DNA from: Crocinitomicaceae bacterium
GTDB taxonomy: Bacteria; Bacteroidota; Bacteroidia; Flavobacteriales_G; Salibacteraceae
Assembly: GCA_002707155.1 (NCBI GenBank)
Contig: PAME01000001.1
Span: 604,029-668,028, forward strand
Length of the DNA stretch: 64,000 bases
Reading direction: 5' to 3'
Part shown: piece after piece, positions 1 through 64,000 of the stretch
How the letters are laid out: each line of letters opens with the position of its first letter
How positions within the stretch are numbered: position 1 is the first letter of the stretch
Notes under the pieces: model-generated
Database searches by the model: none
What the model was told of the DNA's origin: nothing
The model's input: only the letters and a program-made list of their open reading frames with translations
Made by a program: the position numbers and the translations under genes

Positions 1-1884
1 TACAGTTCCAGTTTCTTTTCCGGTATTTGGTCGGCCATAAACACCATTGTCGTAAAGAGTGTATGTACCTGTGCTGCCCATTGAATCGCGCTGATATTCT
101 CTGATGTAGTAAGAACCCTCATAGTTAGGCGTTAGATTTACACCAACAGAAGGCGTAATGACGTGTCGTAAAGCTTTTACCGGTCCTCGTTTGTAAAGAT
201 ACATTCCGTAAATTTTAGTCGTTAGGTTGGCTCCTCCGCTTACTTTTCCAAAACGTCCAAATCCCCCAATTGTGTCCTTTACAACGCCGTTCTCGGAAGT
301 TGAAAATTCTTGGTTGAGTTGTTCGAATTCCCAAAATTCACTGTAGTTGACATAAGGTTCCAAAGAAGCCACTTTTAATACCTTGGTATTTGTATTTAAT
401 CTAAAATCATGCTTTATCCCATTGCGCATTTCACTTAGGGCTTTAGGTCCAAATAGTGAATCTGGATGGGCTGTTATTTTGTTCATGAAATTCGTGGTGT
501 AGGTAAGTCCAATTTTATCGTAGAGTTTGTCTTTACCTACCTTAGACTTTCTTTTGAAAGGATAAATTCTATCCATGTTTAAAGTAGCTTGAGGTAAGAT
601 TACTTCAGCGCTATTTGCGTTACTCACAGAGTGACTTCCATTCAAAGTAATTCTGAAAGGGCTGTTTGGAAAGTTATAGTTGAAGTTTATGTTAGACTTA
701 AAGGTATTGGTTAAAAACTCTTGGCTTGAACTGTTTATATCCAATTGGTTGTTTTTATAAATGTTTACATCGGCGCTAAACCTGCTGTTGGGATGTGCTT
801 TATTGTCTTGGATATGTTTCCAATATAATTTATAGACTTGATCTTTGGATAAATCCAGGGTTTCTTCAGAACCCGTTTTAAGTTCTGTGTATCTCAACTC
901 AACATTCCCATTACTTCGGTACCTTTTGTTGTAATTACTTGCAAAACCAGCGCCCCAACTTCCACGAGAATAAATATCGCCCGTAAATGACATATCCATG
1001 TATTCGTTTACCGACCAATAATAACCGCCCTCTTGTAAAAAGTATCCTTGCCCGGGACTAAATCCATATTTCGGTATGATCAGTCCAGATGAAGCGCCTT
1101 CAGAATTTGGGAAAATACCAAAGGGTAAAACTAAAGGAGTTGGGATACTCCCAATTCTCATATTAGCAGGCCCAGTAACTACTTTGTCTTCGGGGATGAT
1201 TTTTATTTTTTTAGCAAGGATATAGGTTTTTGCATCCCTGTCCTTACAAGGACAAAACTGCCCATCTTCTATATAGATTACTTCATTCGGCATTCGTTTT
1301 ACCGTTTTCCCTTTTACATATCCGTCTCCTTGTTGAGTGACCGCCTCGGTTATCAATCCTTTTTCGCTTGAGAAGTTGTAACGGATGTCTTTGGCCTCAA
1401 ATTGTTGCGCTCCATCTTTAAAAATGGGTGTTCCATATTCCTTACCGGTGCTATCTTCGGTTCCACGAGCAAAGACTTCATTTTTTTGTAAATCAAGTTC
1501 AATGTAATCTGCTTTTAAATTGGTTTTTCTATAGTCTACTTCAGCGTCTCCATATAAGTATACCAGTTGTTTTTTTACATTAAAGCGCAAAGAGTCGGTG
1601 GCTTTGTAATCCACTTTAGATTGAAAACTACCTTCCTTTGCCTTTGGTCTAAGGGGTTTTTGTTTTTTCAGCGAATCATTGACTAAGGAATCATTAAGCA
1701 GCGAATCAGTGGGTAAAATGCCCGAGGTGTCCTTAAAAGATGCGCTGGAGGTGTCGTTGTCACTAATTTTCGCCGATTCGGGAAAGTTTGGAACGATTTT
1801 TTGTTGGGTATACGCTTTTAAACTGAAGAGTATTATCAACAAGAATGCGTGTAATAATCGGAGTTTGTGCGGAAGCGAAGGCAA
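1..1884 (-). CDS. lptD: LPS-assembly protein LptD, N-terminal part (runs off the window start)
   Basis: The minus strand is open without interruption from 1884 to base 1 (628 codons, no stop). LptD is the outer-membrane barrel that places lipopolysaccharide in the outer leaflet. The N-terminus is a hydrophobic signal segment (LLHAFLLIILFSL) followed by a Ser/Asp-rich linker and an OstA-like repeat domain (GDAEVDYRKTN). The later part is barrel-like, with strands such as RHVITPSVGVNLTPNYEGSY typical of the Bacteroidota LptD family. No ATG precedes the signal peptide: an in-frame TAG lies four codons upstream of the TTG at 1884, so TTG is the likely start. It is divergent from the amidase gene. 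The C-terminal barrel end is missing here. I am confident of the family. Confidence 0.88.
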   Translation of the reverse strand, partial: MPSLPHKLRLLHAFLLIILFSLKAYTQQKIVPNFPESAKISDNDTSSASFKDTSGILPTDSLLNDSLVNDSLKKQKPLRPKAKEGSFQSKVDYKATDSLRFNVKKQLVYLYGDAEVDYRKTNLKADYIELDLQKNEVFARGTEDSTGKEYGTPIFKDGAQQFEAKDIRYNFSSEKGLITEAVTQQGDGYVKGKTVKRMPNEVIYIEDGQFCPCKDRDAKTYILAKKIKIIPEDKVVTGPANMRIGSIPTPLVLPFGIFPNSEGASSGLIIPKYGFSPGQGYFLQEGGYYWSVNEYMDMSFTGDIYSRGSWGAGFASNYNKRYRSNGNVELRYTELKTGSEETLDLSKDQVYKLYWKHIQDNKAHPNSRFSADVNIYKNNQLDINSSSQEFLTNTFKSNINFNYNFPNSPFRITLNGSHSVSNANSAEVILPQATLNMDRIYPFKRKSKVGKDKLYDKIGLTYTTNFMNKITAHPDSLFGPKALSEMRNGIKHDFRLNTNTKVLKVASLEPYVNYSEFWEFEQLNQEFSTSENGVVKDTIGGFGRFGKVSGGANLTTKIYGMYLYKRGPVKALRHVITPSVGVNLTPNYEGSYYIREYQRDSMGSTGTYTLYDNGVYGRPNTGKETGTV

Positions 1885-1894
1885 TTTATAATGC

Positions 1895-1902
1895 TATTTT
1901 TG
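1895..1902 (+). promoter_or_regulatory. Possible -7 element for the amidase operon
   Basis: TATTTTTG matches the Bacteroidota -7 consensus TAnnTTTG and faces the amidase gene, about 78 bases upstream of its ATG. I do not see a well-spaced TTG at -33, so support is partial. Confidence 0.35.
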
Positions 1903-1919
1903 CTCAGCATATTAAGCGT

Positions 1920-1927
1920 CAAAATTA
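1920..1927 (-). promoter_or_regulatory. Possible -7 element for lptD
   Basis: On the minus strand the bases read TAATTTTG, matching TAnnTTTG, about 36 bases upstream of the proposed TTG start of lptD. The -33 box is not obvious. Confidence 0.35.
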
Positions 1928-1979
1928 AGAAATAGAACCTCAGAAAAAGCGTTAAGAATTGGTATTCACTAAAAAAAAC

Positions 1980-3098
1980 ATGAAGAAGGTAACTGTTAAT
2001 TGTTTAGCTGCGTTTATTTCATTTTTAATGTTGACATCGTTTTACCCATTTAGACCAGGAGAATACGGTTTAAATAAAGTGGTAATTGATGCTGGACATG
2101 GAGGAAAAGATCCCGGTGCAATTGGGGTAGATATGATTCAAGAAAAAGATATTGTTCTGGATATTGCGCTTAAAGTTGGTGCTGCAATAAAAAAACAACA
2201 TCCGAATGTTACCGTAGTTTACACAAGAGATAAGGATATTTTTATTGGTTTAGGCGAACGGGCTAAAATTGCAAATCATATGAATGCCGATTTGTTTATG
2301 TCTATTCATGCAGACGCAGCTGCATCTACACAGGCGTATGGTACAGAGACGTTTGCGTTAGGCCTGCATCGTTCTAAAGAAAACCTAGAAACTGCCAAAC
2401 GAGAAAATCAAGCCATTTTGCTGGAAGAAAATTATGAAGTTAAATACGAAGGTTTTGACCCAAGTTCTGATGAATCCTTGATTGCACTTGGGCTGATGCA
2501 GCAAAACTCTTTAGCACAAAGTTTGAGCATTGCGTCTAAAGTCCAGGACCAGTTTGTTGCTTTAGGAAGGAGGAATAGGGGAGTGAAGCAGGCGGGTTTT
2601 ATGGTGTTGTACAAAACAACAATGCCCAGTGTGCTTATTGAAACTGGTTTTATCACAAACACTAAAGAAGGACGGTTTTTGAATAAGGCCGAAAACAGGA
2701 ATTTAATTTCAAATGGAATTGTAACCGCCTTTAATCAATACAAAGAAGAAATTGACATCTTGTATGCCCCAGCCTCAACTAAGGAAAACAACCAAAAGCA
2801 GCTCAATAATAAAGAATCAATAGACCATGGAGTTCGATTTAAAGTTCAAATCACTTCTTCTCCAAAATCAGTGGGAACAGATGCTAAACGTTTTAAAGGT
2901 ATCGAAGGTGTTGAGGAAATAAAAATCAATAACTCTTATAAATACGCGGTTGGAAATGAGAAGTCCTTTGAAGATGGTGTAAGTTTGCAAGGCAAAGTTC
3001 GAGAAAAAGGATATAAAGACGCATTTCTAATTAGCATGTATAAAGGGGAGCGTATTCCAATATCTCAAGCACTCGAAATCATTAAAAACGCAAAATAA
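1980..3098 (+). CDS. N-acetylmuramoyl-L-alanine amidase (Amidase_3) with SPOR-like tail
   Basis: This enzyme cleaves the amide bond between muramic acid and the stem peptide of peptidoglycan in the periplasm. A signal peptide covers residues 1-24. The zinc-amidase motifs are present: DAGHGG (His40), Glu55, SIHAD (His110) and ETGF (catalytic Glu221). Residues about 285-372 form a SPOR-like region (VRFKVQITSS start) expected to bind denuded glycan. The open frame continues up to a TTG at 1959, but the ATG at 1980 puts the signal peptide at the N-terminus, so I chose it. The MCE gene follows after 10 bases, so they are probably co-transcribed. Confidence 0.9.
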   Translation: MKKVTVNCLAAFISFLMLTSFYPFRPGEYGLNKVVIDAGHGGKDPGAIGVDMIQEKDIVLDIALKVGAAIKKQHPNVTVVYTRDKDIFIGLGERAKIANHMNADLFMSIHADAAASTQAYGTETFALGLHRSKENLETAKRENQAILLEENYEVKYEGFDPSSDESLIALGLMQQNSLAQSLSIASKVQDQFVALGRRNRGVKQAGFMVLYKTTMPSVLIETGFITNTKEGRFLNKAENRNLISNGIVTAFNQYKEEIDILYAPASTKENNQKQLNNKESIDHGVRFKVQITSSPKSVGTDAKRFKGIEGVEEIKINNSYKYAVGNEKSFEDGVSLQGKVREKGYKDAFLISMYKGERIPISQALEIIKNAK

Positions 3099-3108
3099 GT
3101 AGCGTATT

Positions 3109-4041
3109 TTGAAGGGAAAAAAAGAGATTTTAATAGCAATTTTAGTACTCACCAGTGTTGGTCTGTTTTATTTTGGTTTTGGATACTTAAAAGGAAGCAA
3201 CCTCTTTGCTTCGGGCCGAACCTATTACGCGATATACGGAAACGTAGCTGGAATTAACAATGATGATCCTGTTTCAGTCAACGGATTTCGAATAGGAAAA
3301 ATTCGATCATCAACTTTAATCCCTGATGAGGATGTTGTGGTATTGGAGTTGGAAGTTTCGCATTCTGGCTTAAATATTCCAGAAGATTCAAGAGCTATTA
3401 TCGCCAATACTGGTTTATTGGGCGGAAAGGAGATTGACATAGAAATGGGTTTTAGTTCGGTTTTTTTAGGCGATGGAGATACGATTACTTCTGGCACTGA
3501 ACAAGATATTTTTTCTTCCTTAAGTAGCTCCTTGGAACCTTTTGAAAAGAAAGCATTGGAAGCTGTGGTTTCCATTGATTCGGTGATGAAATTGGTTCAA
3601 GTGGTGTTGAATCAAAAAAACAGAACTAACCTGGAGAGTAGTATGCAAGATGTTGCAGAAACGATGGATAACCTCAACGCTACATCTGCAGATTTGAAAT
3701 CACTAATTGCTTCTGAAAGTTCAAATATTAAAAAGGTCATAGAGAACCTGGGCAAGGTTTCCAATGATTTTGCTCAGATTAGCGATTCCTTAAAAGACAT
3801 CAAGTTTAACGAAACAATTCATCGAGTTAATGCGTCATTAGATAATGCAAATGCAATTCTAGGAAAAATTAATTCGGGAGAAGGAACTATGGGTAAACTG
3901 GTGAATAACGATTCACTCTATTTGTATCTCGAGTCGGCAAGTAAAGATCTAGATTTACTGCTTATAGATTTTAAGGAAAACCCTAAACGTTACGTCCATT
4001 TTTCTGTATTTGGAAAGAAGGAAAAGTCAGAAAAGAAGTAG
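3109..4041 (+). CDS. MCE/MlaD family lipid-transport protein
   Basis: MlaD-type proteins carry phospholipids between membranes as periplasmic MCE-domain assemblies anchored in the inner membrane. Residues 5-25 form a membrane anchor, followed by the MCE domain (about 38-115, with VAGINNDDPVSVNGFRIGKI) and a helical tail to residue 310 rich in Asn/Ser that may form a coiled needle or tether. TTG at 3109 is the only start that keeps the anchor. No permease (MlaE) or ATPase (MlaF) gene lies nearby in the window. The amidase lies upstream and the Fe-S pair downstream. Confidence 0.82.
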   Translation: MKGKKEILIAILVLTSVGLFYFGFGYLKGSNLFASGRTYYAIYGNVAGINNDDPVSVNGFRIGKIRSSTLIPDEDVVVLELEVSHSGLNIPEDSRAIIANTGLLGGKEIDIEMGFSSVFLGDGDTITSGTEQDIFSSLSSSLEPFEKKALEAVVSIDSVMKLVQVVLNQKNRTNLESSMQDVAETMDNLNATSADLKSLIASESSNIKKVIENLGKVSNDFAQISDSLKDIKFNETIHRVNASLDNANAILGKINSGEGTMGKLVNNDSLYLYLESASKDLDLLLIDFKENPKRYVHFSVFGKKEKSEKK

Positions 4042-4059
4042 TCATTAAATAACGTTGCT

Positions 4060-5421
4060 ATGGCAATTGGAAGTATTCTATTTATAATATGTTTGGGAGC
4101 TGCGACCTTTTTGTTTTACCGCAGCGTAAGTACAATTCGTCGGAATATTTTATTGGGTCGAGATGTAGACAGAAGCGATAATTCTCCACTGCGTTGGAAA
4201 ACCATGCTTCGAGTAGCTTTAGGACAATCAAAAATGGTCGTTCGACCAGTTGCAGGGTTTCTGCACATCATAGTTTATGTTGGTTTTGTAATCATAAATA
4301 TTGAAATTCTAGAAATTATTATTGATGGAATCTTTGGAACTCACCGAATATTTTCAAGTTGGATAGGAGTTGACGCCTATCGTTTTTTCATAAATTGTTT
4401 TGAGATACTTGCCTTTCTGGTTTTGGTGGCTTGTGTAATTTTTTTAATTCGAAGAAACGTAGTAAAAATCGCACGGTTTTGGAAACCAGAAATGAAAGGT
4501 TGGCCAGCTTCAGATGCCAATTTGATATTAGTAGCTGAGGTTTTGCTCATGGCTGCTTTTTTGACAATGGATGCAGCCGACGTATTGTTGATGCAAACAA
4601 ATGCAGAAGCATTGGCTTCGGCTGGACTGGATAAATATGCTATCAATTGGACGGGTAATGGATTTGTAGTGAGTTCATTTATTGCGGGACTGCTTCCTTC
4701 CGATACTGCGACGCTTCATATCATTGAACGATTTTGTTGGTGGTTCCACATTCTTGGAATATTGGCCTTCTTAAATTATTTAGCCATATCAAAACATTTG
4801 CACATAATTCTTGCTTTTCCTGCGGTGTACTTTTCAAACCTTAAATCAAAAGGCGAATTTGACAATCTTGCTTCGGTAAAAAAGGAAGTGGAGTTAATGT
4901 TTGATCCCAGTGCTGATCCTTATTCTGCACCTCCAGAACCTGATGAAAATGCACTTCCAGAAGCATTTGGAGCAAAGGATGTTAAAGATTTATCTTGGAA
5001 GCAATTGATGGATTCGTACAGTTGTACCGAATGTGGTAGATGCACTTCTGAGTGTCCAGCAAACCAAACGGGGAAATTATTATCGCCAAGAAAGATAATG
5101 ATGGATACCAGAGATAGGGTAACAGAATATGGAAAATCTATCGATAAAAATGGTGCAGATGCAGAAGATGGAAAAACATTGATATACGATTACATTTCTC
5201 CTGAGGAATTGTGGGCTTGTACATCTTGCAACGCTTGTACAGAAGCTTGTCCTATCAATCTTGATCCATTGAGCATTATTGTGGATTTGAGACGTTACTT
5301 GGTGATGGAAAAATCTGCTGCTCCTGCTGAGCTAAATAATATGTTTACCAATATAGAAAATAACGGTGCTCCGTGGCAATTTGCTCAGGCAGATCGTTTA
5401 AATTGGAAAGATGAAGCCTAA
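4060..5421 (+). CDS. Membrane Fe-S oxidoreductase subunit (heterodisulfide-reductase-like)
   Basis: This is a 453-residue fusion of a membrane domain (about five or six helices, residues 1-260) with a cytoplasmic ferredoxin domain. Two 4Fe-4S motifs are clear: C322-x2-C-x2-C-x3-C332 and C387-x2-C-x2-C-x3-C397. The layout resembles the NarI/HdrE-type membrane part joined to HdrC. Together with the CCG-domain protein at 5827 it probably forms a respiratory-type electron-transfer complex of unknown donor and acceptor. The ORF overlaps the next gene by 11 bases. Confidence 0.82.
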   Translation: MAIGSILFIICLGAATFLFYRSVSTIRRNILLGRDVDRSDNSPLRWKTMLRVALGQSKMVVRPVAGFLHIIVYVGFVIINIEILEIIIDGIFGTHRIFSSWIGVDAYRFFINCFEILAFLVLVACVIFLIRRNVVKIARFWKPEMKGWPASDANLILVAEVLLMAAFLTMDAADVLLMQTNAEALASAGLDKYAINWTGNGFVVSSFIAGLLPSDTATLHIIERFCWWFHILGILAFLNYLAISKHLHIILAFPAVYFSNLKSKGEFDNLASVKKEVELMFDPSADPYSAPPEPDENALPEAFGAKDVKDLSWKQLMDSYSCTECGRCTSECPANQTGKLLSPRKIMMDTRDRVTEYGKSIDKNGADAEDGKTLIYDYISPEELWACTSCNACTEACPINLDPLSIIVDLRRYLVMEKSAAPAELNNMFTNIENNGAPWQFAQADRLNWKDEA

Positions 5422-5770
5422 ACTCCAAGAAGCAAAAGAAGGTGATTCTCGAATCAGTCCGACTCTTCCCGAAGGAGTTAAAAATTTTATGATTGATATT
5501 GACGGAACCATTTGTGATGATATTCCGAACGAAGAGCCAGAACGAATGCTTACAGCAAAAGCCTTTGAAGGTGCAAAAGAAATCATTAACAAATGGCATG
5601 AAGAAGGACACGTTATTACATTTTTTACCAGTAGAATAGAAGAACAGAGGGCGTATACCGAACGTTGGTTAAAAGATAAAGGGTTTAACTATTCAGGGAT
5701 TTTGTTTGGTAAGCCTAGAGGAGGAAATTACCATTGGATCGATAACCATCTGGTAAAAGCAACACGTTAG
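5411..5770 (+). CDS. Small HAD-superfamily phosphatase-like protein
   Basis: This 119-residue protein has HAD motif I (MIDIDGTICDD; Asp29 and Asp31), motif II (FFTSR) and a C-terminal WIDNH loop in the place of motif IV. Such short proteins are common in Bacteroidota, where they are often labelled phosphoheptose isomerase-like without biochemical support. The substrate is unknown. It starts 11 bases inside the membrane Fe-S gene and lies 56 bases before the CCG-domain gene, so it shares their transcript. Confidence 0.72.
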   Translation: MKPKLQEAKEGDSRISPTLPEGVKNFMIDIDGTICDDIPNEEPERMLTAKAFEGAKEIINKWHEEGHVITFFTSRIEEQRAYTERWLKDKGFNYSGILFGKPRGGNYHWIDNHLVKATR

Positions 5771-5826
5771 AAAGGAAAGTTTACAGATTTAGTTGAAATG
5801 GAAGCAACTGTTCAAGTTTTTAAAAA

Positions 5827-6618
5827 ATGAGTGATCAAATACAAGTAAAAACAATGGCCGAAATGCTGGCCAACGGAGAAGAACCAGAAGTTTTATTTTG
5901 GGTTGGATGTGCCGGTAGCTTTGACGATAGGGCGAAGAAGATTACGCGAAGTTTTGTTTCAATTCTCAACAAAATTGACATAAAGCTTGCGGTACTTGGC
6001 ACCGAAGAAAGCTGTACTGGAGACCCTGCAAAAAGAGCCGGTAACGAGTTTTTATTTCAAATGCAGGCGATGTCAAACATCCAAGTGCTGAATGGATATG
6101 GTGTCAAGAAAATTGTAACTACTTGTCCGCATTGTTTTAATACCCTAAAGAACGAATACCTTGGATTGGGTGGAGATTATGAAGTAATGCACCATACTCA
6201 GTTTCTTACTGGGTTAATGAGCGAAGGGCGCTTAAAAGTGGAAGGAGGAAGTTTTAAAGGTAAAAGAATCACTTTTCACGACCCTTGCTACTTAGGAAGG
6301 GCGAATAACGAATACGAGGCACCGCGAAACTTACTCAGCCAATTGGACAGTGAATTGGTCGAAATGAAGCGATGTAAAACCAAAGGCCTTTGTTGCGGAG
6401 CTGGCGGAGCTCAAATGTTTAAAGAAGCTGAAAAGGGAGACAAGGAAGTGAATATTGAGCGCACCGAAGATGCCTTAGAAGTGCAACCCGATATAATTGC
6501 AACTGGCTGCCCTTTTTGCAACACCATGTTGACAGATGGCGTGAAAAATTTTAATAAAGAGGCATCGATAAAAATATTTGATTTAGCAGAATTGATTGCA
6601 GAAGCCCAAAGCGCTTAA
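5827..6618 (+). CDS. CCG-domain Fe-S protein (HdrB/LutA-like)
   Basis: This 263-residue soluble protein has two cysteine-rich CCG domains: one with TTCPHCFNTL in the first half, the other with FHDPCYLGR, LCCGAGGAQM and TGCPFCNTM. In the HdrB and GlpC/LutA families these bind noncubane Fe-S clusters and pass electrons to or from a partner. The partner here is very likely the membrane/ferredoxin protein encoded at 4060. It is followed after 3 bases by a conserved hypothetical gene. Confidence 0.85.
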   Translation: MSDQIQVKTMAEMLANGEEPEVLFWVGCAGSFDDRAKKITRSFVSILNKIDIKLAVLGTEESCTGDPAKRAGNEFLFQMQAMSNIQVLNGYGVKKIVTTCPHCFNTLKNEYLGLGGDYEVMHHTQFLTGLMSEGRLKVEGGSFKGKRITFHDPCYLGRANNEYEAPRNLLSQLDSELVEMKRCKTKGLCCGAGGAQMFKEAEKGDKEVNIERTEDALEVQPDIIATGCPFCNTMLTDGVKNFNKEASIKIFDLAELIAEAQSA

Positions 6619-6621
6619 ATA

Positions 6622-7107
6622 ATGAAATTAGAAAACCTCAAACCGAGCTCGAGAATTTGGATTTATCAAGCGGATAGATTCCTTACAGAAGAAGAGGTTC
6701 AGCAAGTTGAAACTGCAGGCAATATTTTTCTGGATAACTGGACAGCTCACGGAAGCGCATTAGAAGCCGGAATAGAAGTGAAGCATGGCTGTTTCATACT
6801 GTTGGCGGTTGATGAGCAAGTTGCCAACGCTACTGGTTGCTCTATTGATAAAAGCGTTCACTTTATTACAGATTTGGGATCTAAACTGAAAGTTGATTTT
6901 TTTAATAGAATGAACTTGGTGGTCGAAGTGAAAGGCCAGTATGAAATACTTGCTTTGAAAGAGCTGGAGGAAAAGGTAAATTCAGGAGTGGTTAAAGCTG
7001 AAACCACGACCTTCAACAATACAATCACTGAACTTGCATCCATAAACAGTGCTTGGAAGATTGCACTTTCAGAAACTTGGGCAGCGAGGCACCTCGTCTT
7101 TACTTAG
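6622..7107 (+). CDS. Conserved hypothetical protein
   Basis: A 161-residue, probably cytosolic protein without signal peptide or membrane segment. I recognise it as a protein widespread in Bacteroidota, often mislabelled ABC transporter ATPase although it has no Walker A or signature motif. It contains a buried-looking core FILLAVDEQVANATGCSIDKS. It is the last gene of the Fe-S unit (3-base gap) and its end overlaps the converging gene by 8 bases. Function unknown. Confidence 0.72.
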   Translation: MKLENLKPSSRIWIYQADRFLTEEEVQQVETAGNIFLDNWTAHGSALEAGIEVKHGCFILLAVDEQVANATGCSIDKSVHFITDLGSKLKVDFFNRMNLVVEVKGQYEILALKELEEKVNSGVVKAETTTFNNTITELASINSAWKIALSETWAARHLVFT

Positions 7108-7897
7108 CCTCTTTTTCAGTTTCGGCTACCCATGTTGCGTAAGAAATACTAGCGCCGTTTTTAAAATAATACACAGCTCCATAATGGTGTTTTACCGATA
7201 GGTATTCTTCGCCGTATTTTTCCTGTACAAAAACACGTTTGATAATTTCCTTTTTGCCTTCAGTATACTTTTCTTCCGTCCAGCCTGCTTTGTAAATTGT
7301 AGCCAAGTATTTTCTGTAGTTGTCGGTATTTTTATAGGGTTTAGGATTTTCTTTTTTAGGGGTAGGAGGTGTAGTGACTTTTTTTGCCACAGGTTTTTTA
7401 GGAACAATTTCCGGTACTTTTTCCACCGGTTTATCCGTGGGTTTACTATTGATTACCGGGGCCAAAGCGTCACTGGTATCAGTCGTTTCTGCTTCGGTTT
7501 GTATTGGTGTGTTTAAATATAGAGTTAAGGTATCGGGCACTTCTTCTTCTTCTTCTTCTTTTGATTCTTCAATGGTGTGCTCAGGAGTAAACGATTGCTG
7601 TTGCATTTGAGCATGCTTTTGCTTCTCAATGAGCAAGTCGATATCTCTAATTTTTGCAATTACTCTTTGGTCCGTTGGAATTATTTTTAGCGCTGCACTG
7701 TATTTGTTTTTAGCATTTTCGTACTTTTTAGCTTGAAAAAGCACAAGAGCTTCTTTTGCTATTTTGTCAAACTGTTCTTGTTTCTCTTGTTGTTCCCAAT
7801 AGCCTTCGTAAGGATTCTTTTTCTTTCGCTGGCCAAAACCATCTATAGAAACGACCATAAGCAGTATCAAACATCCTAAAATTAATTTCAATTTCAT
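7100..7897 (-). CDS. Secreted TPR-like hypothetical protein
   Basis: Residues 1-22 form a signal peptide (LILGCLILLMVVS). Residues 35-90 look like one or two tetratricopeptide helices (ALVLFQAKKYENAKNKYSAAL). A low-complexity Glu run is encoded by six TTC triplets on the plus strand at 7541-7558, followed by a Pro/Lys/Thr-rich linker and a C-terminal domain with YKAGWTEEKYTEGKKEI. It is probably periplasmic or outer-membrane associated. I do not recognise a named family for the C-terminus. It converges on and overlaps the end of the upstream plus-strand gene. Confidence 0.7.
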   Translation of the reverse strand: MKLKLILGCLILLMVVSIDGFGQRKKKNPYEGYWEQQEKQEQFDKIAKEALVLFQAKKYENAKNKYSAALKIIPTDQRVIAKIRDIDLLIEKQKHAQMQQQSFTPEHTIEESKEEEEEEVPDTLTLYLNTPIQTEAETTDTSDALAPVINSKPTDKPVEKVPEIVPKKPVAKKVTTPPTPKKENPKPYKNTDNYRKYLATIYKAGWTEEKYTEGKKEIIKRVFVQEKYGEEYLSVKHHYGAVYYFKNGASISYATWVAETEKEAK

Positions 7898-8010
7898 AAG
7901 AACAAATGTATCTTACTGTTCTTCATGTTGTTGATAACATATTGAGTTTTTAACACAGCTGGTAATGTATAAAAATTTACCTTGTATCGTTGATTTTAAA
8001 ACCCAAAGTT

Positions 8011-8196
8011 ATGTCACGACGAAAAATGTTAATCTACAGCAAGACTATTTTAAGAAAAGTAAGTTTTGATGCTCGATTATTTCAAAAGGAACTTGCAAAA
8101 GCGTTAAGCACTCTATCTGAACGCGAAGCAAAGGAGTTGAGACATTGGGTGCTGAGAAATTTTCATCAGCAAGCAGCTCCTGTTTTATTGGCCTAA
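8011..8196 (+). CDS. Small conserved hypothetical protein (61 aa)
   Basis: Using the ATG at 8011 rather than the upstream TTG at 7990 gives MSRRKMLIYSKTILRKVSFD at the N-terminus. I recall this pattern (short, basic, with KVSFD.RLF) in small proteins of many Bacteroidota. It is mostly helical with no signal or membrane segment. It converges on the exosortase operon, overlapping its last gene by 4 bases. Function unknown. Confidence 0.62.
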   Translation: MSRRKMLIYSKTILRKVSFDARLFQKELAKALSTLSEREAKELRHWVLRNFHQQAAPVLLA

Positions 8197-8654
8197 TTTT
8201 TTTCTTTTTTATACAGTAAAAAAGCAGGAATCAAGAAAAAGCAAGCCAGTGGCGATTGTATAAATTCAATTAACTTTCTAGCTACTCCATATCCTTCATG
8301 CTCGGCTCCAAAGGCAAACCCTAGAGCAAAAATGAGCGCTGCCAAGGAGAAAATCCCTACAAAGAAAACAATGGTAATTCTCTGATAAAGTTGTTCTTTA
8401 AAAAACAATCGAATCAAAACTAAGGACGCGTATAAGTACAATACACTAAAGAGGAGAATAAGCGTAAACTTTCCATAATAAAGGCTCCAATAGGATACAT
8501 TTTCCAGAAAAAAAAGACTTTTTGGTAGGTAGGGGTTAGTTTGTTCTTTCCATAAATAGTACAAATGTCCATTTATACTTTCGAATAAGAATTCTCTAAA
8601 GAAGCCTAAAACGAATAAACCAAAAGTAACAGCAACTATTTTAAGTTTTGACAT
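8193..8654 (-). CDS. Exosortase F system-associated membrane protein
   Basis: A 153-residue protein with four hydrophobic helices (about 7-25, 50-80, 90-115 and 130-148) and almost no soluble part. Its position, overlapping xrtF by 14 bases, and its size and topology match the small protein that accompanies XrtF in Bacteroidota. The partner's role is not established; it may help present the substrate or stabilise the sortase. It is the third gene of the PID-CTERM / xrtF operon. Confidence 0.8.
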   Translation of the reverse strand: MSKLKIVAVTFGLFVLGFFREFLFESINGHLYYLWKEQTNPYLPKSLFFLENVSYWSLYYGKFTLILLFSVLYLYASLVLIRLFFKEQLYQRITIVFFVGIFSLAALIFALGFAFGAEHEGYGVARKLIEFIQSPLACFFLIPAFLLYKKEKN

Positions 8655-9174
8655 CGCTTAATTTATTGCTCCATAGATACCAAAGATAAAATACGTAGGA
8701 GTAAACAACGATAGTAAAAGTATAGGTGTGGTTGAATTCTAAGGAATCGGGCGAGAAGTTCTGAATCATTGCGAGTGCAGTTACCCGAAGCACATTGAGG
8801 ATATGTATGGTTAGAATTCCAAGAGGAATAAACCAAAGTTTACTTTTCACTGGGCCAGGGTAGGCTAGAACGAACCCAGTAAATAGGGCAAATAATGAAA
8901 GTCCATTGCATGGGTCGCCGATCCAAACCCCATGGGAACCATCTATGCCTACTGTGCGCATCGACGCTCCATGAAGGTCGGTAGGAATCGTTGCAAAACC
9001 CATAGCTTTTAATAACCAATCGCTATTTTGAACAATAATGTTTATGATAAAAGTATCCGCAAATTTGGCTGGGTTCAGCCAAATATCGTAAAGGAAAAAC
9101 CAGGAAACGAATAGAAAAAAAGAAGTCAGGATAAACCTGACCAATTTGTTTTTGACTAACTCTTTGAAATTCAT
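8641..9174 (-). CDS. xrtF: Exosortase family protein XrtF
   Basis: An integral membrane cysteine transpeptidase-like enzyme of 177 residues with about five helices. The three residues expected of exosortases are present: Cys89 in GDPCNGLSLFALF, Arg130 in ILNVLRVTAL and His149 in FNHTYTFT. XrtF is expected to cleave and sort proteins carrying a C-terminal tripartite signal at the cytoplasmic membrane. Fifteen bases separate it from the upstream gene for a small protein with just such a tail, and it overlaps the downstream partner gene. Confidence 0.92.
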   Translation of the reverse strand: MNFKELVKNKLVRFILTSFFLFVSWFFLYDIWLNPAKFADTFIINIIVQNSDWLLKAMGFATIPTDLHGASMRTVGIDGSHGVWIGDPCNGLSLFALFTGFVLAYPGPVKSKLWFIPLGILTIHILNVLRVTALAMIQNFSPDSLEFNHTYTFTIVVYSYVFYLWYLWSNKLSDVKT

Positions 9175-9189
9175 TCAGGCAGAGCCGAA

Positions 9190-9414
9190 TTAGTTTTTTA
9201 CAGAATCGAATATTTTTTTGCCACCAAAAGCAACACCTGCTGCCATTAAAAGACTAATACCGCCATCAATTGGAACACATGGGCTGGGGATGCAACCCTG
9301 TTGTCCACCTGGTCCACCACCACCACCTGGAGGCGAGGCTAAAACATCAGTGCCAAGTGCCATCATAGCTACAAAAGAAAACGTTGCTATTAATTTGAAT
9401 GCATATTTTTTCAT
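9190..9414 (-). CDS. Small PID-CTERM-like sorting-signal protein, probable XrtF substrate
   Basis: A 74-residue precursor. Residues 1-26 form a signal peptide ending near VLASPP. Next is a Gly/Pro stretch, then two cysteines in GCIPSPC, then VPIDGG followed by a hydrophobic helix (ISLLMAAGVAFG) and a basic end with KK. The motif, membrane segment and basic tail are the three parts of an exosortase-type sorting signal. I recall this form as PID-CTERM. After loss of signal and tail the mature peptide would be only about 20-25 residues. The open frame extends to a TTG at 9444, but ATG at 9414 fits the signal peptide and the promoter. Confidence 0.82.
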   Translation of the reverse strand: MKKYAFKLIATFSFVAMMALGTDVLASPPGGGGGPGGQQGCIPSPCVPIDGGISLLMAAGVAFGGKKIFDSVKN

Positions 9415-9432
9415 ACGATTTTTCTTAGAGTA

Positions 9433-9465
9433 CAAAAATAGCAAATTAGCGAAGCATATTCAAAA
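9433..9465 (-). promoter_or_regulatory. Promoter of the PID-CTERM / xrtF operon
   Basis: On the minus strand a -33 box TTTTG (9461-9465) is followed after 20 bases by TATTTTTG (9433-9440). This matches the Bacteroidota consensus (TTG then TAnnTTTG). The -7 box ends 18 bases before the ATG at 9414, so the leader is very short. Confidence 0.6.
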
Positions 9466-9540
9466 GCAAATTATATACGTTTTACAATAGTATCCAAGCG
9501 CTAAAAATTAGGCTAGGTGACTGAAGATAGAATAAAGTTG

Positions 9541-9556
9541 TTGCGCGAAAGCGCAA
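9541..9556. other. GAAA-tetraloop hairpin
   Basis: TTGCGC-GAAA-GCGCAA is a perfect 6-bp stem closed by a GNRA-type loop. It lies between the exosortase promoter and the repeat array. It could be an RNA structural element or a chance palindrome; it has no clear terminator U-tract. Confidence 0.4.
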
Positions 9557-9717
9557 TTTGTTACTGTCGTATTCCTGTCCCTTATTCGAGGATATTTAAA
9601 TGCGTTATTACTCGTTGAGCTGCTGACCCTGAAATTTCGGGGCGCATGACTCTAGCGGGTATATAGGAGTTAGTGGTCTCCAGTTCGAGGGTAATACCTA
9701 CATTATTACTCGGTGAG

Positions 9718-9738
9718 ATGCTGAAACAAGTTCAGCAT
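9718..9738. repeat. REP-like hairpin, type ATGCTGAA
   Basis: ATGCTGAA-ACAAG-TTCAGCAT: a perfect 8-bp inverted repeat with a 5-base loop. First of five copies in the array. Confidence 0.8.
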
Positions 9739-9877
9739 GACACTAGTGGGTTAAATAGGAGTTACTGATTCCGAAGACTCGAGGCGCATGATTCTTTCTG
9801 GTTAATTGAGTTGCTGATTCCGATTTATAACCGGAAGGAATTAAAACTATTATGTTGTCCAATCCGCAGTTACCGTC

Positions 9878-9898
9878 ATCCTGAATTTAGTTCAGGAT
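9878..9898. repeat. REP-like hairpin, type ATCCTGAA
   Basis: ATCCTGAA-TTTAG-TTCAGGAT: an 8-bp inverted repeat, a one-base stem variant of the other hairpin class, with compensated pairing. The left of two copies. Confidence 0.75.
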
Positions 9899-10114
9899 CT
9901 CAGAGGTAACTATTCGAATTGTACTAGGCGGAGCTATTGTTTCCAAATTCGAGGATAATTAGCTGTATTATAACTGCCTGGATTATTATTGTATGAGTTG
10001 CTGATTCCGAGGATTCGGTGGCGCATGACTCTTTCTGGTTAATTGGAGTTGCTGATTCCGAAGATTTGGGATTTGGAGCTTAGTATTGTAGGTTCTATGT
10101 AATTTTGATTTAGA

Positions 10115-10399
10115 ATGGAGGAATACTGGGTGTACATTATTGGAAATAAAGATAGTGCAGTAGTGTATGTTGGAATGACCAACAATCTTAGACGAAGAAT
10201 AGCTGAACATAAAGAAGGCCATGGTTCGGTGTTTACAGCAAAATACAATGTCAATAGGCTTCTTTATTATGATGGATTTCAAACTGCTGGGCAGGCTATT
10301 GCTAAAGAAAAGCAACTTAAAAACTGGCATCGTGAATGGAAATTAAATTTGATAAAGGAGTTTAATCCAGAGTTTAGAGATTTATTCGAGGATATTTAG
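10115..10399 (+). CDS. Small GIY-YIG family endonuclease
   Basis: A 94-residue, single-domain GIY-YIG nuclease. The motifs are YWVYIIGN (GIY-like strand), VYVGMTNNLRRRIAEH (YIG-like strand, catalytic-type Arg and His) and AKEKQLKNWHREWK (metal-binding Glu in EKQ). Such stand-alone proteins are common in Bacteroidota and their function is unknown. The gene is isolated among non-coding repeats and has no co-directional neighbour. Its last codons (TTCGAGGATATTTAG) are part of the surrounding repeat unit. Confidence 0.85.
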   Translation: MEEYWVYIIGNKDSAVVYVGMTNNLRRRIAEHKEGHGSVFTAKYNVNRLLYYDGFQTAGQAIAKEKQLKNWHREWKLNLIKEFNPEFRDLFEDI

Positions 10400-10419
10400 T
10401 TGGATTATTACTTGGTGAG

Positions 10420-10440
10420 ATGCTGAAACAAGTACAGCAT
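10420..10440. repeat. REP-like hairpin, type ATGCTGAA (one mismatch)
   Basis: ATGCTGAA-ACAAG-TACAGCAT: one base of the right arm differs from the consensus. It lies 20 bases after the nuclease stop codon and could also act as the 3-prime end structure of that transcript. Confidence 0.7.
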
Positions 10441-10582
10441 GACACTAGCGGGTTAAATAGTAGTTGCTGATTCAGAAGACTCGGTGGCGCATGACTCTTT
10501 CTGGTTAATAATAGCTGATGATTTCAATTCTCTAACCAGAAGGAAGTAAAACTATTATGTTGTGCAATCCTCAGTTACCGTT

Positions 10583-10603
10583 ATCCTGAATTTAGTTCAG
10601 GAT
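10583..10603. repeat. REP-like hairpin, type ATCCTGAA
   Basis: ATCCTGAA-TTTAG-TTCAGGAT, identical in the stem and loop to the copy at 9878. Confidence 0.75.
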
Positions 10604-10702
10604 CTCACAGGTAACTATTTGAATTGTACTAGGCTGAGCTATTGTCTCCAAATTCGAGGATGATTAGTTGTATTATAACTGCCTGGATTATTATTGGTTG
10701 AG

Positions 10703-10724
10703 ATGCTGAAAACAAGTTCAGCAT
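10703..10724. repeat. REP-like hairpin, type ATGCTGAA
   Basis: ATGCTGAA-AACAAG-TTCAGCAT: the loop has one extra A compared with the other copies. Confidence 0.75.
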
Positions 10725-10795
10725 GACTCTGTCGGGTAAATAGGAGTTAATGGTCTCAAGTTCGAGGATATCTACTAACATTATTATTGGGTGAG

Positions 10796-10816
10796 ATGCT
10801 GAAACAAGTTCAGCAT
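10796..10816. repeat. REP-like hairpin, type ATGCTGAA
   Basis: ATGCTGAA-ACAAG-TTCAGCAT, a perfect copy. Confidence 0.8.
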
Positions 10817-10937
10817 GACTCTAGCGGGTTAATAGGAGTTGCTGATTCCGAAGACTCAGGACCGCATGACTCTTTCTGGTTAATTGGAGTTAATGGTCTC
10901 CAGTTCGAGGATAATACTAACATTATTACTTGGTGAG

Positions 10938-10958
10938 ATGCTGAAACAAGTTCAGCAT
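10938..10958. repeat. REP-like hairpin, type ATGCTGAA
   Basis: ATGCTGAA-ACAAG-TTCAGCAT, a perfect copy and the last in the array. Confidence 0.8.
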
Positions 10959-11176
10959 GACAATAGCAGGGTAATAGGAGTTGCTGATTCCGAAGACCCG
11001 GGACCGCATGATACTAGCGGGTTAAAAATAGATACTGATGCTGAAGATTCATAACGACAATAACTAGTTCTAAACTACCCTCTTTGATGCAGCGGCTTAC
11101 CTCGGAAGTGCTTTGTGATAGGGGTTACGTTAAAAGAGCAAATAGACTTCTACTTTTGCTTTTAAATAAAACAGGT

Positions 11177-11476
11177 ATGAGCTTTTTAAAAAATATATTC
11201 GGATTCGGACCAAAAGTAGATTTCGCGGAACTAATTGTTAATGGCGCGACGATAATTGACGTTCGATCTCCTCAAGAATTTAAATCGGGTAATCCAGCAA
11301 AATCAATAAATATTCCTTTGGATCAAATTCCTTCGAAAATGAATAAGATTAAGAAAATGAAGGAGCCCATCATTGTTTGTTGTGCTTCGGGTATGCGCAG
11401 CGGCAGAGCAAAGGGAATGATAGCGCAGGCAGGGTTGGAAGTGCACAATGCTGGAAGCTGGAAAAGTATTTCATAA
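11177..11476 (+). CDS. Single-domain rhodanese-like protein
   Basis: A 99-residue rhodanese domain. It has IIDVRSPQEFKSG (first conserved block) and the active-site loop CCASGMRSGRA with Cys69 as the expected persulfide-forming residue. The ORF is open up to 11084, but the extra 31 codons derive from the edge of the repeat array and look non-coding, so I chose ATG at 11177, which gives the usual MSFLKNIFG start. It probably acts in sulfur transfer or redox control in the cytosol. Confidence 0.85.
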   Translation: MSFLKNIFGFGPKVDFAELIVNGATIIDVRSPQEFKSGNPAKSINIPLDQIPSKMNKIKKMKEPIIVCCASGMRSGRAKGMIAQAGLEVHNAGSWKSIS

Positions 11477-11550
11477 GAATACACTCAACACAATAAGCAA
11501 TGCAGTCTGCGTTTGCTCATACATGTCTTGTTTAATTTAATTTCGCCGAC

Positions 11551-13506
11551 ATGTCTGAATGCGAACTGTCGGTCATTATTGTAAATTATAATGTAAAGCA
11601 TTTTCTTGAGCAATGCCTTATCTCGGTTGAGCGCGCGTCCAAAAACCTTAAGGTTGAAATAATTGTTGTAGACAATCATTCTTTGGACGGTTCAGTAGAA
11701 ATGGTTCAGAAGAAATTTCCCGAAGTAAGCCTAATTGCAAGCCCTAACAATTTAGGGTTTTCAAAAGGAAATAACTTGGCCTTAAAAAATTGCAAAGCTA
11801 ACTTCGCTTTGTTGCTCAACCCAGACACTATTGTGGAGGAAGACACCTTTGAAAAAGTGCTCTCTTACATGAAATCACATGATGATGTTGGTGGACTGGG
11901 AGTGCGAATGTTGGATGGAAAAGGGCGTTTTTTACCTGAATCAAAGCGTGGACTTCCAACACCCACCGTTGCGTTTTATAAAATGTTTGGGTTATCCAGA
12001 CTTTTCCCTAAATCCAGAAAATTTGGCAACTATCACTTATCCTATTTAAGCGAACACGAAACTCATGAGGTAGATGTGCTTTCGGGTGCATTTATGCTAC
12101 TGAGAAAGTCGGTATTGGATAAAATTGGATTGTTGGATGAGACCTTCTTTATGTATGGAGAGGACATAGATTTATCCTACCGAATACAGCTGGGAGGATA
12201 TAAAAACGTTTACTTCTCCGATACCTCCATCATCCATTATAAAGGCGAAAGCACTAAGAAAACAAGTGTCAATTACGTGTTTGTGTTTTACAGAGCAATG
12301 GCAATTTTTGCGAAGAAACACTTTACCAAGAACAACGCCTTATTGTTTGGGCTGCTCATACATGGCGCAATATACTTGCGGGCGATGGTTACCTTGGCAG
12401 TTAATTTTATTCGATTAGGTTATGTTGCTCTTTTAGATTTTGGTGTATTGTTAATTGGACTATTGGCTACATTAATGGTTTACCAGCAATACACAGGTAT
12501 TGAAACTCCAACAGATTTAGTTCAAATCTTCCTGCCCTTGTACGCCTTGATTTGGGTGATAAGTTCGTTTTTTAATGGCGCCTACGACAGACCCTATTTG
12601 CTGAGAAATTTTGTACGCGGAACACTTATCGGAACTGGGGTTATTTTAGTGTTGTACTCCTTGCTGCCTGAATCCTATCGATTTTCTCGAGCAGTCATTT
12701 TAATCGGTTCCGTTGTCTCCTTATTATTAGGTGTAGGGGTGAAGTTACTTTTAGATAAGATCAACTTATTTGGGTTTCGACTTGGGAACTCTACGAAACG
12801 GAGGTTTGCAATTGTTGGCTCGGCTCAGGAAATTGAAAGGGTGATCGAATTAATGCGTCAAACGACTATTGAGCCTAATTTTATTGCTAAGGTTTCCGAT
12901 CAAGTAATTGACGATTTGGATGAAAATTTTGTCGGCCATATCAATCAATTGCGTGAAATTACGCGCATTTTTACTATTGAAGAAGTGATATTTTGCGCCG
13001 AAAGTATCGAAACCAGTAAGATTCTAGAGCAAATGTCTCAGCTGGATGGTGCAAAATTGGATTATAAGATTGCCCCGCCAGAAAGTATGTTTGTTATCGG
13101 TTCCAATTCTATTAATACCAGTGGAGAACTGTATTCAGTGTTAAGTATCAATGCAATCAGCAAACCTAAAAACCTGAGGAACAAACGACTTGTAGATTTG
13201 GTAACGTCTGTTTTGCTCCTTCTTTTATTTCCAATTTTAGCTTTTTTCATTCAGCAACCGTGGCAGTTGTTTTCCAATGTTTTCGCCGTATTGTTTGGTC
13301 AAAAAACTTGGGTGGGTTACGAGAAAAATGGAGGGAATTTATACGACTTGCCGACCATAAAACCGGGCGTATTGAGTTTGGCGAAAATTGTAGGTGAAAA
13401 AAATGAAGGAAAAATCACTCAAATGAACCTTATGTATGCAAAGGATTTTAATGTGCGCAATGACCTTTCCATAGTAATTCGAGGTTGGCGTTTATTGGGC
13501 AGCTAA
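11551..13506 (+). CDS. GT2 glycosyltransferase fused to a degenerate sugar-transferase-like module
   Basis: Residues 5-240 are a GT-A glycosyltransferase family 2 domain (LSVIIVNYNVKHFLEQCL, VVDNHSLDGS, LLLNPDTIV, FFMYGEDIDLSYR). Several membrane helices (about 265-400) follow. The C-terminus has a Rossmann-like segment (FAIVGSAQEIERVIEL) and a piece resembling the start of polyprenyl-phosphate sugar transferases (KRLVDLVTSVLLLLLFPILA). The catalytic KFRSM-like block of that family is not visible. It probably makes a lipid-linked or surface glycan. Its end overlaps the converging SRPBCC gene by 15 bases. Confidence 0.78.
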   Translation: MSECELSVIIVNYNVKHFLEQCLISVERASKNLKVEIIVVDNHSLDGSVEMVQKKFPEVSLIASPNNLGFSKGNNLALKNCKANFALLLNPDTIVEEDTFEKVLSYMKSHDDVGGLGVRMLDGKGRFLPESKRGLPTPTVAFYKMFGLSRLFPKSRKFGNYHLSYLSEHETHEVDVLSGAFMLLRKSVLDKIGLLDETFFMYGEDIDLSYRIQLGGYKNVYFSDTSIIHYKGESTKKTSVNYVFVFYRAMAIFAKKHFTKNNALLFGLLIHGAIYLRAMVTLAVNFIRLGYVALLDFGVLLIGLLATLMVYQQYTGIETPTDLVQIFLPLYALIWVISSFFNGAYDRPYLLRNFVRGTLIGTGVILVLYSLLPESYRFSRAVILIGSVVSLLLGVGVKLLLDKINLFGFRLGNSTKRRFAIVGSAQEIERVIELMRQTTIEPNFIAKVSDQVIDDLDENFVGHINQLREITRIFTIEEVIFCAESIETSKILEQMSQLDGAKLDYKIAPPESMFVIGSNSINTSGELYSVLSINAISKPKNLRNKRLVDLVTSVLLLLLFPILAFFIQQPWQLFSNVFAVLFGQKTWVGYEKNGGNLYDLPTIKPGVLSLAKIVGEKNEGKITQMNLMYAKDFNVRNDLSIVIRGWRLLGS

Positions 13507-13902
13507 TCTATTAAAGTATTTCTTGAGCGGTTCCCAATAATAATCGTTCCAGCCATTTGAAATGCTTTCGAAATAGAGTTCGGGAATGCCTTTGTGAATA
13601 AAAGTAAGGTGGGTTCCATTATCGAGTTTCTTGAGTTTAAATTGAACCGTGGAGTAGTGATAGTCCGGCCAATGTTCTTCTACTGCGCGCCACTCTTGTA
13701 CAATTAGTTTTCCTGGATCCAACAGTACGTTTCTTCCTTTAATGTAATTGGAGTAGGCGCTAAACTCCGTATTTAAAGCATCACTAATATTAGCCTCACT
13801 GCCTGTAAATAGTTCGTGTTCTTTCTTCGTTAACAGCGCAGTATAGAAAACATACGGATCCACATTGAAATACAACTCTTGTATGAGGTTCCTTGTTTTC
13901 AT
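13492..13902 (-). CDS. SRPBCC / AHSA1-like domain protein
   Basis: A 136-residue START-fold (SRPBCC) protein of the activator-of-Hsp90 (AHSA1) type. It has an N-terminal strand and helix (YFNVDPYVFYTALL), a central YIKGRNVLLDPGKLIVQEWR and a C-terminal helix with WNDYYWEPLKKYF. The family binds hydrophobic ligands; the ligand here is unknown. The next gene's stop region touches its start (1-base overlap at 13902), so the pair is an operon. Confidence 0.78.
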   Translation of the reverse strand: MKTRNLIQELYFNVDPYVFYTALLTKKEHELFTGSEANISDALNTEFSAYSNYIKGRNVLLDPGKLIVQEWRAVEEHWPDYHYSTVQFKLKKLDNGTHLTFIHKGIPELYFESISNGWNDYYWEPLKKYFNRLAAQ

Positions 13903-14267
13903 TACACGTATTCCTTTTTAACCACCAAGGTATAATTGTCTCCCTCTAAGGGCAGGTAGCCCTGGTCGTAGCAAAAAAAATAGGTCTTGCCCTTTTTGGT
14001 GATGTAAACATTAGTGTAATACTCAAAATTGAAACCCAAACGGGTGAGTATTTTTTCTTTTGTTTTGGTCGTGTCATCCGGATTTAACTGCGCGAGTATA
14101 TCTCGATTCTTTTTTAGAATTCGATTGATTTGCCGCACGTGATTGTTTGAAACCCGATTGAGTTTGTTGTAATGCGCGTTTCTGCAGGAATCGTTGCAAA
14201 ATTTTTTATCAATGCGACCAAATAAAGTTTTACCGCAATCCAGACAGGTATTTTCAGCTTCTTCCAT
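13902..14267 (-). CDS. Small zinc-ribbon protein (DUF2116-like)
   Basis: A protein of about 121 residues whose N-terminus carries a four-cysteine zinc finger: CLDCGKTLFGR and KKFCNDSCRNAHYN. A basic helical part follows (HVRQINRILKKNRDILAQL), then a C-terminal part rich in aromatic residues. Similar proteins are common in Bacteroidota and may bind nucleic acid. The start is either ATG at 14267 or ATG at 14276 three codons upstream. It overlaps the SRPBCC gene by one base. Confidence 0.72.
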   Translation of the reverse strand: MEEAENTCLDCGKTLFGRIDKKFCNDSCRNAHYNKLNRVSNNHVRQINRILKKNRDILAQLNPDDTTKTKEKILTRLGFNFEYYTNVYITKKGKTYFFCYDQGYLPLEGDNYTLVVKKEYV

Positions 14268-14307
14268 ACTATGCAATGAAGTTTAAAATTACACAAATTC
14301 TGAAAAC

Positions 14308-14338
14308 AAAAAAGCCAGTGCATTTGCACTGGCTTTTT
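14308..14338 (-). terminator. Rho-independent terminator of the 1010-aa secreted protein gene
   Basis: AAAGCCAGTGC-ATTT-GCACTGGCTTT is a perfect 11-bp stem flanked by A and T runs on both sides, so it can work in both directions. It lies just after the stop of the gene ending at 14362. Confidence 0.85.
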
Positions 14339-14361
14339 ACTTTATGAATAAACAGAAGCGC

Positions 14362-17300
14362 TTACTGCTTCATTGCTTTTACGGTTTCTGTTTGGTTGTT
14401 GTAGTGCATGTTGATCAAAACGATACCTTGACCCTTAACCTCAATGGTCTCCACCATACTTCCTTTTTCTATCGTACCCCTATTGAGTAACTTACCTTGA
14501 ACATCAAAAACGCGGTAATTCATGTCACTTACCGCCGCTTGAGTAAAATGAACGTTAAACTGACCGTGCTCTTGCACCAATTGATAGCCAGCGGAATTGG
14601 ACAATTCTTTCAGGCCAGTAGCCTCAGCAACTTCTATGGATTGTTTGTAGGCTACGTTGCAATCCGAGTTCCCGTTTTCTGCTGTCAATACAATTTCATA
14701 CACACCTGCTGCTGTATAACTGTGTTTAGGCTCCATTTCAGTAGAAGTTTGATTGTCTCCAAAATCCCACAAATAAGAAGCGATGCCACCAGTAGAAAGA
14801 TTTTTAAATTCAATTTCTTTATTGGTTCTAAATGAAAGCAATTGATTCGCAAAACCAAAGTTTGTTTTCATTTCAGCAGGTTCGTGTATGCTGAAATATT
14901 CGGTAACCGCAGGACAATTTAAATCCATACTTTGAATTTCTATGGAATAATTCCCAGGAGCCAAATCACTAATTGTTTCTGAAATACTGGCATTAAATGA
15001 ACCTCCAACATATTGTTGATCTTCATCCATCCATGAAGTAAAATAGTTTCCAAGATTGTAAAATTCAAGCGTATTTGAACCTGAATTTTCACCATAACAG
15101 CTTGAGTTTGTAGTAAGCATTTCTTTAGCAAAATTGTACACATGCAACACAAAACGCGCATTGGTCGTAGTATCGCTCAGTATGAAGCTATATAAAGAAT
15201 CGGAGGCCGTTAAATTTTTTGAGTTTCCAGTGTAGGTGTCTTCAAGAATAACGCAGCCGTTAATTTTATCTAAGTTAGAAAAGGATAATTCGTAAGTTCC
15301 AGAGACATAACCGTGCGCATTCAATGGGATTTCAATATGGCCTTGATCAGGACCGGTAACATATCTATAAGTAGCAGTGTCATCAGCTGCTTTAAAACTA
15401 ACATTTGGGTAGGGGTAAGGATTGGAAAATTGATATTTATCCATACCAGCATCGAAATTTGCAGTAGCCCCTTTGTTAAACCTCAAATACGTGTAATTAA
15501 ATTTATTGGGGTAAAGTGGAGTACTTAATTTAACTTGGATTTCGTCGTTATCTTTTACGTTCTTTTGATACACCTTTTGAGTGGTGGATTTATCCGACTC
15601 ATTAAACACTAAACTTGGAGATGCGCCAGTGACTTTCACAAAAAATGCTTGAAAAGGTGGGATAATATTATCTAGGGCATAACCACCGTTGTCGGCCTTA
15701 AATAAATACGAGTCACCAGATACGTTGTTACGAGTGACTGACGAATAGTCTATTGTCGAAGGAAAAGGGTTGCCTACTAATGCCCAATTGAAATTAGCCC
15801 CTGAACCACTAAAAGTCATGGTAGATCCATTTGCTGCACTAATGGTGTATGGTCCAACATTAGGAGCACCAGTAACGTCTATACTGTATGCTGATCTTGA
15901 ACCCCAACCTGAACCTGGTCCAATATACCAAGTTAAGCCATTTTGTGGACTGATAGTATTTGAAACGTTTGTTGCTGCAGTCCAACCTTCATCAAAGTCA
16001 CTTGAAACACTTCCGTTATTATAAGAATAAGTAGAAGCAATTCCGCCAGTAGAAGGTGTATTTGAACCGGGAAACCCGTAAGTGTATAAACAATCTGCAC
16101 AATTACTAGCGTTATAATCAATATCTCCTAATGTTACACCAGTTATAGGGACAGTTAACAATCTGTATTCAATATTAGATAAGGTCTGAGTGCGAAACTC
16201 ACAAGTAACGTTGCCGGAAACCGTATGCGAATTAAGGTTACCTAAGCTTGCCATGCCGCTGCCGTTGTCTTTAAGCACCACTTTGCCATTTGTGGAGAGC
16301 GCGGTTGCTGCTGGAGTTGAAAATGTAACCCCTGTAGTTACGTTTAAAGAACCCGACCCCGCAATAGATACTCCACCAGAAGTATTAGAAATATCTAAAA
16401 CTGAGACATTAGCAGCGCTGTTTACAGTAATTGTTTGAGCTGTAGAACCTGCCATTGACAGTACATCGCCTGTACTTGCGGATATATTTCCGTTAATAAC
16501 TAGGTTTCCTGCAGAAATTAATAAGTCATTACCGTTAGTAGTAAGTGTTTTACCTCCATCGATTATAACATTATTGGTAACCTTACTAATATTCACATTG
16601 CCAGAAAGCGTTTGTGACTCGATACCGATGTTACGGTAATCAATATTTGCATTAACCAAATAGTTTGAAAGATTACCAAAATAAAATATACTTTCAGCCG
16701 TTCCTTGAGTAATTTGCCCACCGTTATTTCTGATGTCAAAAACACCACCCATTCTAATTTTCGCTGAGGCATTGTTCATATTAATAGTAAGACTAGTAGC
16801 TGCTACTGATTGAGCTTGAAGAATTATGTTTCGCTTAACGTTAATCGAATCGGTCAAATTCAGGGTCATACTTGAAGCTGCCCCTGTTGAGTAATTATAC
16901 ATGTCCCGACATTCTACAGCGCAACCTAAATTAACAGTCATAGTACCATCGGATAATGAGAAGTTATATAAATCTTGTACTAATTGCATTAAACCACTAC
17001 CGCTTATGTTTGCCGTATAACCCGTAAAACCACCAACAGTACGAGGTGTCATTCCTTTTGATGAGTATAAAGTTCCATTGATAACCAAGTTGTTTGATTG
17101 TGAATTACCCGTAGGAATCATTACAACATTCTTTGAGACAAAAAGTACCACTCCAGTATTAATAGTAAATGAAGTACTGTTGCCTTCTATGTACAAAGTT
17201 GAAATACTCGTGGTTGCAGTAAGTGTCACCGCATCACCATTTTCAATGTACACCTCATCACCAGGAACGGGTACACCATTATCCCAAGTTCCTGAAGTAT

Positions 17301-17394
17301 TCCAATTTCCACTGGCCACAGATCGCGTGGTTTTGGCTGTTGAACTGATACCTATTAATAAAATAAAAACGGAGGTTAAAATTGATGTTTTCAT
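14362..17394 (-). CDS. T9SS type A cargo protein with beta-rich repeats and a PKD domain
   Basis: A 1010-residue secreted protein. Residues 1-20 form a signal peptide. The region up to about 380 is Ser/Thr/Asn-rich with parallel-beta-helix-like repeats (SGNWNTSGTWDNGVPVPGDE start). A PKD domain lies near 860-930 (YLWDFGDNQTSTEMEPKHSY). The last about 80 residues are a type A T9SS sorting domain (YRVFDVQGKLLNRGTIEKG). It should be exported by type IX secretion and attached to the cell surface, possibly as an adhesin. It is monocistronic, with a terminator after it and a -7 element before it. Confidence 0.85.
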   Translation of the reverse strand: MKTSILTSVFILLIGISSTAKTTRSVASGNWNTSGTWDNGVPVPGDEVYIENGDAVTLTATTSISTLYIEGNSTSFTINTGVVLFVSKNVVMIPTGNSQSNNLVINGTLYSSKGMTPRTVGGFTGYTANISGSGLMQLVQDLYNFSLSDGTMTVNLGCAVECRDMYNYSTGAASSMTLNLTDSINVKRNIILQAQSVAATSLTINMNNASAKIRMGGVFDIRNNGGQITQGTAESIFYFGNLSNYLVNANIDYRNIGIESQTLSGNVNISKVTNNVIIDGGKTLTTNGNDLLISAGNLVINGNISASTGDVLSMAGSTAQTITVNSAANVSVLDISNTSGGVSIAGSGSLNVTTGVTFSTPAATALSTNGKVVLKDNGSGMASLGNLNSHTVSGNVTCEFRTQTLSNIEYRLLTVPITGVTLGDIDYNASNCADCLYTYGFPGSNTPSTGGIASTYSYNNGSVSSDFDEGWTAATNVSNTISPQNGLTWYIGPGSGWGSRSAYSIDVTGAPNVGPYTISAANGSTMTFSGSGANFNWALVGNPFPSTIDYSSVTRNNVSGDSYLFKADNGGYALDNIIPPFQAFFVKVTGASPSLVFNESDKSTTQKVYQKNVKDNDEIQVKLSTPLYPNKFNYTYLRFNKGATANFDAGMDKYQFSNPYPYPNVSFKAADDTATYRYVTGPDQGHIEIPLNAHGYVSGTYELSFSNLDKINGCVILEDTYTGNSKNLTASDSLYSFILSDTTTNARFVLHVYNFAKEMLTTNSSCYGENSGSNTLEFYNLGNYFTSWMDEDQQYVGGSFNASISETISDLAPGNYSIEIQSMDLNCPAVTEYFSIHEPAEMKTNFGFANQLLSFRTNKEIEFKNLSTGGIASYLWDFGDNQTSTEMEPKHSYTAAGVYEIVLTAENGNSDCNVAYKQSIEVAEATGLKELSNSAGYQLVQEHGQFNVHFTQAAVSDMNYRVFDVQGKLLNRGTIEKGSMVETIEVKGQGIVLINMHYNNQTETVKAMKQ

Positions 17395-17420
17395 AATGTG
17401 TTCACAAATTTGTATGAATG

Positions 17421-17428
17421 CAAATATA
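17421..17428 (-). promoter_or_regulatory. Possible -7 element of the T9SS cargo gene
   Basis: Minus strand TATATTTG matches TAnnTTTG and ends 26 bases before the ATG at 17394. No clear -33 box. Confidence 0.42.
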
Positions 17429-17546
17429 GTAAGAATTCTGGTCTGAATTAGGTTATTAGCACTGGGTATATTAGTTTGTTTTGGATGAAATTTCTTAAAA
17501 GAATTAATGCTCCAGAATTAAATGGAATAATATTCATTGGCTAAAT

Positions 17547-17554
17547 TATATTTG
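17547..17554 (+). promoter_or_regulatory. Possible -7 element heading the polysaccharide cluster
   Basis: TATATTTG ends 18 bases before the ATG at 17573 of the tyrosine-kinase gene, the first gene of the long plus-strand run. The -33 box is not obvious. Confidence 0.45.
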
Positions 17555-17572
17555 CACATTATTGCAGATACT

Positions 17573-19975
17573 ATGTCAAAGCAAACATCGAGCTTAATTG
17601 AAGTTGAAGATTTTTACAAGCTTCTCAATTTTTTTTCGGCAAATGCCTTAGTTCTTATTATTTTACCATTGATGGCGTTCTTACTATCATTGCTCTACAT
17701 CCATCGTCAACCTACTGTTTATTCTTCAAAATCTCAGATTTTATTGAAATCAGAAGAGGTTTACGATTACCAGAACCAATTGACTCAAGGTCTCGGAATG
17801 GGAAATTCGTTTGCTTCTTACGATAGAATAGAAAGCCAAAAACGTGTAATATTATCTTCCGGATTAATTCGAAAGGCATTAAGGAAATTAGGGGTCGATG
17901 TTTCTTATTTTATTGTAGGGCGGATTAAAAAAACGGAGGTCTACGCAAACCTACCATTTAAGGTATACCCTGGGTTAGAAGGAACCGCTATTTCGAATCT
18001 GGCGATTGCTTTTCGCTTTATTGATAAAGATTTTTACGAATTAATTTTCACTCACAAAGGAGAGGAATTGCGCAAGCAGTATCGTTTTGGTGAAGTCATT
18101 TATGATTATGGATTTAATTTTAGAGTTGACAAGGCTCCTTTTATCAATGAGATAGCATTGACTTCTTTGATAGATTTAAATTATGAGTTTGTTATAAATG
18201 ATTTAGGAATACTTGAAAATAAGTACAAATCTAGTATTGCCGTAGAAAGTTTGGATTGGACAAGTATAATAGAGTTGAAATGTAGTGATGTTATTCCTGC
18301 TAGAGCTTCGGCTTTTTTAGACAGTTTAGGCGCAGTTTATATTGATTACAATTTACAGAATAAACTAAATATAAACCACAAGACCCAACACTTTATTGAC
18401 AATCAAATAAGCGATGTAATTGAAATTTTGGATCAAATTGAGCAAGACTTGGAAACGTATCGAGAATCTAAATCCATTTTAAATTTAAATAAAGAAGAGA
18501 ATGAATATTTCAATCAATTATTGGAATTTGAGTCCTTGAAATCGAATATTAAGCTGAATTTGAATTCTATACAAGACTTAAGGACTTATATTTTGAATGT
18601 AGGTGATGATGCTTTGCTGCCTCCGGCGTTATATCTTGTTGAAGGTGATGAATATTTGAAAAAATCAATAAATGAGTTTTATTCCATTCAAATTGAACGT
18701 AGCGAAATGATGATTTCTGCGAAAGAAGGAAATACTAGTGTTCGTCAATTGGATGGGAAAATTGATCAGTTGAGATTTAACTTGTTGACTTATTTGAAAA
18801 ACTCAGAAAAAGCATATGAAGACAAACTTAAAGACGTAGATAAGGAAATTAAAAGATTTGAAAGCAAACTGATGGGGGTGCCAAAAGATCAACGACACTT
18901 ATTGAACATAGAACGACGTTTGCAAGTTAATGAGAAATTATATTTGTTTTTGTTGGAGAAAAGAGCGGAAACAATAATATCCGAAGGAGGAATTGTCTCG
19001 GAGGTTAGAGTTTTAGAAAAGGCTAAAACTTCGGGAATTCTTTCCCCCAACAAAAGTAAAATTAAGACAACCTTTGTTTTAATAGGTATGGCTTTAGCCT
19101 TTGCAATTGCTATCATTAAAAGTTTGTTTTTCGATAAAACTAAAAGTGTAAAGGAGTTAACAGAACGTACGGATGTTCCTGTATTTGGAGGTGTTCCGTT
19201 CCTTAACAAAGATGAAGGCTATACTAAAGTTACCGAATCGTTAAAAAGTAATTTGGCAGAATCGTTTCGAATCATTCGAAGCAATATTAAATTTATGTTG
19301 GATGGGGCTTCAAATGAATTTGATTCTAAAGTGGTATTGGTTACTTCCATGTTACCCGGGGAAGGGAAGACATTTAACTCTTTCAATCTTTCATTGATTT
19401 TATCTGCAGCAGGTAAAAAAGTTTTGTTAGTTGATTTCGATTTACACAAACCAAGAGTGCATCGAGCGGTAGGTCTTTCTAATAAATATGGAACTAGTAA
19501 TGTTTTAATCAAACAAAAAAGCTTGGATGAGGTGGTGCAAAGTACACCTTTTGAAAATTTATCGGTAATTAGTTCTGGTCCTATTCCGCCCAATGCATCT
19601 GAATTGGTAGTGAGGGAATCAACCCAAGATTTTTTTAATGAAGCCAGAAGTAAATTTGATTTTGTGATCATTGACACACCTCCTGCGGGCTACTTGTCTG
19701 ATGCGCTTTCATTGACTTTACATGCAGATGTGGCTCTAATTGTAATCAATCAAAAGAATGCGTTCAATCGCAGCATTCAAATGATTACAGATTTTGTGCA
19801 TAAAAATAAATTGCAAAATGCAGGTTTTGTTTTGAATGGAATAAAATCCAGTAAGTTGAAGTACTATTATTCTAAATACGGATACGGATACGGATACGGA
19901 TACGGATATGGGTACGGATATGGGTACGGATACGGTTATGGCTATGGGGAAGAATCCAAAGATGGAAGAGTTTAA
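17573..19975 (+). CDS. Wzc-type polysaccharide chain-length regulator and tyrosine autokinase
   Basis: An 800-residue BY-kinase. A Wzz-type N-terminal domain has a membrane helix near 35-55, a long periplasmic part with coiled coils (about 250-440) and a second helix near 500-520. The cytoplasmic kinase domain has Walker A (SMLPGEGKTF, Lys599), Walker A-prime (VLLVDFDLHKP) and Walker B (FVIIDTPP). The C-terminus is a tyrosine tail: YYYSK followed by twelve Tyr-Gly pairs, 15 tyrosines in all, the expected autophosphorylation cluster. ATG at 17573 was chosen over TTG at 17537, which lies upstream of the likely -7 element. Confidence 0.92.
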   Translation: MSKQTSSLIEVEDFYKLLNFFSANALVLIILPLMAFLLSLLYIHRQPTVYSSKSQILLKSEEVYDYQNQLTQGLGMGNSFASYDRIESQKRVILSSGLIRKALRKLGVDVSYFIVGRIKKTEVYANLPFKVYPGLEGTAISNLAIAFRFIDKDFYELIFTHKGEELRKQYRFGEVIYDYGFNFRVDKAPFINEIALTSLIDLNYEFVINDLGILENKYKSSIAVESLDWTSIIELKCSDVIPARASAFLDSLGAVYIDYNLQNKLNINHKTQHFIDNQISDVIEILDQIEQDLETYRESKSILNLNKEENEYFNQLLEFESLKSNIKLNLNSIQDLRTYILNVGDDALLPPALYLVEGDEYLKKSINEFYSIQIERSEMMISAKEGNTSVRQLDGKIDQLRFNLLTYLKNSEKAYEDKLKDVDKEIKRFESKLMGVPKDQRHLLNIERRLQVNEKLYLFLLEKRAETIISEGGIVSEVRVLEKAKTSGILSPNKSKIKTTFVLIGMALAFAIAIIKSLFFDKTKSVKELTERTDVPVFGGVPFLNKDEGYTKVTESLKSNLAESFRIIRSNIKFMLDGASNEFDSKVVLVTSMLPGEGKTFNSFNLSLILSAAGKKVLLVDFDLHKPRVHRAVGLSNKYGTSNVLIKQKSLDEVVQSTPFENLSVISSGPIPPNASELVVRESTQDFFNEARSKFDFVIIDTPPAGYLSDALSLTLHADVALIVINQKNAFNRSIQMITDFVHKNKLQNAGFVLNGIKSSKLKYYYSKYGYGYGYGYGYGYGYGYGYGYGYGEESKDGRV
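19877..19948 (+). repeat. Hexanucleotide tandem repeat coding for (Tyr-Gly)12
   Basis: Twelve tandem 6-base units: five TACGGA, then alternating TATGGG and TACGGA, then TACGGT, TATGGC and TATGGG. Changes in copy number would keep the frame and alter only the number of tyrosines. Confidence 0.95.
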
Positions 19976-19991
19976 ACCCAATTTGTAATTT

Positions 19992-20840
19992 ATGAGCGTT
20001 ACTAAAGTTTGGGAATCTAGAATAACTTGTAAAACCGAGACGATTAATTTTGGTTTTGGCGATATTTATAGATATCGTGACTTATTATTTCTTTTTGTTA
20101 AGAGGGATTTTATTGCCTTTTACAAACAAACTATACTAGGTCCATTATGGTTTTTTATTCAACCTCTTTTGATGACATTAACCTATGTATTTATTTTTGG
20201 TCGGGTTGCAAACCTTTCATCGGACGGTAGTTCTTATCTTCTTTTTTACTTATGTGGTATAATAACCTGGACTTATTTCTCTGATGCGGTAAACCAAACA
20301 TCGACTACTTTTACTAAGAATGCACAGCTTTTTGGAAAGGTATATTTTCCGAGAATTATTACTCCTTTGGCCGTAGTCATAACCAATTTATTGAAACTCA
20401 GCATACAATTATGTTTGTTTGGGTTTATACTAGTAATCTACCTGGTAAAAGGAGAGCAGGTTGAACCGAATATCACCATTCTAGCTTATCCATTGTTAGT
20501 TTTAGTGATGGGAATGTTGGGGCTAGGAATTGGTCTTTTAGTTTCTTCTTTGACTACCAAATACCGCGACCTACAATTTTTAATTCAGTTTAGCGTACAA
20601 CTGTTAATGTACGCTTCAACGTTGATTTTTCCATTATCTAGTTTGGAAGGTAAGTTTAGATTAATTATTTTATGTAATCCGATGAGTTCAATTATTGAAA
20701 CATCGAGATTTATGTTTTTAGGAACTGGATCAATACCTTATTATGCTCTTTTATATACGGCTGTTGTTTCTATAGTTTTATTCTTTTTTGGGATATTTGT
20801 ATTTAATCGAACTGAGAAAAATTTCATGGATTCTGTTTAA
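19992..20840 (+). CDS. Polysaccharide ABC exporter, permease (Wzm-like)
   Basis: A 282-residue ABC-2 type permease with six predicted helices. The N-terminal cytosolic part has YRDLLFLFVKRDFIAFYKQT and PLWFFIQPL, characteristic of O-antigen and teichoic-acid exporters. It should move an undecaprenyl-linked glycan across the inner membrane with the ATPase encoded next. The gene follows the kinase by 16 bases. Confidence 0.9.
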   Translation: MSVTKVWESRITCKTETINFGFGDIYRYRDLLFLFVKRDFIAFYKQTILGPLWFFIQPLLMTLTYVFIFGRVANLSSDGSSYLLFYLCGIITWTYFSDAVNQTSTTFTKNAQLFGKVYFPRIITPLAVVITNLLKLSIQLCLFGFILVIYLVKGEQVEPNITILAYPLLVLVMGMLGLGIGLLVSSLTTKYRDLQFLIQFSVQLLMYASTLIFPLSSLEGKFRLIILCNPMSSIIETSRFMFLGTGSIPYYALLYTAVVSIVLFFFGIFVFNRTEKNFMDSV

Positions 20841-20859
20841 AATTAAATCTGTCTTTTTT

Positions 20860-22137
20860 TTGAATAAAAGTGAGTCAATATTAAAAGTAGCTGGCCTTGG
20901 TAAGCAATACAGACTTGGGCAAATAGGATTTGGAACGATTTCTCATGATTTGAATCGATGGTGGGCAAAACTTAGAGGAAAAGAAGATCCATTTTTAAAA
21001 GTTGGCGTAGAAAATGACCGGACGTTAGAAAACAATAATGAGTGCGTGTGGGCGATACGTGATATTAGCTTTGAAGTGAATCGAGGTGAGGTATTAGGTA
21101 TCATTGGTAAAAATGGCGCAGGTAAATCAACCTTATTAAAGGTTCTATCAAAAGTTACGGGACCTACTAAAGGCGAAATTGTTTACAACGGAAGAATTGC
21201 AGCTCTTCTGGAAGTAGGGACTGGGTTTCATCCTGAATTGACTGGAAAAGAAAATGTTTTTTTGAACGGTGCAATTTTAGGTATGACTCGCAGGGAGGTT
21301 CAAGAAAAATTTGATGAAATTATTGAATTCGCAGGTGTTAAACGATACATTGATACGCCGGTAAAACGCTATAGTTCAGGAATGTTAGTACGTCTAGGAT
21401 TTGCAGTTGCGGCGCATTTAGAACCAGAAATATTAATTGTAGATGAAGTATTAGCCGTAGGTGATTTCGAGTTTCAAAAGAAATGTTTGGGAAAAATGGA
21501 CGAAGTCAGTAAATCTGGCCGGACTGTTTTGTTTGTTAGTCATAATATGGCGGCGGTGAAAAATTTATGCGACCGAGCAATTGTCATTGACAAAGGGAGT
21601 GTTGTTTTTTCTGGAAATACTGATTTAGCTATTGATAAATACCTTGATGTTGCTCATAAGAGCCAAATTGAAGCTACCAATGATTTGGTTTTTTCGGTAG
21701 GAGAAAATCAAATTAATAAAATTAGAATCTTTTCTAATCAACAAGAAAAACAGATATTGGAAATTGGTGATAATTTGAAAGTCCAATTTGATTATTTGCT
21801 AAACAATACTTTGGAATTAAAGAATTTTAATGTTGCATTTAGAATATATGATGAAGAGGAAAATTGCCTTTGTAATGAAGCAATATCAGATAGAAATATG
21901 TTCGTGCCCTTACATAAGTCTACAGGTAAAATCGAATTTATACTGAATGATATTCGTTTATACCCTGGAAAATATTTCATTAAAATCTTCATTGCTAGTC
22001 CAGATTGGTTGCATGAGATAATTTCCACGGATTTATTTATGGCATTTGAAATTTTAGAATCTTCTAAAAAGGTAAATAGATTGCTTTCAAAAAACCATGG
22101 GCAATTTTATCTCTACCCAGAATGGAATTATGTTTAA
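20860..22137 (+). CDS. Polysaccharide ABC exporter, ATPase with C-terminal glycan-binding domain (Wzt-like)
   Basis: The ATPase domain has Walker A (IIGKNGAGKSTLLKVL), the signature YSSGMLVRLGF and Walker B (EILIVDEVLAVGD). About 150 extra residues after the ATPase (about 275-425) match the position of the carbohydrate-binding domain of Wzt proteins that recognise a capped O-antigen. I take TTG at 20860 as start, giving a usual N-terminus (LKVAGLGKQYRLG). The frame is open to an ATG at 20788, which would overlap the permease gene by 53 bases and add 24 untypical residues. Confidence 0.88.
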   Translation: MNKSESILKVAGLGKQYRLGQIGFGTISHDLNRWWAKLRGKEDPFLKVGVENDRTLENNNECVWAIRDISFEVNRGEVLGIIGKNGAGKSTLLKVLSKVTGPTKGEIVYNGRIAALLEVGTGFHPELTGKENVFLNGAILGMTRREVQEKFDEIIEFAGVKRYIDTPVKRYSSGMLVRLGFAVAAHLEPEILIVDEVLAVGDFEFQKKCLGKMDEVSKSGRTVLFVSHNMAAVKNLCDRAIVIDKGSVVFSGNTDLAIDKYLDVAHKSQIEATNDLVFSVGENQINKIRIFSNQQEKQILEIGDNLKVQFDYLLNNTLELKNFNVAFRIYDEEENCLCNEAISDRNMFVPLHKSTGKIEFILNDIRLYPGKYFIKIFIASPDWLHEIISTDLFMAFEILESSKKVNRLLSKNHGQFYLYPEWNYV

Positions 22138-22146
22138 AGAATTATT

Positions 22147-24108
22147 ATGAAAAATACACTGGCATTTATTACCCTAATCCTCTTATTGTTAATTAAACAG
22201 GATGTTTTTGGTCAACAGGCTGAGTGGGTTGCAAAAACAGTAACAACGGGGAATAATTATACAAGAGCCTTAACCATTGAAGGAGATTATGTTTATTCAG
22301 GGGGTAGGCATCGTTCTCCAAGCTACTATGTGAGTGGGAACGATTCAATTTTTATTCCACAATGGTATGGCAGTCGCGATATTTATTTTGCTAAATACAA
22401 TAAGAGTACCGGTAAGCAGATTTTTGTGAAGCATTATGGTACTTCCAAGTCGGAACAGGTTTGGAACATTACTTCTGATGGCCAAGGGGGAATTTATGTT
22501 CAGGGTGAATATTTTGATTCTTTGAACATTGATAATAAAATTATTTATGGTCTAGGAAAGCACGATTCATTTCTCGCAAAATTCGATACATCTGGAAATT
22601 GTCAATGGTTAAAGGGGTTTAGTTCACCCAACGGGGCATATATTAACGATATTAGAATTGAAGCTAAAAAGGTTTATGTAGCTGGTGGTTATACAGATAA
22701 GATGTTAGTTTTTAATAATAGTGACACCGTTAACGGCGGAGGTGGATTTATCCACAGGTATGACTTAATGGGTAATTTTGAATGGGGAATAACCGATACT
22801 TCAAAGTCAGCTAAGGGGTCCATCTCTTTCCAGGGTATTTGCGTTCAGGATTCTACTATTTTTTTCACTGGCGGAGTGAACTATCTGACTAAACTGGGGA
22901 ATTATTCAATACAAGCAACTAACAATCAATGGGGTGATTTTGTTCTTGGATGTATCGAAAATGACACAGTCAAATGGGTAAAAAACTCGGGAACGAGTTA
23001 CTCTGAAAACGCAATAAGAATAGAAAAGGTTAAGAATAGCTTGTACATTGCTGGAACATTCACGGGAAAGTCAGAATTCTTGGGCGAAAATATAAATGCC
23101 GGTGACACATTAGGTTCTGCAGCACAATTATATAATAAGCAAAACATATTTGTTCTAAAAACGGATTTAGAGGGTAACCTTGTGTTTTTGGAATCAATAA
23201 AATCAAGTATTTCTAGGTTTGGTGGTTTGAAAGTTGATTATAACGAAGTGCCATGGATTAGTGGAATGTTTCAAGATACGGTTTCGATTAAGGATTCTAC
23301 GTTTTATGCAAAAGGCGGCTCTGATATTTTTATAACTAAAATAAATAGTAATGGTATTTCGCCTCAGATTAGGCATTTTGGTGGCGATTCTCTTAATGTT
23401 GTTGAGGCTGGATTGGGCGATCGCGCTCATGATTTGGATATTGATGAATCAAGTAATGCGATATACGTAACTGGAGCTTTTTCGGGAGATTATAATTTTT
23501 CTGGTCTTTCAGGTAAAGGACATTTTAATAATAATCATTATGGAGTGCTTGTTAAATTTAGACAAGAAGTTGATTTGAAGAATTTTTCTTACGATAAGGA
23601 AATATGTGTGGATTCCTCATATTCCATTCGTAGTCCCTATTATAGTGAGCTAGATACAGTGTCTTGGAAAGTAATTAGCCCTTCAGGGATACAGAATTAT
23701 TCAGGAACTGTATTAAATTTTGCACCTGTTGATTCTGGTAAATATAAGGTTTCACTATCCGTTATGAATCAAAATTCAAATGACACAATCCAATTAGAAT
23801 TGAAGGCATTAATTTGTAAAAATGATAGTGGTGCTAATGATACTACTCATGTAGAAAATTTATTTAAAAAGAAGGAGTCGTTTTATTTATTTCCTAACCC
23901 TACTTCTGATTTATTGAATATGGTATTTTTTAATTCAGAGGTTCCTTTTGAGATATCTGTAACTTCTATCTTAGGAAATGTCCTTTATCAAGGGGTTTAT
24001 GCAAATAATCAATCAATTAATATTTCAAATTTACCTGAAGGTTTGTATTTTTTGCGAGCTCATTATGAAAATGGTGAAATAAAGGCCAAACAATTCATTA
24101 AGCATTAA
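22147..24108 (+). CDS. T9SS type A cargo protein with beta-propeller-like repeats
   Basis: A 653-residue secreted protein. Residues 1-22 form a signal peptide. Repeated segments of the form GNCQWLKGF, GGIYVQGEYF and AIYVTGAFSGDY across residues 60-480 look like delta-60 / SBBP-type beta-propeller blades. A PKD-like domain follows (near 500-555), and the last 75 residues are a type A sorting domain (FYLFPNPTSDLLNMVF, LPEGLYFLRAHYENG). It sits between exporter and glycosyltransferase genes with gaps of only 9 and 2 bases, so it is part of the cluster's transcription unit. Confidence 0.83.
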   Translation: MKNTLAFITLILLLLIKQDVFGQQAEWVAKTVTTGNNYTRALTIEGDYVYSGGRHRSPSYYVSGNDSIFIPQWYGSRDIYFAKYNKSTGKQIFVKHYGTSKSEQVWNITSDGQGGIYVQGEYFDSLNIDNKIIYGLGKHDSFLAKFDTSGNCQWLKGFSSPNGAYINDIRIEAKKVYVAGGYTDKMLVFNNSDTVNGGGGFIHRYDLMGNFEWGITDTSKSAKGSISFQGICVQDSTIFFTGGVNYLTKLGNYSIQATNNQWGDFVLGCIENDTVKWVKNSGTSYSENAIRIEKVKNSLYIAGTFTGKSEFLGENINAGDTLGSAAQLYNKQNIFVLKTDLEGNLVFLESIKSSISRFGGLKVDYNEVPWISGMFQDTVSIKDSTFYAKGGSDIFITKINSNGISPQIRHFGGDSLNVVEAGLGDRAHDLDIDESSNAIYVTGAFSGDYNFSGLSGKGHFNNNHYGVLVKFRQEVDLKNFSYDKEICVDSSYSIRSPYYSELDTVSWKVISPSGIQNYSGTVLNFAPVDSGKYKVSLSVMNQNSNDTIQLELKALICKNDSGANDTTHVENLFKKKESFYLFPNPTSDLLNMVFFNSEVPFEISVTSILGNVLYQGVYANNQSINISNLPEGLYFLRAHYENGEIKAKQFIKH

Positions 24109-24110
24109 TT

Positions 24111-25082
24111 TTGGAATTAATTAGCGTAGCCCTACCTAATTACAATGGAGGGCTTTTTTTATCTGAAGCCATAAATTCTATTCTAAAACAAACTTACTCC
24201 GAGTTTGAGTTAATAATAGTTGATGACGCATCAGTAGATAATTCGGTAGAAATTATTGAATCGTTTGAAGATAAACGGATTAAATTAATTAAACTGAAAA
24301 AAAATGGAGGAATCGTAAATGCATTGAATACAGCTATAAATGAATCCAAAGGGGGGATTATAGCAAGAATGGATAGTGACGATATTTCTCACCCGGAGCG
24401 TTTTGAAAAATGCATGAATGTTTTTTTTCAAAACCCTGAAGTTGGTGTTGTTGGTACTTGGATGGAAACTTTTGGTAGGGATAAGCAATTATGGAAGTAC
24501 CATGATACGAATGAAAAACTTAAGCAAGAATTATGGTTTGGTAGTCCCATACCTCATCCGGCTTCCATGTTTAGAGTTTCAGTTTTGAGAGAAGCTAATA
24601 TTCAATATGAAAGTGATTTTCCGCATATGGAAGATTACTTGTTTTTTTATAATTTGAGTAAGTTTACTAGCTTTTACATTGTGCCTGAAGTGTTATTCAA
24701 TTACAGATTGCATCAATCAAATATCACAGGCTTGAATAGAAGTTCTTTTCAGAAAAGACTAATTGAAATTCAATCCTATATTCTTGTTGACTCGAGAACT
24801 TTTGTCCCAAACCGTCGGTTTAGTGAAATTTTGTATCAAGTTTCAGCGGGAAATATTTTGCACCACTCTCCAAGCATATTACTTAATTGGCTCAGACAGT
24901 TTAAAATGGTTGTAGATAATGACGACTTACAGCCAGTATTAAATGAAAAGTGGAAACGAATGCTATATAAGATTGTCGATTTAAGGCCATTTAAAGGTTT
25001 TGTGTTGGCTTTTCGGTCGGGTTTTTTAAACTTCTTGTTTATTAAATATTTCTTAACTAGGGTGTTGGGCATTAAACCGTAA
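24111..25082 (+). CDS. GT2 glycosyltransferase
   Basis: A 323-residue GT-A fold enzyme. It has SVALPNYNGGLFLSEAINS, VDDASVDNS, and the metal-binding MDSDD (DxD-type) in GGIIARMDSDDISHP; the acceptor-side residues are near PHMEDYLFFY. It should add one sugar from a nucleotide donor to a growing lipid-linked oligosaccharide on the cytosolic face. TTG at 24111 is the only start that keeps the first strand. It overlaps the next gene by one base. Confidence 0.86.
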   Translation: MELISVALPNYNGGLFLSEAINSILKQTYSEFELIIVDDASVDNSVEIIESFEDKRIKLIKLKKNGGIVNALNTAINESKGGIIARMDSDDISHPERFEKCMNVFFQNPEVGVVGTWMETFGRDKQLWKYHDTNEKLKQELWFGSPIPHPASMFRVSVLREANIQYESDFPHMEDYLFFYNLSKFTSFYIVPEVLFNYRLHQSNITGLNRSSFQKRLIEIQSYILVDSRTFVPNRRFSEILYQVSAGNILHHSPSILLNWLRQFKMVVDNDDLQPVLNEKWKRMLYKIVDLRPFKGFVLAFRSGFLNFLFIKYFLTRVLGIKP

Positions 25083-26302
25083 TGGAACGTAAATCGAGAA
25101 ATACCTTGTGTTTATTCACGATGAACTTTCCGGATGGAAATTCAGAAGAATTTTTGATGGCTGAGCTTCCTTTTTTACTTCAAAAATTTGATGAAATAAG
25201 AGTTTACCCAATTTACTCAGGGAAAATCGAATTACAGAGAGTCTTATCGGATAAAATTAAGGTCATACACCATGGACATAAAATTGAAGAGGGAGTTTCG
25301 TGGTTGAAATTACTTGTTAATATTAAGTTTCTTATTTCAGCTTTTGTTCTGGACTTGAACTTTTACGGAGCGATAAAAACAATTAAGAATATAAAATACT
25401 GGATTATTTACTCGAATAAAGTTTTAGGCATGCTTCAATTCTTTAAAACTGATATATCCACTATAGAAAAGCCAGTTTTTTATAGCTATTGGTCTCTTGA
25501 ATGGTTGTCCGTTTTTTCATTAATTGATTTTGGAAAAGAGAAACAATTTGTTTCTAGAATGTTAGGAATTGATGTGTACGAAGAAAGACATATTAACGGC
25601 TTTGTCCCATGGCGAAGATTCAGTTTAATGGGTGCGAAAAAGTTATTTCCAAATAGTTTGAAGTCTTTAGAGTATGTAAACGCAAAGCATCCTAATCTTA
25701 GAATTAAAAAGAGTTACCTAGGTACTAATGATATTAATAAGAAGAGAAATAAGAAGGCTGAATTAGTGTTGCTTTCCTCGTCTCGTTTAATTGATTTAAA
25801 AAGAGTGTATTTAATTCCACCTATTGTTCAAAAACTACATCAAAAACTTGTTTGGATGCATTGGGGAGATGAGGGTAGGGACAAGGTAAGAGCATTTTCT
25901 GCAGCAAAATCGTTTTTGAATGAAAGTACTTATCAGTTCTATCCGCATGAATCCGATGTAAGTAAACTGTATGATTTCTACAATGAACACAATAACGCTA
26001 TTTTTATTCATTTGAGTGAGACAGAGGGTTTGCCAACGTCTTTAATTGAAGCTGCATCAATGGGATTTCCTATAATTTGCACAGATGCCGGAGGTTCGAG
26101 GGAAGTTGTAAGTCATGGTGTTAATGGATTTGTATTACCAATTAATTTTCAAATTGAAGAGGCAGTTCAATCGATAAACAAGTTGCTGGCATCTAAAGCT
26201 TTGAGAGAACAATTTGGTATTGCATCTCGGAGAATTTGGGAACAAAATTTTTCAGCTGACAATAATTACCCCGACTTTATTAAAAGACACATATTAAATT
26301 AA
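25082..26302 (+). CDS. GT4-type glycosyltransferase
   Basis: A 406-residue GT-B enzyme. The C-terminal donor-binding half shows LSSSRLIDLKRVYLIPPI and the EX7E-type segment SETEGLPTSLIEAASMGFP followed by CTDAGGSREVV. The N-terminal half is more variable. The donor and acceptor cannot be told. It starts on the last base of the previous stop codon and is followed by a 60-base gap with a possible internal promoter. Confidence 0.84.
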   Translation: MERKSRNTLCLFTMNFPDGNSEEFLMAELPFLLQKFDEIRVYPIYSGKIELQRVLSDKIKVIHHGHKIEEGVSWLKLLVNIKFLISAFVLDLNFYGAIKTIKNIKYWIIYSNKVLGMLQFFKTDISTIEKPVFYSYWSLEWLSVFSLIDFGKEKQFVSRMLGIDVYEERHINGFVPWRRFSLMGAKKLFPNSLKSLEYVNAKHPNLRIKKSYLGTNDINKKRNKKAELVLLSSSRLIDLKRVYLIPPIVQKLHQKLVWMHWGDEGRDKVRAFSAAKSFLNESTYQFYPHESDVSKLYDFYNEHNNAIFIHLSETEGLPTSLIEAASMGFPIICTDAGGSREVVSHGVNGFVLPINFQIEEAVQSINKLLASKALREQFGIASRRIWEQNFSADNNYPDFIKRHILN

Positions 26303-26359
26303 GTATTCCTAAAGTGTTTAATTAAAGTTAGTCACGATAGTTATGTAGATATTTCTGTC

Positions 26360-26367
26360 TAGATTTG
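26360..26367 (+). promoter_or_regulatory. Possible internal -7 element
   Basis: TAGATTTG matches TAnnTTTG, ends 15 bases before the ATG at 26383, and lies in one of the few gaps of the cluster. No -33 box seen. Confidence 0.35.
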
Positions 26368-26382
26368 GCCAATAACTTTGTT

Positions 26383-27372
26383 ATGAAAGTATTATTAGTA
26401 GGAGCGGGAAGAATAGGTAAAAGACACGCCGAACACATAAACAGATTAGGCGAATTAATGGCTGTATGTGACACAGATCAGGAATCAGGAGAATCGGTTT
26501 CTGACTTATATAATGTACCTTATTTTAGCTCAATAGATGAACTTTTAGGAGCGAAAATTAAAGCAGATGTTGTTGCTGTTTGCACTCCAAATGGATTTCA
26601 TGCAGAGCATTCGATTTTAAGTCTTAAAGCTGGTTATCACGTTTTATGCGAAAAACCCATGGCGCTTTCAGTGCATGATTGTGGTGAAATGATTAAAACT
26701 GCTGAACAGGCAAATAAAAGATTGTTTATCGTAAAACAAAATAGATATAATCCCCCAGTTGCTGCTCTCAAAAAAATTATTGCTGAAAATGGTTTAGGAA
26801 AGATTCTTTCCGTTCACCTATCTTGTTTTTGGAATAGAAACCCTGATTATTATAAAAACACTTGGAAAGGAACCAAAGACCTGGATGGAGGTATATTGTA
26901 TACTCAATTCAGTCATTTTATTGACTTATTATACTGGCTTATTGGTGACATTAGCAAGGTGAAAGCTTATTCTAAAAATGTAACTAAAAGAACTGACATT
27001 GAATTTGAGGACACATCTGTTGTTGCTTGTGAATTTTATAATGGTGCAATTGGTACTATGAATTTCAGTATAAATGCTTACAACAAGAATATGGAAGGTT
27101 CTTTAACCCTATTCGGTGAAAAAGGAACGGTAAAAATTGGCGGACAATATCTAAATGAATTGGAGTATCAAAATATCGAAGACTATGAAATTAAGGATTT
27201 ACCTGAAGGAAACCCTGCGAATAATTACGGTCAATACCAAGGGTCTATGAGTAATCATGATAAGGTATATCAAAATGTAATAGATGTTCTTGAACATGAA
27301 GGGACCATTGCTACCAATGGATTTGAAGGATTGAAAACGGTTGAAATTATTGATAAAATATACAATGCTTAA
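26383..27372 (+). CDS. Gfo/Idh/MocA family NAD(P)-dependent sugar oxidoreductase
   Basis: A 329-residue dehydrogenase. It has the Rossmann motif VGAGRIGKRH near the N-terminus, the family block CEKPMALSVHDC with the conserved Lys, and the C-terminal part with HFIDLLYWLIGD. Relatives WlbA/WbpB oxidise the C3 of UDP-GlcNAcA. The gene overlaps an acyltransferase gene, recalling the WbpB-WbpD pairing, though no C3 aminotransferase sits beside them. ATG at 26383 was chosen over TTG at 26365, which falls in the likely promoter. Confidence 0.86.
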   Translation: MKVLLVGAGRIGKRHAEHINRLGELMAVCDTDQESGESVSDLYNVPYFSSIDELLGAKIKADVVAVCTPNGFHAEHSILSLKAGYHVLCEKPMALSVHDCGEMIKTAEQANKRLFIVKQNRYNPPVAALKKIIAENGLGKILSVHLSCFWNRNPDYYKNTWKGTKDLDGGILYTQFSHFIDLLYWLIGDISKVKAYSKNVTKRTDIEFEDTSVVACEFYNGAIGTMNFSINAYNKNMEGSLTLFGEKGTVKIGGQYLNELEYQNIEDYEIKDLPEGNPANNYGQYQGSMSNHDKVYQNVIDVLEHEGTIATNGFEGLKTVEIIDKIYNA

Positions 27373-27829
27373 TAAAACGTTGCATATTGGTATTCGAGGG
27401 GATGTTGAGTTTGGAGAAAATGTTGTGGTTGTTGAACCCGTAAATTTATATGGATGTTCAATAGGAGATGATAGTTTTATTGGACCTTTTGTTGAAATAC
27501 AAAAAGGTGCTAAAGTTGGCTCTAAAACGAAAATTCAATCCCATAGCTTTATTTGTGATTTGGTATCCATTGGTGATGGTTGCTTTGTTGGGCACGGAGT
27601 AATGTTTATTAATGATCTTTTTCAAGAAGGTAAACCAGCGGGAGGTAATACAAAACTGTATAAACGAACACAAATTGGTAATAATGTTTCAATAGGCAGC
27701 AATGCAACAATACTACCTGTTTCTGTTGCAGATGGTTCTGTAATTGCAGCAGGTGCAGTGGTTATAAAGGATATTGTTATTAAAGGAGTTTATGTGGGTA
27801 ACCCAGCAAAATTGATTAAACAGCTTTGA
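27365..27829 (+). CDS. Left-handed beta-helix acyltransferase (WbpD/WlbB-like)
   Basis: A 154-residue hexapeptide-repeat protein. Repeats of the [LIV]-G-x4 type run from residue 10 to 130 (IGDDSFIGPFVEI, IGNNVSIGSNATILP), ending with the usual VYVGNPAKLI. Members N-acetylate amino sugars using acetyl-CoA. It overlaps the oxidoreductase gene by 8 bases, so the two probably act on the same nucleotide sugar. ATG at 27365 is preferred to the upstream TTG/ATG options. Confidence 0.82.
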   Translation: MLNKTLHIGIRGDVEFGENVVVVEPVNLYGCSIGDDSFIGPFVEIQKGAKVGSKTKIQSHSFICDLVSIGDGCFVGHGVMFINDLFQEGKPAGGNTKLYKRTQIGNNVSIGSNATILPVSVADGSVIAAGAVVIKDIVIKGVYVGNPAKLIKQL

Positions 27830-29028
27830 AAACAAAGGGTCTTTTAATCTGTTATTGGCTCCCTCCATTAAATAGTGCGGCTTCCCATCGGACCGGTGCT
27901 TTTTTGAGACACTTCAACCAAACAGAAGATACTGTGTTAGATGTACTATGTCCAAAAAGAGAAGGCAAGCCCATTGAAGGTGTAAGACACATTTACACTC
28001 ATCGGGAGGGCTCCAAAGTTGATTATAGTCATTATCAATCCAACTTAAGTTGGTTTCAACAACTTAAAAACTGGATCATTTATGACGTTTTGAAGCTTCA
28101 ATTTTGGTTTGAGCTTAAAGGAGGAGAGTTTTACAAACATGGTTTAAAAAAAATCTCACATATGAATATGGATCAATACGATTTTGTAATTTGTTCATAT
28201 GGCCCTTTTGATGTTTTTAGGTTAGGCTTTGAGGTTAAGTCGAGACATCCAAAGATTAACCTAATATTAGATTATCGAGATCAATTATCTTTAAATCCCA
28301 TGAGGCATTTGGGGTTTTGGAAGTTTTTTTATGCTTTAAAAGAGCAAAATATTATCAATCAAGCATCATTGATTATAGGTGTTTCTAAAAAATTAGTTGA
28401 GGCTTTAAGAAAGCAGTTTGAAATAAAATGTCCCACAGAAGTTATTTACAATGGATTTGATTCGGATACACCGCTTCTTGAAAAGAAAAGCATTGCTAAA
28501 AAATATATTGTCCATAGCGGAGCACTGTATGGAGGTAAGCGTTCGTGTGATGAATTTTTAGAACATTATCAAAAAGAACTCAGAGATCAATTTGATTTAA
28601 AATTTGCTATATTCAACCAAGAGGACCTCGTGTATCTTACAGGATTAAAAACTAAATACAATTTATTAAATCTTGAAATTAAAGAAAACCTAACTTATGA
28701 AGAATCTCTGGAATTGATTTCCAATTCGGAATTTGCATTATTGGTACTTTCAAAGGATGGGAGAGATCAGGAGTATTTGCCAATTAAAATGTACGAATAC
28801 GTTCAAAATAAAAAACCAGTGATTTTTTGTGGGCTTAAATCTCGCTCAGAAGCTTTTGATTTAATTTGTGAGTACCAAATAGGAGATCACTTTTCCAGTT
28901 TTGATTATGTTCAAGGTATAGATGTGAAAAATTTTGATGAGCCCCATCGAATATTTGAAAGGTCATATCAAAATGGTTTATTTAAGAATGAAATTATGAA
29001 TATATTGAAAAATGAAACTTATAAATAA
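27826..29028 (+). CDS. GT4-like glycosyltransferase
   Basis: A 400-residue GT-B-like protein. The N-terminus LLICYWLPPLNSAASHRT is typical of Bacteroidota glycosyltransferases with an N-terminal GT4-like domain; the C-terminal half has YKLPIK-like YLPIKMYEYVQNKKPVIF. The strict EX7E motif is replaced by a diverged form, so the family is less certain than its neighbours. TTG start overlapping the previous TGA (TTGA). Confidence 0.75.
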   Translation: MKTKGLLICYWLPPLNSAASHRTGAFLRHFNQTEDTVLDVLCPKREGKPIEGVRHIYTHREGSKVDYSHYQSNLSWFQQLKNWIIYDVLKLQFWFELKGGEFYKHGLKKISHMNMDQYDFVICSYGPFDVFRLGFEVKSRHPKINLILDYRDQLSLNPMRHLGFWKFFYALKEQNIINQASLIIGVSKKLVEALRKQFEIKCPTEVIYNGFDSDTPLLEKKSIAKKYIVHSGALYGGKRSCDEFLEHYQKELRDQFDLKFAIFNQEDLVYLTGLKTKYNLLNLEIKENLTYEESLELISNSEFALLVLSKDGRDQEYLPIKMYEYVQNKKPVIFCGLKSRSEAFDLICEYQIGDHFSSFDYVQGIDVKNFDEPHRIFERSYQNGLFKNEIMNILKNETYK

Positions 29029-29031
29029 TAA

Positions 29032-30906
29032 ATGGAAAATTTTTCTGATTTCATTCCTCTATTACTTTTTTCATTTAAATCACTTTTTGTTTTTTATTCC
29101 TTCTTAGTGTTATTTATCTTTTTGGGACAGTCGTTGCGTTTGTTTTATCCTGAAATAGGTAAATTAAATGTTTCTGTAATTATGATGGGGTTGTTTCTGG
29201 TAGTGCTAGGAACAGCTTCTTATTATGCTGATTTTAAAACATCCATGGTGTTTTTTTTTATTTTCTTTCTGATTGGGTATTTCTTAAATCGAAAGCTAAA
29301 AGTAGCGGCTAAAGAGTTGACTTCCAGTATTGAATTAAAAAGCCTTCTGATTTTACCATTCTTTGTATATTTCCTAACATGGCTAAAATTGATAAGTTTA
29401 AATAGCTTTCCATTTTACAATACCGGAAGGGATCATGTTTTTTATTCCAATGTGAGTAATTTTATTTCACAAACTGGTCTAGAAAGTTTCAATTTAGATT
29501 GGTTGTTAGACCTTGAATTGATTGGTGTCACCCCTTATCATTACATTGAATTGTGGTTAAATACTGCAGTTGCAAACCTTACAAGTATATTGCATTTACA
29601 TGCATTTGATTTTATTACAGTCCCCATATTATATTCAATTCTTGCTTTAGTCTTATACTCATATGCACGTAATTATTTAAGCTTTATAGAGGCTCTTTTA
29701 GTGACATTAGTTGTTGTTTATTTACCTGATTTTTCCGTCATAATAGAAGGGGCAAGACCTTATTTAATAAGTACACCTAAACTTGTGCCTGTGGTATTTG
29801 TGATGATGTTTCAGTTGTTTCTTTTTACACGGAAGAGGTTCTTAATTTTATTATCACTGTTTAGTGTTTATACCGTAATAAACTTGACCTTATTGCCAAC
29901 TAGTTTAGTTTGTTTTGTAGTATTGGGTGCTTATTTCCTTTATATGCGATACACTACTTTTAAGGTGATAATTCTTGCAGCTTCTATAAATCTTTCTTTT
30001 TGCCTTATGTTACTAGTGTTTTTCTTTTTATTAAAAGGAAATATTGAGTTTTCTACAGGTATTGATTTTAACTATTTATTCGAGTACTATTCTACTAATA
30101 TCAACCATGTAAAAAAAGGAATTCATTTTTTGGTGAAATATTTGGGTTGGCCGTTTCAAAATTATTATTTGGTTTGGTTGGGAGCTATGATTGTGGGGGC
30201 GCTTTTCCAATCAACAAGGGTCAAGCTATTTGTTATTACTGGGTTAGGTTTTACAGTGTTATTTGGTTTATCAATTGGTGCTTCTATTTTGCACCCTTAT
30301 TCGGAAAGCAGTCAAATTGTTTATAATTTTATAATTCCATTTTGTACAATTTTAGCTCTAATAGCTCTTGTAGAATTTTTTAAATGTGTCTCAAATACAA
30401 AGATACAGCTGTCTGTTAAAGTTGTTTTAGTTTTACTTTCAAGTACATATTTACTAAAATGTATGCCACTTCAACCTTTAAATGGTATTATGTCGTCCTA
30501 TTCCCTAGAATTTCTTAACGACGTTTATAATAAAGTTGATAATACAGAGAATAAGACTGTAATAAGATATATCGCAAAAAATGATATTAAATATGCTTAT
30601 GATTTGTCAAACAATGTACAGCCTTGGGGATACTATTTGTATTTTATTTCTGATGGATGGACCATTATAACAATAAACCACGATTCAATTGAAAAAGAGA
30701 AGATTGTTGGTGTTCCAAAAAATGATTTGGATAACATTATTTTAAAAAACTGGTTTGACTACCAATTAGTATATAGAAATGAAGGTTGCTATAATTATAC
30801 ACAAAATGCGGAATGGAAACTCAATAGAATTAATGGTGAAGAAAGTTTTTCGAAAATTACTAGTGAAATAAATAGCACCGCGCTGCAAAGAGTTTTAATA
30901 AAGTGA
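29032..30906 (+). CDS. Large multi-spanning membrane protein of unknown function
   Basis: A 624-residue protein with about 11-13 hydrophobic helices over residues 1-480, then a soluble C-terminal domain of about 140 residues (VIRYIAKNDIKYAYDLSNNV). Codon use is very AT-rich. The architecture (many helices, then a periplasmic domain) resembles GT-C-type glycosyltransferases that use polyprenyl-phosphate sugars, and an Asp-containing first loop (NTGRDHVFYSN, near residue 135) is compatible. It might instead be a polymerase-like or flippase-like protein. Last gene before the IS element. Confidence 0.6.
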   Translation: MENFSDFIPLLLFSFKSLFVFYSFLVLFIFLGQSLRLFYPEIGKLNVSVIMMGLFLVVLGTASYYADFKTSMVFFFIFFLIGYFLNRKLKVAAKELTSSIELKSLLILPFFVYFLTWLKLISLNSFPFYNTGRDHVFYSNVSNFISQTGLESFNLDWLLDLELIGVTPYHYIELWLNTAVANLTSILHLHAFDFITVPILYSILALVLYSYARNYLSFIEALLVTLVVVYLPDFSVIIEGARPYLISTPKLVPVVFVMMFQLFLFTRKRFLILLSLFSVYTVINLTLLPTSLVCFVVLGAYFLYMRYTTFKVIILAASINLSFCLMLLVFFFLLKGNIEFSTGIDFNYLFEYYSTNINHVKKGIHFLVKYLGWPFQNYYLVWLGAMIVGALFQSTRVKLFVITGLGFTVLFGLSIGASILHPYSESSQIVYNFIIPFCTILALIALVEFFKCVSNTKIQLSVKVVLVLLSSTYLLKCMPLQPLNGIMSSYSLEFLNDVYNKVDNTENKTVIRYIAKNDIKYAYDLSNNVQPWGYYLYFISDGWTIITINHDSIEKEKIVGVPKNDLDNIILKNWFDYQLVYRNEGCYNYTQNAEWKLNRINGEESFSKITSEINSTALQRVLIK

Positions 30907-31010
30907 ATAGATGGAAGTTTTCAAAAGTTGTTTCCTAGTAAAATGATTTAGAGCAAGTAAAAAAATCTTGTTAATATTTGCGAGTAAGAGGAGTTTGTAA
31001 ACTTCCGTTT

Positions 31011-31018
31011 ATCTTAAT
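31011..31018. repeat. Target-site duplication, left
   Basis: ATCTTAAT, identical to 32016-32023, directly outside the left inverted repeat. Eight bases is the duplication length expected of the IS1595 family. Confidence 0.85.
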
Positions 31019-32015
31019 TATGCTAATCCGCTTGTATGCACACCGTAAATAGATTATTTTTTCAAGTTGTTGTTTTACAGTAAAATAACAAACATGAAAA
31101 TAACAGAATTCAAAGATCGGTTTCCAGATGAACACAGTTGTCGTATAGATTTTAAGCTCAAGCGAGAAAAAGAAGGGGTAATTTGCAAGAGATGTTTCCA
31201 CAAAGAACATACTTGGCTAAGCAAACGGTATCAGTGGCATTGTAAGGGATGTGGTTTTAGAACAACTCTTCGAAGTGGAACCCTAATGCATGATAGTAAA
31301 CTACCGTTGCGAACATGGTACTTGTGTATGGCATTTATGGGAATGACAAAAAAAGCCATGAGTGCCCATGAAATGAGACGACAATTGGACATGAAACGTT
31401 ATGAACCTGTTTGGGCTATGATGCACAAAATACGAAAGGCAATGGGACAAAGAGACAAGCGGTATGAGCTGTTCAATAGTGTAGAGTTAGATGAGGGGTA
31501 TTTCCCACAAGCTACGCCCATCGCTATAAAACTTAAACGAGGTAAAGGCAGTCAACGAAAGAAAAATGTGTTGGTAATGGCAGAAAGCACACCATTAGAA
31601 AACGTAAATACAGGTAAAAAGAGTTCTCATTGTAGGTTTTTCAAAATGAAAGTGCTTCAAACTGGCACAGCCGATTCAATAAACCAAGAATTACGGGAAA
31701 GTATCAATGAAAAGGCCATTGTATTTTCTGATAAAGCCACAAATTATATTGATATTGCCAAGTATGTAGAAGGTCATGTGAAAATAAAGTCAGACAAGCA
31801 ATCAACAAATGAGTCGCTGAGATGGGTTCACATGGCTATAAGCAACGCCAAAAGAACTTTACTAGGTGTGTACCATAAAATTAGAGGAGTAAATCTGCAA
31901 TGCTATTTAGACGAATTTTGCTATAAACTAAACAGAAGATACTTTGGAGATAGGCTTTTCGATAGAATCACAATTGCGCTGGCTTCGAGCTTATGTATAC
32001 ATGCGGACTAGCATA
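31019..32015 (+). mobile_element. Intact IS1595-family insertion sequence, 997 bp
   Basis: Bounded by imperfect 24-bp terminal inverted repeats (left 31019-31042, TATGCTAATCCGCTTGTATG; right 31992-32015) that differ at about four or five positions, and flanked by an 8-bp duplication. It contains one transposase gene. It lies between the membrane-protein and wbqC genes and breaks no recognisable gene. Confidence 0.88.
31094..32011 (+). CDS. IS1595-family transposase (ISXO2-like DDE)
   Basis: A 305-residue transposase. The N-terminal zinc-ribbon has CKRCFHKEHTW and WHCKGCGFRTTLRSGT; the ISXO2-like catalytic domain follows with VELDEGYF (first Asp), IVFSDKATNYIDI (second Asp) and a C-terminal region with NAKRTLLGVYHKI and YLDEFCYKLNRR, which is the usual end of the family. 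The frame is complete, so the element may still be active. ATG at 31094 is chosen over the TTG at 31067. The stop codon lies inside the right inverted repeat. Confidence 0.93.
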   Translation: MKITEFKDRFPDEHSCRIDFKLKREKEGVICKRCFHKEHTWLSKRYQWHCKGCGFRTTLRSGTLMHDSKLPLRTWYLCMAFMGMTKKAMSAHEMRRQLDMKRYEPVWAMMHKIRKAMGQRDKRYELFNSVELDEGYFPQATPIAIKLKRGKGSQRKKNVLVMAESTPLENVNTGKKSSHCRFFKMKVLQTGTADSINQELRESINEKAIVFSDKATNYIDIAKYVEGHVKIKSDKQSTNESLRWVHMAISNAKRTLLGVYHKIRGVNLQCYLDEFCYKLNRRYFGDRLFDRITIALASSLCIHAD

Positions 32016-32127
32016 ATCTTAATTGAAAATCTTTATGTAAAATATTCCTCTATATCTATATTTAGATCTAAATTTTATACTGAATGTTAATACCTTTTTG
32101 CTCTAAATTTAAGATTAAATTTGATTT

Positions 32128-32820
32128 GTGAAAGTTCTAATAACTCAGTCTAACTATATACCTTGGAAGGGATATTTTCATAACATAGCTTTATCCGATG
32201 TGTTTATTATTTACGACGATATGCAATATACCAAGCGTGATTGGCGAAACCGTAACAAGGTCAAAACGGCAAATGGATTGCAATGGTTGAGTATTCCTGT
32301 CGAGGTGAAAGGAAAGTACTTTCAGAAAATAAACGAAACGAAAGTAAGTGATATGCAATGGAACCTGAAGCATTGGAACGCTTTGTCTAATCACTACCGT
32401 AAAGCGCCGCTTTTTGCAGAGCACAAGGATTGGGCAGAGTCACTTTATTGTGATTGCACGACACCATGGTTGACGGAGATCAATCGTCACTTTATTGAGG
32501 CCGTTATGAAGAAACTGGGCATAGAAACACAAGTTAGGGATAGCCGAGAATTTCTTTTGGAAGGCGACAAAACAGAAAAGTTGGTTGGGCTATGCGAGGA
32601 GTTGCAAGCAAGCACCTATATTACAGGCCCAGCTGCAAAAAATTACATGGATGAAGCGCCCTTTAATCAAAAAGGGATTGAAATTGTGTATGCGGATTAC
32701 GGCCAATACCCGATTTATGAGCAAATCCACCCTCCTTTTGAGCATGGTGTTACCATTTGGGATGTGATGTTTCACTGTGCACTAGATGAGTTAAATTATC
32801 TATCAAACCCACTGTCATGA
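32128..32820 (+). CDS. WbqC-like family protein
   Basis: A 230-residue protein with the WbqC-family start VLITQSNYIPWKGYF, DVFIIYDDMQYTKRDWRNRN and C-terminal HPPFEHGVTIWDVMFH. The family is found in O-antigen and capsule clusters, often near amino-sugar genes, and is thought to take part in acylating amino sugars; its reaction is not firmly established. Start is GTG at 32128. The next gene overlaps by 4 bases. The 104 bases between the IS and this gene hold no other gene. Confidence 0.85.
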   Translation: MKVLITQSNYIPWKGYFHNIALSDVFIIYDDMQYTKRDWRNRNKVKTANGLQWLSIPVEVKGKYFQKINETKVSDMQWNLKHWNALSNHYRKAPLFAEHKDWAESLYCDCTTPWLTEINRHFIEAVMKKLGIETQVRDSREFLLEGDKTEKLVGLCEELQASTYITGPAAKNYMDEAPFNQKGIEIVYADYGQYPIYEQIHPPFEHGVTIWDVMFHCALDELNYLSNPLS

Positions 32821-33734
32821 AAATATCAGTGGTAAGCCCCGTCTATGGTGCAGAAAAGATTATTCCTGAATTGGTACGGCGCATCAAATCGGTTCTTGAA
32901 AAGATTACACAAGAATATGAAATTGTACTAATAGAAGATGGGAGTCCAGACAAAAGTTGGGAGGCAATAGAATTGGCTTGTAAAAAACATACTGAATTCA
33001 TAGGGATTAAGTTAAGTCGGAACTTTGGTCAGCACTATGCTATTACTGCAGGTATTGAAAAAAGTACTGGTGATGTTATTGTTCTTATGGATTGTGATTT
33101 ACAGGATGATCCAAAGAGCATTGCTTCATTAATTGAACAGTACAAAAAAGGATTCGATATTGTTTTTACGAAGCGAGCAATGCGTAAACATTCGCTCTTT
33201 AAAAAAGTTTCAGCTGCCTTGTTTAATTCACTCTTTAGGTACGTGGGTAATAAAGAATTTGATGTTGACGCTGGTACTCTAGTGCTTTTTTCAAAATCTG
33301 TTAGAACTGCTTTTTTGAGTATAAATGATGCAGATAGATTGTATTTACAATTATTGAAATGGGTAGGGTTTAATAAGACATTTGTAACGGTACCTCATAA
33401 CGATCGGTTTGAAGGTGAGTCAAGCTACTCTTTTTCCAGGTTGTTAAATGTTGCTTTGCAAGGTTACACGTCATTTTCTAATAAATTACTTCACATTACT
33501 ATAATTCTGGGTACCTTAATTGCGTTGGCATCTTTTTTCGCTATTCTAGTTATTGTGGTTATGTATTTTTATAATGGCTTTCAAAGTGGTTGGGCAAGCT
33601 TGATTACTGCAATATTCTTTTCGACTGGTTTAATATTACTGAATATGGGTGTTGTAGGGCTGTATGTTGGTAAAATATTTAATCAAACGAAAAATAGACC
33701 TTTGTATATTATAGAAAGATCATTGAGCTTATGA
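32817..33734 (+). CDS. GT2 glycosyltransferase of the polyprenyl-phosphate type
   Basis: A 305-residue protein. Residues 1-225 are a GT2 domain (SVVSPVYGAEKIIPELV, LIEDGSPDKSWE, LMDCDLQDDP), and the end has two membrane helices (about 230-260 and 265-292), as in GtrB/ArnC/DPM1-like enzymes. It probably makes a polyprenyl-phosphate sugar for a GT-C transferase in the periplasm. ATGA overlap with the gene on each side. Confidence 0.87.
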   Translation: MKISVVSPVYGAEKIIPELVRRIKSVLEKITQEYEIVLIEDGSPDKSWEAIELACKKHTEFIGIKLSRNFGQHYAITAGIEKSTGDVIVLMDCDLQDDPKSIASLIEQYKKGFDIVFTKRAMRKHSLFKKVSAALFNSLFRYVGNKEFDVDAGTLVLFSKSVRTAFLSINDADRLYLQLLKWVGFNKTFVTVPHNDRFEGESSYSFSRLLNVALQGYTSFSNKLLHITIILGTLIALASFFAILVIVVMYFYNGFQSGWASLITAIFFSTGLILLNMGVVGLYVGKIFNQTKNRPLYIIERSLSL

Positions 33735-34348
33735 GAATTGAAGATCAGGTTGCGAGGTATTATTCACTTAAAGTTGAGCAATATGGTGCAACAAGTCAAG
33801 GTGTGGACTGGAATGGTGAAGACTCACAATATCAGCGATTTTACCATTTGTCGAAAGTGTTTTTGGATGTTGAGGACGCCATTGCGTCTTTTTCATTAAT
33901 AGACTTCGGTTGTGGATACGGAGCCTACCTTGATTTTTTGAAGTCCATACCTCATAATATTGCCTACATCGGTATCGATATTTCTGAACCTATGCTAAAG
34001 CATGCCAAAGAAAAGTATCCTGCACATGAGTTTGGAGACGATATTAACGCCTATGATGCAGCGGATTACACCATCGCGTCGGGGGTGTTTAATGTGAGGC
34101 AAAAAGTGGGTGATGCTGAATGGCTGTCTTATATTCACGACACGCTGCATCAAATGAATGCCGTATCAAAAAAGGGTTTTTCGTTTAATGTACTCACTTC
34201 GTTTTCCGATGAAGAGTTTAAAAGAGACTACCTATATTACGCCAACCCGATGGCACTTTTTGAATATTGCAAAACACATTTTTCAAAAGACGTTGCTTTA
34301 CTCCACGATTATCAATTGTATGAATTTACCATAATTGTACGTAAATGA
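33731..34348 (+). CDS. SAM-dependent methyltransferase
   Basis: A 205-residue class I methyltransferase. Motif I is LIDFGCGYGAYLDFL (SAM-binding glycine loop), then IGIDISEPML as motif II. No membrane segment. It sits between a glycosyltransferase and a NeuD-like acyltransferase with 4-base overlaps, so it probably methylates a sugar or sugar precursor of the surface glycan; the acceptor is unknown. Confidence 0.83.
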   Translation: MRIEDQVARYYSLKVEQYGATSQGVDWNGEDSQYQRFYHLSKVFLDVEDAIASFSLIDFGCGYGAYLDFLKSIPHNIAYIGIDISEPMLKHAKEKYPAHEFGDDINAYDAADYTIASGVFNVRQKVGDAEWLSYIHDTLHQMNAVSKKGFSFNVLTSFSDEEFKRDYLYYANPMALFEYCKTHFSKDVALLHDYQLYEFTIIVRK

Positions 34349-35004
34349 GACCACTAGTTATTTTTGGACAGGGTGATATTGCCCAAATTGCAAAGTACTA
34401 TTTCGATACAGATTCGGATTATACGCCCGTTGCTTTTACTGTTGAATCGAAGTACATGGTAAGCGACACCTTCGAAGAGCTTCCCGTAGTTCCCTTTGAA
34501 GAGTTGTTGAATGAGTACGTTCCTGATGAGGTTGATGTTTTTGTCGCAGTAAGCTATGCAAATATGAATCGATTAAGAGAACGAATTTTTAACGCTGTAA
34601 AGGAAAAGGGTTATGCTTTGGCGAGTTACATTAGTTCATCATGCACATATCGCTCTCAATACCCTCCTGGAGAAAACGCCTTTATTTTAGAAGACAATAC
34701 GATTCAGCCTTTTGTGAAAATTGGAGACAACGTTACGTTGTGGAGTGGAAATCATATTGGGCATCACAGCAACATAGAGTCGCACAATTTTGTATCTTCT
34801 CATGTTGTAATATCCGGACATTGTCAGATAGCCTCTCATTGTTTTTTGGGGGTAAATGCAACTTTAGCACATAAAGTTACCTTAAATGAAGGTACTTTAT
34901 TAGGTGCAGGAACCATCATAAGTAAAGATACCGAAATAAATGGCGTTTATGTGCCAGCGCGATCGGTTAAGCTTGATAAAACCAGCGATAAAATTAAACT
35001 ATGA
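34345..35004 (+). CDS. NeuD-like sugar O/N-acyltransferase
   Basis: A 219-residue protein: an N-terminal Rossmann-like substrate-binding part (LVIFGQGDIAQIAKYYF) and a C-terminal left-handed beta-helix with hexapeptide repeats (NVTLWSGNHIGHHSNIESHN, SHCFLGVNATLAH). This two-domain layout is that of the PglD/NeuD family, which acetylates UDP-amino-sugars or sialic-acid-type sugars. The His pair in HIGHH fits the catalytic base. A candidate acyl-transfer step for the WecE-type amino sugar. Confidence 0.83.
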   Translation: MRPLVIFGQGDIAQIAKYYFDTDSDYTPVAFTVESKYMVSDTFEELPVVPFEELLNEYVPDEVDVFVAVSYANMNRLRERIFNAVKEKGYALASYISSSCTYRSQYPPGENAFILEDNTIQPFVKIGDNVTLWSGNHIGHHSNIESHNFVSSHVVISGHCQIASHCFLGVNATLAHKVTLNEGTLLGAGTIISKDTEINGVYVPARSVKLDKTSDKIKL

Positions 35005-35918
35005 ACCAGTGGCAAAAACTTAACTGGAATTATACTCCCTTTTCTGACAATTCAATGGGCTATGCAGCAGTTCCATTCATTGGCTCAATTGAGGGTGATG
35101 AGTTTGATGTGTATTTTTCAAACAGAGATAATGAAGGTAAATCGTTTTTGCAAAGCGTAAAATTAGCCCTAAAGAATAATTCTGAAATTGTTGTTGTTGA
35201 AAAAGCCGATTCCAGTTTACTAAGCTCAGGGCCCATTGGTTCCTTTGATTCTAGCGGTGTTATGCCATGTCAATTGGTTGATGTTAATGGTGAAAAGCTG
35301 CTTTACTATATTGGATGGAACCTTGGTACTGATGTGCCATTTCGAAACTCTATTGGGTTAGCAAAACAACGAGCAGATGGTTCATTTGAAAAAATGCATT
35401 CAGGCCCAATATTGGATAGATCTATATTTGATCCTTGCTTTGTTGCCAGTATGCATGTTATTAAGCACGATAATGGTTTTATAATGTATTACCTTTCTTG
35501 CGTCTCTTGGCTGAAAACTCCAGAAAAGTTAGAACATAAATACCACATAAAAATAGCCTATTCTGAGGACGGTGTCGATTGGAAAAGGAAAGGTGAAGTA
35601 GCCATAGATTTTAAGGATAAAGAAGAATATGCTATATCTGTGCCTAGAGTAATTTGTGAAGATGGCATTTATAAAATGTGGTATTCACACAGAGGAAGTA
35701 AATCAAATAGGTGTTATAAAATAGGTTATGCTGAGTCTATTGATGGTTTAAAATGGGAAAGAAAAGACAATCATTTTAAAAGTGACTTAGGTACAAATGG
35801 TTGGGACTCTCAAATGCAGTGTTATCCATTTGTTTTTTCAATGAATAATTCAGTTTACATGCTCTATAATGGCAATGGATATGGTAAAACAGGGTTTGGA
35901 ATAGCTAAGAGACTATAA
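35001..35918 (+). CDS. Cytosolic GH43/GH32-like beta-propeller protein
   Basis: A 305-residue all-beta protein with propeller-type blades (FIMYYLSCVSW, KIAYSEDGVDWKRKGEV, IYKMWYSHRG, KIGYAESIDGLKWER). It resembles the five-bladed domain of glycoside hydrolase families 43/32 and the DUF-type sugar-binding relatives. There is no signal peptide, so it is probably cytosolic, which is odd for a hydrolase in a biosynthesis cluster. I could not identify the three acidic catalytic residues with certainty. It may process or bind a glycan intermediate. Confidence 0.65.
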   Translation: MNQWQKLNWNYTPFSDNSMGYAAVPFIGSIEGDEFDVYFSNRDNEGKSFLQSVKLALKNNSEIVVVEKADSSLLSSGPIGSFDSSGVMPCQLVDVNGEKLLYYIGWNLGTDVPFRNSIGLAKQRADGSFEKMHSGPILDRSIFDPCFVASMHVIKHDNGFIMYYLSCVSWLKTPEKLEHKYHIKIAYSEDGVDWKRKGEVAIDFKDKEEYAISVPRVICEDGIYKMWYSHRGSKSNRCYKIGYAESIDGLKWERKDNHFKSDLGTNGWDSQMQCYPFVFSMNNSVYMLYNGNGYGKTGFGIAKRL

Positions 35919-36676
35919 TGAAGGTAAATAAATACAATAAAAAAGACTTTCTAGATTTCGTATTTAACGATAAAGAAGGATTTTTAGAAAAATTAAATAC
36001 TCCTGAAGCTTTAATAATAAGAGAGTTTTATCCAAGCGAAAAAATCCATGAACTTAGAAATTTGTGCTTTGACCGCGGAATTATATCTGTATCCACTTGG
36101 CATCCTCTTAAAGAAGGTTGCCCTGATTACCACAGACTGCATGATAACTATCCAAGAGCTTATGTAAAACAAAAGTTCCATGCCTTTTATCATCACGGAT
36201 ATTTAAAAGAGAATGAAGAATTATTTCAGTATTTTTCTGAAATATTTGAGCTTAAGAATTATTTATCTGATGCTGTTTATTCAACAAAAGGCGTACCTCT
36301 AGAAAAACTGGTTGCAAGAATTAACGTGCATCATTATCCAGTAGGTGGTGGATATCAGGCGGAACATATTGACCCCGCACGAGATTTTGCTCGAATTCAA
36401 ACACTTATTTGCGCTTCTAAAAAAGGTGTAGATTTTCAGAATGGAGGAGTCTTTGGAAGGATGGAAAAAGGAGGGGTAAAGTATTATTTAGACGATTATC
36501 TTGAACCGGGAGACCTATTAGTAATTTCTCCGGATATACATCATGGAGTTGATCCTATTGACCCGAGCGAACCATATTCTTGGGATAAAAACACAGGAAG
36601 ATGGATGATTTTACCTCTGTTTGTTACTTCTGATTATAATTGGGAGGATAATATTAAGCCAAAGCAAGTCTCGTAA
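35918..36676 (+). CDS. 2-oxoglutarate/Fe(II)-dependent oxygenase-like protein
   Basis: A 252-residue protein. It has a possible iron triad His150-x-Asp152 (AEHIDP) and His208/His209 (PDIHHGVDP), and an Arg228 (GRWMIL) placed like the 2-oxoglutarate-binding Arg of double-stranded beta-helix oxygenases (PhyH-like). The substrate is unknown; the context suggests hydroxylation of a sugar or an acyl group. It overlaps the upstream gene by one base. Confidence 0.6.
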   Translation: MKVNKYNKKDFLDFVFNDKEGFLEKLNTPEALIIREFYPSEKIHELRNLCFDRGIISVSTWHPLKEGCPDYHRLHDNYPRAYVKQKFHAFYHHGYLKENEELFQYFSEIFELKNYLSDAVYSTKGVPLEKLVARINVHHYPVGGGYQAEHIDPARDFARIQTLICASKKGVDFQNGGVFGRMEKGGVKYYLDDYLEPGDLLVISPDIHHGVDPIDPSEPYSWDKNTGRWMILPLFVTSDYNWEDNIKPKQVS

Positions 36677-36680
36677 TTCT

Positions 36681-37607
36681 ATGAATTTAACTCCTAGCAT
36701 ATCAGTTGTAACATCAATTTATTATTCTAAGGATTATATAACTCCGTTTTATAATCGAGTAATTCAAGAAATAAATAAACTGGGCTGTAAATATGAAATA
36801 ATATTTGTTCAGGACGGTCCAACTGATGCTGGTCATGAAATGGTAAAGGACTTAATTAAATCAGATAAAAATGTGTCTTTAATTGAGTTGACTAAAAATT
36901 TCGGTCATCAAGCTGCTATGTTAGCAGGTATACAAAGTGCAAAATTGGATACCATTTTCACAATAGATGTTGACCTCGAAGAACCACCAGAGTGTATATC
37001 CAGATTTTATAAACATTTGCTTGCAAATTGGGATGAGGTTGATACTGTGGTTGGAATTTTGGAAAAAAGAGAATCGAGTTCCATTGCAAGGTTATCTGGT
37101 AAATGGTTTTACAAATTATTTAATAAATTATCGGATACTGAAATTCAACCTAATCAATTGTGGGCTAGAATTATGAAAAAGGAATTTGTAAATGCATTTC
37201 TTGAATACAACGAATATTTAAGATTTACTGCAGGACTATTTTCTATTGCAGGATTTGTACAGGTCTATTTACCTGTTCAAAAAAGTTATAAAGGAACCAG
37301 CAGCTATTCAATGCTGAAAAGAATTACCTCAGGGGTTGATGCGGTTACGTCATTTTCTGTTAAACCACTAAAATTTTTGTTTTTCATTGGATTAATTAGC
37401 TTTATTGTGTCCTTCTTTGTTGGTGCTATTTTGGTTTTTTCAAAGATTTTTATTGACTACTATTCAGGGTGGCTTTCAATTTTAACTCTTTTGATATTTT
37501 TTGGTAGCTTAAATATGATGGCAACTGGACTGGTAGGAATATATGTTTCAAGTGTCTATATGGAAGTGAAAAATAGACCCAGATTTTTAATAAGGAAAAT
37601 ATGGTAA
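36681..37607 (+). CDS. GT2 glycosyltransferase of the polyprenyl-phosphate type
   Basis: A 308-residue protein. It has a GT2 domain (ISVVTSIYYSKDYITPFY, VQDGPTDAGHEM, FTIDVDLEEPP) and two C-terminal membrane helices, like GtrB. It is the second such enzyme in the cluster, after 32817, so two polyprenyl-phosphate sugars may be made. ATG at 36681 is chosen; the 20 extra upstream codons overlap the oxygenase gene. Confidence 0.85.
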   Translation: MNLTPSISVVTSIYYSKDYITPFYNRVIQEINKLGCKYEIIFVQDGPTDAGHEMVKDLIKSDKNVSLIELTKNFGHQAAMLAGIQSAKLDTIFTIDVDLEEPPECISRFYKHLLANWDEVDTVVGILEKRESSSIARLSGKWFYKLFNKLSDTEIQPNQLWARIMKKEFVNAFLEYNEYLRFTAGLFSIAGFVQVYLPVQKSYKGTSSYSMLKRITSGVDAVTSFSVKPLKFLFFIGLISFIVSFFVGAILVFSKIFIDYYSGWLSILTLLIFFGSLNMMATGLVGIYVSSVYMEVKNRPRFLIRKIW

Positions 37608-38290
37608 AAGTTAAAGAAGATAATCATGAAGAGGATAGCGCGATTTTATTATCCAAAATCCCCGACAAGACTGATAAAAAGGGCGTGATTCATATAGGTG
37701 CTCACCTTGGAGAAGAAGCTGAACTATACTTTAAATCTGGATTCAACGAAATTGTATTTGTTGAGGCAAACCCTAAAACTTTTTTGAAGTTAAAAGAAAA
37801 ATTTAAGAATGACACTAGAGTAAAATGCTTTAACGCCGCTATATCGGAGAAAACTGAACCTTGCAAATTTAGAGTATATGCAAGCAGAACTAATAATACA
37901 GAATCGAGTAGTATATTGCCTTTTGATCAGTTTGATAAAATAGTATCAACTTTGAAATTAGTTGAAGAAATAGATGTTATGTCATTCACACTTCCAATGT
38001 TTATGGATGAAAATAACTTAAATCCAAAGAATTTCAATTTATTAGTTTCTGACATTCAAGGTGCGGATTACTTGGCATTGCTTGGGGCAAAAGAATTGTT
38101 AACTGGTTTTGATTACATAATTACAGAATTGAATTACATATCCTTATATAAGGACTCTAAAAATGATGACAAAATTAAGGAGCTTTTATCTTTTTTAAGC
38201 TTTGAGGTTGAAGAAGAAATTGTTCATACGCTTTATGAAGGAGACACTGTTTTTCCAGCATGGGGCGAAGCCTTATTTATAAAAAAATGA
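37601..38290 (+). CDS. FkbM family methyltransferase
   Basis: A 229-residue class I methyltransferase of the FkbM type: GVIHIGAHLGEEAELYFKSG (motif I region), VFVEANPKTF (motif II) and LLVSDIQGADYLALLGAKEL (motif IV-like, with the typical DIQG). FkbM enzymes O-methylate sugars and polyketides. It overlaps the genes on both sides. A second FkbM protein lies at 39429. Confidence 0.85.
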   Translation: MVKVKEDNHEEDSAILLSKIPDKTDKKGVIHIGAHLGEEAELYFKSGFNEIVFVEANPKTFLKLKEKFKNDTRVKCFNAAISEKTEPCKFRVYASRTNNTESSSILPFDQFDKIVSTLKLVEEIDVMSFTLPMFMDENNLNPKNFNLLVSDIQGADYLALLGAKELLTGFDYIITELNYISLYKDSKNDDKIKELLSFLSFEVEEEIVHTLYEGDTVFPAWGEALFIKK

Positions 38291-39432
38291 GTCAAATAGG
38301 TTTTAACGTACCATTCCTTACTGGAAAAGAAACTGGCTATATTGCTGAAGCAGCAAAAAACCTTAAACTTTCTGGCAACGGTCCGTTTAGTAAAAAATGT
38401 CAGTCATTCTTTGAGGCAAAAATTGAGTGTAAAAAAGCGCTCTTAACCAGTTCTTGCACTGATGCATTGGAAATGTGTGCCATATTGCTAGATATTCAAC
38501 CGGGTGATGAAGTAATTATGCCGTCATACACTTTCGTGTCAACTGCTAATGCATTTGTATTGAGAGGCGCTACCATTGTTTTTTGTGATTCTAGAGCCGA
38601 TCATCCTGGAATTGACGAATCGAAAATTGAAGAATTAATTACTCCCAAAACCAGAGCTATTGTACCCGTTCATTATGCTGGAGTGGCTTGTGACATGGAT
38701 GTGATTATGGACATTGCTAATCGTTACAACATATTTGTGGTTGAAGATGCAGCACAAGCCATTGATAGTTATTATAAAAATCAATCGTTGGGAAGCATAG
38801 GTCATTTGTGCACCTTTTCGTTTCACGAAACAAAAAATATCATTTCTGGCGAGGGTGGTCTGTTATCGGTAAATGAAGAGAAATTCATTGAACGCTCCGA
38901 AATAATTTGGGAAAAGGGTACTAATCGCTCTGCTTTTTGGCGTGGAGAGGTTGATAAATATGGTTGGGTAGATATTGGCTCGTCATTTTTACCGTCAGAA
39001 TTGACAGCTGCCTTTTTATGGGCTCAATTAGAGAGTATGAATGAAATTCAGAATAACCGTATTAACATTTGGAATAGATATTACGAAGGATTACAAGAGT
39101 TACGAGCTTTTGGGGTTAACCTGCCATATATACCTAGTTATGCAACCAATAATGGACATATGTTTTATTTTGTTTGTAATACTGGAACTGAAAGAAACCA
39201 ATTACTTCAGTATTTGAAATCTAATGAAATAGGGGCTGTATTTCATTATTTGAGTCTTCACAAAAGTCCTTATTTTGAGGGGTTGTATTCGGGTAATGAA
39301 TTGATTAATTCTGATAAATACACTGAAAGGTTGATTCGACTTCCGTTTTACTATAATTTAGATACTTATGATCAAACCAAGGTAATTGACACGGTTATCA
39401 ATTTTTATAGAAATAGTATAGAAAGAATATGA
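38287..39432 (+). CDS. wecE: dTDP-4-amino-4,6-dideoxygalactose transaminase-like (WecE/RffA)
   Basis: A 381-residue PLP-dependent aminotransferase of the DegT/DnrJ/EryC1 family. It matches WecE/RffA closely: ALLTSSCTDALEMCAILLD, QPGDEVIMPSYTFVSTANAF, TRAIVPVHYAGVACDMD, VVEDAAQAID and FHETKNIISGEGG, with the PLP-binding Lys in HETKN. WecE makes dTDP-4-amino-4,6-dideoxygalactose from the 4-keto sugar. The dTDP-glucose genes (rmlA, rmlB) are not in the window, so substrate supply must lie elsewhere. Confidence 0.9.
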   Translation: MSQIGFNVPFLTGKETGYIAEAAKNLKLSGNGPFSKKCQSFFEAKIECKKALLTSSCTDALEMCAILLDIQPGDEVIMPSYTFVSTANAFVLRGATIVFCDSRADHPGIDESKIEELITPKTRAIVPVHYAGVACDMDVIMDIANRYNIFVVEDAAQAIDSYYKNQSLGSIGHLCTFSFHETKNIISGEGGLLSVNEEKFIERSEIIWEKGTNRSAFWRGEVDKYGWVDIGSSFLPSELTAAFLWAQLESMNEIQNNRINIWNRYYEGLQELRAFGVNLPYIPSYATNNGHMFYFVCNTGTERNQLLQYLKSNEIGAVFHYLSLHKSPYFEGLYSGNELINSDKYTERLIRLPFYYNLDTYDQTKVIDTVINFYRNSIERI

Positions 39433-40202
39433 GAAAACTTTGGTATAGTCTACTAGGAATGTACTATTACCGAAAAAAATTTGGTAAAGGTGGTGGGAAT
39501 TTGTTTAGGAAATTAAATTCTTCTCTTACCAATGAGTTATTCGTTCCAGGCATTAAACATTCGATTTCTTTAAGGCCGAACACGAGTGATATACCTACTT
39601 TTAAGCAACTTTTTTATGAAAGTGAATATGAGTTTAGTTTGGACTTTAAGCCCAGAACAATAATTGATGGAGGAGCGAATATTGGACTTGCGGCTGTTTA
39701 CTTTTCAAATAAATACCCAAACGCAAGGATATATTCTGTTGAACCTGAACCATCTAATTTTGAGATGGTAAAACTGAATACTAAAAACTATCCGAACGTA
39801 AGTGCATTTAATAGTGCATTAAGTGCTAATGATGGTGGATTTATCGAGATACAAGACGTTGGACTGGGAAACTGGGGTTTTATGACGAAAGAAGTTAGTC
39901 AGGAGAATCTAGAAAAATCTTCATCCTTGATTCCAACCATTAGTATCTCGGAAATAATGAAGGATAATAATATTACCGTGATTGATTTGTTAAAAATAGA
40001 TATTGAAGGTGCAGAGAAAGAATTATTTGAAAATGGTTATGAGAAGTGGTTACCCAAAACAAGAGTGCTCGTAGTGGAATTGCACGATAGAATGAAACCT
40101 GGTTGTTCCAAAAGTGTTTTTAGTGCTATTTGCCAGTACGATTTTAGTTTTAGCCACAAGGGTGAAAATTTGATATTTACCAACAATGCACATTTTTCTT
40201 AA
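39429..40202 (+). CDS. FkbM family methyltransferase
   Basis: A 257-residue FkbM-type enzyme with IIDGGANIGLAAVYFSNKYP (motif I), IYSVEPEPSNFEMVKLN (motif II) and VIDLLKIDIEGAEKELFENG (the characteristic DIEGAE block). It probably O-methylates a sugar of the surface glycan. ATGA overlap with wecE and one-base overlap with the next GT. Confidence 0.87.
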   Translation: MRKLWYSLLGMYYYRKKFGKGGGNLFRKLNSSLTNELFVPGIKHSISLRPNTSDIPTFKQLFYESEYEFSLDFKPRTIIDGGANIGLAAVYFSNKYPNARIYSVEPEPSNFEMVKLNTKNYPNVSAFNSALSANDGGFIEIQDVGLGNWGFMTKEVSQENLEKSSSLIPTISISEIMKDNNITVIDLLKIDIEGAEKELFENGYEKWLPKTRVLVVELHDRMKPGCSKSVFSAICQYDFSFSHKGENLIFTNNAHFS

Positions 40203-41371
40203 TGAAGAAGAAGCAGGTTATACTCGTTGCAAACATTCCTGATTTACTAGGAAATCAGAGGAATTCTGCGGTATATAACTACTTAACCTATTTATCCACC
40301 TTGAGTGGTAATACTGAGGTTGATATTCATGTTTTTCCCCATAAAACAAAATCTAAAACTGAAAAGAATAATAAAAGATCACCTATAGTAGTTGCTCTGG
40401 CTTTATTGTTCAAACCTTTTCCGAAGCTCAAGAAAACCTTATCTGATTTTTTATTGCTGAGGCAGCAAGATAATTTTGTAAAAAGGCTTTTTGAAGCATA
40501 TCCGAACCCAGATGGTATCTTAGAATTTTATTTTTATGGTTCTCAGTTGTACAAAGAGGTTAAAAAGAGAAATCTACCCTATACTGTATTCTACGATTGC
40601 CCAGTCTATGACCAAAGTATTGAAGTGACAAGCTTGCACTCATATTACAAAACAGAAATTAACCGGAGGCAATTAGAAGCTTTAAGATTGGCAAATCAAA
40701 TAATTGGCTACTCTGACCCAGTCAAAGAATTCATTTTAAATACCTATAAGGTAGATTCAAATAAAATTAGGGTCTTTCCAACTTTTATACCTGATGATGG
40801 TATACTTAGTGAGTTTAACTTTGAAAACAGAAATTACATTGGTTTTATTGGTTCCTTTTTATCTTGGCATAAGGTAGAACTGTTGATTAGTGCTTTCGAA
40901 GATATTGTATCAGAATTACCGAATGAGGCGAAACTTGTTTTGATTGGCAAAGGTGAAGAGTGGGAACGAATTGAAGAAATTCTTTCGCGAAGCCCCGCAA
41001 AAGAAAGAATTGTACTGACTGGATATGTTTCTCTAAGTGAATTGAGACAGTGGAGAAAGAAAATTCGAATAGGAGTAATGCCGGGTTCAAATTGGTATGG
41101 TAGTCCGCTTAAACTTTTTGAATACTTATTTGCTGGTATTCCTTTTATAGCTCCTGAAACTCCAACTGTTACTTATATATTTCGCGATAAGGTGGAGTGT
41201 TTAATTACCAAAAATGATAACCCAATAGAATCTTTGTCTGAAAACCTGTTGGAATTATATAGAAATATAGATTTGCGAAAAGATCTCACGACTAATGCTT
41301 TGTCAAGGATGAATACAACATTTTCTGAAGATAAATTAGTTCAAATACTGAATAAAATAGTTGAATACTAA
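40202..41371 (+). CDS. GT4-type glycosyltransferase
   Basis: A 389-residue GT-B enzyme. The N-terminal half has VILVANIPDLLGNQRNSAVY; the donor-binding half has YIGFIGSFLSWHKVELLISA, VLIGKGEEWERIEEI and SPLKLFEYLFAGIPFIAPE (EX7E region). It overlaps the next epimerase gene by one base. Confidence 0.84.
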   Translation: MKKKQVILVANIPDLLGNQRNSAVYNYLTYLSTLSGNTEVDIHVFPHKTKSKTEKNNKRSPIVVALALLFKPFPKLKKTLSDFLLLRQQDNFVKRLFEAYPNPDGILEFYFYGSQLYKEVKKRNLPYTVFYDCPVYDQSIEVTSLHSYYKTEINRRQLEALRLANQIIGYSDPVKEFILNTYKVDSNKIRVFPTFIPDDGILSEFNFENRNYIGFIGSFLSWHKVELLISAFEDIVSELPNEAKLVLIGKGEEWERIEEILSRSPAKERIVLTGYVSLSELRQWRKKIRIGVMPGSNWYGSPLKLFEYLFAGIPFIAPETPTVTYIFRDKVECLITKNDNPIESLSENLLELYRNIDLRKDLTTNALSRMNTTFSEDKLVQILNKIVEY

Positions 41372-42372
41372 TGGATATAAATAATAAAAAAGTACTTGTA
41401 ACTGGAGCTGATGGATTCATTGGGTCTCATTTAACCGAATTGCTCTTGTCTAAAGGATGTCAGGTTAGAGCTTTGAATTTGTATAATTCATTTAATAATT
41501 GGGGCTGGTTAGAAGACATTGAAAATTATCAAAATCAACCCAATTTAGAAATCGTTAATGGAGACATTCGAGACCCTCATTTTTGTCAAGAGTTGTGTAA
41601 AGGTATTGATGTTGTATTCCATTTAGCAGCTCTAATAGCCATTCCTTATTCTTATGTTGCCCCTACTTCCTACATTAGAACCAATGTTGAAGGTACAGTC
41701 AATATGCTGCAGGCATCCAAACAACATGGAGTTCAAAAGTTTCTGCATACTTCTACTTCAGAAGTGTACGGAACGGCTCAATATGTTCCTATTGATGAAA
41801 ATCACGTACTTCAACCTCAATCTCCCTACAGTGCTAGTAAAATTGGGGCAGATAACATGGCGTTGAGTTTTTACAATGCATTTGACTTGCCGGTAACAGT
41901 CGTTCGTCCTTTCAACACTTATGGACCACGGCAGTCGGCAAGGGCTGTAATTCCTACTATTATTTCTCAGATTGCTGACGGAGCAAAGTCTATTAAGCTG
42001 GGTGACTTAAGCCCTGCGCGTGATTTTAATTATGTAAAAGATACCGCACTGGGTTTTGTTAAACTGGCCGAATGCGATAAAGCTATCGGGCAAGTGGTAA
42101 ACATAGCCTCTAATTTTGAAATTAGCATTAAAGACACGCTTGAGTTAATTAAAAAGCTGATGAATTCTGATGTGGAATTTGTTGAAGATTCTCAACGATT
42201 GAGACCAGGTAAATCGGAAGTTTTTCGATTGTTTGGAGACAATTCTAAATTAATTGAATTGACTGGTTTTTCGCCAAAATTTGGATTGGAAAACGGGTTA
42301 AAAGAAACAATTGAGTGGTTTTCTAAAAGTGAAAATTTAGCCAAATACAAATCAAACATTTACAATGTCTAA
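41371..42372 (+). CDS. NAD-dependent 4,6-dehydratase/epimerase, LegB-like
   Basis: A 333-residue extended SDR. It has TGADGFIGSHLTELL (NAD motif), STSEVYGTAQ, YSASKIGAD (Tyr-x3-Lys) and RPFNTYGPRQSARAVIPTII. The segment NSFNNWGWLEDI near residue 36 is characteristic of the LegB-type 4,6-dehydratases that start legionaminic-type sugar pathways. No NeuB/NeuC/NeuA partners are visible, so the product probably feeds another pathway. It shares overlaps with the nucleotidyltransferase gene. Confidence 0.84.
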   Translation: MDINNKKVLVTGADGFIGSHLTELLLSKGCQVRALNLYNSFNNWGWLEDIENYQNQPNLEIVNGDIRDPHFCQELCKGIDVVFHLAALIAIPYSYVAPTSYIRTNVEGTVNMLQASKQHGVQKFLHTSTSEVYGTAQYVPIDENHVLQPQSPYSASKIGADNMALSFYNAFDLPVTVVRPFNTYGPRQSARAVIPTIISQIADGAKSIKLGDLSPARDFNYVKDTALGFVKLAECDKAIGQVVNIASNFEISIKDTLELIKKLMNSDVEFVEDSQRLRPGKSEVFRLFGDNSKLIELTGFSPKFGLENGLKETIEWFSKSENLAKYKSNIYNV

Positions 42373-43078
42373 ACGTGCAATAATTTTAGCTGGAGGAAAA
42401 GGCACTCGACTTAAACCCTATACGGTAGTTTTACCAAAACCTTTGGTGCCGATTGGAGACTTACCTATTCTAGAAATCGTTATTCGGAAATTGGTGAAAT
42501 GTGGATTTGATCACATTACACTTACTGTGAACCATCAGGCGGAAATTATTCGAGCGTTTTTTGGTGATGGTTCTAAATGGAACATTAAAATTGATTATTC
42601 CTATGAAGAAAAGCCCTTGAGTACTATGGGGCCCTTGGCGTTGATAAATGATTTGCCTGAGAATTTTTTGGTCATGAATGGAGACATTCTTTCAGACTTG
42701 AATTACGGTGAATTGTTCGATTTTCATGTACAAAATAACAATTCGTTTACGGTATCTTCTTTTGTACGCGAACATGTGAATTTATATGGCGTTTTGGAAT
42801 CCAATTCAAATCATGAGCTTACTGGGTTTAGAGAGAAACCCATTAGTCGCTTTGAAGTTAGTATGGGGGTGTACATAGTTAACAAAAAGGTTTTGAAGTA
42901 CATTCCAGTCAATGAACCCTTTGGCTTTGACCATTTGATGCTTGAAATGATTAAATCTAATGACAAACCTTTTGTGAAACAATTCGAGGGATATTGGTTA
43001 GATATTGGGCGCCCGGATGATTATGAGTCTGCTACTGAGGTGTTTTTGGAAAATCCCAATAGATTTTTGCATGCTTAA
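42365..43078 (+). CDS. Sugar-1-phosphate nucleotidyltransferase
   Basis: A 237-residue enzyme with the signature LAGGKGTRLKPYTVVLPKPL and VMNGDIL (metal-binding Asp). The end has WLDIGRPDDYESA, as in GDP-mannose pyrophosphorylase and PtmE-like proteins. It activates a sugar-1-phosphate with an NTP; which one cannot be told from this sequence. Paired in overlap with the 4,6-dehydratase and the SDR, it may supply their nucleotide sugar. Confidence 0.86.
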   Translation: MSKRAIILAGGKGTRLKPYTVVLPKPLVPIGDLPILEIVIRKLVKCGFDHITLTVNHQAEIIRAFFGDGSKWNIKIDYSYEEKPLSTMGPLALINDLPENFLVMNGDILSDLNYGELFDFHVQNNNSFTVSSFVREHVNLYGVLESNSNHELTGFREKPISRFEVSMGVYIVNKKVLKYIPVNEPFGFDHLMLEMIKSNDKPFVKQFEGYWLDIGRPDDYESATEVFLENPNRFLHA

Positions 43079-43919
43079 TGTTCTAGTAACCGGTGCTTCT
43101 GGTTTTGTTGGAAAGCACCTAGTTCAAAGATTAAGCAGTATGGCTAATGTTGATTCTGTTTATCAACATAGCTCTGCACTGAGTGACATAAGTAAAGAGT
43201 ATTCATTGGCTAGTTTTTTGAATAAGAAAATTTCTATTGTTTTTCATCTTGGAGGCAAAACCTTTGTGCCGGAAAGTTGGAATAACCCTTATGATTATTT
43301 TAATACTAATATTAATGGCACCTTAAATGTATTGGAATATTGCCGAATAGAAAATGCGAGATTAGTATATCTCAGCTCATATTTATATGGTAACAGCATA
43401 ATTCCTACTTCTGAGCGGGAAGCTGTTAAAACTAATAACCCTTATTCTGCTTCAAAACACCTGGCTGAACATTTGATAAAAAAGTATATCGATTTATACG
43501 GGGTTGACGCAACAATTATTCGTCCATTTAATCTTTTTGGTGCTGGACAAAGTGAGTCATTTTTAATTCCTGAGTTGTTCAGGAAAATTAAATCGGATCA
43601 ATCGACAATCGAGATTCTAGATGATGTACCCAAAAGAGATTATCTTCATATTGATGATTTTATCGATTTCTTAGTACTTCTAATTTCACAAAATTTAAAT
43701 GAAACTTTTAATGTAGGAAGTGGGGAATCATTTTCTGTTGTAGAATTGGCTTTGGAGATAATGCAGTTACTTGGGGTGAAAAAAAACATTAAAGTCATCG
43801 GGCAAAGTAGAAAAAACGAAATTTTGGAAACCAGAGCCGATATATCGAAAGCTAAATCCCAGTTATCTTGGACCCCTAAATTGAGTTTAATGGAAGGGCT
43901 AGAGCGATCCATGCAATAA
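43071..43919 (+). CDS. NAD-dependent epimerase/reductase (extended SDR)
   Basis: A 282-residue extended SDR. It has VTGASGFVGKHLVQRL, LSSYLYGN, YSASKHLAEH (Tyr-x3-Lys) and RPFNLFGAGQSESF. It is short for a full epimerase, resembling GDP-4-keto-6-deoxy-mannose reductase (RMD) more than GalE. RMD would fit a two-step path from the upstream 4,6-dehydratase. The start is the ATG at 43071, 8 bases inside the previous gene; upstream codons in this frame overlap that gene completely. Confidence 0.83.
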   Translation: MLNVLVTGASGFVGKHLVQRLSSMANVDSVYQHSSALSDISKEYSLASFLNKKISIVFHLGGKTFVPESWNNPYDYFNTNINGTLNVLEYCRIENARLVYLSSYLYGNSIIPTSEREAVKTNNPYSASKHLAEHLIKKYIDLYGVDATIIRPFNLFGAGQSESFLIPELFRKIKSDQSTIEILDDVPKRDYLHIDDFIDFLVLLISQNLNETFNVGSGESFSVVELALEIMQLLGVKKNIKVIGQSRKNEILETRADISKAKSQLSWTPKLSLMEGLERSMQ

Positions 43920-43926
43920 TTTGTCA

Positions 43927-45066
43927 ATGGGGCACTTAAAAATACTTTTTATTACCGATGGTATTTCTCCTTTTGTAATAGGTGGGATGCAACAGCACTC
44001 AACTAAGATGGTTAAATGCCTTCTTGAAAAAGGTGTAGAAATCCATCTTATTCATACAACACTTGATTCTAGTATACCACAATCATCAGAGGTGGAAAAT
44101 ACATTTTCTCATCACAAAGCATTAAAAACCACATTTATTCCATTCCCGAGTAAAGACCGATTTATTGGGCATTATATTCGAAACAGTAAATTATATAGTA
44201 AAGAGGTATTCAAAGTTGTTGAGCAGAATTTGATGGACTTTGATTTTGTGTACGCTCAAGGTTTCACTGCACATGAATTTTTAAAAAGAAAAATTCCAAA
44301 ACTTCCAATAATTTCTAACTTACATGGGCTAGAAATGTTTCAAGGGGCTGCAGATATGCAATCTGAATTGAAAAATTGGTTACTTAAACCTATTGCAAGA
44401 TATATTCTAAATAACAGTGATATTAATATTTCATTGGGCGGAACTTTGACAGGTCTTATTAAGCAAAATACTTCTAAAAAAACTACTGTTTGGAAAGTAC
44501 CAAACTTTATCGATCAAAGTTGGTTCAAAGAATATAAGCGCTCAGAGAATCATAAAAACATTAAATTTTTATTTATTGGACGTTATGAAAGACGCAAGGG
44601 CATTGAAGAGTTGTTAGGCTCAATTCCATTGATTAATTCGAACAATGCATTTTTTGGCTTTGTTGGAAATTTACACACGATTGAAAACGAAAGATGTAAA
44701 TTTCACGGGTTGGTTAAAGATGAACAAACATTAAAACAAATCATTGATGAGTATGATGTCTTAATTTGTCCAAGCTACAGTGAGGGAATGCCAACGGTGA
44801 TATTAGAAGCTATGGCAAGAGGATTGGCAATTATTGCTACAGATGTTGGTGCGGTTAGTGAACTGGTAAATAAAGAAAATGGTTGGCTAATCCCAGCGAG
44901 GAGTCAGTATAGATTGATTGAAGCAATAGAATTAGCAATTAAGTGTGAAGAGTTAGAAATTAAGAAAGATCAAAGCGTTAAAAAAGCCGTAGAATTTGAA
45001 ACTCATAAAGTTATGGATCGTCTACTCGACTATCTGGTAAATTTTAAGAAACATCACTTAAAATAA
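43927..45066 (+). CDS. GT4 glycosyltransferase
   Basis: A 379-residue GT-B enzyme. N-terminus HLKILFITDGISPFVIGGMQ; donor-binding half with FLFIGRYERRKGIEELL and SYSEGMPTVILEAMARGLAI, a clean EX7E motif. ATG at 43927 follows the previous stop by 7 bases; the TTG at 43921 is a weaker option. Confidence 0.87.
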   Translation: MGHLKILFITDGISPFVIGGMQQHSTKMVKCLLEKGVEIHLIHTTLDSSIPQSSEVENTFSHHKALKTTFIPFPSKDRFIGHYIRNSKLYSKEVFKVVEQNLMDFDFVYAQGFTAHEFLKRKIPKLPIISNLHGLEMFQGAADMQSELKNWLLKPIARYILNNSDINISLGGTLTGLIKQNTSKKTTVWKVPNFIDQSWFKEYKRSENHKNIKFLFIGRYERRKGIEELLGSIPLINSNNAFFGFVGNLHTIENERCKFHGLVKDEQTLKQIIDEYDVLICPSYSEGMPTVILEAMARGLAIIATDVGAVSELVNKENGWLIPARSQYRLIEAIELAIKCEELEIKKDQSVKKAVEFETHKVMDRLLDYLVNFKKHHLK

Positions 45067-45085
45067 TATTCGAATAAATTAGATA

Positions 45086-46429
45086 TTGATGACCAAGAAT
45101 AATATCAGTCAAAACAAACGGTTGCGTTTTTTTATTAAGCTGCTGGTATTCTTTGTATTGTTTATTGTACTGCATGAAGGTATTCTTAAGTTATCCGATG
45201 TGTCATCTATTAAAGCTTTAGTTCAGCCAATTTTTACTTACTACCCCGTTTCAGTTCGTCCAATTTTCCCTAAACCTAATCATGGCCGAGGAGAGTCTCT
45301 TAACCTCTCTAGTTCAATTCCTAAAGTGCATTTAACCACCTCTAACTATGGCATGTATTCCTTTTTCAATGGAATTTCTGCTTTAGGAATAAATTTTCTG
45401 ATGCCAAATGAATTTTCTAGGGCATGGTGGAATTGGAATGCCAATTATCATCAGCGTGGAAAGAAATGGGAAAGGCCTGCTAACCTCAAAGTTCAAGATT
45501 CAAAGGGTCGGTTTTTATTGGATGAAAATTTGGGGATTCGTATAAACGGAAATACATCGCGAGCATTTCCACAAAAATCTTTTCGTTTGTGTTTTCGAAA
45601 TAAGTACGGAATAGAACAAATGAGCAGTCCGTTTAATAATGATGAGAAAAGTGAATATCGTACCTTGGTACTGCGTAATCTAGGAGCGAATTGGGGTAAT
45701 TTATATTCTATTGATGCGATAATTCAGGAATCTATTCCCCGTAAGGATATTATTATACGTGCCGTGCCTGTTCAATTATTATTAAATGATCAAGATTGGG
45801 GTGTTTATTATTTAAGAAATAAGATTGAACTTTCTGTCGATGAGCAAAGGCAAGGAACTAAGCTTATTAAGCCTTCTACTTCAGAGTATAAAAAACTAAT
45901 TGATAACCTTTACGTGCTGGTCAGTGAAATGGACGATTCCTTGTTTTATTCTATGGCGAATAGACAGCTTGATCTGGAGTCTTTTAGCTACATGATTTTT
46001 ATTCATACCTTATTTGGGAATAAGGATTGGCCAAGAGGCAATATGGCTGTTAAGTTATCGGCTGAAAGGAAGGCTAAGTTTTATATTAAAGATTTAGATT
46101 TGGCTTTCACTCTTGAGTTATCCAAAGGTGGTTTCAAGGATTTATATGCAACAAATTCAAATGTCTTTTTTGAACTCTTTTTGAAATTAATGAGAAATAG
46201 GCAGTTTAGGAATCAGTATATGTCAATGGTTGAATCCTATTTTGTTGAAGATTGTTTTGAAAACCAATTAGATCAATATCGAAACCGTCTTTCTCCAAAA
46301 ACGGAAATTCAGACAAATCGATGGGGTAGGTATTCTATTAAAGAAATAGATACTTATTTATTTTCGGTTAGGGATAGTTTCGAATTTAGAAAAAGCAAAT
46401 ACATTGATTACTTAGAACAATATAATTAG
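45086..46429 (+). CDS. CotH-like kinase-family protein, membrane-anchored
   Basis: A 447-residue protein with an N-terminal membrane helix (about 15-35), so the rest faces the periplasm. It has CotH-family signatures: IRINGNTSRAFPQKSFRL (like the GNSSR..PKKSYRL block), GNKDWPRGN (Asp314, Asn319) and YIKDLDLAF (Asp336-x-Asp338), which match the catalytic and metal-binding positions of CotH protein kinases. The Glu of the GVYxLxE strand is not conserved (GVYYLRNKIE). It is the first gene of an unusual envelope block. Target unknown. Confidence 0.7.
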   Translation: MMTKNNISQNKRLRFFIKLLVFFVLFIVLHEGILKLSDVSSIKALVQPIFTYYPVSVRPIFPKPNHGRGESLNLSSSIPKVHLTTSNYGMYSFFNGISALGINFLMPNEFSRAWWNWNANYHQRGKKWERPANLKVQDSKGRFLLDENLGIRINGNTSRAFPQKSFRLCFRNKYGIEQMSSPFNNDEKSEYRTLVLRNLGANWGNLYSIDAIIQESIPRKDIIIRAVPVQLLLNDQDWGVYYLRNKIELSVDEQRQGTKLIKPSTSEYKKLIDNLYVLVSEMDDSLFYSMANRQLDLESFSYMIFIHTLFGNKDWPRGNMAVKLSAERKAKFYIKDLDLAFTLELSKGGFKDLYATNSNVFFELFLKLMRNRQFRNQYMSMVESYFVEDCFENQLDQYRNRLSPKTEIQTNRWGRYSIKEIDTYLFSVRDSFEFRKSKYIDYLEQYN

Positions 46430-46438
46430 TCACTCAAC

Positions 46439-47740
46439 ATGGATTTAAGACGTGCGTTTATATTTGTTTTAGTGGTTCTTTTTTGGATTCTGATTGGTGC
46501 ATTTGGAGGCCCGGTGATTTTTTTGGTGGCTCCTGTTACATGGTATTTATGGTTGCGTAAAGAGAATTATGAAGAGTTGTTTATAGGGTTTATTGTTACT
46601 CTTATTCTCTCAGATAGTTTGGAACCCGCACTTATTTTTGCTGGTAATTTGAAGACTATTTACATTCTTTTTTTGGGGTTGCTGGTCGTTTCTAACCGGA
46701 GTATTATTGGTGTGAAATTTCAAATATTTGCTTCGTTCTTGCCCTATTTGTTAGTAGCTTTACTTTGCTTGATTTGGAGTCCTTCAATGCTACCCGGTAT
46801 CCAGAAAACGGTCAGTTATGGTTTGCTTCTATTCATTGGTCCAACGCTAGCTAACTATTTATATGGAACTAGAAAAACTTTCTTAAAGTCATTTAATTAC
46901 TTAATAGGTTCAGTCCTTCTATTATCGCTAATTCTTTATTTCATTTTACCTGAAGTAGGTTCTTCTCATGGATTTCGTATGCGTGGAATTTTCGGTAACC
47001 CAAATGGGCTAGGTCTCTTTATTATTGTTTCTTTTTTGTTTTACCAATTTACCATGTGGCAAAGGCCTTCATTACTTTCGAGGTATGAAAGGTATGGACT
47101 TTTGACATTACTTGGATTGGCAAGCCTATATTCTGGTTCTCGGAATGCGTTGTTATCGATATTGTTGTTTTATGTTTTTGACTTCGCATTCAAAAATTTC
47201 AAGTATTTGGGGATGATTGTTTCAATTTTTATCGTCATTGCCTTAAACTTTGTGACTGCTAATGCAGTTGAAATTATTCATGCTTTATCATTAGAGGAGT
47301 TTTTTAGGGTGGAAACCCTTGCTGAAGGGTCGGGCCGGCTTATTGCTTGGCGTTTTGCATGGGAAAACATACAAGAGAGCTTTTACTTAGGAAGAGGTAT
47401 TGGATTTGATGAATATTTAATGCGTTCCAACGCATTTTACCTCTCTAAATTGGGACACGAAGGGGGTGTGCACAATACCTACCTCATTATTTGGTTAAAT
47501 ACGGGTATAATTGGTTTGTTGCTTTTTCTAGGATCCTTGATTTATCTTTTTATCAAAGCTTCTGCCAATAGTTTATTTGCTTTTCCTTTTTTGTTCACAG
47601 TTTTGTTTTCAATAAGCTTTGAACCTTGGCTGGCAGCTAGTTTAAATCCATATACTATTGTGTTTTTAATCACTCTTACCGGCATTCTTATTCCAAAGTC
47701 TGTGTTTGAGAATTCAAATGAAGAAATGGAATTATCTTGA
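46439..47740 (+). CDS. O-antigen polymerase / ligase-like membrane protein (Wzy/WaaL family)
   Basis: A 433-residue protein with about 11-12 helices. It has the typical large periplasmic loop, containing GSGRLIAWRFAWENI and HNTYLIIWLNTGIIG, the PF04932 core that acts in polymerisation or ligation of undecaprenyl-linked glycans. Only one such gene is seen in the window. The next gene overlaps its stop (TTGA). Confidence 0.85.
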   Translation: MDLRRAFIFVLVVLFWILIGAFGGPVIFLVAPVTWYLWLRKENYEELFIGFIVTLILSDSLEPALIFAGNLKTIYILFLGLLVVSNRSIIGVKFQIFASFLPYLLVALLCLIWSPSMLPGIQKTVSYGLLLFIGPTLANYLYGTRKTFLKSFNYLIGSVLLLSLILYFILPEVGSSHGFRMRGIFGNPNGLGLFIIVSFLFYQFTMWQRPSLLSRYERYGLLTLLGLASLYSGSRNALLSILLFYVFDFAFKNFKYLGMIVSIFIVIALNFVTANAVEIIHALSLEEFFRVETLAEGSGRLIAWRFAWENIQESFYLGRGIGFDEYLMRSNAFYLSKLGHEGGVHNTYLIIWLNTGIIGLLLFLGSLIYLFIKASANSLFAFPFLFTVLFSISFEPWLAASLNPYTIVFLITLTGILIPKSVFENSNEEMELS

Positions 47741-48660
47741 CCCAAGTGAAAAGAGCTTTTAAAATGTGCCTTTTAATTGCAGTTTTAGTTATAGCATCTG
47801 AAGTGGGACTTCGGATTTATGGACTAGGCCAATGGATTGTTTATGAGGAAAATAGTCGTTATGAATACTTTCAAATAGCTAATTTAAACTTCGATCGTTT
47901 CGGACACCATTATTCGACTAATTCTTTGGGAATGCGCGCTAGCCCAGAAATAGACAAAAGGGGAATACGTATTTTAAAATTTGGTGATTCGGTTTTAAAT
48001 GGAGGCGCAAAAGTATCTGATGAAAATAATGTGACTAGTTTAGTATCAGACTCGTTAAGTAAATTAGTGATAGAAAATACGATTCTTAATATTTCGTCTG
48101 GCAGTTGGGGTACTGAGAATGCTTTTGAATATTTACAGGATCACAAAGAATTAAATCCCGATTTTATTGTATTGGTATTTAGCTCGCACGATTATTCAGA
48201 TAATATGCATTTTAAAAATGTAGTAGGAAACCATCCTAATTGGCCCAATGAACAACCACATTGCGCAATTGATGATTTATGGTCAAAATGGCTAAAATAT
48301 AAACTCGGAGAGGTGTTTAATTATCGTTTTGAAGAGCTACACTATCTAGATAATGTAATTGACACTGGCATGAGTCCGGGTTGGAATAAATTCCATTTTT
48401 ATGCTCAAGATAATGATATTCCAATGTTGGTCTATTTACATCCTGAGCAGGAAGAAATTGAAAAAGGAAGATGGAAATTGAATGGCCAAAAACTAATTAG
48501 ATGGTTTGATGAAAATGGTATTTCATATGTGGATGGATTGGAACAAGGCTATTTAACCAATTCTTATGAAGATAACATTCATTTAAATGCAAAAGGCCAT
48601 AAGTCAATTGCACAAAATATCTTTCCTTCGCTGCTTAATTCTATTCGATCAAAGAAGTGA
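47737..48660 (+). CDS. Membrane-anchored SGNH/GDSL-like protein
   Basis: A 307-residue protein with an N-terminal helix (about 8-24) and an extracytoplasmic SGNH-like fold. Block I is ILKFGDSVLNGGAKV (GDS, with Ser in the nucleophile position), followed by SHDYSDN and the C-terminal DNIHLNAKGHKSIA (Asp-x2-His dyad, block V). The family often O-acetylates or deacetylates polysaccharides. It starts with TTG and sits between the polymerase and the second CotH-like gene. Confidence 0.75.
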   Translation: MTQVKRAFKMCLLIAVLVIASEVGLRIYGLGQWIVYEENSRYEYFQIANLNFDRFGHHYSTNSLGMRASPEIDKRGIRILKFGDSVLNGGAKVSDENNVTSLVSDSLSKLVIENTILNISSGSWGTENAFEYLQDHKELNPDFIVLVFSSHDYSDNMHFKNVVGNHPNWPNEQPHCAIDDLWSKWLKYKLGEVFNYRFEELHYLDNVIDTGMSPGWNKFHFYAQDNDIPMLVYLHPEQEEIEKGRWKLNGQKLIRWFDENGISYVDGLEQGYLTNSYEDNIHLNAKGHKSIAQNIFPSLLNSIRSKK

Positions 48661-51119
48661 TTACAATAAGTTTCAAGAAAATATTTATTGCATTAATTAT
48701 TATTGCTCTTGTTGCAATGGCATATTTATCAAATGCTTTCGTTGTTCATCTAGGCTACTCCTCCATATTCTCATTTTTGAATTTATCTGTCATGCACGTT
48801 ATTCAGGGGCAACCCGCTAAATTGGAGCTTTCTATTGAGATAAAACCCAAACATTTTAAGAAGATTGAGCAGGTTAGAAATGATGCATTAAAAAGAGGTG
48901 TTATTATTCAACCTGAAGACCCTTATGTGCCTTGTGAATTAACTTATAAAGGAGGAATTATAAAGGGAGAAATTAGGCTTAAGGGAAAAATGACGGATCA
49001 CGTTTCAGGTAAGAAATGGTCCTTTCGCGTAAAAACAAAAAAGAACGATGCCTTTATGGGTATGCAGCGGTTTACCCTACAACACCCGGGAACGAGAGGG
49101 TACGTTTATGAGTGGTTGCACCATGAGATGTGCAAGCGCGAGGGAATTATTGCTTTGCGTTATGAGTTTATTAACCTTACAGTGAACGGAGATAATTTAG
49201 GAGTATATGCGGTTGAAGAAAACTTTGGTCAGCCTTTAGTGCAAAACAATAATAGGCCTAAGGGACCTGTGTTTCGTTTTAATCCAACGCTCTATTGGCA
49301 GGCTCGATTGAATGCTATGCAACGGGTGTACATAGCGCAAGAATTTACCAATTTCCAGCATGCCCATGTGGAGGCATTTTCTAAAAAGGAAACCTTTACC
49401 GACTCCAGTTTAAAAGAATCATTTATCGATGCAAACATTTTAATGAACAAGGTGCGCTGGGGCGAAGTACAAGTTGCCGATGCTTTTGATGTTGAAAAGT
49501 TGGCCATGCGATACGCCTTGCTGGATTTGTGTGGGGGTTACCACAGTGTCGATTGGAGCGATGTAAAGTTTTATTACAACCCTGTACTAAAAAAAATAGA
49601 ACCGGTGGCTTACGAAAGTTTTGGTCCGCGTTTTATCGATCACATTATTGGTAATTACCGATTTACAGACACTCAAGAAGCTTTTCCAAACGATTATCAC
49701 GACATCATATTTTCGGACAGCAGCTTTTTTGCTGCATACATACAAGCCCTGCGCACGGTATCTAAACCCGGGTATTTTGAAGCGGTACTCGCAACAGTGC
49801 AGGAAGAATTGGATAAACGTGTAGCGATTCAATACAGCGAATTTCCTTATAAAGATTTTAATTTGGAGGTATTTCGACACAACCTAAAAACCATACGAAA
49901 AACCTTAGAGGCTCCTAAAAACTTTCATGCCTTCCTAAGCGGTAGAAGCAGAGACAGTATAACGCTGCAATTGCAGGTCATAGAGAGCTTGCCCACAGAG
50001 GTACTCGGAATTCGGGTAAAGGGTACAGTATTTTTGCTGCCAGTTCCAGTTGTATTGCCCGCCTTAGGAAGGAAGCATCGTCCAGTGTTCAAAACCTTGA
50101 AATGGGCATTGGATTCCACTGTAGAAGTGGATACGGAGCGCGGCAAAGACTTGGAGGTACTTTATCGCTTACTTGGAGATACAGCAAAACATTCCTGTGA
50201 GGTATTTCCCTACGAGATACACGCTTATAACCAACAAAAAAGTAACGCGATACTGCCTGTGGTTTTTTCAAAGGCGCAGGATTTTATTACGATTGATTCA
50301 ACCACTAAATCCTATTTCATTAATCGCTCTGATGCCTTATTGGACCAAGCTTTTGCAGTACCACTAGGTTGGACCTTGAAAGCAACAGCTCCGCTAACAT
50401 TGACAATTGGTGCACAAGGAAGCCTTCAAGTGGAAGGCAGTTTGGATTTTAAAGGAATTGAGGACGAGCCAATAGTTGTAGCGGTAAATAGTGCGGCACC
50501 TAATTGGTTGTCAATAATGCCCGGAGGTGGTCCCTCAGAATGGAAAAGGGTGATTTGTAACCTAAACTCGAACAGTAGCATCCTGCTTTATGGGGTTACT
50601 TTTGCAGCCTCTGAGTTGGAAATGAGGGGGAGTGCCCAAACGTTTATCGAAGCGTTCAATACCGAAATCAGCTTAAGTCATTCGTCTTTTGAGTCCGCTA
50701 CAAAATCGGCGTTGGAGTTATCGTTTTGTAAAGCAAGCGGAATAGATTTGCGTTTTGTAGGGTGGAATAAAGGCATCGATTCAAAAGCGGGCACACTCGT
50801 ACTTCAACAGTGCCTATTTCGAGAGCTTACCAAAGGAATAGAAACCAAACGCAAAGACCAAGTACAATTGGAGGCGGTAACTATGGATGGGGTGCAACTA
50901 GGAGTGGAGGTTCAAGATGGCGCGCTCTTGACATGGTCTAAGGGTAAGGTGTCCAATGCTGAATTGTTCATAAAGGTGCATCGAAAAGGTAATCGCTATG
51001 CACCAGCTCAGGCAACTTGTGCGGCAGTGGAATTGGTGGAGGTAAAAGAAACCTACGTGTTGGAAAAGGACAACAGTTTGGTACTTGATGGTGTGGAGCA
51101 AACCCCAAATAAACCATGA
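48657..51119 (+). CDS. CotH-like protein with a C-terminal beta-helix domain
   Basis: An 820-residue protein. The N-terminal membrane helix (about 5-25) precedes a CotH-family domain: EIRLKGKMTDHVSGKKWSFR, GVYAVEENFG (Glu187), GGYHSVDWSDVKFYYNP (His296, Asp302) and KIEPVAYES. After about 440 residues a right-handed beta-helix-like part begins (GSLQVEGSLDF, then ISLSHSSFESATKSALEL repeats). GTG start overlapping the previous TGA. The first ~250 bases are AT-rich and the remainder is richer in GC, so the gene spans a composition step. Confidence 0.72.
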   Translation: MITISFKKIFIALIIIALVAMAYLSNAFVVHLGYSSIFSFLNLSVMHVIQGQPAKLELSIEIKPKHFKKIEQVRNDALKRGVIIQPEDPYVPCELTYKGGIIKGEIRLKGKMTDHVSGKKWSFRVKTKKNDAFMGMQRFTLQHPGTRGYVYEWLHHEMCKREGIIALRYEFINLTVNGDNLGVYAVEENFGQPLVQNNNRPKGPVFRFNPTLYWQARLNAMQRVYIAQEFTNFQHAHVEAFSKKETFTDSSLKESFIDANILMNKVRWGEVQVADAFDVEKLAMRYALLDLCGGYHSVDWSDVKFYYNPVLKKIEPVAYESFGPRFIDHIIGNYRFTDTQEAFPNDYHDIIFSDSSFFAAYIQALRTVSKPGYFEAVLATVQEELDKRVAIQYSEFPYKDFNLEVFRHNLKTIRKTLEAPKNFHAFLSGRSRDSITLQLQVIESLPTEVLGIRVKGTVFLLPVPVVLPALGRKHRPVFKTLKWALDSTVEVDTERGKDLEVLYRLLGDTAKHSCEVFPYEIHAYNQQKSNAILPVVFSKAQDFITIDSTTKSYFINRSDALLDQAFAVPLGWTLKATAPLTLTIGAQGSLQVEGSLDFKGIEDEPIVVAVNSAAPNWLSIMPGGGPSEWKRVICNLNSNSSILLYGVTFAASELEMRGSAQTFIEAFNTEISLSHSSFESATKSALELSFCKASGIDLRFVGWNKGIDSKAGTLVLQQCLFRELTKGIETKRKDQVQLEAVTMDGVQLGVEVQDGALLTWSKGKVSNAELFIKVHRKGNRYAPAQATCAAVELVEVKETYVLEKDNSLVLDGVEQTPNKP

Positions 51120-52138
51120 ACAAACTAAAGTATTTACTACTTTTTATTTTGTGTTCGCATCAATTGTGGGCTCAACCTTACTCCGTCAATAGTCTGCGTT
51201 GGGACTCTAGCCTTGCACAACGGCCTGAATATACTTTTATAATTAGTGGTCATTTTTACGGTGATGGTTTCAATAAAACGCATTATCCTGCCAATACGAT
51301 ATTGGGCAATATTGAATTACTCAATTCGGTGGATTTTACCCTGTGCTTGGGTGATCTGTACCGCGATGTCCGATACGATCACACTTTTTACAAGAAACAT
51401 TTTTACAGCCAACTGAAAAAGCCGCTGCTCAATGCGGTAGGAAACCACGACATATCTGGAAGCTTTTATCAAGATTTCATAGCGCCAACATTTTATCGAT
51501 TCAAAACACTTGGGGTGCACCATATTGTGTTGGACACCGAACTGGACGACAGTAGCATCGAAGGAGAACAGCTAAACAGTCTAAAAGCAGGGATAAACGC
51601 ATTTAACGAAAGTACCGCATCATATTTGATGATTTATTCACATCGTCCCATTTGGGCCGAAGAAGATAGTGTGCTTCAACGCGTGTTCAGTGACAATACA
51701 CAAAGTGATTTTGGTAGTAATTTCCAAACCGACGTTGAGCCTTTACTGCAACAGATAAACTCAGGCAAACAAGTGTACTGGTTTTCAGGTTCTATGGGAG
51801 CGCAGCCCTACGCTTTCTTTTATCAAAAGCGCGAGCATATACATTATGCCATAACGGCAATTCGAGGTGCTGATAAAGATGCCGTATTGTTGGCACATTA
51901 CAAGGATGGTAGTTTGAATTTTCAGACGCACTCGCTCACTGGTCAGAAGTTACTAGCTTTTGAGGACTATACGGTGGATAAGTTCACAACGTACGAAGCA
52001 CCGTTGGAAATCAATTACCGCTTGATACCGCTTTGGGTAAAAAATACTATTTTTCACAGGTACTTCTGGTACGGAGTTTTAGTTGGTCTATTGGTCATTT
52101 TTGTTGTAATGAATCTAAAAAGTAAGTTGAAGAGGTGA
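51116..52138 (+). CDS. Secreted metallophosphoesterase, C-terminally anchored
   Basis: A 340-residue protein. It has a signal peptide (1-20), the calcineurin-like phosphoesterase motifs SGHFYGD (His46, Asp50), CLGDLYRD (Asp80), GNHDISG (Asn110, His111, Asp112) and YSHRPIW, and a C-terminal membrane helix near 318-337. It therefore acts outside the cytoplasm. It overlaps the CotH-like gene by 4 bases (ATGA). A phosphatase beside kinase-like proteins suggests linked phosphate turnover. Confidence 0.83.
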   Translation: MNKLKYLLLFILCSHQLWAQPYSVNSLRWDSSLAQRPEYTFIISGHFYGDGFNKTHYPANTILGNIELLNSVDFTLCLGDLYRDVRYDHTFYKKHFYSQLKKPLLNAVGNHDISGSFYQDFIAPTFYRFKTLGVHHIVLDTELDDSSIEGEQLNSLKAGINAFNESTASYLMIYSHRPIWAEEDSVLQRVFSDNTQSDFGSNFQTDVEPLLQQINSGKQVYWFSGSMGAQPYAFFYQKREHIHYAITAIRGADKDAVLLAHYKDGSLNFQTHSLTGQKLLAFEDYTVDKFTTYEAPLEINYRLIPLWVKNTIFHRYFWYGVLVGLLVIFVVMNLKSKLKR

Positions 52139-53190
52139 TCAATAAACCCAAAGTACTATTCCTATATACCGAAATTGCGGAATATTTTCTTGCTGCTTGC
52201 TCGGCTTTAGCTGAAAAAGCGGAAGTATTTATTGTACGATGGCCAATAAACTCCGCAGCACCTTTTGAATTTGAAGTACCAAAAGGAGTGCATATTCTAG
52301 AGCGCCAACAATACGATACGCCAGCACTCATCCAGAAGGCAAAGGAAATACAGCCCGATGTGGTTTTTTGTTCGGGTTGGATGGATAAAGGTTATTTGAA
52401 AGTGGTAAAAGCCTTATCGGAAGAAACGGTTACCGTAATTAATTTAGATAATCATTGGAAAGGGAATTTGAAACAGCGCATTGCCAGTTTGGGGGCGCAA
52501 TATAGTTTTCTGAAGTATTTTAAATACGCTTGGGTTCCGGGAGCAAAACAAAAGGAGTACGCGCAGCGATTAGGCTTTCCAGAAGACAACATTTATATGG
52601 GTTTTTACACCGCAAACCTTGAACGTTTTAATGGCGTGTTCGATCAATCTCGTCCGTCAAAGCAAACTATTTACCCTAAGCGTTTTTTGTATTTAGGACG
52701 CTACGTAGCGTACAAAGGCATATTTGATTTGTGGAAGGGGTTTGAGCAGTACAGGAACCAAGGCGGAACCTGGGAACTCATTTGTGCTGGAACTGGTGAT
52801 CAATGGGATAACCGCGCAATAGCAGAAGGAATTGAACACGTGGGTTTTGTGCAGCCACAGGACATGCCCAAATTGATTGAAAAATCCGGCGCTTATGTTT
52901 TACCCAGCCACGAGGAACCCTGGGGCGTAAGCGTACATGAAATGGCTGCTGCTGGATTGCCTTTGTTGCTGAGTCAAGAAGTGGGGTCCATAAGTACTTT
53001 TTTGGAGGAAGGAAAAAATGGCTTTAGTTTTCCTCAAAAAGCTCCGGAACTAATTGCAGCAGCAATGTTTAGTATTGAAAAAATGAGCGATGGTGAATTA
53101 CTGAAAATGGGCGAAATTAGTCATGAGAAAGGTAATTACATAAATGCAAATAATTGGGTAAATACCGTGTTGAAAATAATTGAGGACTAA
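52135..53190 (+). CDS. GT4 glycosyltransferase
   Basis: A 351-residue GT-B enzyme: FLYTEIAEYFLAACSALAE at the start, FLYLGRYVAYKGIFDL and SHEEPWGVSVHEMAAAGLPL (EX7E) at the donor side. GTG start overlapping the previous TGA by 4 bases. Followed after 3 bases by asnB. It is more GC-rich than the glycosyltransferases before 45 kb. Confidence 0.86.
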   Translation: MINKPKVLFLYTEIAEYFLAACSALAEKAEVFIVRWPINSAAPFEFEVPKGVHILERQQYDTPALIQKAKEIQPDVVFCSGWMDKGYLKVVKALSEETVTVINLDNHWKGNLKQRIASLGAQYSFLKYFKYAWVPGAKQKEYAQRLGFPEDNIYMGFYTANLERFNGVFDQSRPSKQTIYPKRFLYLGRYVAYKGIFDLWKGFEQYRNQGGTWELICAGTGDQWDNRAIAEGIEHVGFVQPQDMPKLIEKSGAYVLPSHEEPWGVSVHEMAAAGLPLLLSQEVGSISTFLEEGKNGFSFPQKAPELIAAAMFSIEKMSDGELLKMGEISHEKGNYINANNWVNTVLKIIED

Positions 53191-53193
53191 TTT

Positions 53194-55062
53194 ATGTGCG
53201 GAATTGCAGGTGTTTATGGATTAGAAGGAATAGCGGATGCGCAAGGGCTTGCCAAAGGCTTGACCAATTCCATTCAGCACCGTGGACCCGATGCATCCAA
53301 TACGTATACGGATGAGTCGGTAGTTTTGGTGCATACGCGATTGAGTATCCTCGATTTGGATGAACGATCGAATCAACCCTTTAAAGACCCTGCTGGCCGA
53401 TACGTGCTTGTTTTTAATGGTGAAATCTACAATTTCAAAGCAGTTAAAAAGGAATTATCCTCCTACACCTTTACCACGGAATCAGATACCGAAGTGCTCC
53501 TGGCAGCGTGGCTGAAATGGGGCATTGATTGTCTCTCTCGTTTTAATGGAATGTTTGCTTTTACCATTTGGGATAAAGCAAAAAAAGAGTTGTTCATTGT
53601 CCGCGATAGAATGGGGATTAAGCCCGTTTATTTTTACCAAGGCGATAAAAACTTTGTGTTCGGAAGCGAATTAAGAGCGCTATTGTATACCGGCCTAGTG
53701 CCAAGAAAATTAGCCTCGGAACATTTAGCCGAGTACCTAAAATACCAAACGGTGCACGCACCGAGAACACTCCTTAAAGATGTTTTTTTAATTCCAGCGG
53801 GATCTTATTTGAAAATAGCAGATGCTACCGTTACCGAACATCAATATTGGAAAGCAGAAGAACAGGTGGCACAACGGAAAGTAGATGCTGCTTCTGTAAA
53901 AGCGGAAACCAAGCAGTTGCTCATAGAGGCGGTGGATCGTCGCTTGGTAAGCGATGTGCGTATTGGCGCTTTTTTGAGCGGAGGTATTGATAGCTCGCTG
54001 TTAGTAGGCATAATTCGAAAAGAACTCAATAAACCCATCGACACCTTTGCGATAACCTTTAAGGAAAAAGAATTTTCTGAAGCCAAGTATAGCAGAATGG
54101 TCGCTGAACGTTTTCAAACCCAACACCACGAAATTGAATTATCCTCGGAAGACTTTAAAGAAAAAATTCCTTTGGCATTGGATGCCATGGATCACCCTAG
54201 CGGAGATGGCCCCAACTCCTATACGGTAGCTGAGGCGGTAAAAAAGCAAGGCATTACGGTAGCGTTATCGGGATTGGGCGGCGATGAGCTTTTTGCAGGT
54301 TATCCATTTTTCACGCGACATTTAGATTTGCAACAGAAGAAATACCTATTGAGTTTTCCTCCTTTTATTCGAGGAATTATCGGTAAACTATTAATGCAAG
54401 TAAAACCGGGAACCACTAGTCAAAAAATAGCAGAAACACTATCCTTGCCTTATTTTGATTTGGCCTATACCTATCCTGTAAATCGCAGGGTGTTGGCTGA
54501 AAACTGGATTTCAAAACTCTTGGGAAAAGAGACGAAAAGGGATGTATTGAGTGAAGAGATAAACGATCTTTTTGCTTTTGGAACTTTTGGAAGTCGTCTG
54601 CCAGAATTGAGTAAAGTATCACTGGTTGAATTGGGAACCTACATGCAAAACGTATTGTTGCGCGATACCGATCAAATGAGTATGGCGCATGCCTTGGAAG
54701 TTCGCGTGCCTTTTCTAGATCACAAATTGGTCAGCCATTGTTTGAGTATTTCCGATAAATTGAAATACCCAAAGTACCCAAAATCACTGCTGATTGAATC
54801 TTTTGAAGGCCTTTTACCGGACGAGGTGGTGCATCGCGAAAAAATGGGTTTTGTATTGCCTTGGGAAAATTGGCTGAGAAATGACTTAAAGTCCTTACTC
54901 GATAGTAGTTTTACTTTCTTAAGTAGCACGCGTCATTTTGATGCAATGGCTATAATGGAGCTAAAAACGAGCTTTGAAAACAAACAAGACGGCATTAATT
55001 GGAGCAGAGTATGGCCTTTGGTTACCTTAGGCGCTTGGATGCAAAAGCATGAAATTGACTAA
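53194..55062 (+). CDS. asnB: Asparagine synthetase, glutamine-hydrolysing, type B
   Basis: A 622-residue enzyme with the N-terminal nucleophile Cys2 (MCGIAGVYG), a class II glutamine amidotransferase domain to about 210 and an ATP-binding synthetase domain with the PP-loop AFLSGGIDSSLL. It normally makes asparagine. In polysaccharide clusters, homologues are frequent and may amidate sugar acids such as uronates. Here it is followed by glycosyltransferase genes with overlap, which favours a cluster-specific role. Confidence 0.9.
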   Translation: MCGIAGVYGLEGIADAQGLAKGLTNSIQHRGPDASNTYTDESVVLVHTRLSILDLDERSNQPFKDPAGRYVLVFNGEIYNFKAVKKELSSYTFTTESDTEVLLAAWLKWGIDCLSRFNGMFAFTIWDKAKKELFIVRDRMGIKPVYFYQGDKNFVFGSELRALLYTGLVPRKLASEHLAEYLKYQTVHAPRTLLKDVFLIPAGSYLKIADATVTEHQYWKAEEQVAQRKVDAASVKAETKQLLIEAVDRRLVSDVRIGAFLSGGIDSSLLVGIIRKELNKPIDTFAITFKEKEFSEAKYSRMVAERFQTQHHEIELSSEDFKEKIPLALDAMDHPSGDGPNSYTVAEAVKKQGITVALSGLGGDELFAGYPFFTRHLDLQQKKYLLSFPPFIRGIIGKLLMQVKPGTTSQKIAETLSLPYFDLAYTYPVNRRVLAENWISKLLGKETKRDVLSEEINDLFAFGTFGSRLPELSKVSLVELGTYMQNVLLRDTDQMSMAHALEVRVPFLDHKLVSHCLSISDKLKYPKYPKSLLIESFEGLLPDEVVHREKMGFVLPWENWLRNDLKSLLDSSFTFLSSTRHFDAMAIMELKTSFENKQDGINWSRVWPLVTLGAWMQKHEID

Positions 55063-56176
55063 GAAAAAACTCCTTGTTTTATGCGATTGGTATTTACCTG
55101 CCGTAAAAGCGGGTGGTCCCGTTCGCAGTGTTGCGGCTATTGTTACGGCATTAAAAAACGACTTTGAAATTTCGGTGCTAACGTCGGATCGAGATGTGGG
55201 AGATGACCACTCTTTTCCGGGCATTGAAACTGATGTTTGGTTGAGCAAGGACGGATATCGATTGCAATATTTGTCTCCTGATGCTAATAAAAAGACCATC
55301 AAAGCGGAAGTCGGTAAGGATTACGATAAAATCTATCTGAATAGTTTATTCTCTAAGTTTTTCACGATTCTAGCGCTGAGAAGTTTAAAAACTGCAGCTA
55401 AAAGTAAAGTGGTCATTGCTCCTAGAGGAATGTTAGGTGCAGGTGCATTGGGCTTAAAGGCGCTAAAAAAGCAAGTATTTCTTAGTCTAGCAAAAGCCAT
55501 TGGTTTGTACAATAAGGTGACTTGGCATGCCTCTACTTCAATAGAAGCGACAGAAATAAGGAAGGTTTTTCCAGCTGCTAAAGTGACTGCATTGGAGAAT
55601 TTGTCGGTTTGCAAACCCGCCAAATATGTAGAGAGCAGCAAGCAGGAAGGGCGGCTGAAAATGGTTTTCGTTTCCAGAATTTCAGTAAAGAAGAATTTGT
55701 TGTTTTTACTCCAACTCCTATCGGAAATCGGAGAAGAAAAAATTAGTCTAGATATTTACGGTCCTCTAGAAGATGCCGAGTATTGGGAAAAATGTTTGGT
55801 ACTATTGGATGCCAACTCAGAGGCTCAATACAAAGGAGTGCTTGAACCAAATAATTCGCACAGTGTGCTCAGCGCCTATGATTTATTTGTGCTGCCGACT
55901 TTAAACGAAAATTTTGGCCATGTCATTTTAGAGGCGTTGAATAGTAGTTTACCGCTTTTGTTATCCAACAACACGCCTTGGCTCAACTTGAAAGCGCAAA
56001 ATATTGGTGCAGATATACCGCTCGAAGAAAAGGAAGAGTGGAAGGAAAGCTTGCTGCAATTTGCAGAGATGTCGTATAGCGCATACGAACCGATGCGTCA
56101 ATCTGCATGGAATTTTGGTCAGAAAAAACTCGATCAAGACTATTTAATAAAAGAGTACGTCAATTTGTTCAGTTGA
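55049..56176 (+). CDS. GT4 glycosyltransferase
   Basis: A 375-residue GT-B enzyme: LLVLCDWYLPAVKAGGPVRS at the start (the family form with the PAVKAGGP loop), FVSRISVKKNLLFLLQLL, and LNENFGHVILEALNSSLPLL (EX7E) in the donor domain. It overlaps asnB by 14 bases. Confidence 0.87.
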   Translation: MKLTKKKLLVLCDWYLPAVKAGGPVRSVAAIVTALKNDFEISVLTSDRDVGDDHSFPGIETDVWLSKDGYRLQYLSPDANKKTIKAEVGKDYDKIYLNSLFSKFFTILALRSLKTAAKSKVVIAPRGMLGAGALGLKALKKQVFLSLAKAIGLYNKVTWHASTSIEATEIRKVFPAAKVTALENLSVCKPAKYVESSKQEGRLKMVFVSRISVKKNLLFLLQLLSEIGEEKISLDIYGPLEDAEYWEKCLVLLDANSEAQYKGVLEPNNSHSVLSAYDLFVLPTLNENFGHVILEALNSSLPLLLSNNTPWLNLKAQNIGADIPLEEKEEWKESLLQFAEMSYSAYEPMRQSAWNFGQKKLDQDYLIKEYVNLFS

Positions 56177-56189
56177 AATTACTTTTGCA

Positions 56190-56744
56190 ATGATGCAAGA
56201 AACGGATTTAAGTACCTTTAATAACAGTTGGTATAAACCAGGCAACCCATTTAAAAGGTTGATTTGGTATGTAGTAAACTTACTGGTATTCAAGAATCCC
56301 TTGTTTGTGTTTATTGCTCCTAAATTGCTTTTATTGAGATGGTTTGGGGCGAAAATTGGCAGTGGGGTAGTTATTAAACCGGCTGTAAACATCAAATACC
56401 CTTGGTTTTTGAGTATAGGAAATAATACCTGGATAGGGGAAGGGGTTTGGATAGATAATCTGGACCAAATAACGATTGGTAAAAATTGCTGCGTGTCTCA
56501 AGGTGCCTTGTTACTCAGCGGAAATCACAATTATAAACGTTCTGCATTCGATTTAATATTAAAGCCCATTACCTTAGAAGACGGTGTTTGGATAGGCGCA
56601 AATGCGGCGGTTACTCAAGGCGTGAGATGTAAATCGCATTCCTTATTGGTAGTAGGTTCAGTGGCGTCAGCAAATTTAGAGGCCTATACCATTTACAGAG
56701 GAAACCCAGCTGTTGCGGTTAAAGAACGAATCATTAAGTCGTGA
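56190..56744 (+). CDS. WcaF-like acetyltransferase
   Basis: A 184-residue hexapeptide acetyltransferase of the WcaF/LacA-type. It starts with SWYKPGNPFKRLIWYVVNL-like residues (the typical WcaF start) and continues with hexapeptide repeats: IGNNTWIGEGVWIDNL, CCVSQGALLLSGNHNYKRS (with the catalytic His in GNHNY) and DGVWIGANAAVTQGVRCK. It should O-acetylate a sugar of the exopolysaccharide. ATG at 56190. Confidence 0.87.
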   Translation: MMQETDLSTFNNSWYKPGNPFKRLIWYVVNLLVFKNPLFVFIAPKLLLLRWFGAKIGSGVVIKPAVNIKYPWFLSIGNNTWIGEGVWIDNLDQITIGKNCCVSQGALLLSGNHNYKRSAFDLILKPITLEDGVWIGANAAVTQGVRCKSHSLLVVGSVASANLEAYTIYRGNPAVAVKERIIKS

Positions 56745-57490
56745 AAATCTCCATAATTACGGTAAGCTACAATGCAGCTGCGACCATAGAAGAAACGATG
56801 CAGTCGGTATTTCATCAGTCCTACGGGAACATTGAATACGTTATCATTGATGGTGGTTCTAGCGATGGCACGCTGGAGATAGTTGAAAGGTACTCGGATA
56901 AAATAGCTCATTATGTTTCCGAACCCGATGGCGGTATTTATTTCGGAATGAACAAAGGAATAGCAGCATGCTCGGGCGATTATATTGGAATTTTAAACGC
57001 GGATGATGTATACGCTTCAAAAGAAGTGCTCTCAGAGGTTGCAGAGCTCTTAAAAGCTTCATCTGCCGATACTTTATACGGCGATCTGGAGTATGTTGCG
57101 GAAGACAACCTACAAAAGGTGGTGCGAAAGTGGGTTTCGGGAAACTTTCAATCCAATAAATTTTTATCGGGGTGGATGCCTCCGCACCCTACTTTTTTTG
57201 TAAAAAAAGAATTGTACACAAGCTGCGGCGTGTTTAATACTGATTTTAAGCTAGCCGCAGACTACGAGTTGATGTTGCGCTTTTTATACAAGCATAAGTT
57301 GAGTGCTGTTTACTTGCCAAAAACTTTAATAAAAATGCGAGTTGGAGGAGTGAGTAACAATAGCTTGAAAAACAGATTAGCAGCAAACAAAGAAGATAGA
57401 AAAGCGTGGGTGGTAAATTCAATACGCCCAAAATGGTACACGCTTTTTATGAAACCAGCCTCAAAATTGTTGCAATTCTTAAAAAAGTAA
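56741..57490 (+). CDS. GT2 glycosyltransferase (WcaA/WcaE-like)
   Basis: A 249-residue GT2 enzyme: ISIITVSYNAAATIEETMQS, VIIDGGSSDGTLEIVERYSD, EPDGGIYFGMNKGIA and LNADDVY (DxD-like). These blocks are those of the WcaA/WcaE group in colanic-acid-like clusters, consistent with the preceding wcaF-like gene. GTG start overlapping the previous stop. It ends the plus-strand run, three bases before the stop of the minus-strand DUF6089 gene. Confidence 0.88.
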   Translation: MKISIITVSYNAAATIEETMQSVFHQSYGNIEYVIIDGGSSDGTLEIVERYSDKIAHYVSEPDGGIYFGMNKGIAACSGDYIGILNADDVYASKEVLSEVAELLKASSADTLYGDLEYVAEDNLQKVVRKWVSGNFQSNKFLSGWMPPHPTFFVKKELYTSCGVFNTDFKLAADYELMLRFLYKHKLSAVYLPKTLIKMRVGGVSNNSLKNRLAANKEDRKAWVVNSIRPKWYTLFMKPASKLLQFLKK

Positions 57491-57493
57491 AAC

Positions 57494-58429
57494 TTAGAAT
57501 TTCGCTCGAGATTTTTTACGCTTGTACTTTCTTCGAGAGAAATGATACCTACTTTTCTTAAAGGAGCGTTTTTTACCTCTTATAGCATAACTGTAAGTAA
57601 TGCCTGTAAATGCGTACCAGTCTTTATTGTCTGCAAAACCTCGAGGCGCCGTACCCACTGGATCTGATCCATAGCTAAAGTTTTCGCTTCCAATAAAACG
57701 GGGATCGTTTGTCCCTTCTAATTCAATACTTCTGTCTTGTAAAGCCAAGGTTGTAGGATCGGTAAACTCTGTGTGATGAACATAACGTGAGCTAACATCA
57801 TCCACGTAATCGGTAAATGTTTTTCTTAGGCCTGCTTCCCAACCAATCAAATGGTTTTTATTGACCCTAAAATGAAACCCAATACCTACTGGCACTGCGG
57901 GTTGGATTCTACCATAACTAACACCTTCGGTTTGCAGCGGTTGAAGTGCTACCCAACTTCCGTTCAGTTCTGCTTTAGGATTGTTGTAAAACGCACCAAT
58001 GCCTCCAAACGCAAAAAGGTTGAAGTCTAAACGGTAAGTGTAGGTTCTGCCTACATCACGAATGATTAAAAAATGCCATTCCCCTCTACCACTCAATTCA
58101 ATGATATCATTTTTAAAACTTAAATTTCTTGAGTAAGCGGGGTCGCTTTCAGCATTTTTATCATCTCCTCTAACTTGACCGTAGTTTACTCCTACTTGAA
58201 GTGCAAAATTTGGAGAGAAAAAATTTCGAAAAGATCCACCAGCGTGGAAGCGCATTTGGTTTAAATCTACCCCAACACCGCTTTTTCCAATGTCTCCAAG
58301 GAACAAAGCTGCGCCAAACTTAACACCAAAGTCTTTACTGTTAAACTGGCCGTACTGAGCAGATACTTGCATGCTGCAAACAACTAATACAGGCAGTATA
58401 AGCCTTGATAGTATTGTTTCGAGTTTCAT
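57494..58429 (-). CDS. Outer-membrane beta-barrel protein, DUF6089 family
   Basis: A 311-residue secreted protein. A signal peptide (1-24) is followed by amphipathic strands of a small barrel: VKFGAALFLGDIGKSGVGVD, ALQVGVNYGQVRGDD, WHFLIIRDVG, FGGIGAFYNNP. The C-terminus is strikingly basic (about 25 residues, mostly Lys/Arg with Ser, starting after YSYAIRGKKRSF), which is unusual after a barrel. Such barrels of Bacteroidota have no assigned function. It is divergent from the T9SS type B gene. Confidence 0.82.
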   Translation of the reverse strand: MKLETILSRLILPVLVVCSMQVSAQYGQFNSKDFGVKFGAALFLGDIGKSGVGVDLNQMRFHAGGSFRNFFSPNFALQVGVNYGQVRGDDKNAESDPAYSRNLSFKNDIIELSGRGEWHFLIIRDVGRTYTYRLDFNLFAFGGIGAFYNNPKAELNGSWVALQPLQTEGVSYGRIQPAVPVGIGFHFRVNKNHLIGWEAGLRKTFTDYVDDVSSRYVHHTEFTDPTTLALQDRSIELEGTNDPRFIGSENFSYGSDPVGTAPRGFADNKDWYAFTGITYSYAIRGKKRSFKKSRYHFSRRKYKRKKSRAKF

Positions 58430-58452
58430 TTCAGGCTTTACTATAGTTCTGG

Positions 58453-58460
58453 CAAAAATA
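58453..58460 (-). promoter_or_regulatory. Possible -7 element of the DUF6089 gene
   Basis: Minus strand TATTTTTG matches TAnnTTTG, ending 23 bases before the ATG at 58429. Confidence 0.42.
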
Positions 58461-58587
58461 ATAAATTATCCGTATAATTTACGGTTGACCAGAACCTTAT
58501 GTTGTTGGAGTTTTTCAACGAAAGCCCTAGAACAGGAGTGCATTTTAAGTGGGTGACTAAAATAATAAATAACTAAATTCGCGTTTC

Positions 58588-60681
58588 ATGAAGGTGAATC
58601 AATCCATTCTATTAATCATTGCGAGCCTAATGTTGGTTTGTAGCTCTGTTTCAGCACAGGTTACTGCGCCGTCATTGCGTTGCATTTCGGTAGATGGCTC
58701 ACAAATTAAGTTAGACTGGGTAATTTCAAACGACCCCTCAGGGGAGTTTACAAAGTATGAAGTTTTTCAGTCCATTGGAATGAGCCCTTTTGTAAACGTT
58801 GCAAACCTCAATAACCGCATCCAAAACTCTTACACGCACATCAATGCAAATTTTGGAGCCCCATCTTCAGACCACCGTTATTATATAATTGCGGAATACG
58901 ACGATGGAACGGTAAAAAACACCTTGCCTTCGGATACTTTACGACCTATTGTTCCCAATTTGACGGTCAATCAAAATGTTTCGGGCCAGTTGGTGTGGAA
59001 TCCGATTCACACGCCCGATTTGCCAAGTTCTGCTGCAAGATACGATGTCGATAGAAGGTTTTCAGGTGCTGTGCCGAATTGGACGAACGGTCTTGCTACC
59101 CCAAATTTAGGTGATGAATTTTTTAATGATAATGTTGCGCGTTGTGATGATGAAGTTTTTTATCGGGTAAGACTGCAAGATAACAGCGGTTGTGAAAGTG
59201 TATCTGCAATTGCAAATCAGGTGTTGGTGAAAAGTGCAGGCCCCGCTCCAATGAGCTTTAGTGCAATTTCAGTAAATAAGGATTTTGGGCATACAGAGTT
59301 ATTTTGGGACCAACACCCAGAGCCAGAAACGATTGGTTACATCATTTTTTATGTTGATGCAAATGGTTCAGCAGTAATAATTGATACAGTAAGCAGCTCA
59401 ACTTTTTCATACAAAGATTTAGATGTAAGACGCCCTTCTTTTTTAGCGGCGCAGTGTTACAGAATTGCACCAATTGACTCTTGTAGCAAAACGCAAGGTG
59501 CTATCAGTACACATTGTACCATGCATTTAACCAGAACCTTTGATCCCTGCGAAGGCGAAGTCTCGTTGAATTGGACGCCATATGATGGTTGGGATAACGG
59601 AGTGGAGCAATACGATGTGTATATGAGTACTAATAACGGCCCTTTTGTGCTGAAAGGAGAGGTTGATGGTACAGTGAATTCCTATGGTATATTAAATATT
59701 TCTGCCATTAATACCTACGCTTTTTACATTACTGCACGAAGTAGAACGGGAGGAGTAAGTTCTAACTCCAACTTATTGGGGACAAAATTTGACATAGCGG
59801 ATAAAACCCAACACATAAGATTGAGGTCCGCAACTATCAATGAAAACACTTCGGTTGGAATTAATTGTTTGGTAGATCGAAAAGCTGAGTTTGATCATAT
59901 TGCATTGTATCGATCGCACAGTAGAGAAGGGACTTATCAAAAAATAAGAAAGTTTGTTCCAAGTAATCGAGTAGATTCATTTTTAACCATTGAGGATACT
60001 ATTCCCTTGGATAATCAATTGAAAGCATTTTACTATGCAATTGTAATTGATGAATGCGGCAAGCCTATTGTTAAGAGCAATACCATTAGTACAACTTACC
60101 TAAAGGCAGTAGGAAGTAAATATGATTTTAAAACAGAATTGAATTGGAATTTAGCCATAATTACGGACACTATTGAACAAGTTCAGCCCGCTTATTATGC
60201 CTATTATGGAATGAATCGGCAGCTGCAGGCTAATTATTTTGGTTCCTCTCGAACCGGAACTCGGCTGGAGCATCCGTTTGTCAGTGATGCTATTTACAGC
60301 AACGAATTCTGTTATCAAATCGAGCTAATTCAACAAGCAAGTACATTATACCCAAAAGAAGATATCAGTTATTCGAACATGGAGTGCTTTTTATTTGAAC
60401 CTGAATTTCATATTCCCACTGCATTTTCACCGAATATTGACGGGGTAAATGAAATCTGGAAACCAGAAATTATATACGGTGAGGCTGGAACAGGATACTT
60501 ACTTCAGATATACGACCGTTGGGGAAAAATTGTATTTGAAACCGATGATCCAAATGAAGGATGGGATGGAACACACAACTCAGAGCCATGTCCTATAGGT
60601 TCGTATATCTATAAATTCAAGTTACTAAGCTACTCGGAATCGCAGATACAGCGAGAAGGAACTTTCACTTTAGTGCGATAG
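58588..60681 (+). CDS. T9SS type B cargo (gliding-motility-associated C-terminal domain protein)
   Basis: A 697-residue secreted protein. Residues 1-24 form a signal peptide. The body holds fibronectin-III-like beta-sandwich repeats (IKLDWVISNDPSG, FGHTELFWDQHPEPETIGYI, VSLNWTPYDGWDNGVEQYDV). The C-terminal ~90 residues are the type B sorting domain: IPTAFSPNIDGVNEIW, LLQIYDRWGKIVFET and PIGSYIYKFKL. It should be secreted by T9SS and anchored to the cell surface. Monocistronic. Confidence 0.88.
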   Translation: MKVNQSILLIIASLMLVCSSVSAQVTAPSLRCISVDGSQIKLDWVISNDPSGEFTKYEVFQSIGMSPFVNVANLNNRIQNSYTHINANFGAPSSDHRYYIIAEYDDGTVKNTLPSDTLRPIVPNLTVNQNVSGQLVWNPIHTPDLPSSAARYDVDRRFSGAVPNWTNGLATPNLGDEFFNDNVARCDDEVFYRVRLQDNSGCESVSAIANQVLVKSAGPAPMSFSAISVNKDFGHTELFWDQHPEPETIGYIIFYVDANGSAVIIDTVSSSTFSYKDLDVRRPSFLAAQCYRIAPIDSCSKTQGAISTHCTMHLTRTFDPCEGEVSLNWTPYDGWDNGVEQYDVYMSTNNGPFVLKGEVDGTVNSYGILNISAINTYAFYITARSRTGGVSSNSNLLGTKFDIADKTQHIRLRSATINENTSVGINCLVDRKAEFDHIALYRSHSREGTYQKIRKFVPSNRVDSFLTIEDTIPLDNQLKAFYYAIVIDECGKPIVKSNTISTTYLKAVGSKYDFKTELNWNLAIITDTIEQVQPAYYAYYGMNRQLQANYFGSSRTGTRLEHPFVSDAIYSNEFCYQIELIQQASTLYPKEDISYSNMECFLFEPEFHIPTAFSPNIDGVNEIWKPEIIYGEAGTGYLLQIYDRWGKIVFETDDPNEGWDGTHNSEPCPIGSYIYKFKLLSYSESQIQREGTFTLVR

Positions 60682-60744
60682 TCCTTTTCAATCAACACCC
60701 ACTTTATTAAATTGCTTTAACAACCGCATAAACACCATTATATA

Positions 60745-60752
60745 TACTTTTG
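60745..60752 (+). promoter_or_regulatory. Possible -7 element of guaB
   Basis: TACTTTTG matches TAnnTTTG and ends 32 bases before the guaB ATG at 60785. A correctly spaced -33 TTG is not evident. Confidence 0.45.
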
Positions 60753-60784
60753 TGAAATTTTAAAATTGGGTAAACTTTAGAAGT

Positions 60785-62248
60785 ATGAGTGTTGAAAAAA
60801 TTCTATTTGAGGGACTTACTTACGACGATGTATTATTGATTCCGGCCTATTCTGAAGTATTACCGCGAGATGTAAACATCTCCACCCAGTTTTCAAGAAA
60901 TATTTCTTTAAATCTTCCAATTGTCTCTGCTGCTATGGATACAGTTTCTGAGTCTGCGCTTGCAATAGCCTTGGCTCAAGAAGGAGGAATTTCTGTACTG
61001 CACAAGAATATGAGTATTGAGCAACAAGCAAATCAGGTGCGTAAGGTGAAACGTTACGAGAGTGGAATGATTCAGGATCCTGTAACGCTTATGGAAGATG
61101 CGGTATTGGGCGATGCGCTGGGTTTAATGAAAGAACACTCCATTGGTGGAATTCCAATAATTGATGGAAATGGAAAATTAACTGGAATAATTACGAATCG
61201 CGACCTGAGGTTTGAGAAACAACTCAATAAGCCCGTTCGTGATATAATGACCAAAGAAAATATTATTACAGCCAGCAAGGGAACTACGCTTGACCAAGCA
61301 GAACAAATACTGCAAGAACACAAAATTGAGAAGTTACCGGTAGTTGATAAAGATTTCAAACTGATTGGCTTAATTACCTTTAAAGACATTATTAAATTTC
61401 GAACCAAACCAAATGCTGCAAAAGACCAATATGGTCGCTTGCGTGTGGCTGCAGCCGTTGGAGTTACTGGTGATACGTTTGAAAGAGTTGAGGCCTTGGT
61501 AAAAGCAGGTGTAGATGCTGTTGTTGTAGATACCGCTCACGGTCACTCAAAAGGAGTGATTGATTTGTTTGCAGAAGTAAAAAAGACGTTTACCACCATT
61601 GATTGTGTGGTTGGAAATATTGCCACTCCAGAAGCGGCAAAAATGCTGATTGATAAAGGAGCTGATGCCGTTAAGGTAGGAATCGGACCGGGTTCAATTT
61701 GTACTACCCGAGTTATTGCTGGTGTAGGTGTCCCACAGTTTTCAGCAGTTATGAACGTTGCTCAGGCAGTGGCTGAAACAGGAGTTCCCATTATAGCAGA
61801 CGGCGGCATTCGATTTACGGGTGATGTGGTTAAAGCATTAGCAGCTGGTGGACATACGATAATGGCCGGTTCAATGTTTGCAGGAACACAAGAATCACCA
61901 GGAGAAACCATTATCTATGAAGGTAGAAAATTTAAATCCTACCGAGGAATGGGGTCTATAGAAGCTATGCAAAAAGGCTCTAGTGATCGCTATTTTCAAG
62001 ATGCGGAAGACGACATAAGTAAACTTGTACCAGAAGGTATTTCGGGGCGCGTTCCATTTAAAGGAAACTTGTCAGAGGTGATTTATCAAATTATTGGAGG
62101 TATTCGAGCTGGAATGGGCTATTGTGGTGCTGGAACGCTTGAGGAACTTAGAAAAGCGCAGTTTGTAAGAATTACTTCTGCAGGAGTTACAGAAAGTCAC
62201 CCGCACGATATTGCAATTACAAGAGAAGCACCTAATTATTCACGTTAA
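60785..62248 (+). CDS. guaB: IMP dehydrogenase
   Basis: A 487-residue enzyme making XMP from IMP, the first step towards GMP, in the cytosol. It has [20 protein letters not shown] at the N-terminus, two CBS domains (about 95-205), the substrate loop [15 protein letters not shown] with the catalytic Cys, and the flap with [11 protein letters not shown]. Length and motifs are those of a complete enzyme. The following peptidyl-prolyl isomerase gene is 27 bases away. Confidence 0.96.
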
Positions 62249-62275
62249 TCCATCGATTTAATCAAATAAGTTATT

Positions 62276-64000
62276 ATGAAGCAAGTAGTTAGTTTGTTGT
62301 CCATTCTTTGTGTTGGATATACCGCTTTTGCGCAAACCTCAAAAGACCCCATTTTACTAAAGGTAGAAGGACAGGAAGTGCGACTTTCTGAATTCGAAGC
62401 GGTATACAATAAGAACAATTCGAATGCTCAATCGATTGATCCAAAAAGCAAAAGCGAATATTTGGATTTGTACATTAACTTTAAACTAAAAGTTGCCGAA
62501 GCTGAAGCATTGGGTATGGATACCAGTCGAAAGTTTATCAATGAACTTGCCGGTTATAGAAAACAATTGGCAGAACCTTATTTGACGGATCAGCAGGTAA
62601 CAGATGACCTAATTAAAGAGGCATACGATAGAAGCAAATCTGATGTTAATGCCTTCCATATTCTTGTTCAAGTGGATGAAAATGCTAACCCAAAAGACAC
62701 TTTGGCTGCGTTAAAGAAAATTCAAAACTTGCGCCGAAAAATCAATGATCCTGCAACAGATTTTGAGAAAATAGCAAAAACGGCTTCTGAAGACCCATCT
62801 GCTGCAACAAATGGAGGAGACTTAGGCTATTTCAGTGCCTTTCAAATGGTCTACCCATTTGAGTCCGCAGCTTTTAATACAGGTCTAGGATCAGTTTCTG
62901 ACCCTATTCGAACTCGATTTGGCTACCACATTATATACGTAAAAGATAAACGACCTGCTAGAGGAGAAATACGCGCAGCTCACATAATGGTGAAGGTTGA
63001 AAATGCGGATGATCAAGAAGAAGTTAACTTGGCTGAAAAGAAGACGAATGAATTATATCAGCAACTGAGCGAAGGGGCTGATTTTGAAAATTTAGCCAAG
63101 GAGTTTAGCGATGATAAGGGTTCAGCGCGTGATGGTGGCGAATTGCCTTGGTTTGGAACAGGTAGAATGGTGCCTGCTTTTGAAAATGCTGCCTTCAGCC
63201 TCGAAAATGATGGCGATTTTTCTAAGCCAATTCGAAGTCGCTTTGGGTGGCACATAATCAAAAGATTGGAAGTGAGAAAAACGCCAGAGTTTGACGCAAT
63301 AAAAGAAGAACTCAAGAAAAAAGTTACTCGTGATGGCAGAGGAAAGAAGAGTAAATCTTCGTTTTATGCTAAGGTCAAAAAAGAGTATAACTTTCAAATC
63401 AATCAAAAGAATTTAATGGCCGTAGCAAAAATCATAGACAAGGATTACTATGAGAGAAAATGGACGGCAAGAGAAAAAGCAAAAGGAATGCGCAAGCCAA
63501 TCTTTACCTTGGAAGACACAAAATATCTACCAGAAAAGAAAACGATTACGCAAGCAGACTTTGCTGTTTATGTTGAGCAAAACCGAAAATTTCAACGCAT
63601 TCCTGAAACTGATCCAATGATAATTGTAGATCAATTGTTTGATGGTTATGTGAAACAAATTCTAACCACATTCGAGGATAAAAGGCTGGAGAAAAAGTAT
63701 CCAAAATTTGGAGCGTTAATGAAGGAGTACCACGACGGAATATTATTGTTTGATTTAATGGATCAAAAAGTATGGTCCAAAGCGGTAAAAGATACCACCG
63801 GTCTTAAAGCATATTACGAAGCCAATAAAACACAGCACGTTTGGCCAGATAGACTTGACGCTATTGTTTTTAACTGTGGTGATAAAAAATTGGCTAAAAA
63901 GACCTATAAAAAGGCAAAGAAAATGATGAAGACGAACACCTATAACGAGGATTCACTTTTGGCGTTCATCAATTCAGAAAGTCAATTGAATTTGAAAATT
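62276..64000 (+). CDS. Periplasmic peptidyl-prolyl isomerase, parvulin type (cut by window end)
   Basis: 575 codons are visible with no stop; the gene continues beyond the window. Residues 1-20 form a signal peptide ([17 protein letters not shown]). Two parvulin (PPIC) domains follow: one with [18 protein letters not shown] and [11 protein letters not shown], the other with [16 protein letters not shown] and [14 protein letters not shown]. The N-terminal part resembles the SurA chaperone domain. It probably helps fold outer-membrane proteins. ATG at 62276 fits the signal peptide. A tail domain with further helices lies after the second PPIC domain. Confidence 0.88.

Follow-up and report, generated by a model that had tools for sequence, protein, structure and literature searches.

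Does an exosortase whose gene lies directly behind that of a tiny precursor serve this precursor alone, and what would the product of such a pair do? The question is raised by a three-gene operon on the minus strand (9414 to 8193) of a 64,000-nucleotide stretch of DNA (the window) from a marine Bacteroidota genome (3.04-Mb assembly). Its open reading frames encode a precursor of 74 aa, an exosortase of 177 aa and a membrane protein of 153 aa; 15 nt separate the precursor stop from the exosortase start, and the exosortase and partner genes overlap by 14 nt.

Precursor, exosortase and membrane partner

The features of the operon are as follows:
9433..9464, minus strand: putative Bacteroidota-type promoter TTTG-N20-TATTTTTG, from a pattern search of the sequence
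9190..9414, minus strand: PID-CTERM precursor, 74 aa (NCBIfam NF046080 PID_CTERM, 41.1 bits)
9265..9336, minus strand: predicted mature 24-residue peptide SPPGGGGGPGGQQGCIPSPCVPID, assuming a signal peptidase site between VLA and S and cleavage at PID
9277..9294, minus strand: conserved Cys pair CIPSPC directly before PID, from the alignment of exosortase-adjacent precursors
9259..9273, minus strand: PIDGG signature motif, from the same alignment
8641..9174, minus strand: exosortase X (XrtX), 177 aa (NF046081, 198.5 bits), the only exosortase in the genome
8193..8654, minus strand: XrtX-associated membrane protein, 153 aa, four-helix bundle (NF046082, 63.9 bits)

The putative promoter matches the Bacteroidota consensus perfectly and ends 18 nt before the precursor ATG; the pattern occurs only twice in the window, roughly as often as chance would give in 64 kb, so the case for it rests on position. 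Downstream, a 67-aa ORF on the plus strand (7993-8196; ~90% identical within the genus, 67-72% within the family; no match in a family search) converges on the operon, the 3' ends overlapping by 4 nt. Upstream, positions 9582-11025 of the window hold imperfect repeats that fall into several families, with units of 44-177 nt in up to six copies (e.g. TTATTACTCGGTGAGATGCTGAAACAAGTTCAGCATGACA), and a GIY-YIG-like ORF (10115-10399) lies inside this stretch.

The precursor (MKKYAFKLIATFSFVAMMALGTDVLA / SPPGGGGGPGGQQGCIPSPCVPIDGG ISLLMAAGVAFGG KKIFDSVKN) passes the PID_CTERM model (cut-off 26 bits) over residues 47-68. It consists of a predicted signal peptide (residues 1-26, boundary read by eye), a predicted mature part (27-50), PIDGG (48-52), a helix (53-65) and a KK tail (66-74). 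Cleavage by signal peptidase after A26 and by XrtX at D50, both predicted sites, would leave a product of 24 residues. The preliminary description, which had listed one promoter, three genes, a 74-residue precursor with signal peptide, Cys pair, PIDGG, helix and KK tail, and a mature product of about 20-25 residues if cut near PIDGG, thus holds in coordinates and content, the promoter and the ~24-residue product being predictions.

The identity of the enzyme had to be revised. It had been called XrtF; by the NCBIfam cut-offs it is XrtX (198.5 bits against 170), while its score with the XrtF model (TIGR04128) was 86.8 bits against a cut-off of 90, and XrtF was rejected. Genuine XrtF relatives score the opposite way (XrtF 114-169, XrtX ~100). 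The Cys/Arg/His set claimed for the enzyme was borne out: C89, R130 and H149, the predicted catalytic residues, were invariant in 50 aligned relatives. The AlphaFold2 model of XrtX was confident (pLDDT 92).

The partner scored below the NF046082 cut-off (63.9 vs 75 bits), but the match was full-length and in the expected place, directly after xrtX. In an alignment of relatives, K62 and Y122 were invariant and a QSP motif nearly so; the four helices claimed earlier reappear in a confident AlphaFold2 model, a predicted four-helix bundle with mean pLDDT 96. No homology between XrtX and its partner was found, and a search by sequence and fold gave no convincing solved-structure relative of either.

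With XrtX and PID_CTERM above their cut-offs and the partner below, all three genes match NCBIfam families (NF046081, NF046080 and NF046082) and these families are therefore already curated by NCBI, a point missed by the preliminary description. The names of the three models mention neither a Cys pair nor a T9SS neighbour, and a literature search on XrtX or PID-CTERM found no relevant paper. The system belongs to a kind that is curated but apparently unpublished. New here are the one-to-one pairing, the Cys-pair motif, the linkage to T9SS-sorted proteins and the PID-CTERM candidates in XrtF genomes.

Pairing of exosortase and PID-CTERM protein

This genome holds one exosortase and one PID-CTERM protein, adjoining each other, and a genome-wide search for further PID-CTERM proteins, proposed with the preliminary description, found none: a dedicated sorting system. 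Among 100 relatives, PID-CTERM was present in 45 of the 48 genomes with a strong XrtX, in 14 of the 24 with a weaker exosortase and in none of the 28 without one; 54 of the 59 positive genomes had just one copy, in most cases on the strand of the enzyme gene and 35-90 nt upstream of it. Across 247 genomes of the class, PID-CTERM occurred in 112/148 with an exosortase vs 2/99 without (Fisher p 5e-35, uncorrected for relatedness). Because it recurs across the class, the precursor-exosortase pair is far beyond chance. A lack of homologues near the exosortase in related genomes had been named beforehand as grounds for rejection; homologues proved abundant beside the exosortase.

A dedicated neighbouring substrate had also been thought unusual. 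Within the PID-CTERM/XrtX family it is the rule (54/59 relatives with one copy), and the pattern is known from other sorting systems: dedicated enzyme-target pairs were described by Haft and Varghese for rhombosortase (PMC3237569), and MrtJ/JDVT-CTERM is such a pair in the myxosortase paper (PMC11980579). In rhombosortase/GlyGly-CTERM and MrtJ/JDVT-CTERM, as here, one target gene adjoins the sorting enzyme; the enzymes, however, are unrelated, the signal motifs differ, and the available text of these papers reports no T9SS partner. PEP-CTERM/exosortase (EpsH) shares with the present system a target ending in motif, helix and basic tail, a Cys/Arg/His membrane enzyme and EPS-gene neighbours (a GT2 gene here), but has many targets and a PEP motif in place of one tiny target and a PID motif. 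At four further loci (L137, L196, L202 and L203) XrtX adjoins EPS-type genes with Wzz/Wzc domains, as classical exosortases do. Three of these Wzz/Wzc-like genes (L196:4254-6311, L203:3955-6369 and L202:1387-3465) end in GYGYGYG repeats.

The pairing has exceptions. No PID-CTERM gene adjoining XrtX was found at L044, L045, L050, L056, L060, L076, L079 and L080, nor at L014 (G073), where one lies ~8 kb away. Five of these loci (L044, L045, L050, L060 and L076) form a clade with a common upstream gene ending ...YFELDxSTWYYFNYFKGVMSVVSSNQAF...

The tripartite signal is conserved in exosortase-adjacent precursors (78 unique sequences): relative to D, itself present in 76, P stands at -2 in all 78, L at +6 in 76, G at +10 and +14 in 75 and K at +17 in 69, and the second G of the motif occurs in 68. 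Two Cys within 14 residues before D were found in 71 of the 78; of 34 PID-CTERM proteins not adjoining an exosortase, only 16 had the pair. Two main precursor forms exist, C-x-P-P-P-C-[IV]-PIDGG and CGGPFPPCP-x-P-L-D. The form follows the enzyme tree: the latter form falls into a single group of the XrtX tree (SH-aLRT 88), and 8 changes of substrate type are needed on the tree vs 35.7 in shuffles.

One alternative is that the small protein is a two-helix accessory subunit of XrtX that stays uncut in the membrane and is no substrate at all. It is tiny and shares an operon with XrtX, and precursors of no more than 59 aa exist, in which hardly anything separates the two helices. Yet motif, helix and basic tail make up the standard architecture of exosortase targets, and the same C-terminal signal is found on other, much larger proteins, on several proteins in genomes with a single exosortase, and on the products of unlinked genes. 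One case is G207, which has four PID-CTERM matches and one XrtX, and in which a 965-aa protein (L193:3115-6012) ends in the signal. We regard a subunit role as improbable; the occurrence of PID-CTERM at the end of the 965-aa protein and on several proteins of single-exosortase genomes suggests that it behaves as a sorting tag and not as a feature of the peptide alone.

A second alternative, quite unlikely in our judgement, concerns the Cys pair as the anchoring site: one Cys would receive a lipid first, as has been suggested for MYXO-CTERM, and the role of XrtX would be limited to trimming the helix, without transpeptidation. The two Cys immediately before the motif in 71/78 adjacent precursors fit this scheme, and cleavage of MYXO-CTERM requires its Cys (PMC11980579). 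Against it, i) several PID-CTERM proteins, mostly unlinked or accompanied by other exosortases, have no Cys, so that Cys is not needed for the tag; ii) the spacing of the Cys differs between types (CxPxPC vs CGGPFPPC); and iii) exosortases and myxosortase are different enzyme classes.

PID-CTERM also extends to XrtF. The XrtF of Flavobacterium johnsoniae, with its exosortase F-associated protein, belongs to the same superfamily and the same kind of enzyme-plus-partner gene pair, but to a different NCBIfam family from XrtX. PID-CTERM was found in 11 of 18 XrtF genomes and is usual in those outside the Flavobacteriaceae-like group, while no PID-CTERM gene was seen beside xrtF in five Flavobacteriaceae-like loci. 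At two loci (L125 in G010 and L184 in G174) an XrtF has an adjacent PID-CTERM gene, whose product is a possible XrtF substrate. The G174 precursor has only 59 aa, with ~14 residues between its helices.

A T9SS-sorted protein upstream of the peptide gene

Clustering of flanking genes revealed a large protein encoded immediately upstream of the gene for the peptide; its own gene often stops no more than 52 nt before that gene begins. In a scan of 31 such proteins, that of the window among them, 26 matched the T9SS type A sorting domain, and a T9SS cargo lies directly upstream at 34 of 60 non-redundant loci with an adjacent PID-CTERM (L177, missed by the domain model, was added by eye). These loci come from many families across the XrtX tree; at one of them (L125) the enzyme is an XrtF. 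Genes for T9SS cargo are frequent in genomes of this kind, and the background is ~5% of genes (132 C-terminal domains, CTDs, in this 3-Mb genome); a binomial test gave 1e-28, which is overstated since many loci are related and binomial p-values then exaggerate their independence. At loci fetched after the idea arose, a T9SS cargo was present at 10 of 20, a few of which repeat genomes already seen.

In the window, the putative T9SS cargo gene lies 5 kb upstream of the peptide gene, and three genes stand between them in this genus:
14362..17394, minus strand: 1010-aa putative T9SS-sorted protein with a PKD domain and a weak G8-like start, matched by the G005 cargo
13902-14276, minus strand: small gene with no assigned family
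13492-13902, minus strand: AHSA1-like gene
11551-13506, plus strand: GT2/EPS glycosyltransferase

The CTD of the 1010-aa protein (TIGR04183, cut-off 23) scored 25.5 bits in the genome search and 19.5 in hmmscan. The protein is homologous to cargos encoded directly upstream of PID-CTERM elsewhere: the cargo adjoining PID-CTERM in G005 matches it with E 9e-113, the next match in this genome being 9e-5. Within the genus, G003 has the gene order of the window (T9SS gene, three inserted genes, peptide gene). G001 and G002 have the GT2 gene and both small genes and keep the peptide and XrtX, and no T9SS cargo was detectable in either. None of the three inserted genes was found at seven searched loci of other genera. 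Given the orthology with the G005 cargo and the genes inserted between it and the peptide gene in this genus, 14362-17394 is probably the displaced ancestral first gene of the module. The ancestral fourth gene of the operon, which the preliminary description missed, appears to be that of a T9SS surface protein. The cargo is not obligatory, since none was detectable in G001 and G002 and another upstream gene occupies its place at ~40% of loci. Gene content, family membership, co-occurrence, conservation and T9SS gene linkage are direct observations.

Proposed mechanism and role

Our main reading, to which we assign a probability of about 0.62, is a dedicated exosortase X system with Sec export, PID cleavage, envelope transfer and a joint surface role with the T9SS protein; we infer cleavage, acceptor, location and joint role of the peptide as follows. 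Sec would export the precursor, its signal peptide would be removed, and the C-terminal helix would hold it in the inner membrane. XrtX (Cys89/Arg130/His149) and the four-helix partner would cut at or beside PID, and XrtX probably joins the newly formed C-terminus to an envelope lipid or glycan that carries an amine. The product would be a peptide of ~24 residues, made up of a Gly/Pro spacer with a Cys pair at its end. Ancestrally, the gene for the peptide was probably co-transcribed with that for the large T9SS-secreted surface protein, which leads to the proposal that the two proteins are parts of a single surface-attachment or matrix module. The operon has probably been split in this genus by inserted polysaccharide and other genes, the peptide now having its own putative promoter.

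Experimental work on relatives bears on this scheme. In F. johnsoniae, biofilm and zorb formation require xrtF and its partner, whose substrates were not identified in that 2024 study, and the mutants have the biofilm and zorb defects common to the T9SS mutants porV, porU and sprA (PMC10936215); the enzyme in these experiments is XrtF, and most of the Flavobacteriaceae-like genomes sampled are without PID-CTERM. Archaeosortase A depends on PssA/PssD, which take part in lipid-ethanolamine synthesis (PMC7157517), and exosortases are believed to be transpeptidases (PMC11980579). Based on the F. johnsoniae phenotypes, the requirement for PssA/PssD, the transpeptidase view and the T9SS linkage, we infer surface attachment as the best-supported role of the peptide system. 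At L126 and L127, which have another exosortase, the upstream gene matches a fatty-acid hydroxylase/ornithine lipid hydroxylase OlsE model; such a gene beside a PID-CTERM/exosortase pair hints at an aminolipid acceptor, in a single lineage.

Release of the mature peptide as a signalling or antimicrobial agent, as a short Cys-paired product of a dedicated export operon might suggest, is very improbable: no receptor, immunity, transporter or regulator gene is prominent among the recurrent neighbours, the sequence is conserved over many families and not diversifying, and the Gly/Pro spacer looks structural.

Attachment to the surface, our preferred role, may be taken one step further. The lipid- or glycan-linked, Cys-paired micro-peptide could be the partner or anchor of the T9SS protein of the same ancestral operon, uniting XrtX and T9SS in one surface module; we hold this to be doubtful, and if true, the module would connect two sorting pathways for which no cooperation is known.

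Little is known of exosortase targets in Bacteroidota, and for a test case nothing could be simpler than one enzyme with one partner and one product of ~24 residues. The recurrent T9SS neighbour gives an indication of what the peptide works with, and the PID signal in many XrtF genomes provides concrete candidate XrtF substrates. Strict pairing, the Cys-Pro motif and the recurring T9SS neighbour together make a role at the cell surface directly testable.

Follow-up and report, generated by a model that had tools for sequence, protein, structure and literature searches.

A GIY-YIG nuclease as the probable partner enzyme of CGTC-tagged REPs

In a 64,000-nucleotide stretch of DNA from a Crocinitomicaceae bacterium (the window), the gene for a small GIY-YIG nuclease lies within an array of tagged hairpins. 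Because matching hairpins also flank the relatives of this nuclease in many phyla, it is probably the long-missing partner enzyme of the CGTC-tagged REPs, a super-family of repeats defined by Di Nocera, De Gregorio and Rocco in 2013 (PMC3733652). With a probability of about two in three, we favor reading the locus in the window as an autonomous REP element whose GIY-YIG nuclease is dedicated to CGTC REPs of its own class, acting on them and spreading them. Gene and repeats are physically coupled, the hairpins are paired in inverted orientation, the class of the hairpins matches the nuclease, the insertions are polymorphic, and the genome of the window contains no RAYT.

A nuclease gene within an array of directional hairpins

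The nuclease gene and seven tagged hairpins occupy positions 9582-11040 of the window (Table 1). The first-pass annotation had described seven hairpins of two classes around one GIY-YIG gene, together with repeated linker modules; all seven were located and their coordinates and tags fixed, and the linker modules were found within a 303-bp block that occurs twice. Five of the hairpins have the form ATGCTGAA-(ACAAG)-TTCAGCAT, with one stem mismatch and one 6-nt loop among them, and the other two are ATCCTGAA-TTTAG-TTCAGGAT. An unpaired GTC opens six of the seven on the correct strand, the copy at 10580 having GTT in its place. With this tag and an unpaired tail on one strand, the hairpins are directional elements rather than plain palindromes. 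As single-stranded DNA, the hairpin at 9717-9741 has a predicted fold of -7.9 kcal/mol (z -3.9), and that at 9875-9899 one of -6.3 kcal/mol (z -4.4). The final codons of the nuclease gene (TTATTCGAGGATATTTA) themselves belong to a repeated module, with a second copy at 9582. Since repeated stretches include the 3' end of the nuclease gene, the array grew by duplication of such stretches.

Table 1. Features of the nuclease and hairpin locus, in window coordinates.
Feature	Position	Strand	Remarks
Copy of the nuclease 3' end and adjoining linker (TTATTCGAGGATATTTA...)	9582..9626	+	84% identity to 10382-10426
Insert missing from the orthologous site of a sister species (L204, genome G312)	9470..11090		approximate
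Array block present twice, first copy (303 bp, with two hairpins plus linker)	9702..10004	+	89.5% identity to 10404-10709
CGTC-type REP hairpin GTCATGCTGAACTTGTTTCAGCATC	9717..9741	-	exact match to GTCATNCYGAAN5TTCRGNATC
CGTC-type REP hairpin GTCATCCTGAATTTAGTTCAGGATC	9875..9899	+	exact match
Single-domain GIY-YIG nuclease, 94 aa	10115..10399	+	PF01541, 69.7 bits
Array block present twice, second copy	10404..10709	+	immediately 3' of the nuclease gene; 89.5% identity to 9702-10004
REP hairpin GTCATGCTGTACTTGTTTCAGCATC	10419..10443	-	one stem mismatch; ~20 bp past the nuclease stop
REP hairpin GTTATCCTGAATTTAGTTCAGGATC	10580..10604	+	tag GTT
REP hairpin	10702..10727	-	loop of 6 nt
REP hairpin GTCATGCTGAACTTGTTTCAGCATC	10795..10819	-	
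REP hairpin GTCATGCTGAACTTGTTTCAGCATC	10937..10961	-	

A short module, GATTCCGAAGACTCGG..GCATGA, occurs in five copies in the array (9767-9791, 10003-10028, 10469-10494, 10844-10869 and 10986-11011) and may be a decayed second hairpin class. Beside the array, on the minus strand at 8193-9414, lies a compact sorting cluster whose synteny is kept in the sister species. Its members are an XrtX exosortase (NF046081, 198.5 bits), a small PID-CTERM protein (NF046080) and an XrtX-associated membrane protein (NF046082, with a score under the cut-off of that model).

The only intact gene among the hairpins is the 94-residue ORF of the nuclease. In an alignment of 52 members from many phyla, Y7, G20, R28, E65 and N84 are invariant, and Y18 and H32 are nearly so. 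Judged by these residues, the full GIY-YIG active site (the expected Tyr, Tyr, Arg, Glu and Asn) is kept, and the protein is predicted to cleave DNA. The AlphaFold2 model of the window nuclease has a pLDDT of 94.3, and in it E65 sits on a helix (residues 58-70) that is followed by a short turn and a second helix (73-83). The closest solved folds to the model are UPF0213 BH0048, Slx1, which is a branched-DNA nuclease, and the nuclease domain of UvrC, with a fold match to 1zg2. Padloc and NCBIfam searches with the nuclease returned weak matches to homing/group I intron models only, and a defense role was therefore set aside. A phage origin was dropped as an explanation, since phage records gave a single weak match to a relative.

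The genome of the window has seven PF01541 matches, three of which are single-domain GIY-YIG genes beside hairpins. Two others (L004 and L005) are domains of long ORFs with no hairpins near, and two (L006 and L007) are weak or broken fragments; neither pair was used as evidence.

The hairpins are CGTC-tagged REPs

As described, CGTC-tagged REPs carry CGTC, TGTC or CCTC unpaired on one side of a stem of 8-9 bp, which starts with AT and closes on a loop of 4-5 nt; a short unpaired tail, mostly CCA, completes them. They frequently form dimers and are known from five phyla, Bacteroidetes among them, and they include the dRS3 repeats of Neisseria and RPE-4 and RPE-6 of Rickettsia (PMC3733652). Except for the tail, the window hairpins fit this super-family in tag, stem, loop and dimer habit. 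The sequence ahead of the stem is ...GTGTC- or CCGTC- (save in the one GTT copy), the 8-bp stem ATGCTGAA/TTCAGCAT opens with AT, and the loop has 5 nt (6 in one copy). The tail is CTC in the window and CTC or CTA in most Bacteroidota, whereas a number of the proteobacterial loci examined have CCA. The repeats are also dispersed, with 31 tagged copies (GTCATNCTGAAN5TTCAGNAT) in the genome of the window against none for a reversed control. The pattern ATGCTGAA-N3-8-TTCAGCAT finds 24 palindromic places in these 3.04 Mb, and its reversed control likewise finds none, so the hairpins greatly exceed chance expectation. An undescribed nuclease-linked repeat family had been proposed at first; the link to a nuclease has held, but the repeats themselves are those already described, so the novelty lies in the enzyme and not in the repeats. 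The paper that defined them names no partner enzyme, stating that the repeats 'apparently lack a dedicated transposase', and the word 'nuclease' occurs once in its text (PMC3733652).

The general resemblance of the locus to REPtrons could mean that these are ordinary GTAG REPs, mobilized by a RAYT encoded elsewhere in the genome. However, a search for Y1_Tnp (PF01797; RAYT/IS200) found no match in the genome of the window while it was positive in five control genomes, and the tag is GTC, not GTAG. Known REPs moved by a separate RAYT, an origin that would have undone the first reading of this locus, are therefore very improbable.

The nuclease is patchily distributed, being present in 87 of 149 Bacteroidia genomes, and it tends to accompany the repeats. 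A strong match (E <1e-24) was found in 13 of the 17 Bacteroidia genomes with at least five REPs of class A, the class of the window, and in 37 of the 132 others (p=1.6e-4). The other four of the 17 count against the favored reading. In the genus of the window, where numbers are small, two of four genomes (one of the four 83% complete) have 31 and 20 REPs together with the nuclease; the other two keep 10 and 8 REPs with no nuclease detected, which likewise counts against the favored reading.

Insertion polymorphism suggests discrete mobile units

In a sister species (G312), the PID-CTERM gene and the rhodanese gene that border the insert lie 154 bp apart, compared with 1,762 bp in the window, and these neighboring genes are 83% identical. 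The 154-bp spacer contains neither REP nor nuclease. Because the spacer has diverged, the exact insertion junction is blurred in this comparison. In another genome (G306), the orthologous site holds one class-A hairpin. Elsewhere in its genome (L214), G312 itself encodes a closely related nuclease, followed by class-A hairpins. In Azospirillum lipoferum 4B, the nuclease gene and four REPs lie between sufB and sufC (L119), a junction that is uninterrupted in four other Azospirillum. In Sinorhizobium meliloti, a REP dimer of ~125 bp on pSymB is present in B399, absent from Rm41 and represented in M270 by a ten-base remnant, GTCACAGGAA, between flanks that are nearly identical among the three (L223, L224 and L225). 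This presence and absence is the pattern of discrete mobile units, although each single case could also be a deletion. The filled, empty and remnant dimer sites of S. meliloti offer a good system for mapping junctions.

Three nuclease copies (L034, L040 and L087) contain an in-frame stop codon yet keep their flanking REPs, which is what decaying copies of an element should look like.

Such observations bear on the idea that the nuclease serves the host, as a structure-specific enzyme that trims or resolves REP hairpins or cruciforms, in DNA or RNA, for maintenance or regulation and without mobilizing them, its place beside REPs being a matter of regulation. This would accord with its structural neighbors Slx1 and UvrC, which are repair nucleases. 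Yet the patchy distribution, the in-frame stops, the several copies per genome, the insertion in the suf operon and the absence from the orthologous site of the sister species are marks of a mobile-looking gene, not of a housekeeping one, and we consider a purely host-serving role quite improbable.

Nuclease and hairpins are coupled across phyla

Scanning species genomes with the nuclease gave 80 related loci from more than a dozen phyla, with Bacteroidota, Patescibacteria, Ignavibacteria, Alpha- and Gammaproteobacteria, Nitrospirota, Chloroflexota, Cyanobacteria and Omnitrophota among the groups represented. A relaxed hairpin detector had too high a background (5.3 vs. 1.2 per intergenic kb), so a strict one, requiring GTC and a stem that opens with AT and has 6 bp or more, was used for the statistics. 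Over the 80 loci, strict hairpins number 3.3-3.6 per kb at distances of up to 250 bp from the nuclease and mostly 0-0.3 per kb past 0.5 kb. They stand on both sides of 34 of the 80 nucleases; of the 884 other ORFs that these loci contain, 9 are flanked in this way (p ~3e-32). REPs are intergenic, and they might simply gather in the same intergenic regions as small orphan genes. But small ORFs (<600 bp) of these loci have hairpins on both sides in just 7 of 374 cases (p=2e-22 against the nucleases), and hairpin class covaries with nuclease residues, as set out below. Coincidence is refuted at the level tested, and we assign it a negligible probability.

In about one third of the loci, the strict detector finds nothing within 300 bp of the nuclease, which counts against the favored reading; degenerate tagged palindromes that the strict detector missed were seen by eye in many loci. 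Inverted pairs with the tags outward are the most frequent arrangement, seen in 48 of the 80 loci with the relaxed detector. Several of the nuclease reading frames terminate inside the flanking hairpin, giving protein ends such as DAETSSA and DPETSSG.

The coupling of nuclease and repeat is general across phyla, and it includes Neisseria, A. lipoferum and S. meliloti, taxa treated in the original description of the repeats (PMC3733652), each of which has the nuclease inside its own REPs. In Neisseria gonorrhoeae, the one nuclease match of a record with 101 dRS3 repeats falls within a dRS3 cluster (L118 2501-2776). In S. meliloti and in Rhizobium, local REPs surround the nuclease genes. The N. 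gonorrhoeae record is labeled a plasmid, yet it is chromosome-sized (2.17 Mb).

The first-pass annotation had guessed at REP-like elements in which a nuclease of another fold takes the place of a RAYT, a reading that hairpins scattered over the genome with no link to GIY-YIG genes would have refuted. The hairpins do occur genome-wide, but their link to the nuclease and the matching of classes hold across phyla; together with the lack of any Y1/RAYT, this coupling and class matching support that reading.

Residues after the catalytic glutamate covary with hairpin class

Hairpins were sorted into four classes, A (NCYGAA), B (other perfect stems, for example TCCCGCG), C (TTGCGAG) and D (NCYGAG), by a scheme that was drawn up after part of the data had been seen and in which class B is a broad catch-all. 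The motif that follows the catalytic Glu differs among them: NWHR goes with class A, KW(K/N)R..W with B, (A/G)GSR.KK with C and GW.R.KK with D. The window nuclease has the class-A motif, in the context E65-KQLK-NWHREW-K. Mutual information with hairpin class is highest at columns 70, 72, 75 and 71. When nearest neighbors are drawn from a different phylum, their classes agree in 57 of 96 cases, compared with a mean of 31 and a maximum of 46 when labels are permuted within phyla. A cleaner test than this comparison is to train on Bacteroidota and predict elsewhere. A classifier trained on Bacteroidota alone, which chose columns 70, 72, 30 and 54 by itself, assigned 32 of 45 classes correctly in other phyla (permuted mean 13, maximum 22). 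The motif rule was also right in 27 of 28 labeled extra loci, mainly alphaproteobacterial, but as nearly all of these are class B the agreement is weak evidence.

Within the genome of the window, the three single-domain GIY-YIG genes adjoin hairpins of three different classes, each fitting the motif of its nuclease (class A in the window, TTCCCAT at L002 and CCTGAG at L003). The nucleases at L195 and L197 carry a KW(S/G)..K motif and adjoin TTTCGA-type or related hairpins, which suggests that more hairpin classes exist than the four used. The covariation across phyla strongly indicates that the nuclease recognizes hairpins sequence-specifically, and joint inheritance of gene and repeats, rather than recognition, could partly produce it. 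A small set of oligonucleotides and point mutants would suffice to test the correlation between residues and hairpins.

REPs on both flanks and matching classes would likewise be predicted if the gene were a homing-type endonuclease gene parasitizing REPs, with the REPs made by some other process and used as abundant targets. GIY-YIG is a classic homing endonuclease fold, the weak homing/group I intron matches agree with such an origin, and targeting of REPs is known for insertion sequences (PMC1525189). A parasite of this kind accounts for much of the same pattern. Nevertheless, the flanking REPs are intact and often inverted with tags outward, instead of one REP being split by the gene; the genome of the window has no other REP-making enzyme (Y1_Tnp); and class matching spans four repeat classes and many phyla. 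We regard a homing parasite as unlikely.

A proposed mechanism and its relation to known systems

If the nuclease is the dedicated partner of its REPs, it would act on the REP (tag and stem) as a single-strand hairpin or a cruciform, and, to judge from REPtrons, it probably works on the extruded hairpin. The helix-turn-helix junction right after the catalytic Glu (segment 69-76) would read the stem, and the nuclease would nick or cut at the REP. Through repair, annealing or recombination of the cut ends, REPs, REP dimers and the nuclease cassette would then be copied or relocated, and the single REPs and REP dimers scattered over the rest of the genome would be non-autonomous products or relics. 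That the nuclease cuts the hairpin, and that this cutting spreads the repeats, we infer from the coupling and class matching described above. GIY-YIG enzymes hydrolyze DNA, strand joining is not known for them, and unlike TnpA-REP they would not be expected to hold DNA covalently. Joining must therefore come from host repair, annealing or replication. Movement to non-homologous sites would need host functions, and this counts against the favored reading. In REPtrons, TnpA-REP both cuts and rejoins the single-strand REP (PMC8266576).

More broadly, we incline, if slightly, to the view that GIY-YIG nucleases create and spread palindromic repeats in many phyla (Neisseria dRS3 and classes A-D), with a residue code at 70-75 setting the target. 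This would be a second, independent REP system, and the first case of a GIY-YIG enzyme driving a mobile repeat family.

Like a REPtron (RAYT/TnpA-REP with GTAG REPs), the window locus has a small enzyme gene between inverted REPs that match it in class, numerous non-autonomous copies in other places and co-variation of enzyme and repeat. Unlike a REPtron, its enzyme is GIY-YIG instead of HUH/Y1, so that no covalent tyrosine strand transfer is expected, and its repeats are tagged GTC, not GTAG. On the favored reading it is a REP system with a different enzyme, and a separate class would be warranted if the nuclease proves to mobilize REPs. The nuclease shares its fold and active-site residues with UPF0213 (BH0048), other single-domain GIY-YIG proteins, Slx1 and the N-terminal domain of UvrC, and we know of no tie between any of these and REPs; unlike in UPF0213, Slx1 and UvrC, the 69-76 segment of the window family varies with the class of the neighboring hairpin. 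With GIY-YIG homing endonucleases of the I-TevI type it has in common the nuclease domain and, presumably, selfish spread by cleavage and repair. It differs from them in being a 94-residue protein with neither an intron nor a separate DNA-binding domain, and its apparent target is a repeated hairpin rather than one unique site.

To the CGTC-tagged REPs as described (PMC3733652), the window adds a linked GIY-YIG nuclease with class-specific residues, and a CTC/CTA tail in Bacteroidota where the description has CCA. The repeats and the enzyme superfamily were known already, and it is their pairing and the residue correlation that appear new. No link between GIY-YIG and REPs was found in the open-access literature; bioRxiv and subscription journals lay outside this search, and prior publication is possible.

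CGTC-tagged REPs occur in several phyla, and the enzyme that spreads them was left open (PMC3733652); one enzyme family is now indicated for four classes. If the favored reading holds, it accounts for where a common type of repeat, including dRS3 of Neisseria, came from, and adds to RAYTs a second enzymatic route of REP spread. It would also provide a compact nuclease whose target hairpin may be switchable by a handful of residues. In one Bacteroidia genome, at least six near-identical GIY-YIG ORFs lie in tandem with a period of ~457 bp (G100:C9:906061-908564).

Follow-up and report, generated by a model that had tools for sequence, protein, structure and literature searches.

The closest described relatives of the locus presented here are the accessory sets of Gram-positive pel clusters. 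In the available excerpts of PMC7112168, the genes for CotH, a poly-phosphate polymerase, DUF4956 and DUF4832 are contiguous with the pel genes. According to the excerpts of PMC12345266, the deletion in S. intermedius of the CotH gene SIR_1594, or of SIR_1592, which is of the DUF4956 type as read from its description there, leads to less aggregation in artificial sputum and to an altered Pel level; these excerpts do not list SIR_1593, the mutant of the polyphosphate polymerase, with the mutants that aggregate less, and the authors state that the syntenic trio was not found outside the Pel locus in their analyses. These sets resemble the cassette studied here in that CotH, a VTC-type polymerase and DUF4956 stand next to exopolysaccharide genes and in that part of the set affects the polymer level (PMC7112168; PMC12345266). 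In contrast, the same excerpts mention no beta-helix CotH2, no metallophosphoesterase (MPE) and no Wzy, and Pel is synthase-dependent whereas the cluster analysed here is Wzc/Wzm/Wzt/Wzy-like.

Other known systems share folds with single members of the cassette. The CotH spore coat kinase (5jd9/5jda) has the same kinase fold, and its catalytic Asp, Asn and DxD are present in CotH1; CotH2 differs from it by an altered catalytic loop and DxD, by an added beta-helix and by its place in the envelope instead of the spore. Alginate is modified in the periplasm by the epimerase AlgG and is acetylated by AlgI/AlgJ/AlgX. The cassette recalls this machinery by the AlgG-like beta-helix fold of CotH2 and by the SGNH and MBOAT companions found in some loci, but where alginate has epimerase chemistry it offers a kinase fold and a phosphatase fold, and the likeness to AlgG is one of fold. 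Purple acid phosphatase and GpdQ share with MPE the fold (Z 19.0-19.6) and the GD, GNHD and His motifs, whereas in MPE the Asp of the first motif is replaced by His and the His of the last one by Ser or Asp.

The association of CotH, VTC and DUF4956 beside Pel genes is already described in the excerpts cited above; the part that appears to be new is the CotH2 and MPE set together with its Wzy version. The initial annotation of the locus knew of no described system with this content; this appears to hold for CotH2 with MPE, but not for CotH with a polyphosphate polymerase and DUF4956 beside Pel (PMC7112168; PMC12345266, excerpts). A search in one open-licence literature collection, where absence is not absence in print, returned no paper on CotH2 with MPE or on the Wzy version.

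Organization of the locus

The DNA belongs to a Crocinitomicaceae bacterium (GCA_002707155.1, contig PAME01000001.1), and the window, i.e. the whole stretch analysed, covers 64,000 nucleotides (604,029-668,028 of the forward strand). The five-gene envelope block lies at 45086-52138, with every ORF called on the + strand. The gene for CotH1, a membrane-anchored CotH-family kinase-like protein of 447 aa (45086-46429), is separated by 9 bases (46430-46438) from that of a Wzy/WaaL-like polytopic protein, a polymerase or ligase (46439-47740). An SGNH/GDSL hydrolase-like anchored protein (47737-48660), CotH2 (820 aa, 48657-51119) and MPE (51116-52138) follow, and these three joins are 4-base overlaps. 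The initial annotation had these coordinates and overlaps right, with the first gap counted as 10 bases, and presented the five coupled genes as a block. However, the MPE gene also overlaps by 4 bases the next gene, which encodes a glycosyltransferase (52135-53190, +), so that the five genes form a stretch of a longer polysaccharide gene run and not a closed unit. An asparagine-synthase-like amidotransferase gene comes next (53194-55062, +); glycosyltransferase and amidotransferase genes of these types are found within 9 kb of MPE in 20/54 and 33/54 Bacteroidota loci, respectively.

The surrounding surface-polysaccharide run contains many glycosyltransferases, sugar enzymes and the amidotransferase, as well as a Wzc-like protein (17537-19975), Wzm (19992-20840) and Wzt (20788-22137). 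At 17537-22137, a Wzc-like co-polymerase is thus encoded beside the ABC exporter pair Wzm/Wzt, i.e. Wzy-type and ABC-type export parts are present in one cluster. An IS1595-type transposase gene is located within the cluster (31067-32011), and two genes near the glycan genes (22147-24108 and 58588-60681) encode proteins that bear sorting domains for type IX secretion.

In agreement with the envelope location claimed by the initial annotation, each of the five proteins is either anchored in the membrane or has many helices within it, according to the hydrophobic segments and to two structure models. The hydrophobic segment covers residues 10-39 in CotH1, 6-31 in the SGNH protein and 1-33 in CotH2; in MPE it is C-terminal (residues 312-339), with helices at 2-18 and 315-339 in the model. 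The Wzy/WaaL-like protein has many such segments and matches Pfam Wzy_C (PF04932) with an E-value of 6e-16 (59 bits for a cut-off of 31.7), and the SGNH protein matches Lipase_GDSL with an E-value of 3.9e-6 (27.6 bits for a cut-off of 23.6). None of the five proteins matched the PADLOC anti-phage models, and the reading of the block as a defence system was dropped.

Conservation of the gene set

Of the 295 class genomes, 90 contain relatives of CotH1 and 47 contain relatives of CotH2, the two being close together in many of them. The order that prevails in 20 neighbourhoods, chosen by strong CotH2 matches and not at random, is [DUF4956-VTC]-CotH1-Wzy-[SGNH]-CotH2-MPE-glycosyltransferase. A scan of the genome contigs with an MPE profile gave 70 loci, four of which (L158-L161, generic phosphoesterases) were left out; the 66 loci kept comprise 54 from Bacteroidota and 12 with non-Bacteroidota or uninformative titles. 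Since the contigs differ in the upstream sequence available, the 54 Bacteroidota loci were counted with denominators of 49 (at least 1 kb), 44 (at least 3.2 kb) and 41 (at least 6 kb). CotH2 adjoins MPE in 49/49 loci; a Wzy gene occurs in 43/44, and the CotH1 gene in 41/41. CotH1, the Wzy/WaaL-like protein, CotH2 and MPE are a conserved cassette in Bacteroidota, and the co-occurrence outside one strain, on which the initial annotation had made its proposal depend, is observed. The SGNH protein, which it counted among the five, is an optional member: it is encoded in 3/41 loci, and an SGNH_B+MBOAT version in another 3/41, so it was dropped as a core member.

These counts bear on the possibility that the genes have come together by chance in a polysaccharide island open to exchange, with no functional link. 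Such clusters are mosaic and a transposase gene is present at 31067-32011, but the numbers given above come from loci of many records and the order recurs in distant genomes, which makes this explanation hardly conceivable.

The 12 other loci, whose record titles name Planctomycetes, Chloroflexi, Gammaproteobacteria, Gemmatimonadetes, one bacterium and one Nanohalarchaeota MAG, differ in composition. CotH2 (12/12), VTC (11/12) and DUF4956 (11/12) are found beside MPE, whereas neither Wzy nor CotH1 was detected in any of these 12 loci. VTC, DUF4956 and CotH-type genes are present here together outside pel, with MPE. Taken together, the neighbour counts inside and outside the Bacteroidota indicate that the core is CotH2-MPE with VTC and DUF4956, and that CotH1 and Wzy are a Bacteroidota addition. 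It could also be argued that MPE recycles the lipid carrier, by dephosphorylating the undecaprenyl diphosphate that the Wzy/WaaL-like protein frees, with the CotH proteins as unrelated passengers. Wzy does lie in the same block, and lipid metabolism does have enzymes with the MPE fold, such as LpxH and LpxG; yet MPE keeps CotH2 in 12/12 non-Bacteroidota loci where no Wzy was found, and we consider this role very improbable.

Several of these loci show particular features. In L147 (Anaerolineales), the four-gene set is located between dnaJ and prmA, and no glycan gene was found among the three neighbours scanned. In the gammaproteobacterial loci L155, L156 and L157, a gene of 183 aa stands between VTC and MPE; its copies in L155 and L157 gave no Pfam match. 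The record of L143 is titled Nanohalarchaeota archaeon, and this MAG may be mis-binned.

Folds and motifs of CotH1, CotH2 and MPE

Both CotH-like proteins of the initial annotation are recovered by the profile search that it had recommended. CotH1 matches Pfam CotH with an E-value of 8.2e-18 (65.4 bits for a cut-off of 23.8). In the alignment, D314, N319 and the DxD formed by D336 and D338 are kept in 39/39 sequences, and we take them to be the catalytic residues, also from the alignment with 5jd9. The N-lobe lysine, a putative ATP-binding residue, is K164 in the window protein and is kept in 26/39 sequences, with His in the other 13/39. CotH1 is the likely phosphotransferase of the set.

The match of CotH2 to Pfam CotH is weaker (E-value of 6.9e-8, 32.8 bits for a cut-off of 23.8) and limited to residues 106-282, but it is found in 52/53 of its relatives. 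A direct phmmer search of CotH2 and MPE against the PDB gave no useful match. The AlphaFold model of CotH2 (pLDDT 89.4, from a 53-row alignment) contains a kinase fold, a beta-sandwich and a C-terminal beta-helix. Its residues 53-419 (48813-49913, +) superpose on B. cereus CotH 5jda with a Z of 26.4 and an rmsd of 3.3 over 315 residues (VIA-align), which agrees with the kinase fold expected by the initial annotation. Residues 528-820 (50238-51116, +) superpose on the periplasmic alginate epimerase AlgG 4ozz with a Z of 24.5 and an rmsd of 2.4 over 262 residues (VIA-align), and AlgE4, NosD, polygalacturonases and phage tailspikes come close behind; Pfam Beta_helix is found in 23/53 CotH2 relatives. 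Since AlgG and matches of the polygalacturonase and tailspike type are involved, the modelled beta-helix suggests carbohydrate handling, and names no ligand.

The catalytic part of CotH2 departs from the family. K120 is kept in 53/53 sequences, but E320-x-F322 stands where CotH1 has DxD, the second Asp being absent; an acidic residue occupies position 320 in 56/57 rows, and D299 is present in 47/57 rows and missing in all 10 non-Bacteroidota rows. The register of the catalytic loop was set by eye and from the secondary structure of the model, the comparison of the CotH1 and CotH2 profiles having aligned the N-lobe only; with this register, CotH2 lacks the canonical CotH catalytic motif and DxD. 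Of the two CotH-like kinases of the initial annotation, CotH2 could therefore be an altered enzyme or a pseudokinase.

MPE raises a similar question. Its match to Pfam Metallophos (E-value of 0.0012) is below the family cut-off in the window protein; of the 47 sequences in the family alignment, 33 reach E<=0.01. The AlphaFold model (pLDDT 92.3, from a 47-row alignment) is close to GpdQ (Z 19.6, rmsd 2.6, 214 residues aligned) and to pig PAP (Z 19.0, rmsd 3.2, 225 residues aligned), members of a calcineurin-like fold group that takes in phosphodiesterases and purple acid phosphatases. The canonical metal motifs of calcineurin-like metallophosphoesterases are D-x-H, GD, GNHD, a later His and G-H-x-H. 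In MPE, GD, GNHD and the later His are kept in all of the 57 sequences covering those places, but the first motif is H-x-[HY] in the Bacteroidota rows, and in place of the last one there is GS or GD with a hydrophobic residue after it. The secreted phosphatase of the initial annotation thus has the fold of a phosphoesterase with non-canonical metal motifs.

Because of these altered motifs, CotH2 and MPE could be altered enzymes or pseudoenzymes. In the second case, a pseudokinase and a pseudophosphatase would act as a structural scaffold, a platform for chain holding or assembly, the enzyme being CotH1 alone, or only Wzy and SGNH. The presence in the MPE match list of Plasmodium GAP50, presumably a non-catalytic member of the fold group, is in agreement with a scaffold. 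In contrast, the conservation of three metal motifs (GD, GNHD and the later His) throughout the MPE sequences, of Lys120 in all CotH2 sequences and, with one exception, of the acidic residue at 320 argues against it, and we regard the scaffold as unlikely.

A more serious alternative is a regulatory phosphorylation of protein, in which CotH1 and CotH2 would phosphorylate an envelope protein (the polymerase, a co-polymerase or a secreted protein) and so tune the polysaccharide output, MPE reversing the reaction. Kinases and phosphatases commonly come in pairs, CotH has been described as a protein kinase, for which such a role in Pel regulation is proposed in the excerpts of PMC7112168, and the mutants of CotH and DUF4956-type genes in the pel cluster alter the amount of Pel (PMC12345266, excerpts). 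However, the AlgG-like beta-helix of CotH2 points to a carbohydrate ligand, the fold group of MPE includes phosphodiesterases and purple acid phosphatases and is not mainly one of protein phosphatases, and the MPE-CotH2 pair is found without Wzy too. Protein phosphorylation appears to us possible but doubtful.

VTC and DUF4956

VTC and DUF4956 are partners missed by the initial annotation, since other loci carry both with the cassette genes. The accessory set of pel clusters includes both locally; in the window, neither is present. The genome of the window has one VTC and one DUF4956 gene, adjacent to each other on another contig (C24), near another CotH gene. On this contig (L001, L091, L092), VTC, DUF4956 and a third gene of 216 aa are oriented opposite to the secreted CotH gene.

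A local VTC is found upstream in 18/41 Bacteroidota loci, the other 23/41, like the window, being without it, and VTC was consequently dropped as an obligatory local partner in this phylum. A full-length DUF4956 accompanies VTC in 17 of these 18 loci, and the eighteenth (L110) is cut by the contig end. In 22 Bacteroidota loci there is a weak, short DUF4956-like match only, with no VTC within 9 kb; the short ORFs, called in 10 of the 22, measure 132-187 aa, whereas the full-length proteins have 227-248 aa. In loci such as L093, L096, L105, L121 and L137, DUF4956 and VTC are replaced by short DUF4956-like genes that lack the part for the soluble C-terminus. L098 has neither VTC nor DUF4956, as in the window.

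Among the matches listed for the 295 genomes of the class, VTC and CotH are both present in 139, VTC only in 5, CotH only in 31 and neither in 120, i.e. a Fisher odds ratio of 108, not corrected for descent. The Mantel-Haenszel odds ratio within families is 18.7 (p 1.5e-6; 15 informative families among 228 family-labelled genomes); this test leaves out the 67 of 295 genomes without a family label, all of which have neither VTC nor CotH. VTC and CotH co-occur strongly, within families too. VTC is found somewhere in 16/16 genomes with MPE at E<1e-100, among the matches listed, but since 139/170 CotH genomes have VTC, again among the matches listed, this says hardly more than the VTC-CotH coupling itself. 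VTC and CotH are at one place in at least 25 of 90 cases. In 20 further VTC stretches, taken from the 65 places unmatched by the typed CotH list, VTC occurs with DUF4956 in 18 and CotH is present in 2, and direct adjacency of VTC and CotH was dropped as a general rule. The charged residues of the VTC proteins of the module, which we take to be those expected of the VTC tunnel, are kept in 25-27 of 27 sequences.

A possible phospho-modification cassette

We favour, with a confidence somewhat short of even, a reading in which the block represents the Bacteroidota version of a cassette for extracytoplasmic phospho-modification, with a surface polysaccharide as its putative target. As in the initial annotation, we infer phosphorylation of a glycan or of a glycan carrier. 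CotH1 would be the phosphotransferase and CotH2 its partner, whose beta-helix may hold the chain and whose kinase-like half may either catalyse with an altered active site or activate CotH1. MPE would strip or recycle phosphate from the product or the donor, Wzy would polymerise or ligate the chain beside CotH1, CotH2 and MPE, and in some strains SGNH, or SGNH with MBOAT, would add or remove acyl groups. VTC and DUF4956, encoded on another contig in the genome of the window, may supply the donor. Several lines of evidence point to such a cassette: the conservation of the neighbourhood, the VTC-CotH coupling and the folds, together with the invariant Asp, Asn and DxD of CotH1, the charged residues of VTC and the phenotypes of the pel-cluster mutants (PMC12345266, excerpts). 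Against it stand the His found at Lys164 of CotH1 in 13/39 sequences, the altered motifs of CotH2 and MPE, the 23/41 loci without local VTC and the fact that CotH is established, in the excerpts of PMC7112168, as a protein kinase and not as a glycan kinase.

A more specific version is an extracytoplasmic kinase system fed by polyphosphate. VTC would make polyphosphate at the inner face and DUF4956 would let it cross the membrane or gate its passage; CotH proteins would draw on it to add phosphate to surface glycans in a place where ATP is scarce, and MPE would recover or prune phosphate. Polyphosphate as the donor is weakened by the 23/41 Bacteroidota loci and the window without a local VTC, and by the SIR_1593 mutant not being among the aggregation-reducing ones in the excerpts of PMC12345266, so that we hold this version to be distinctly unlikely. 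If it were true, CotH-type enzymes would gain a donor and bacterial VTC proteins would gain a job.

The phospho-modification cassette touches on two questions, the phosphate donor of secreted or periplasmic kinases and the job of bacterial VTC and DUF4956 proteins. The compact module brings a polyphosphate polymerase together with proteins of the CotH fold and one of a phosphatase fold, in Bacteroidota beside a polysaccharide polymerase or ligase, and both questions can be tested in one gene set.
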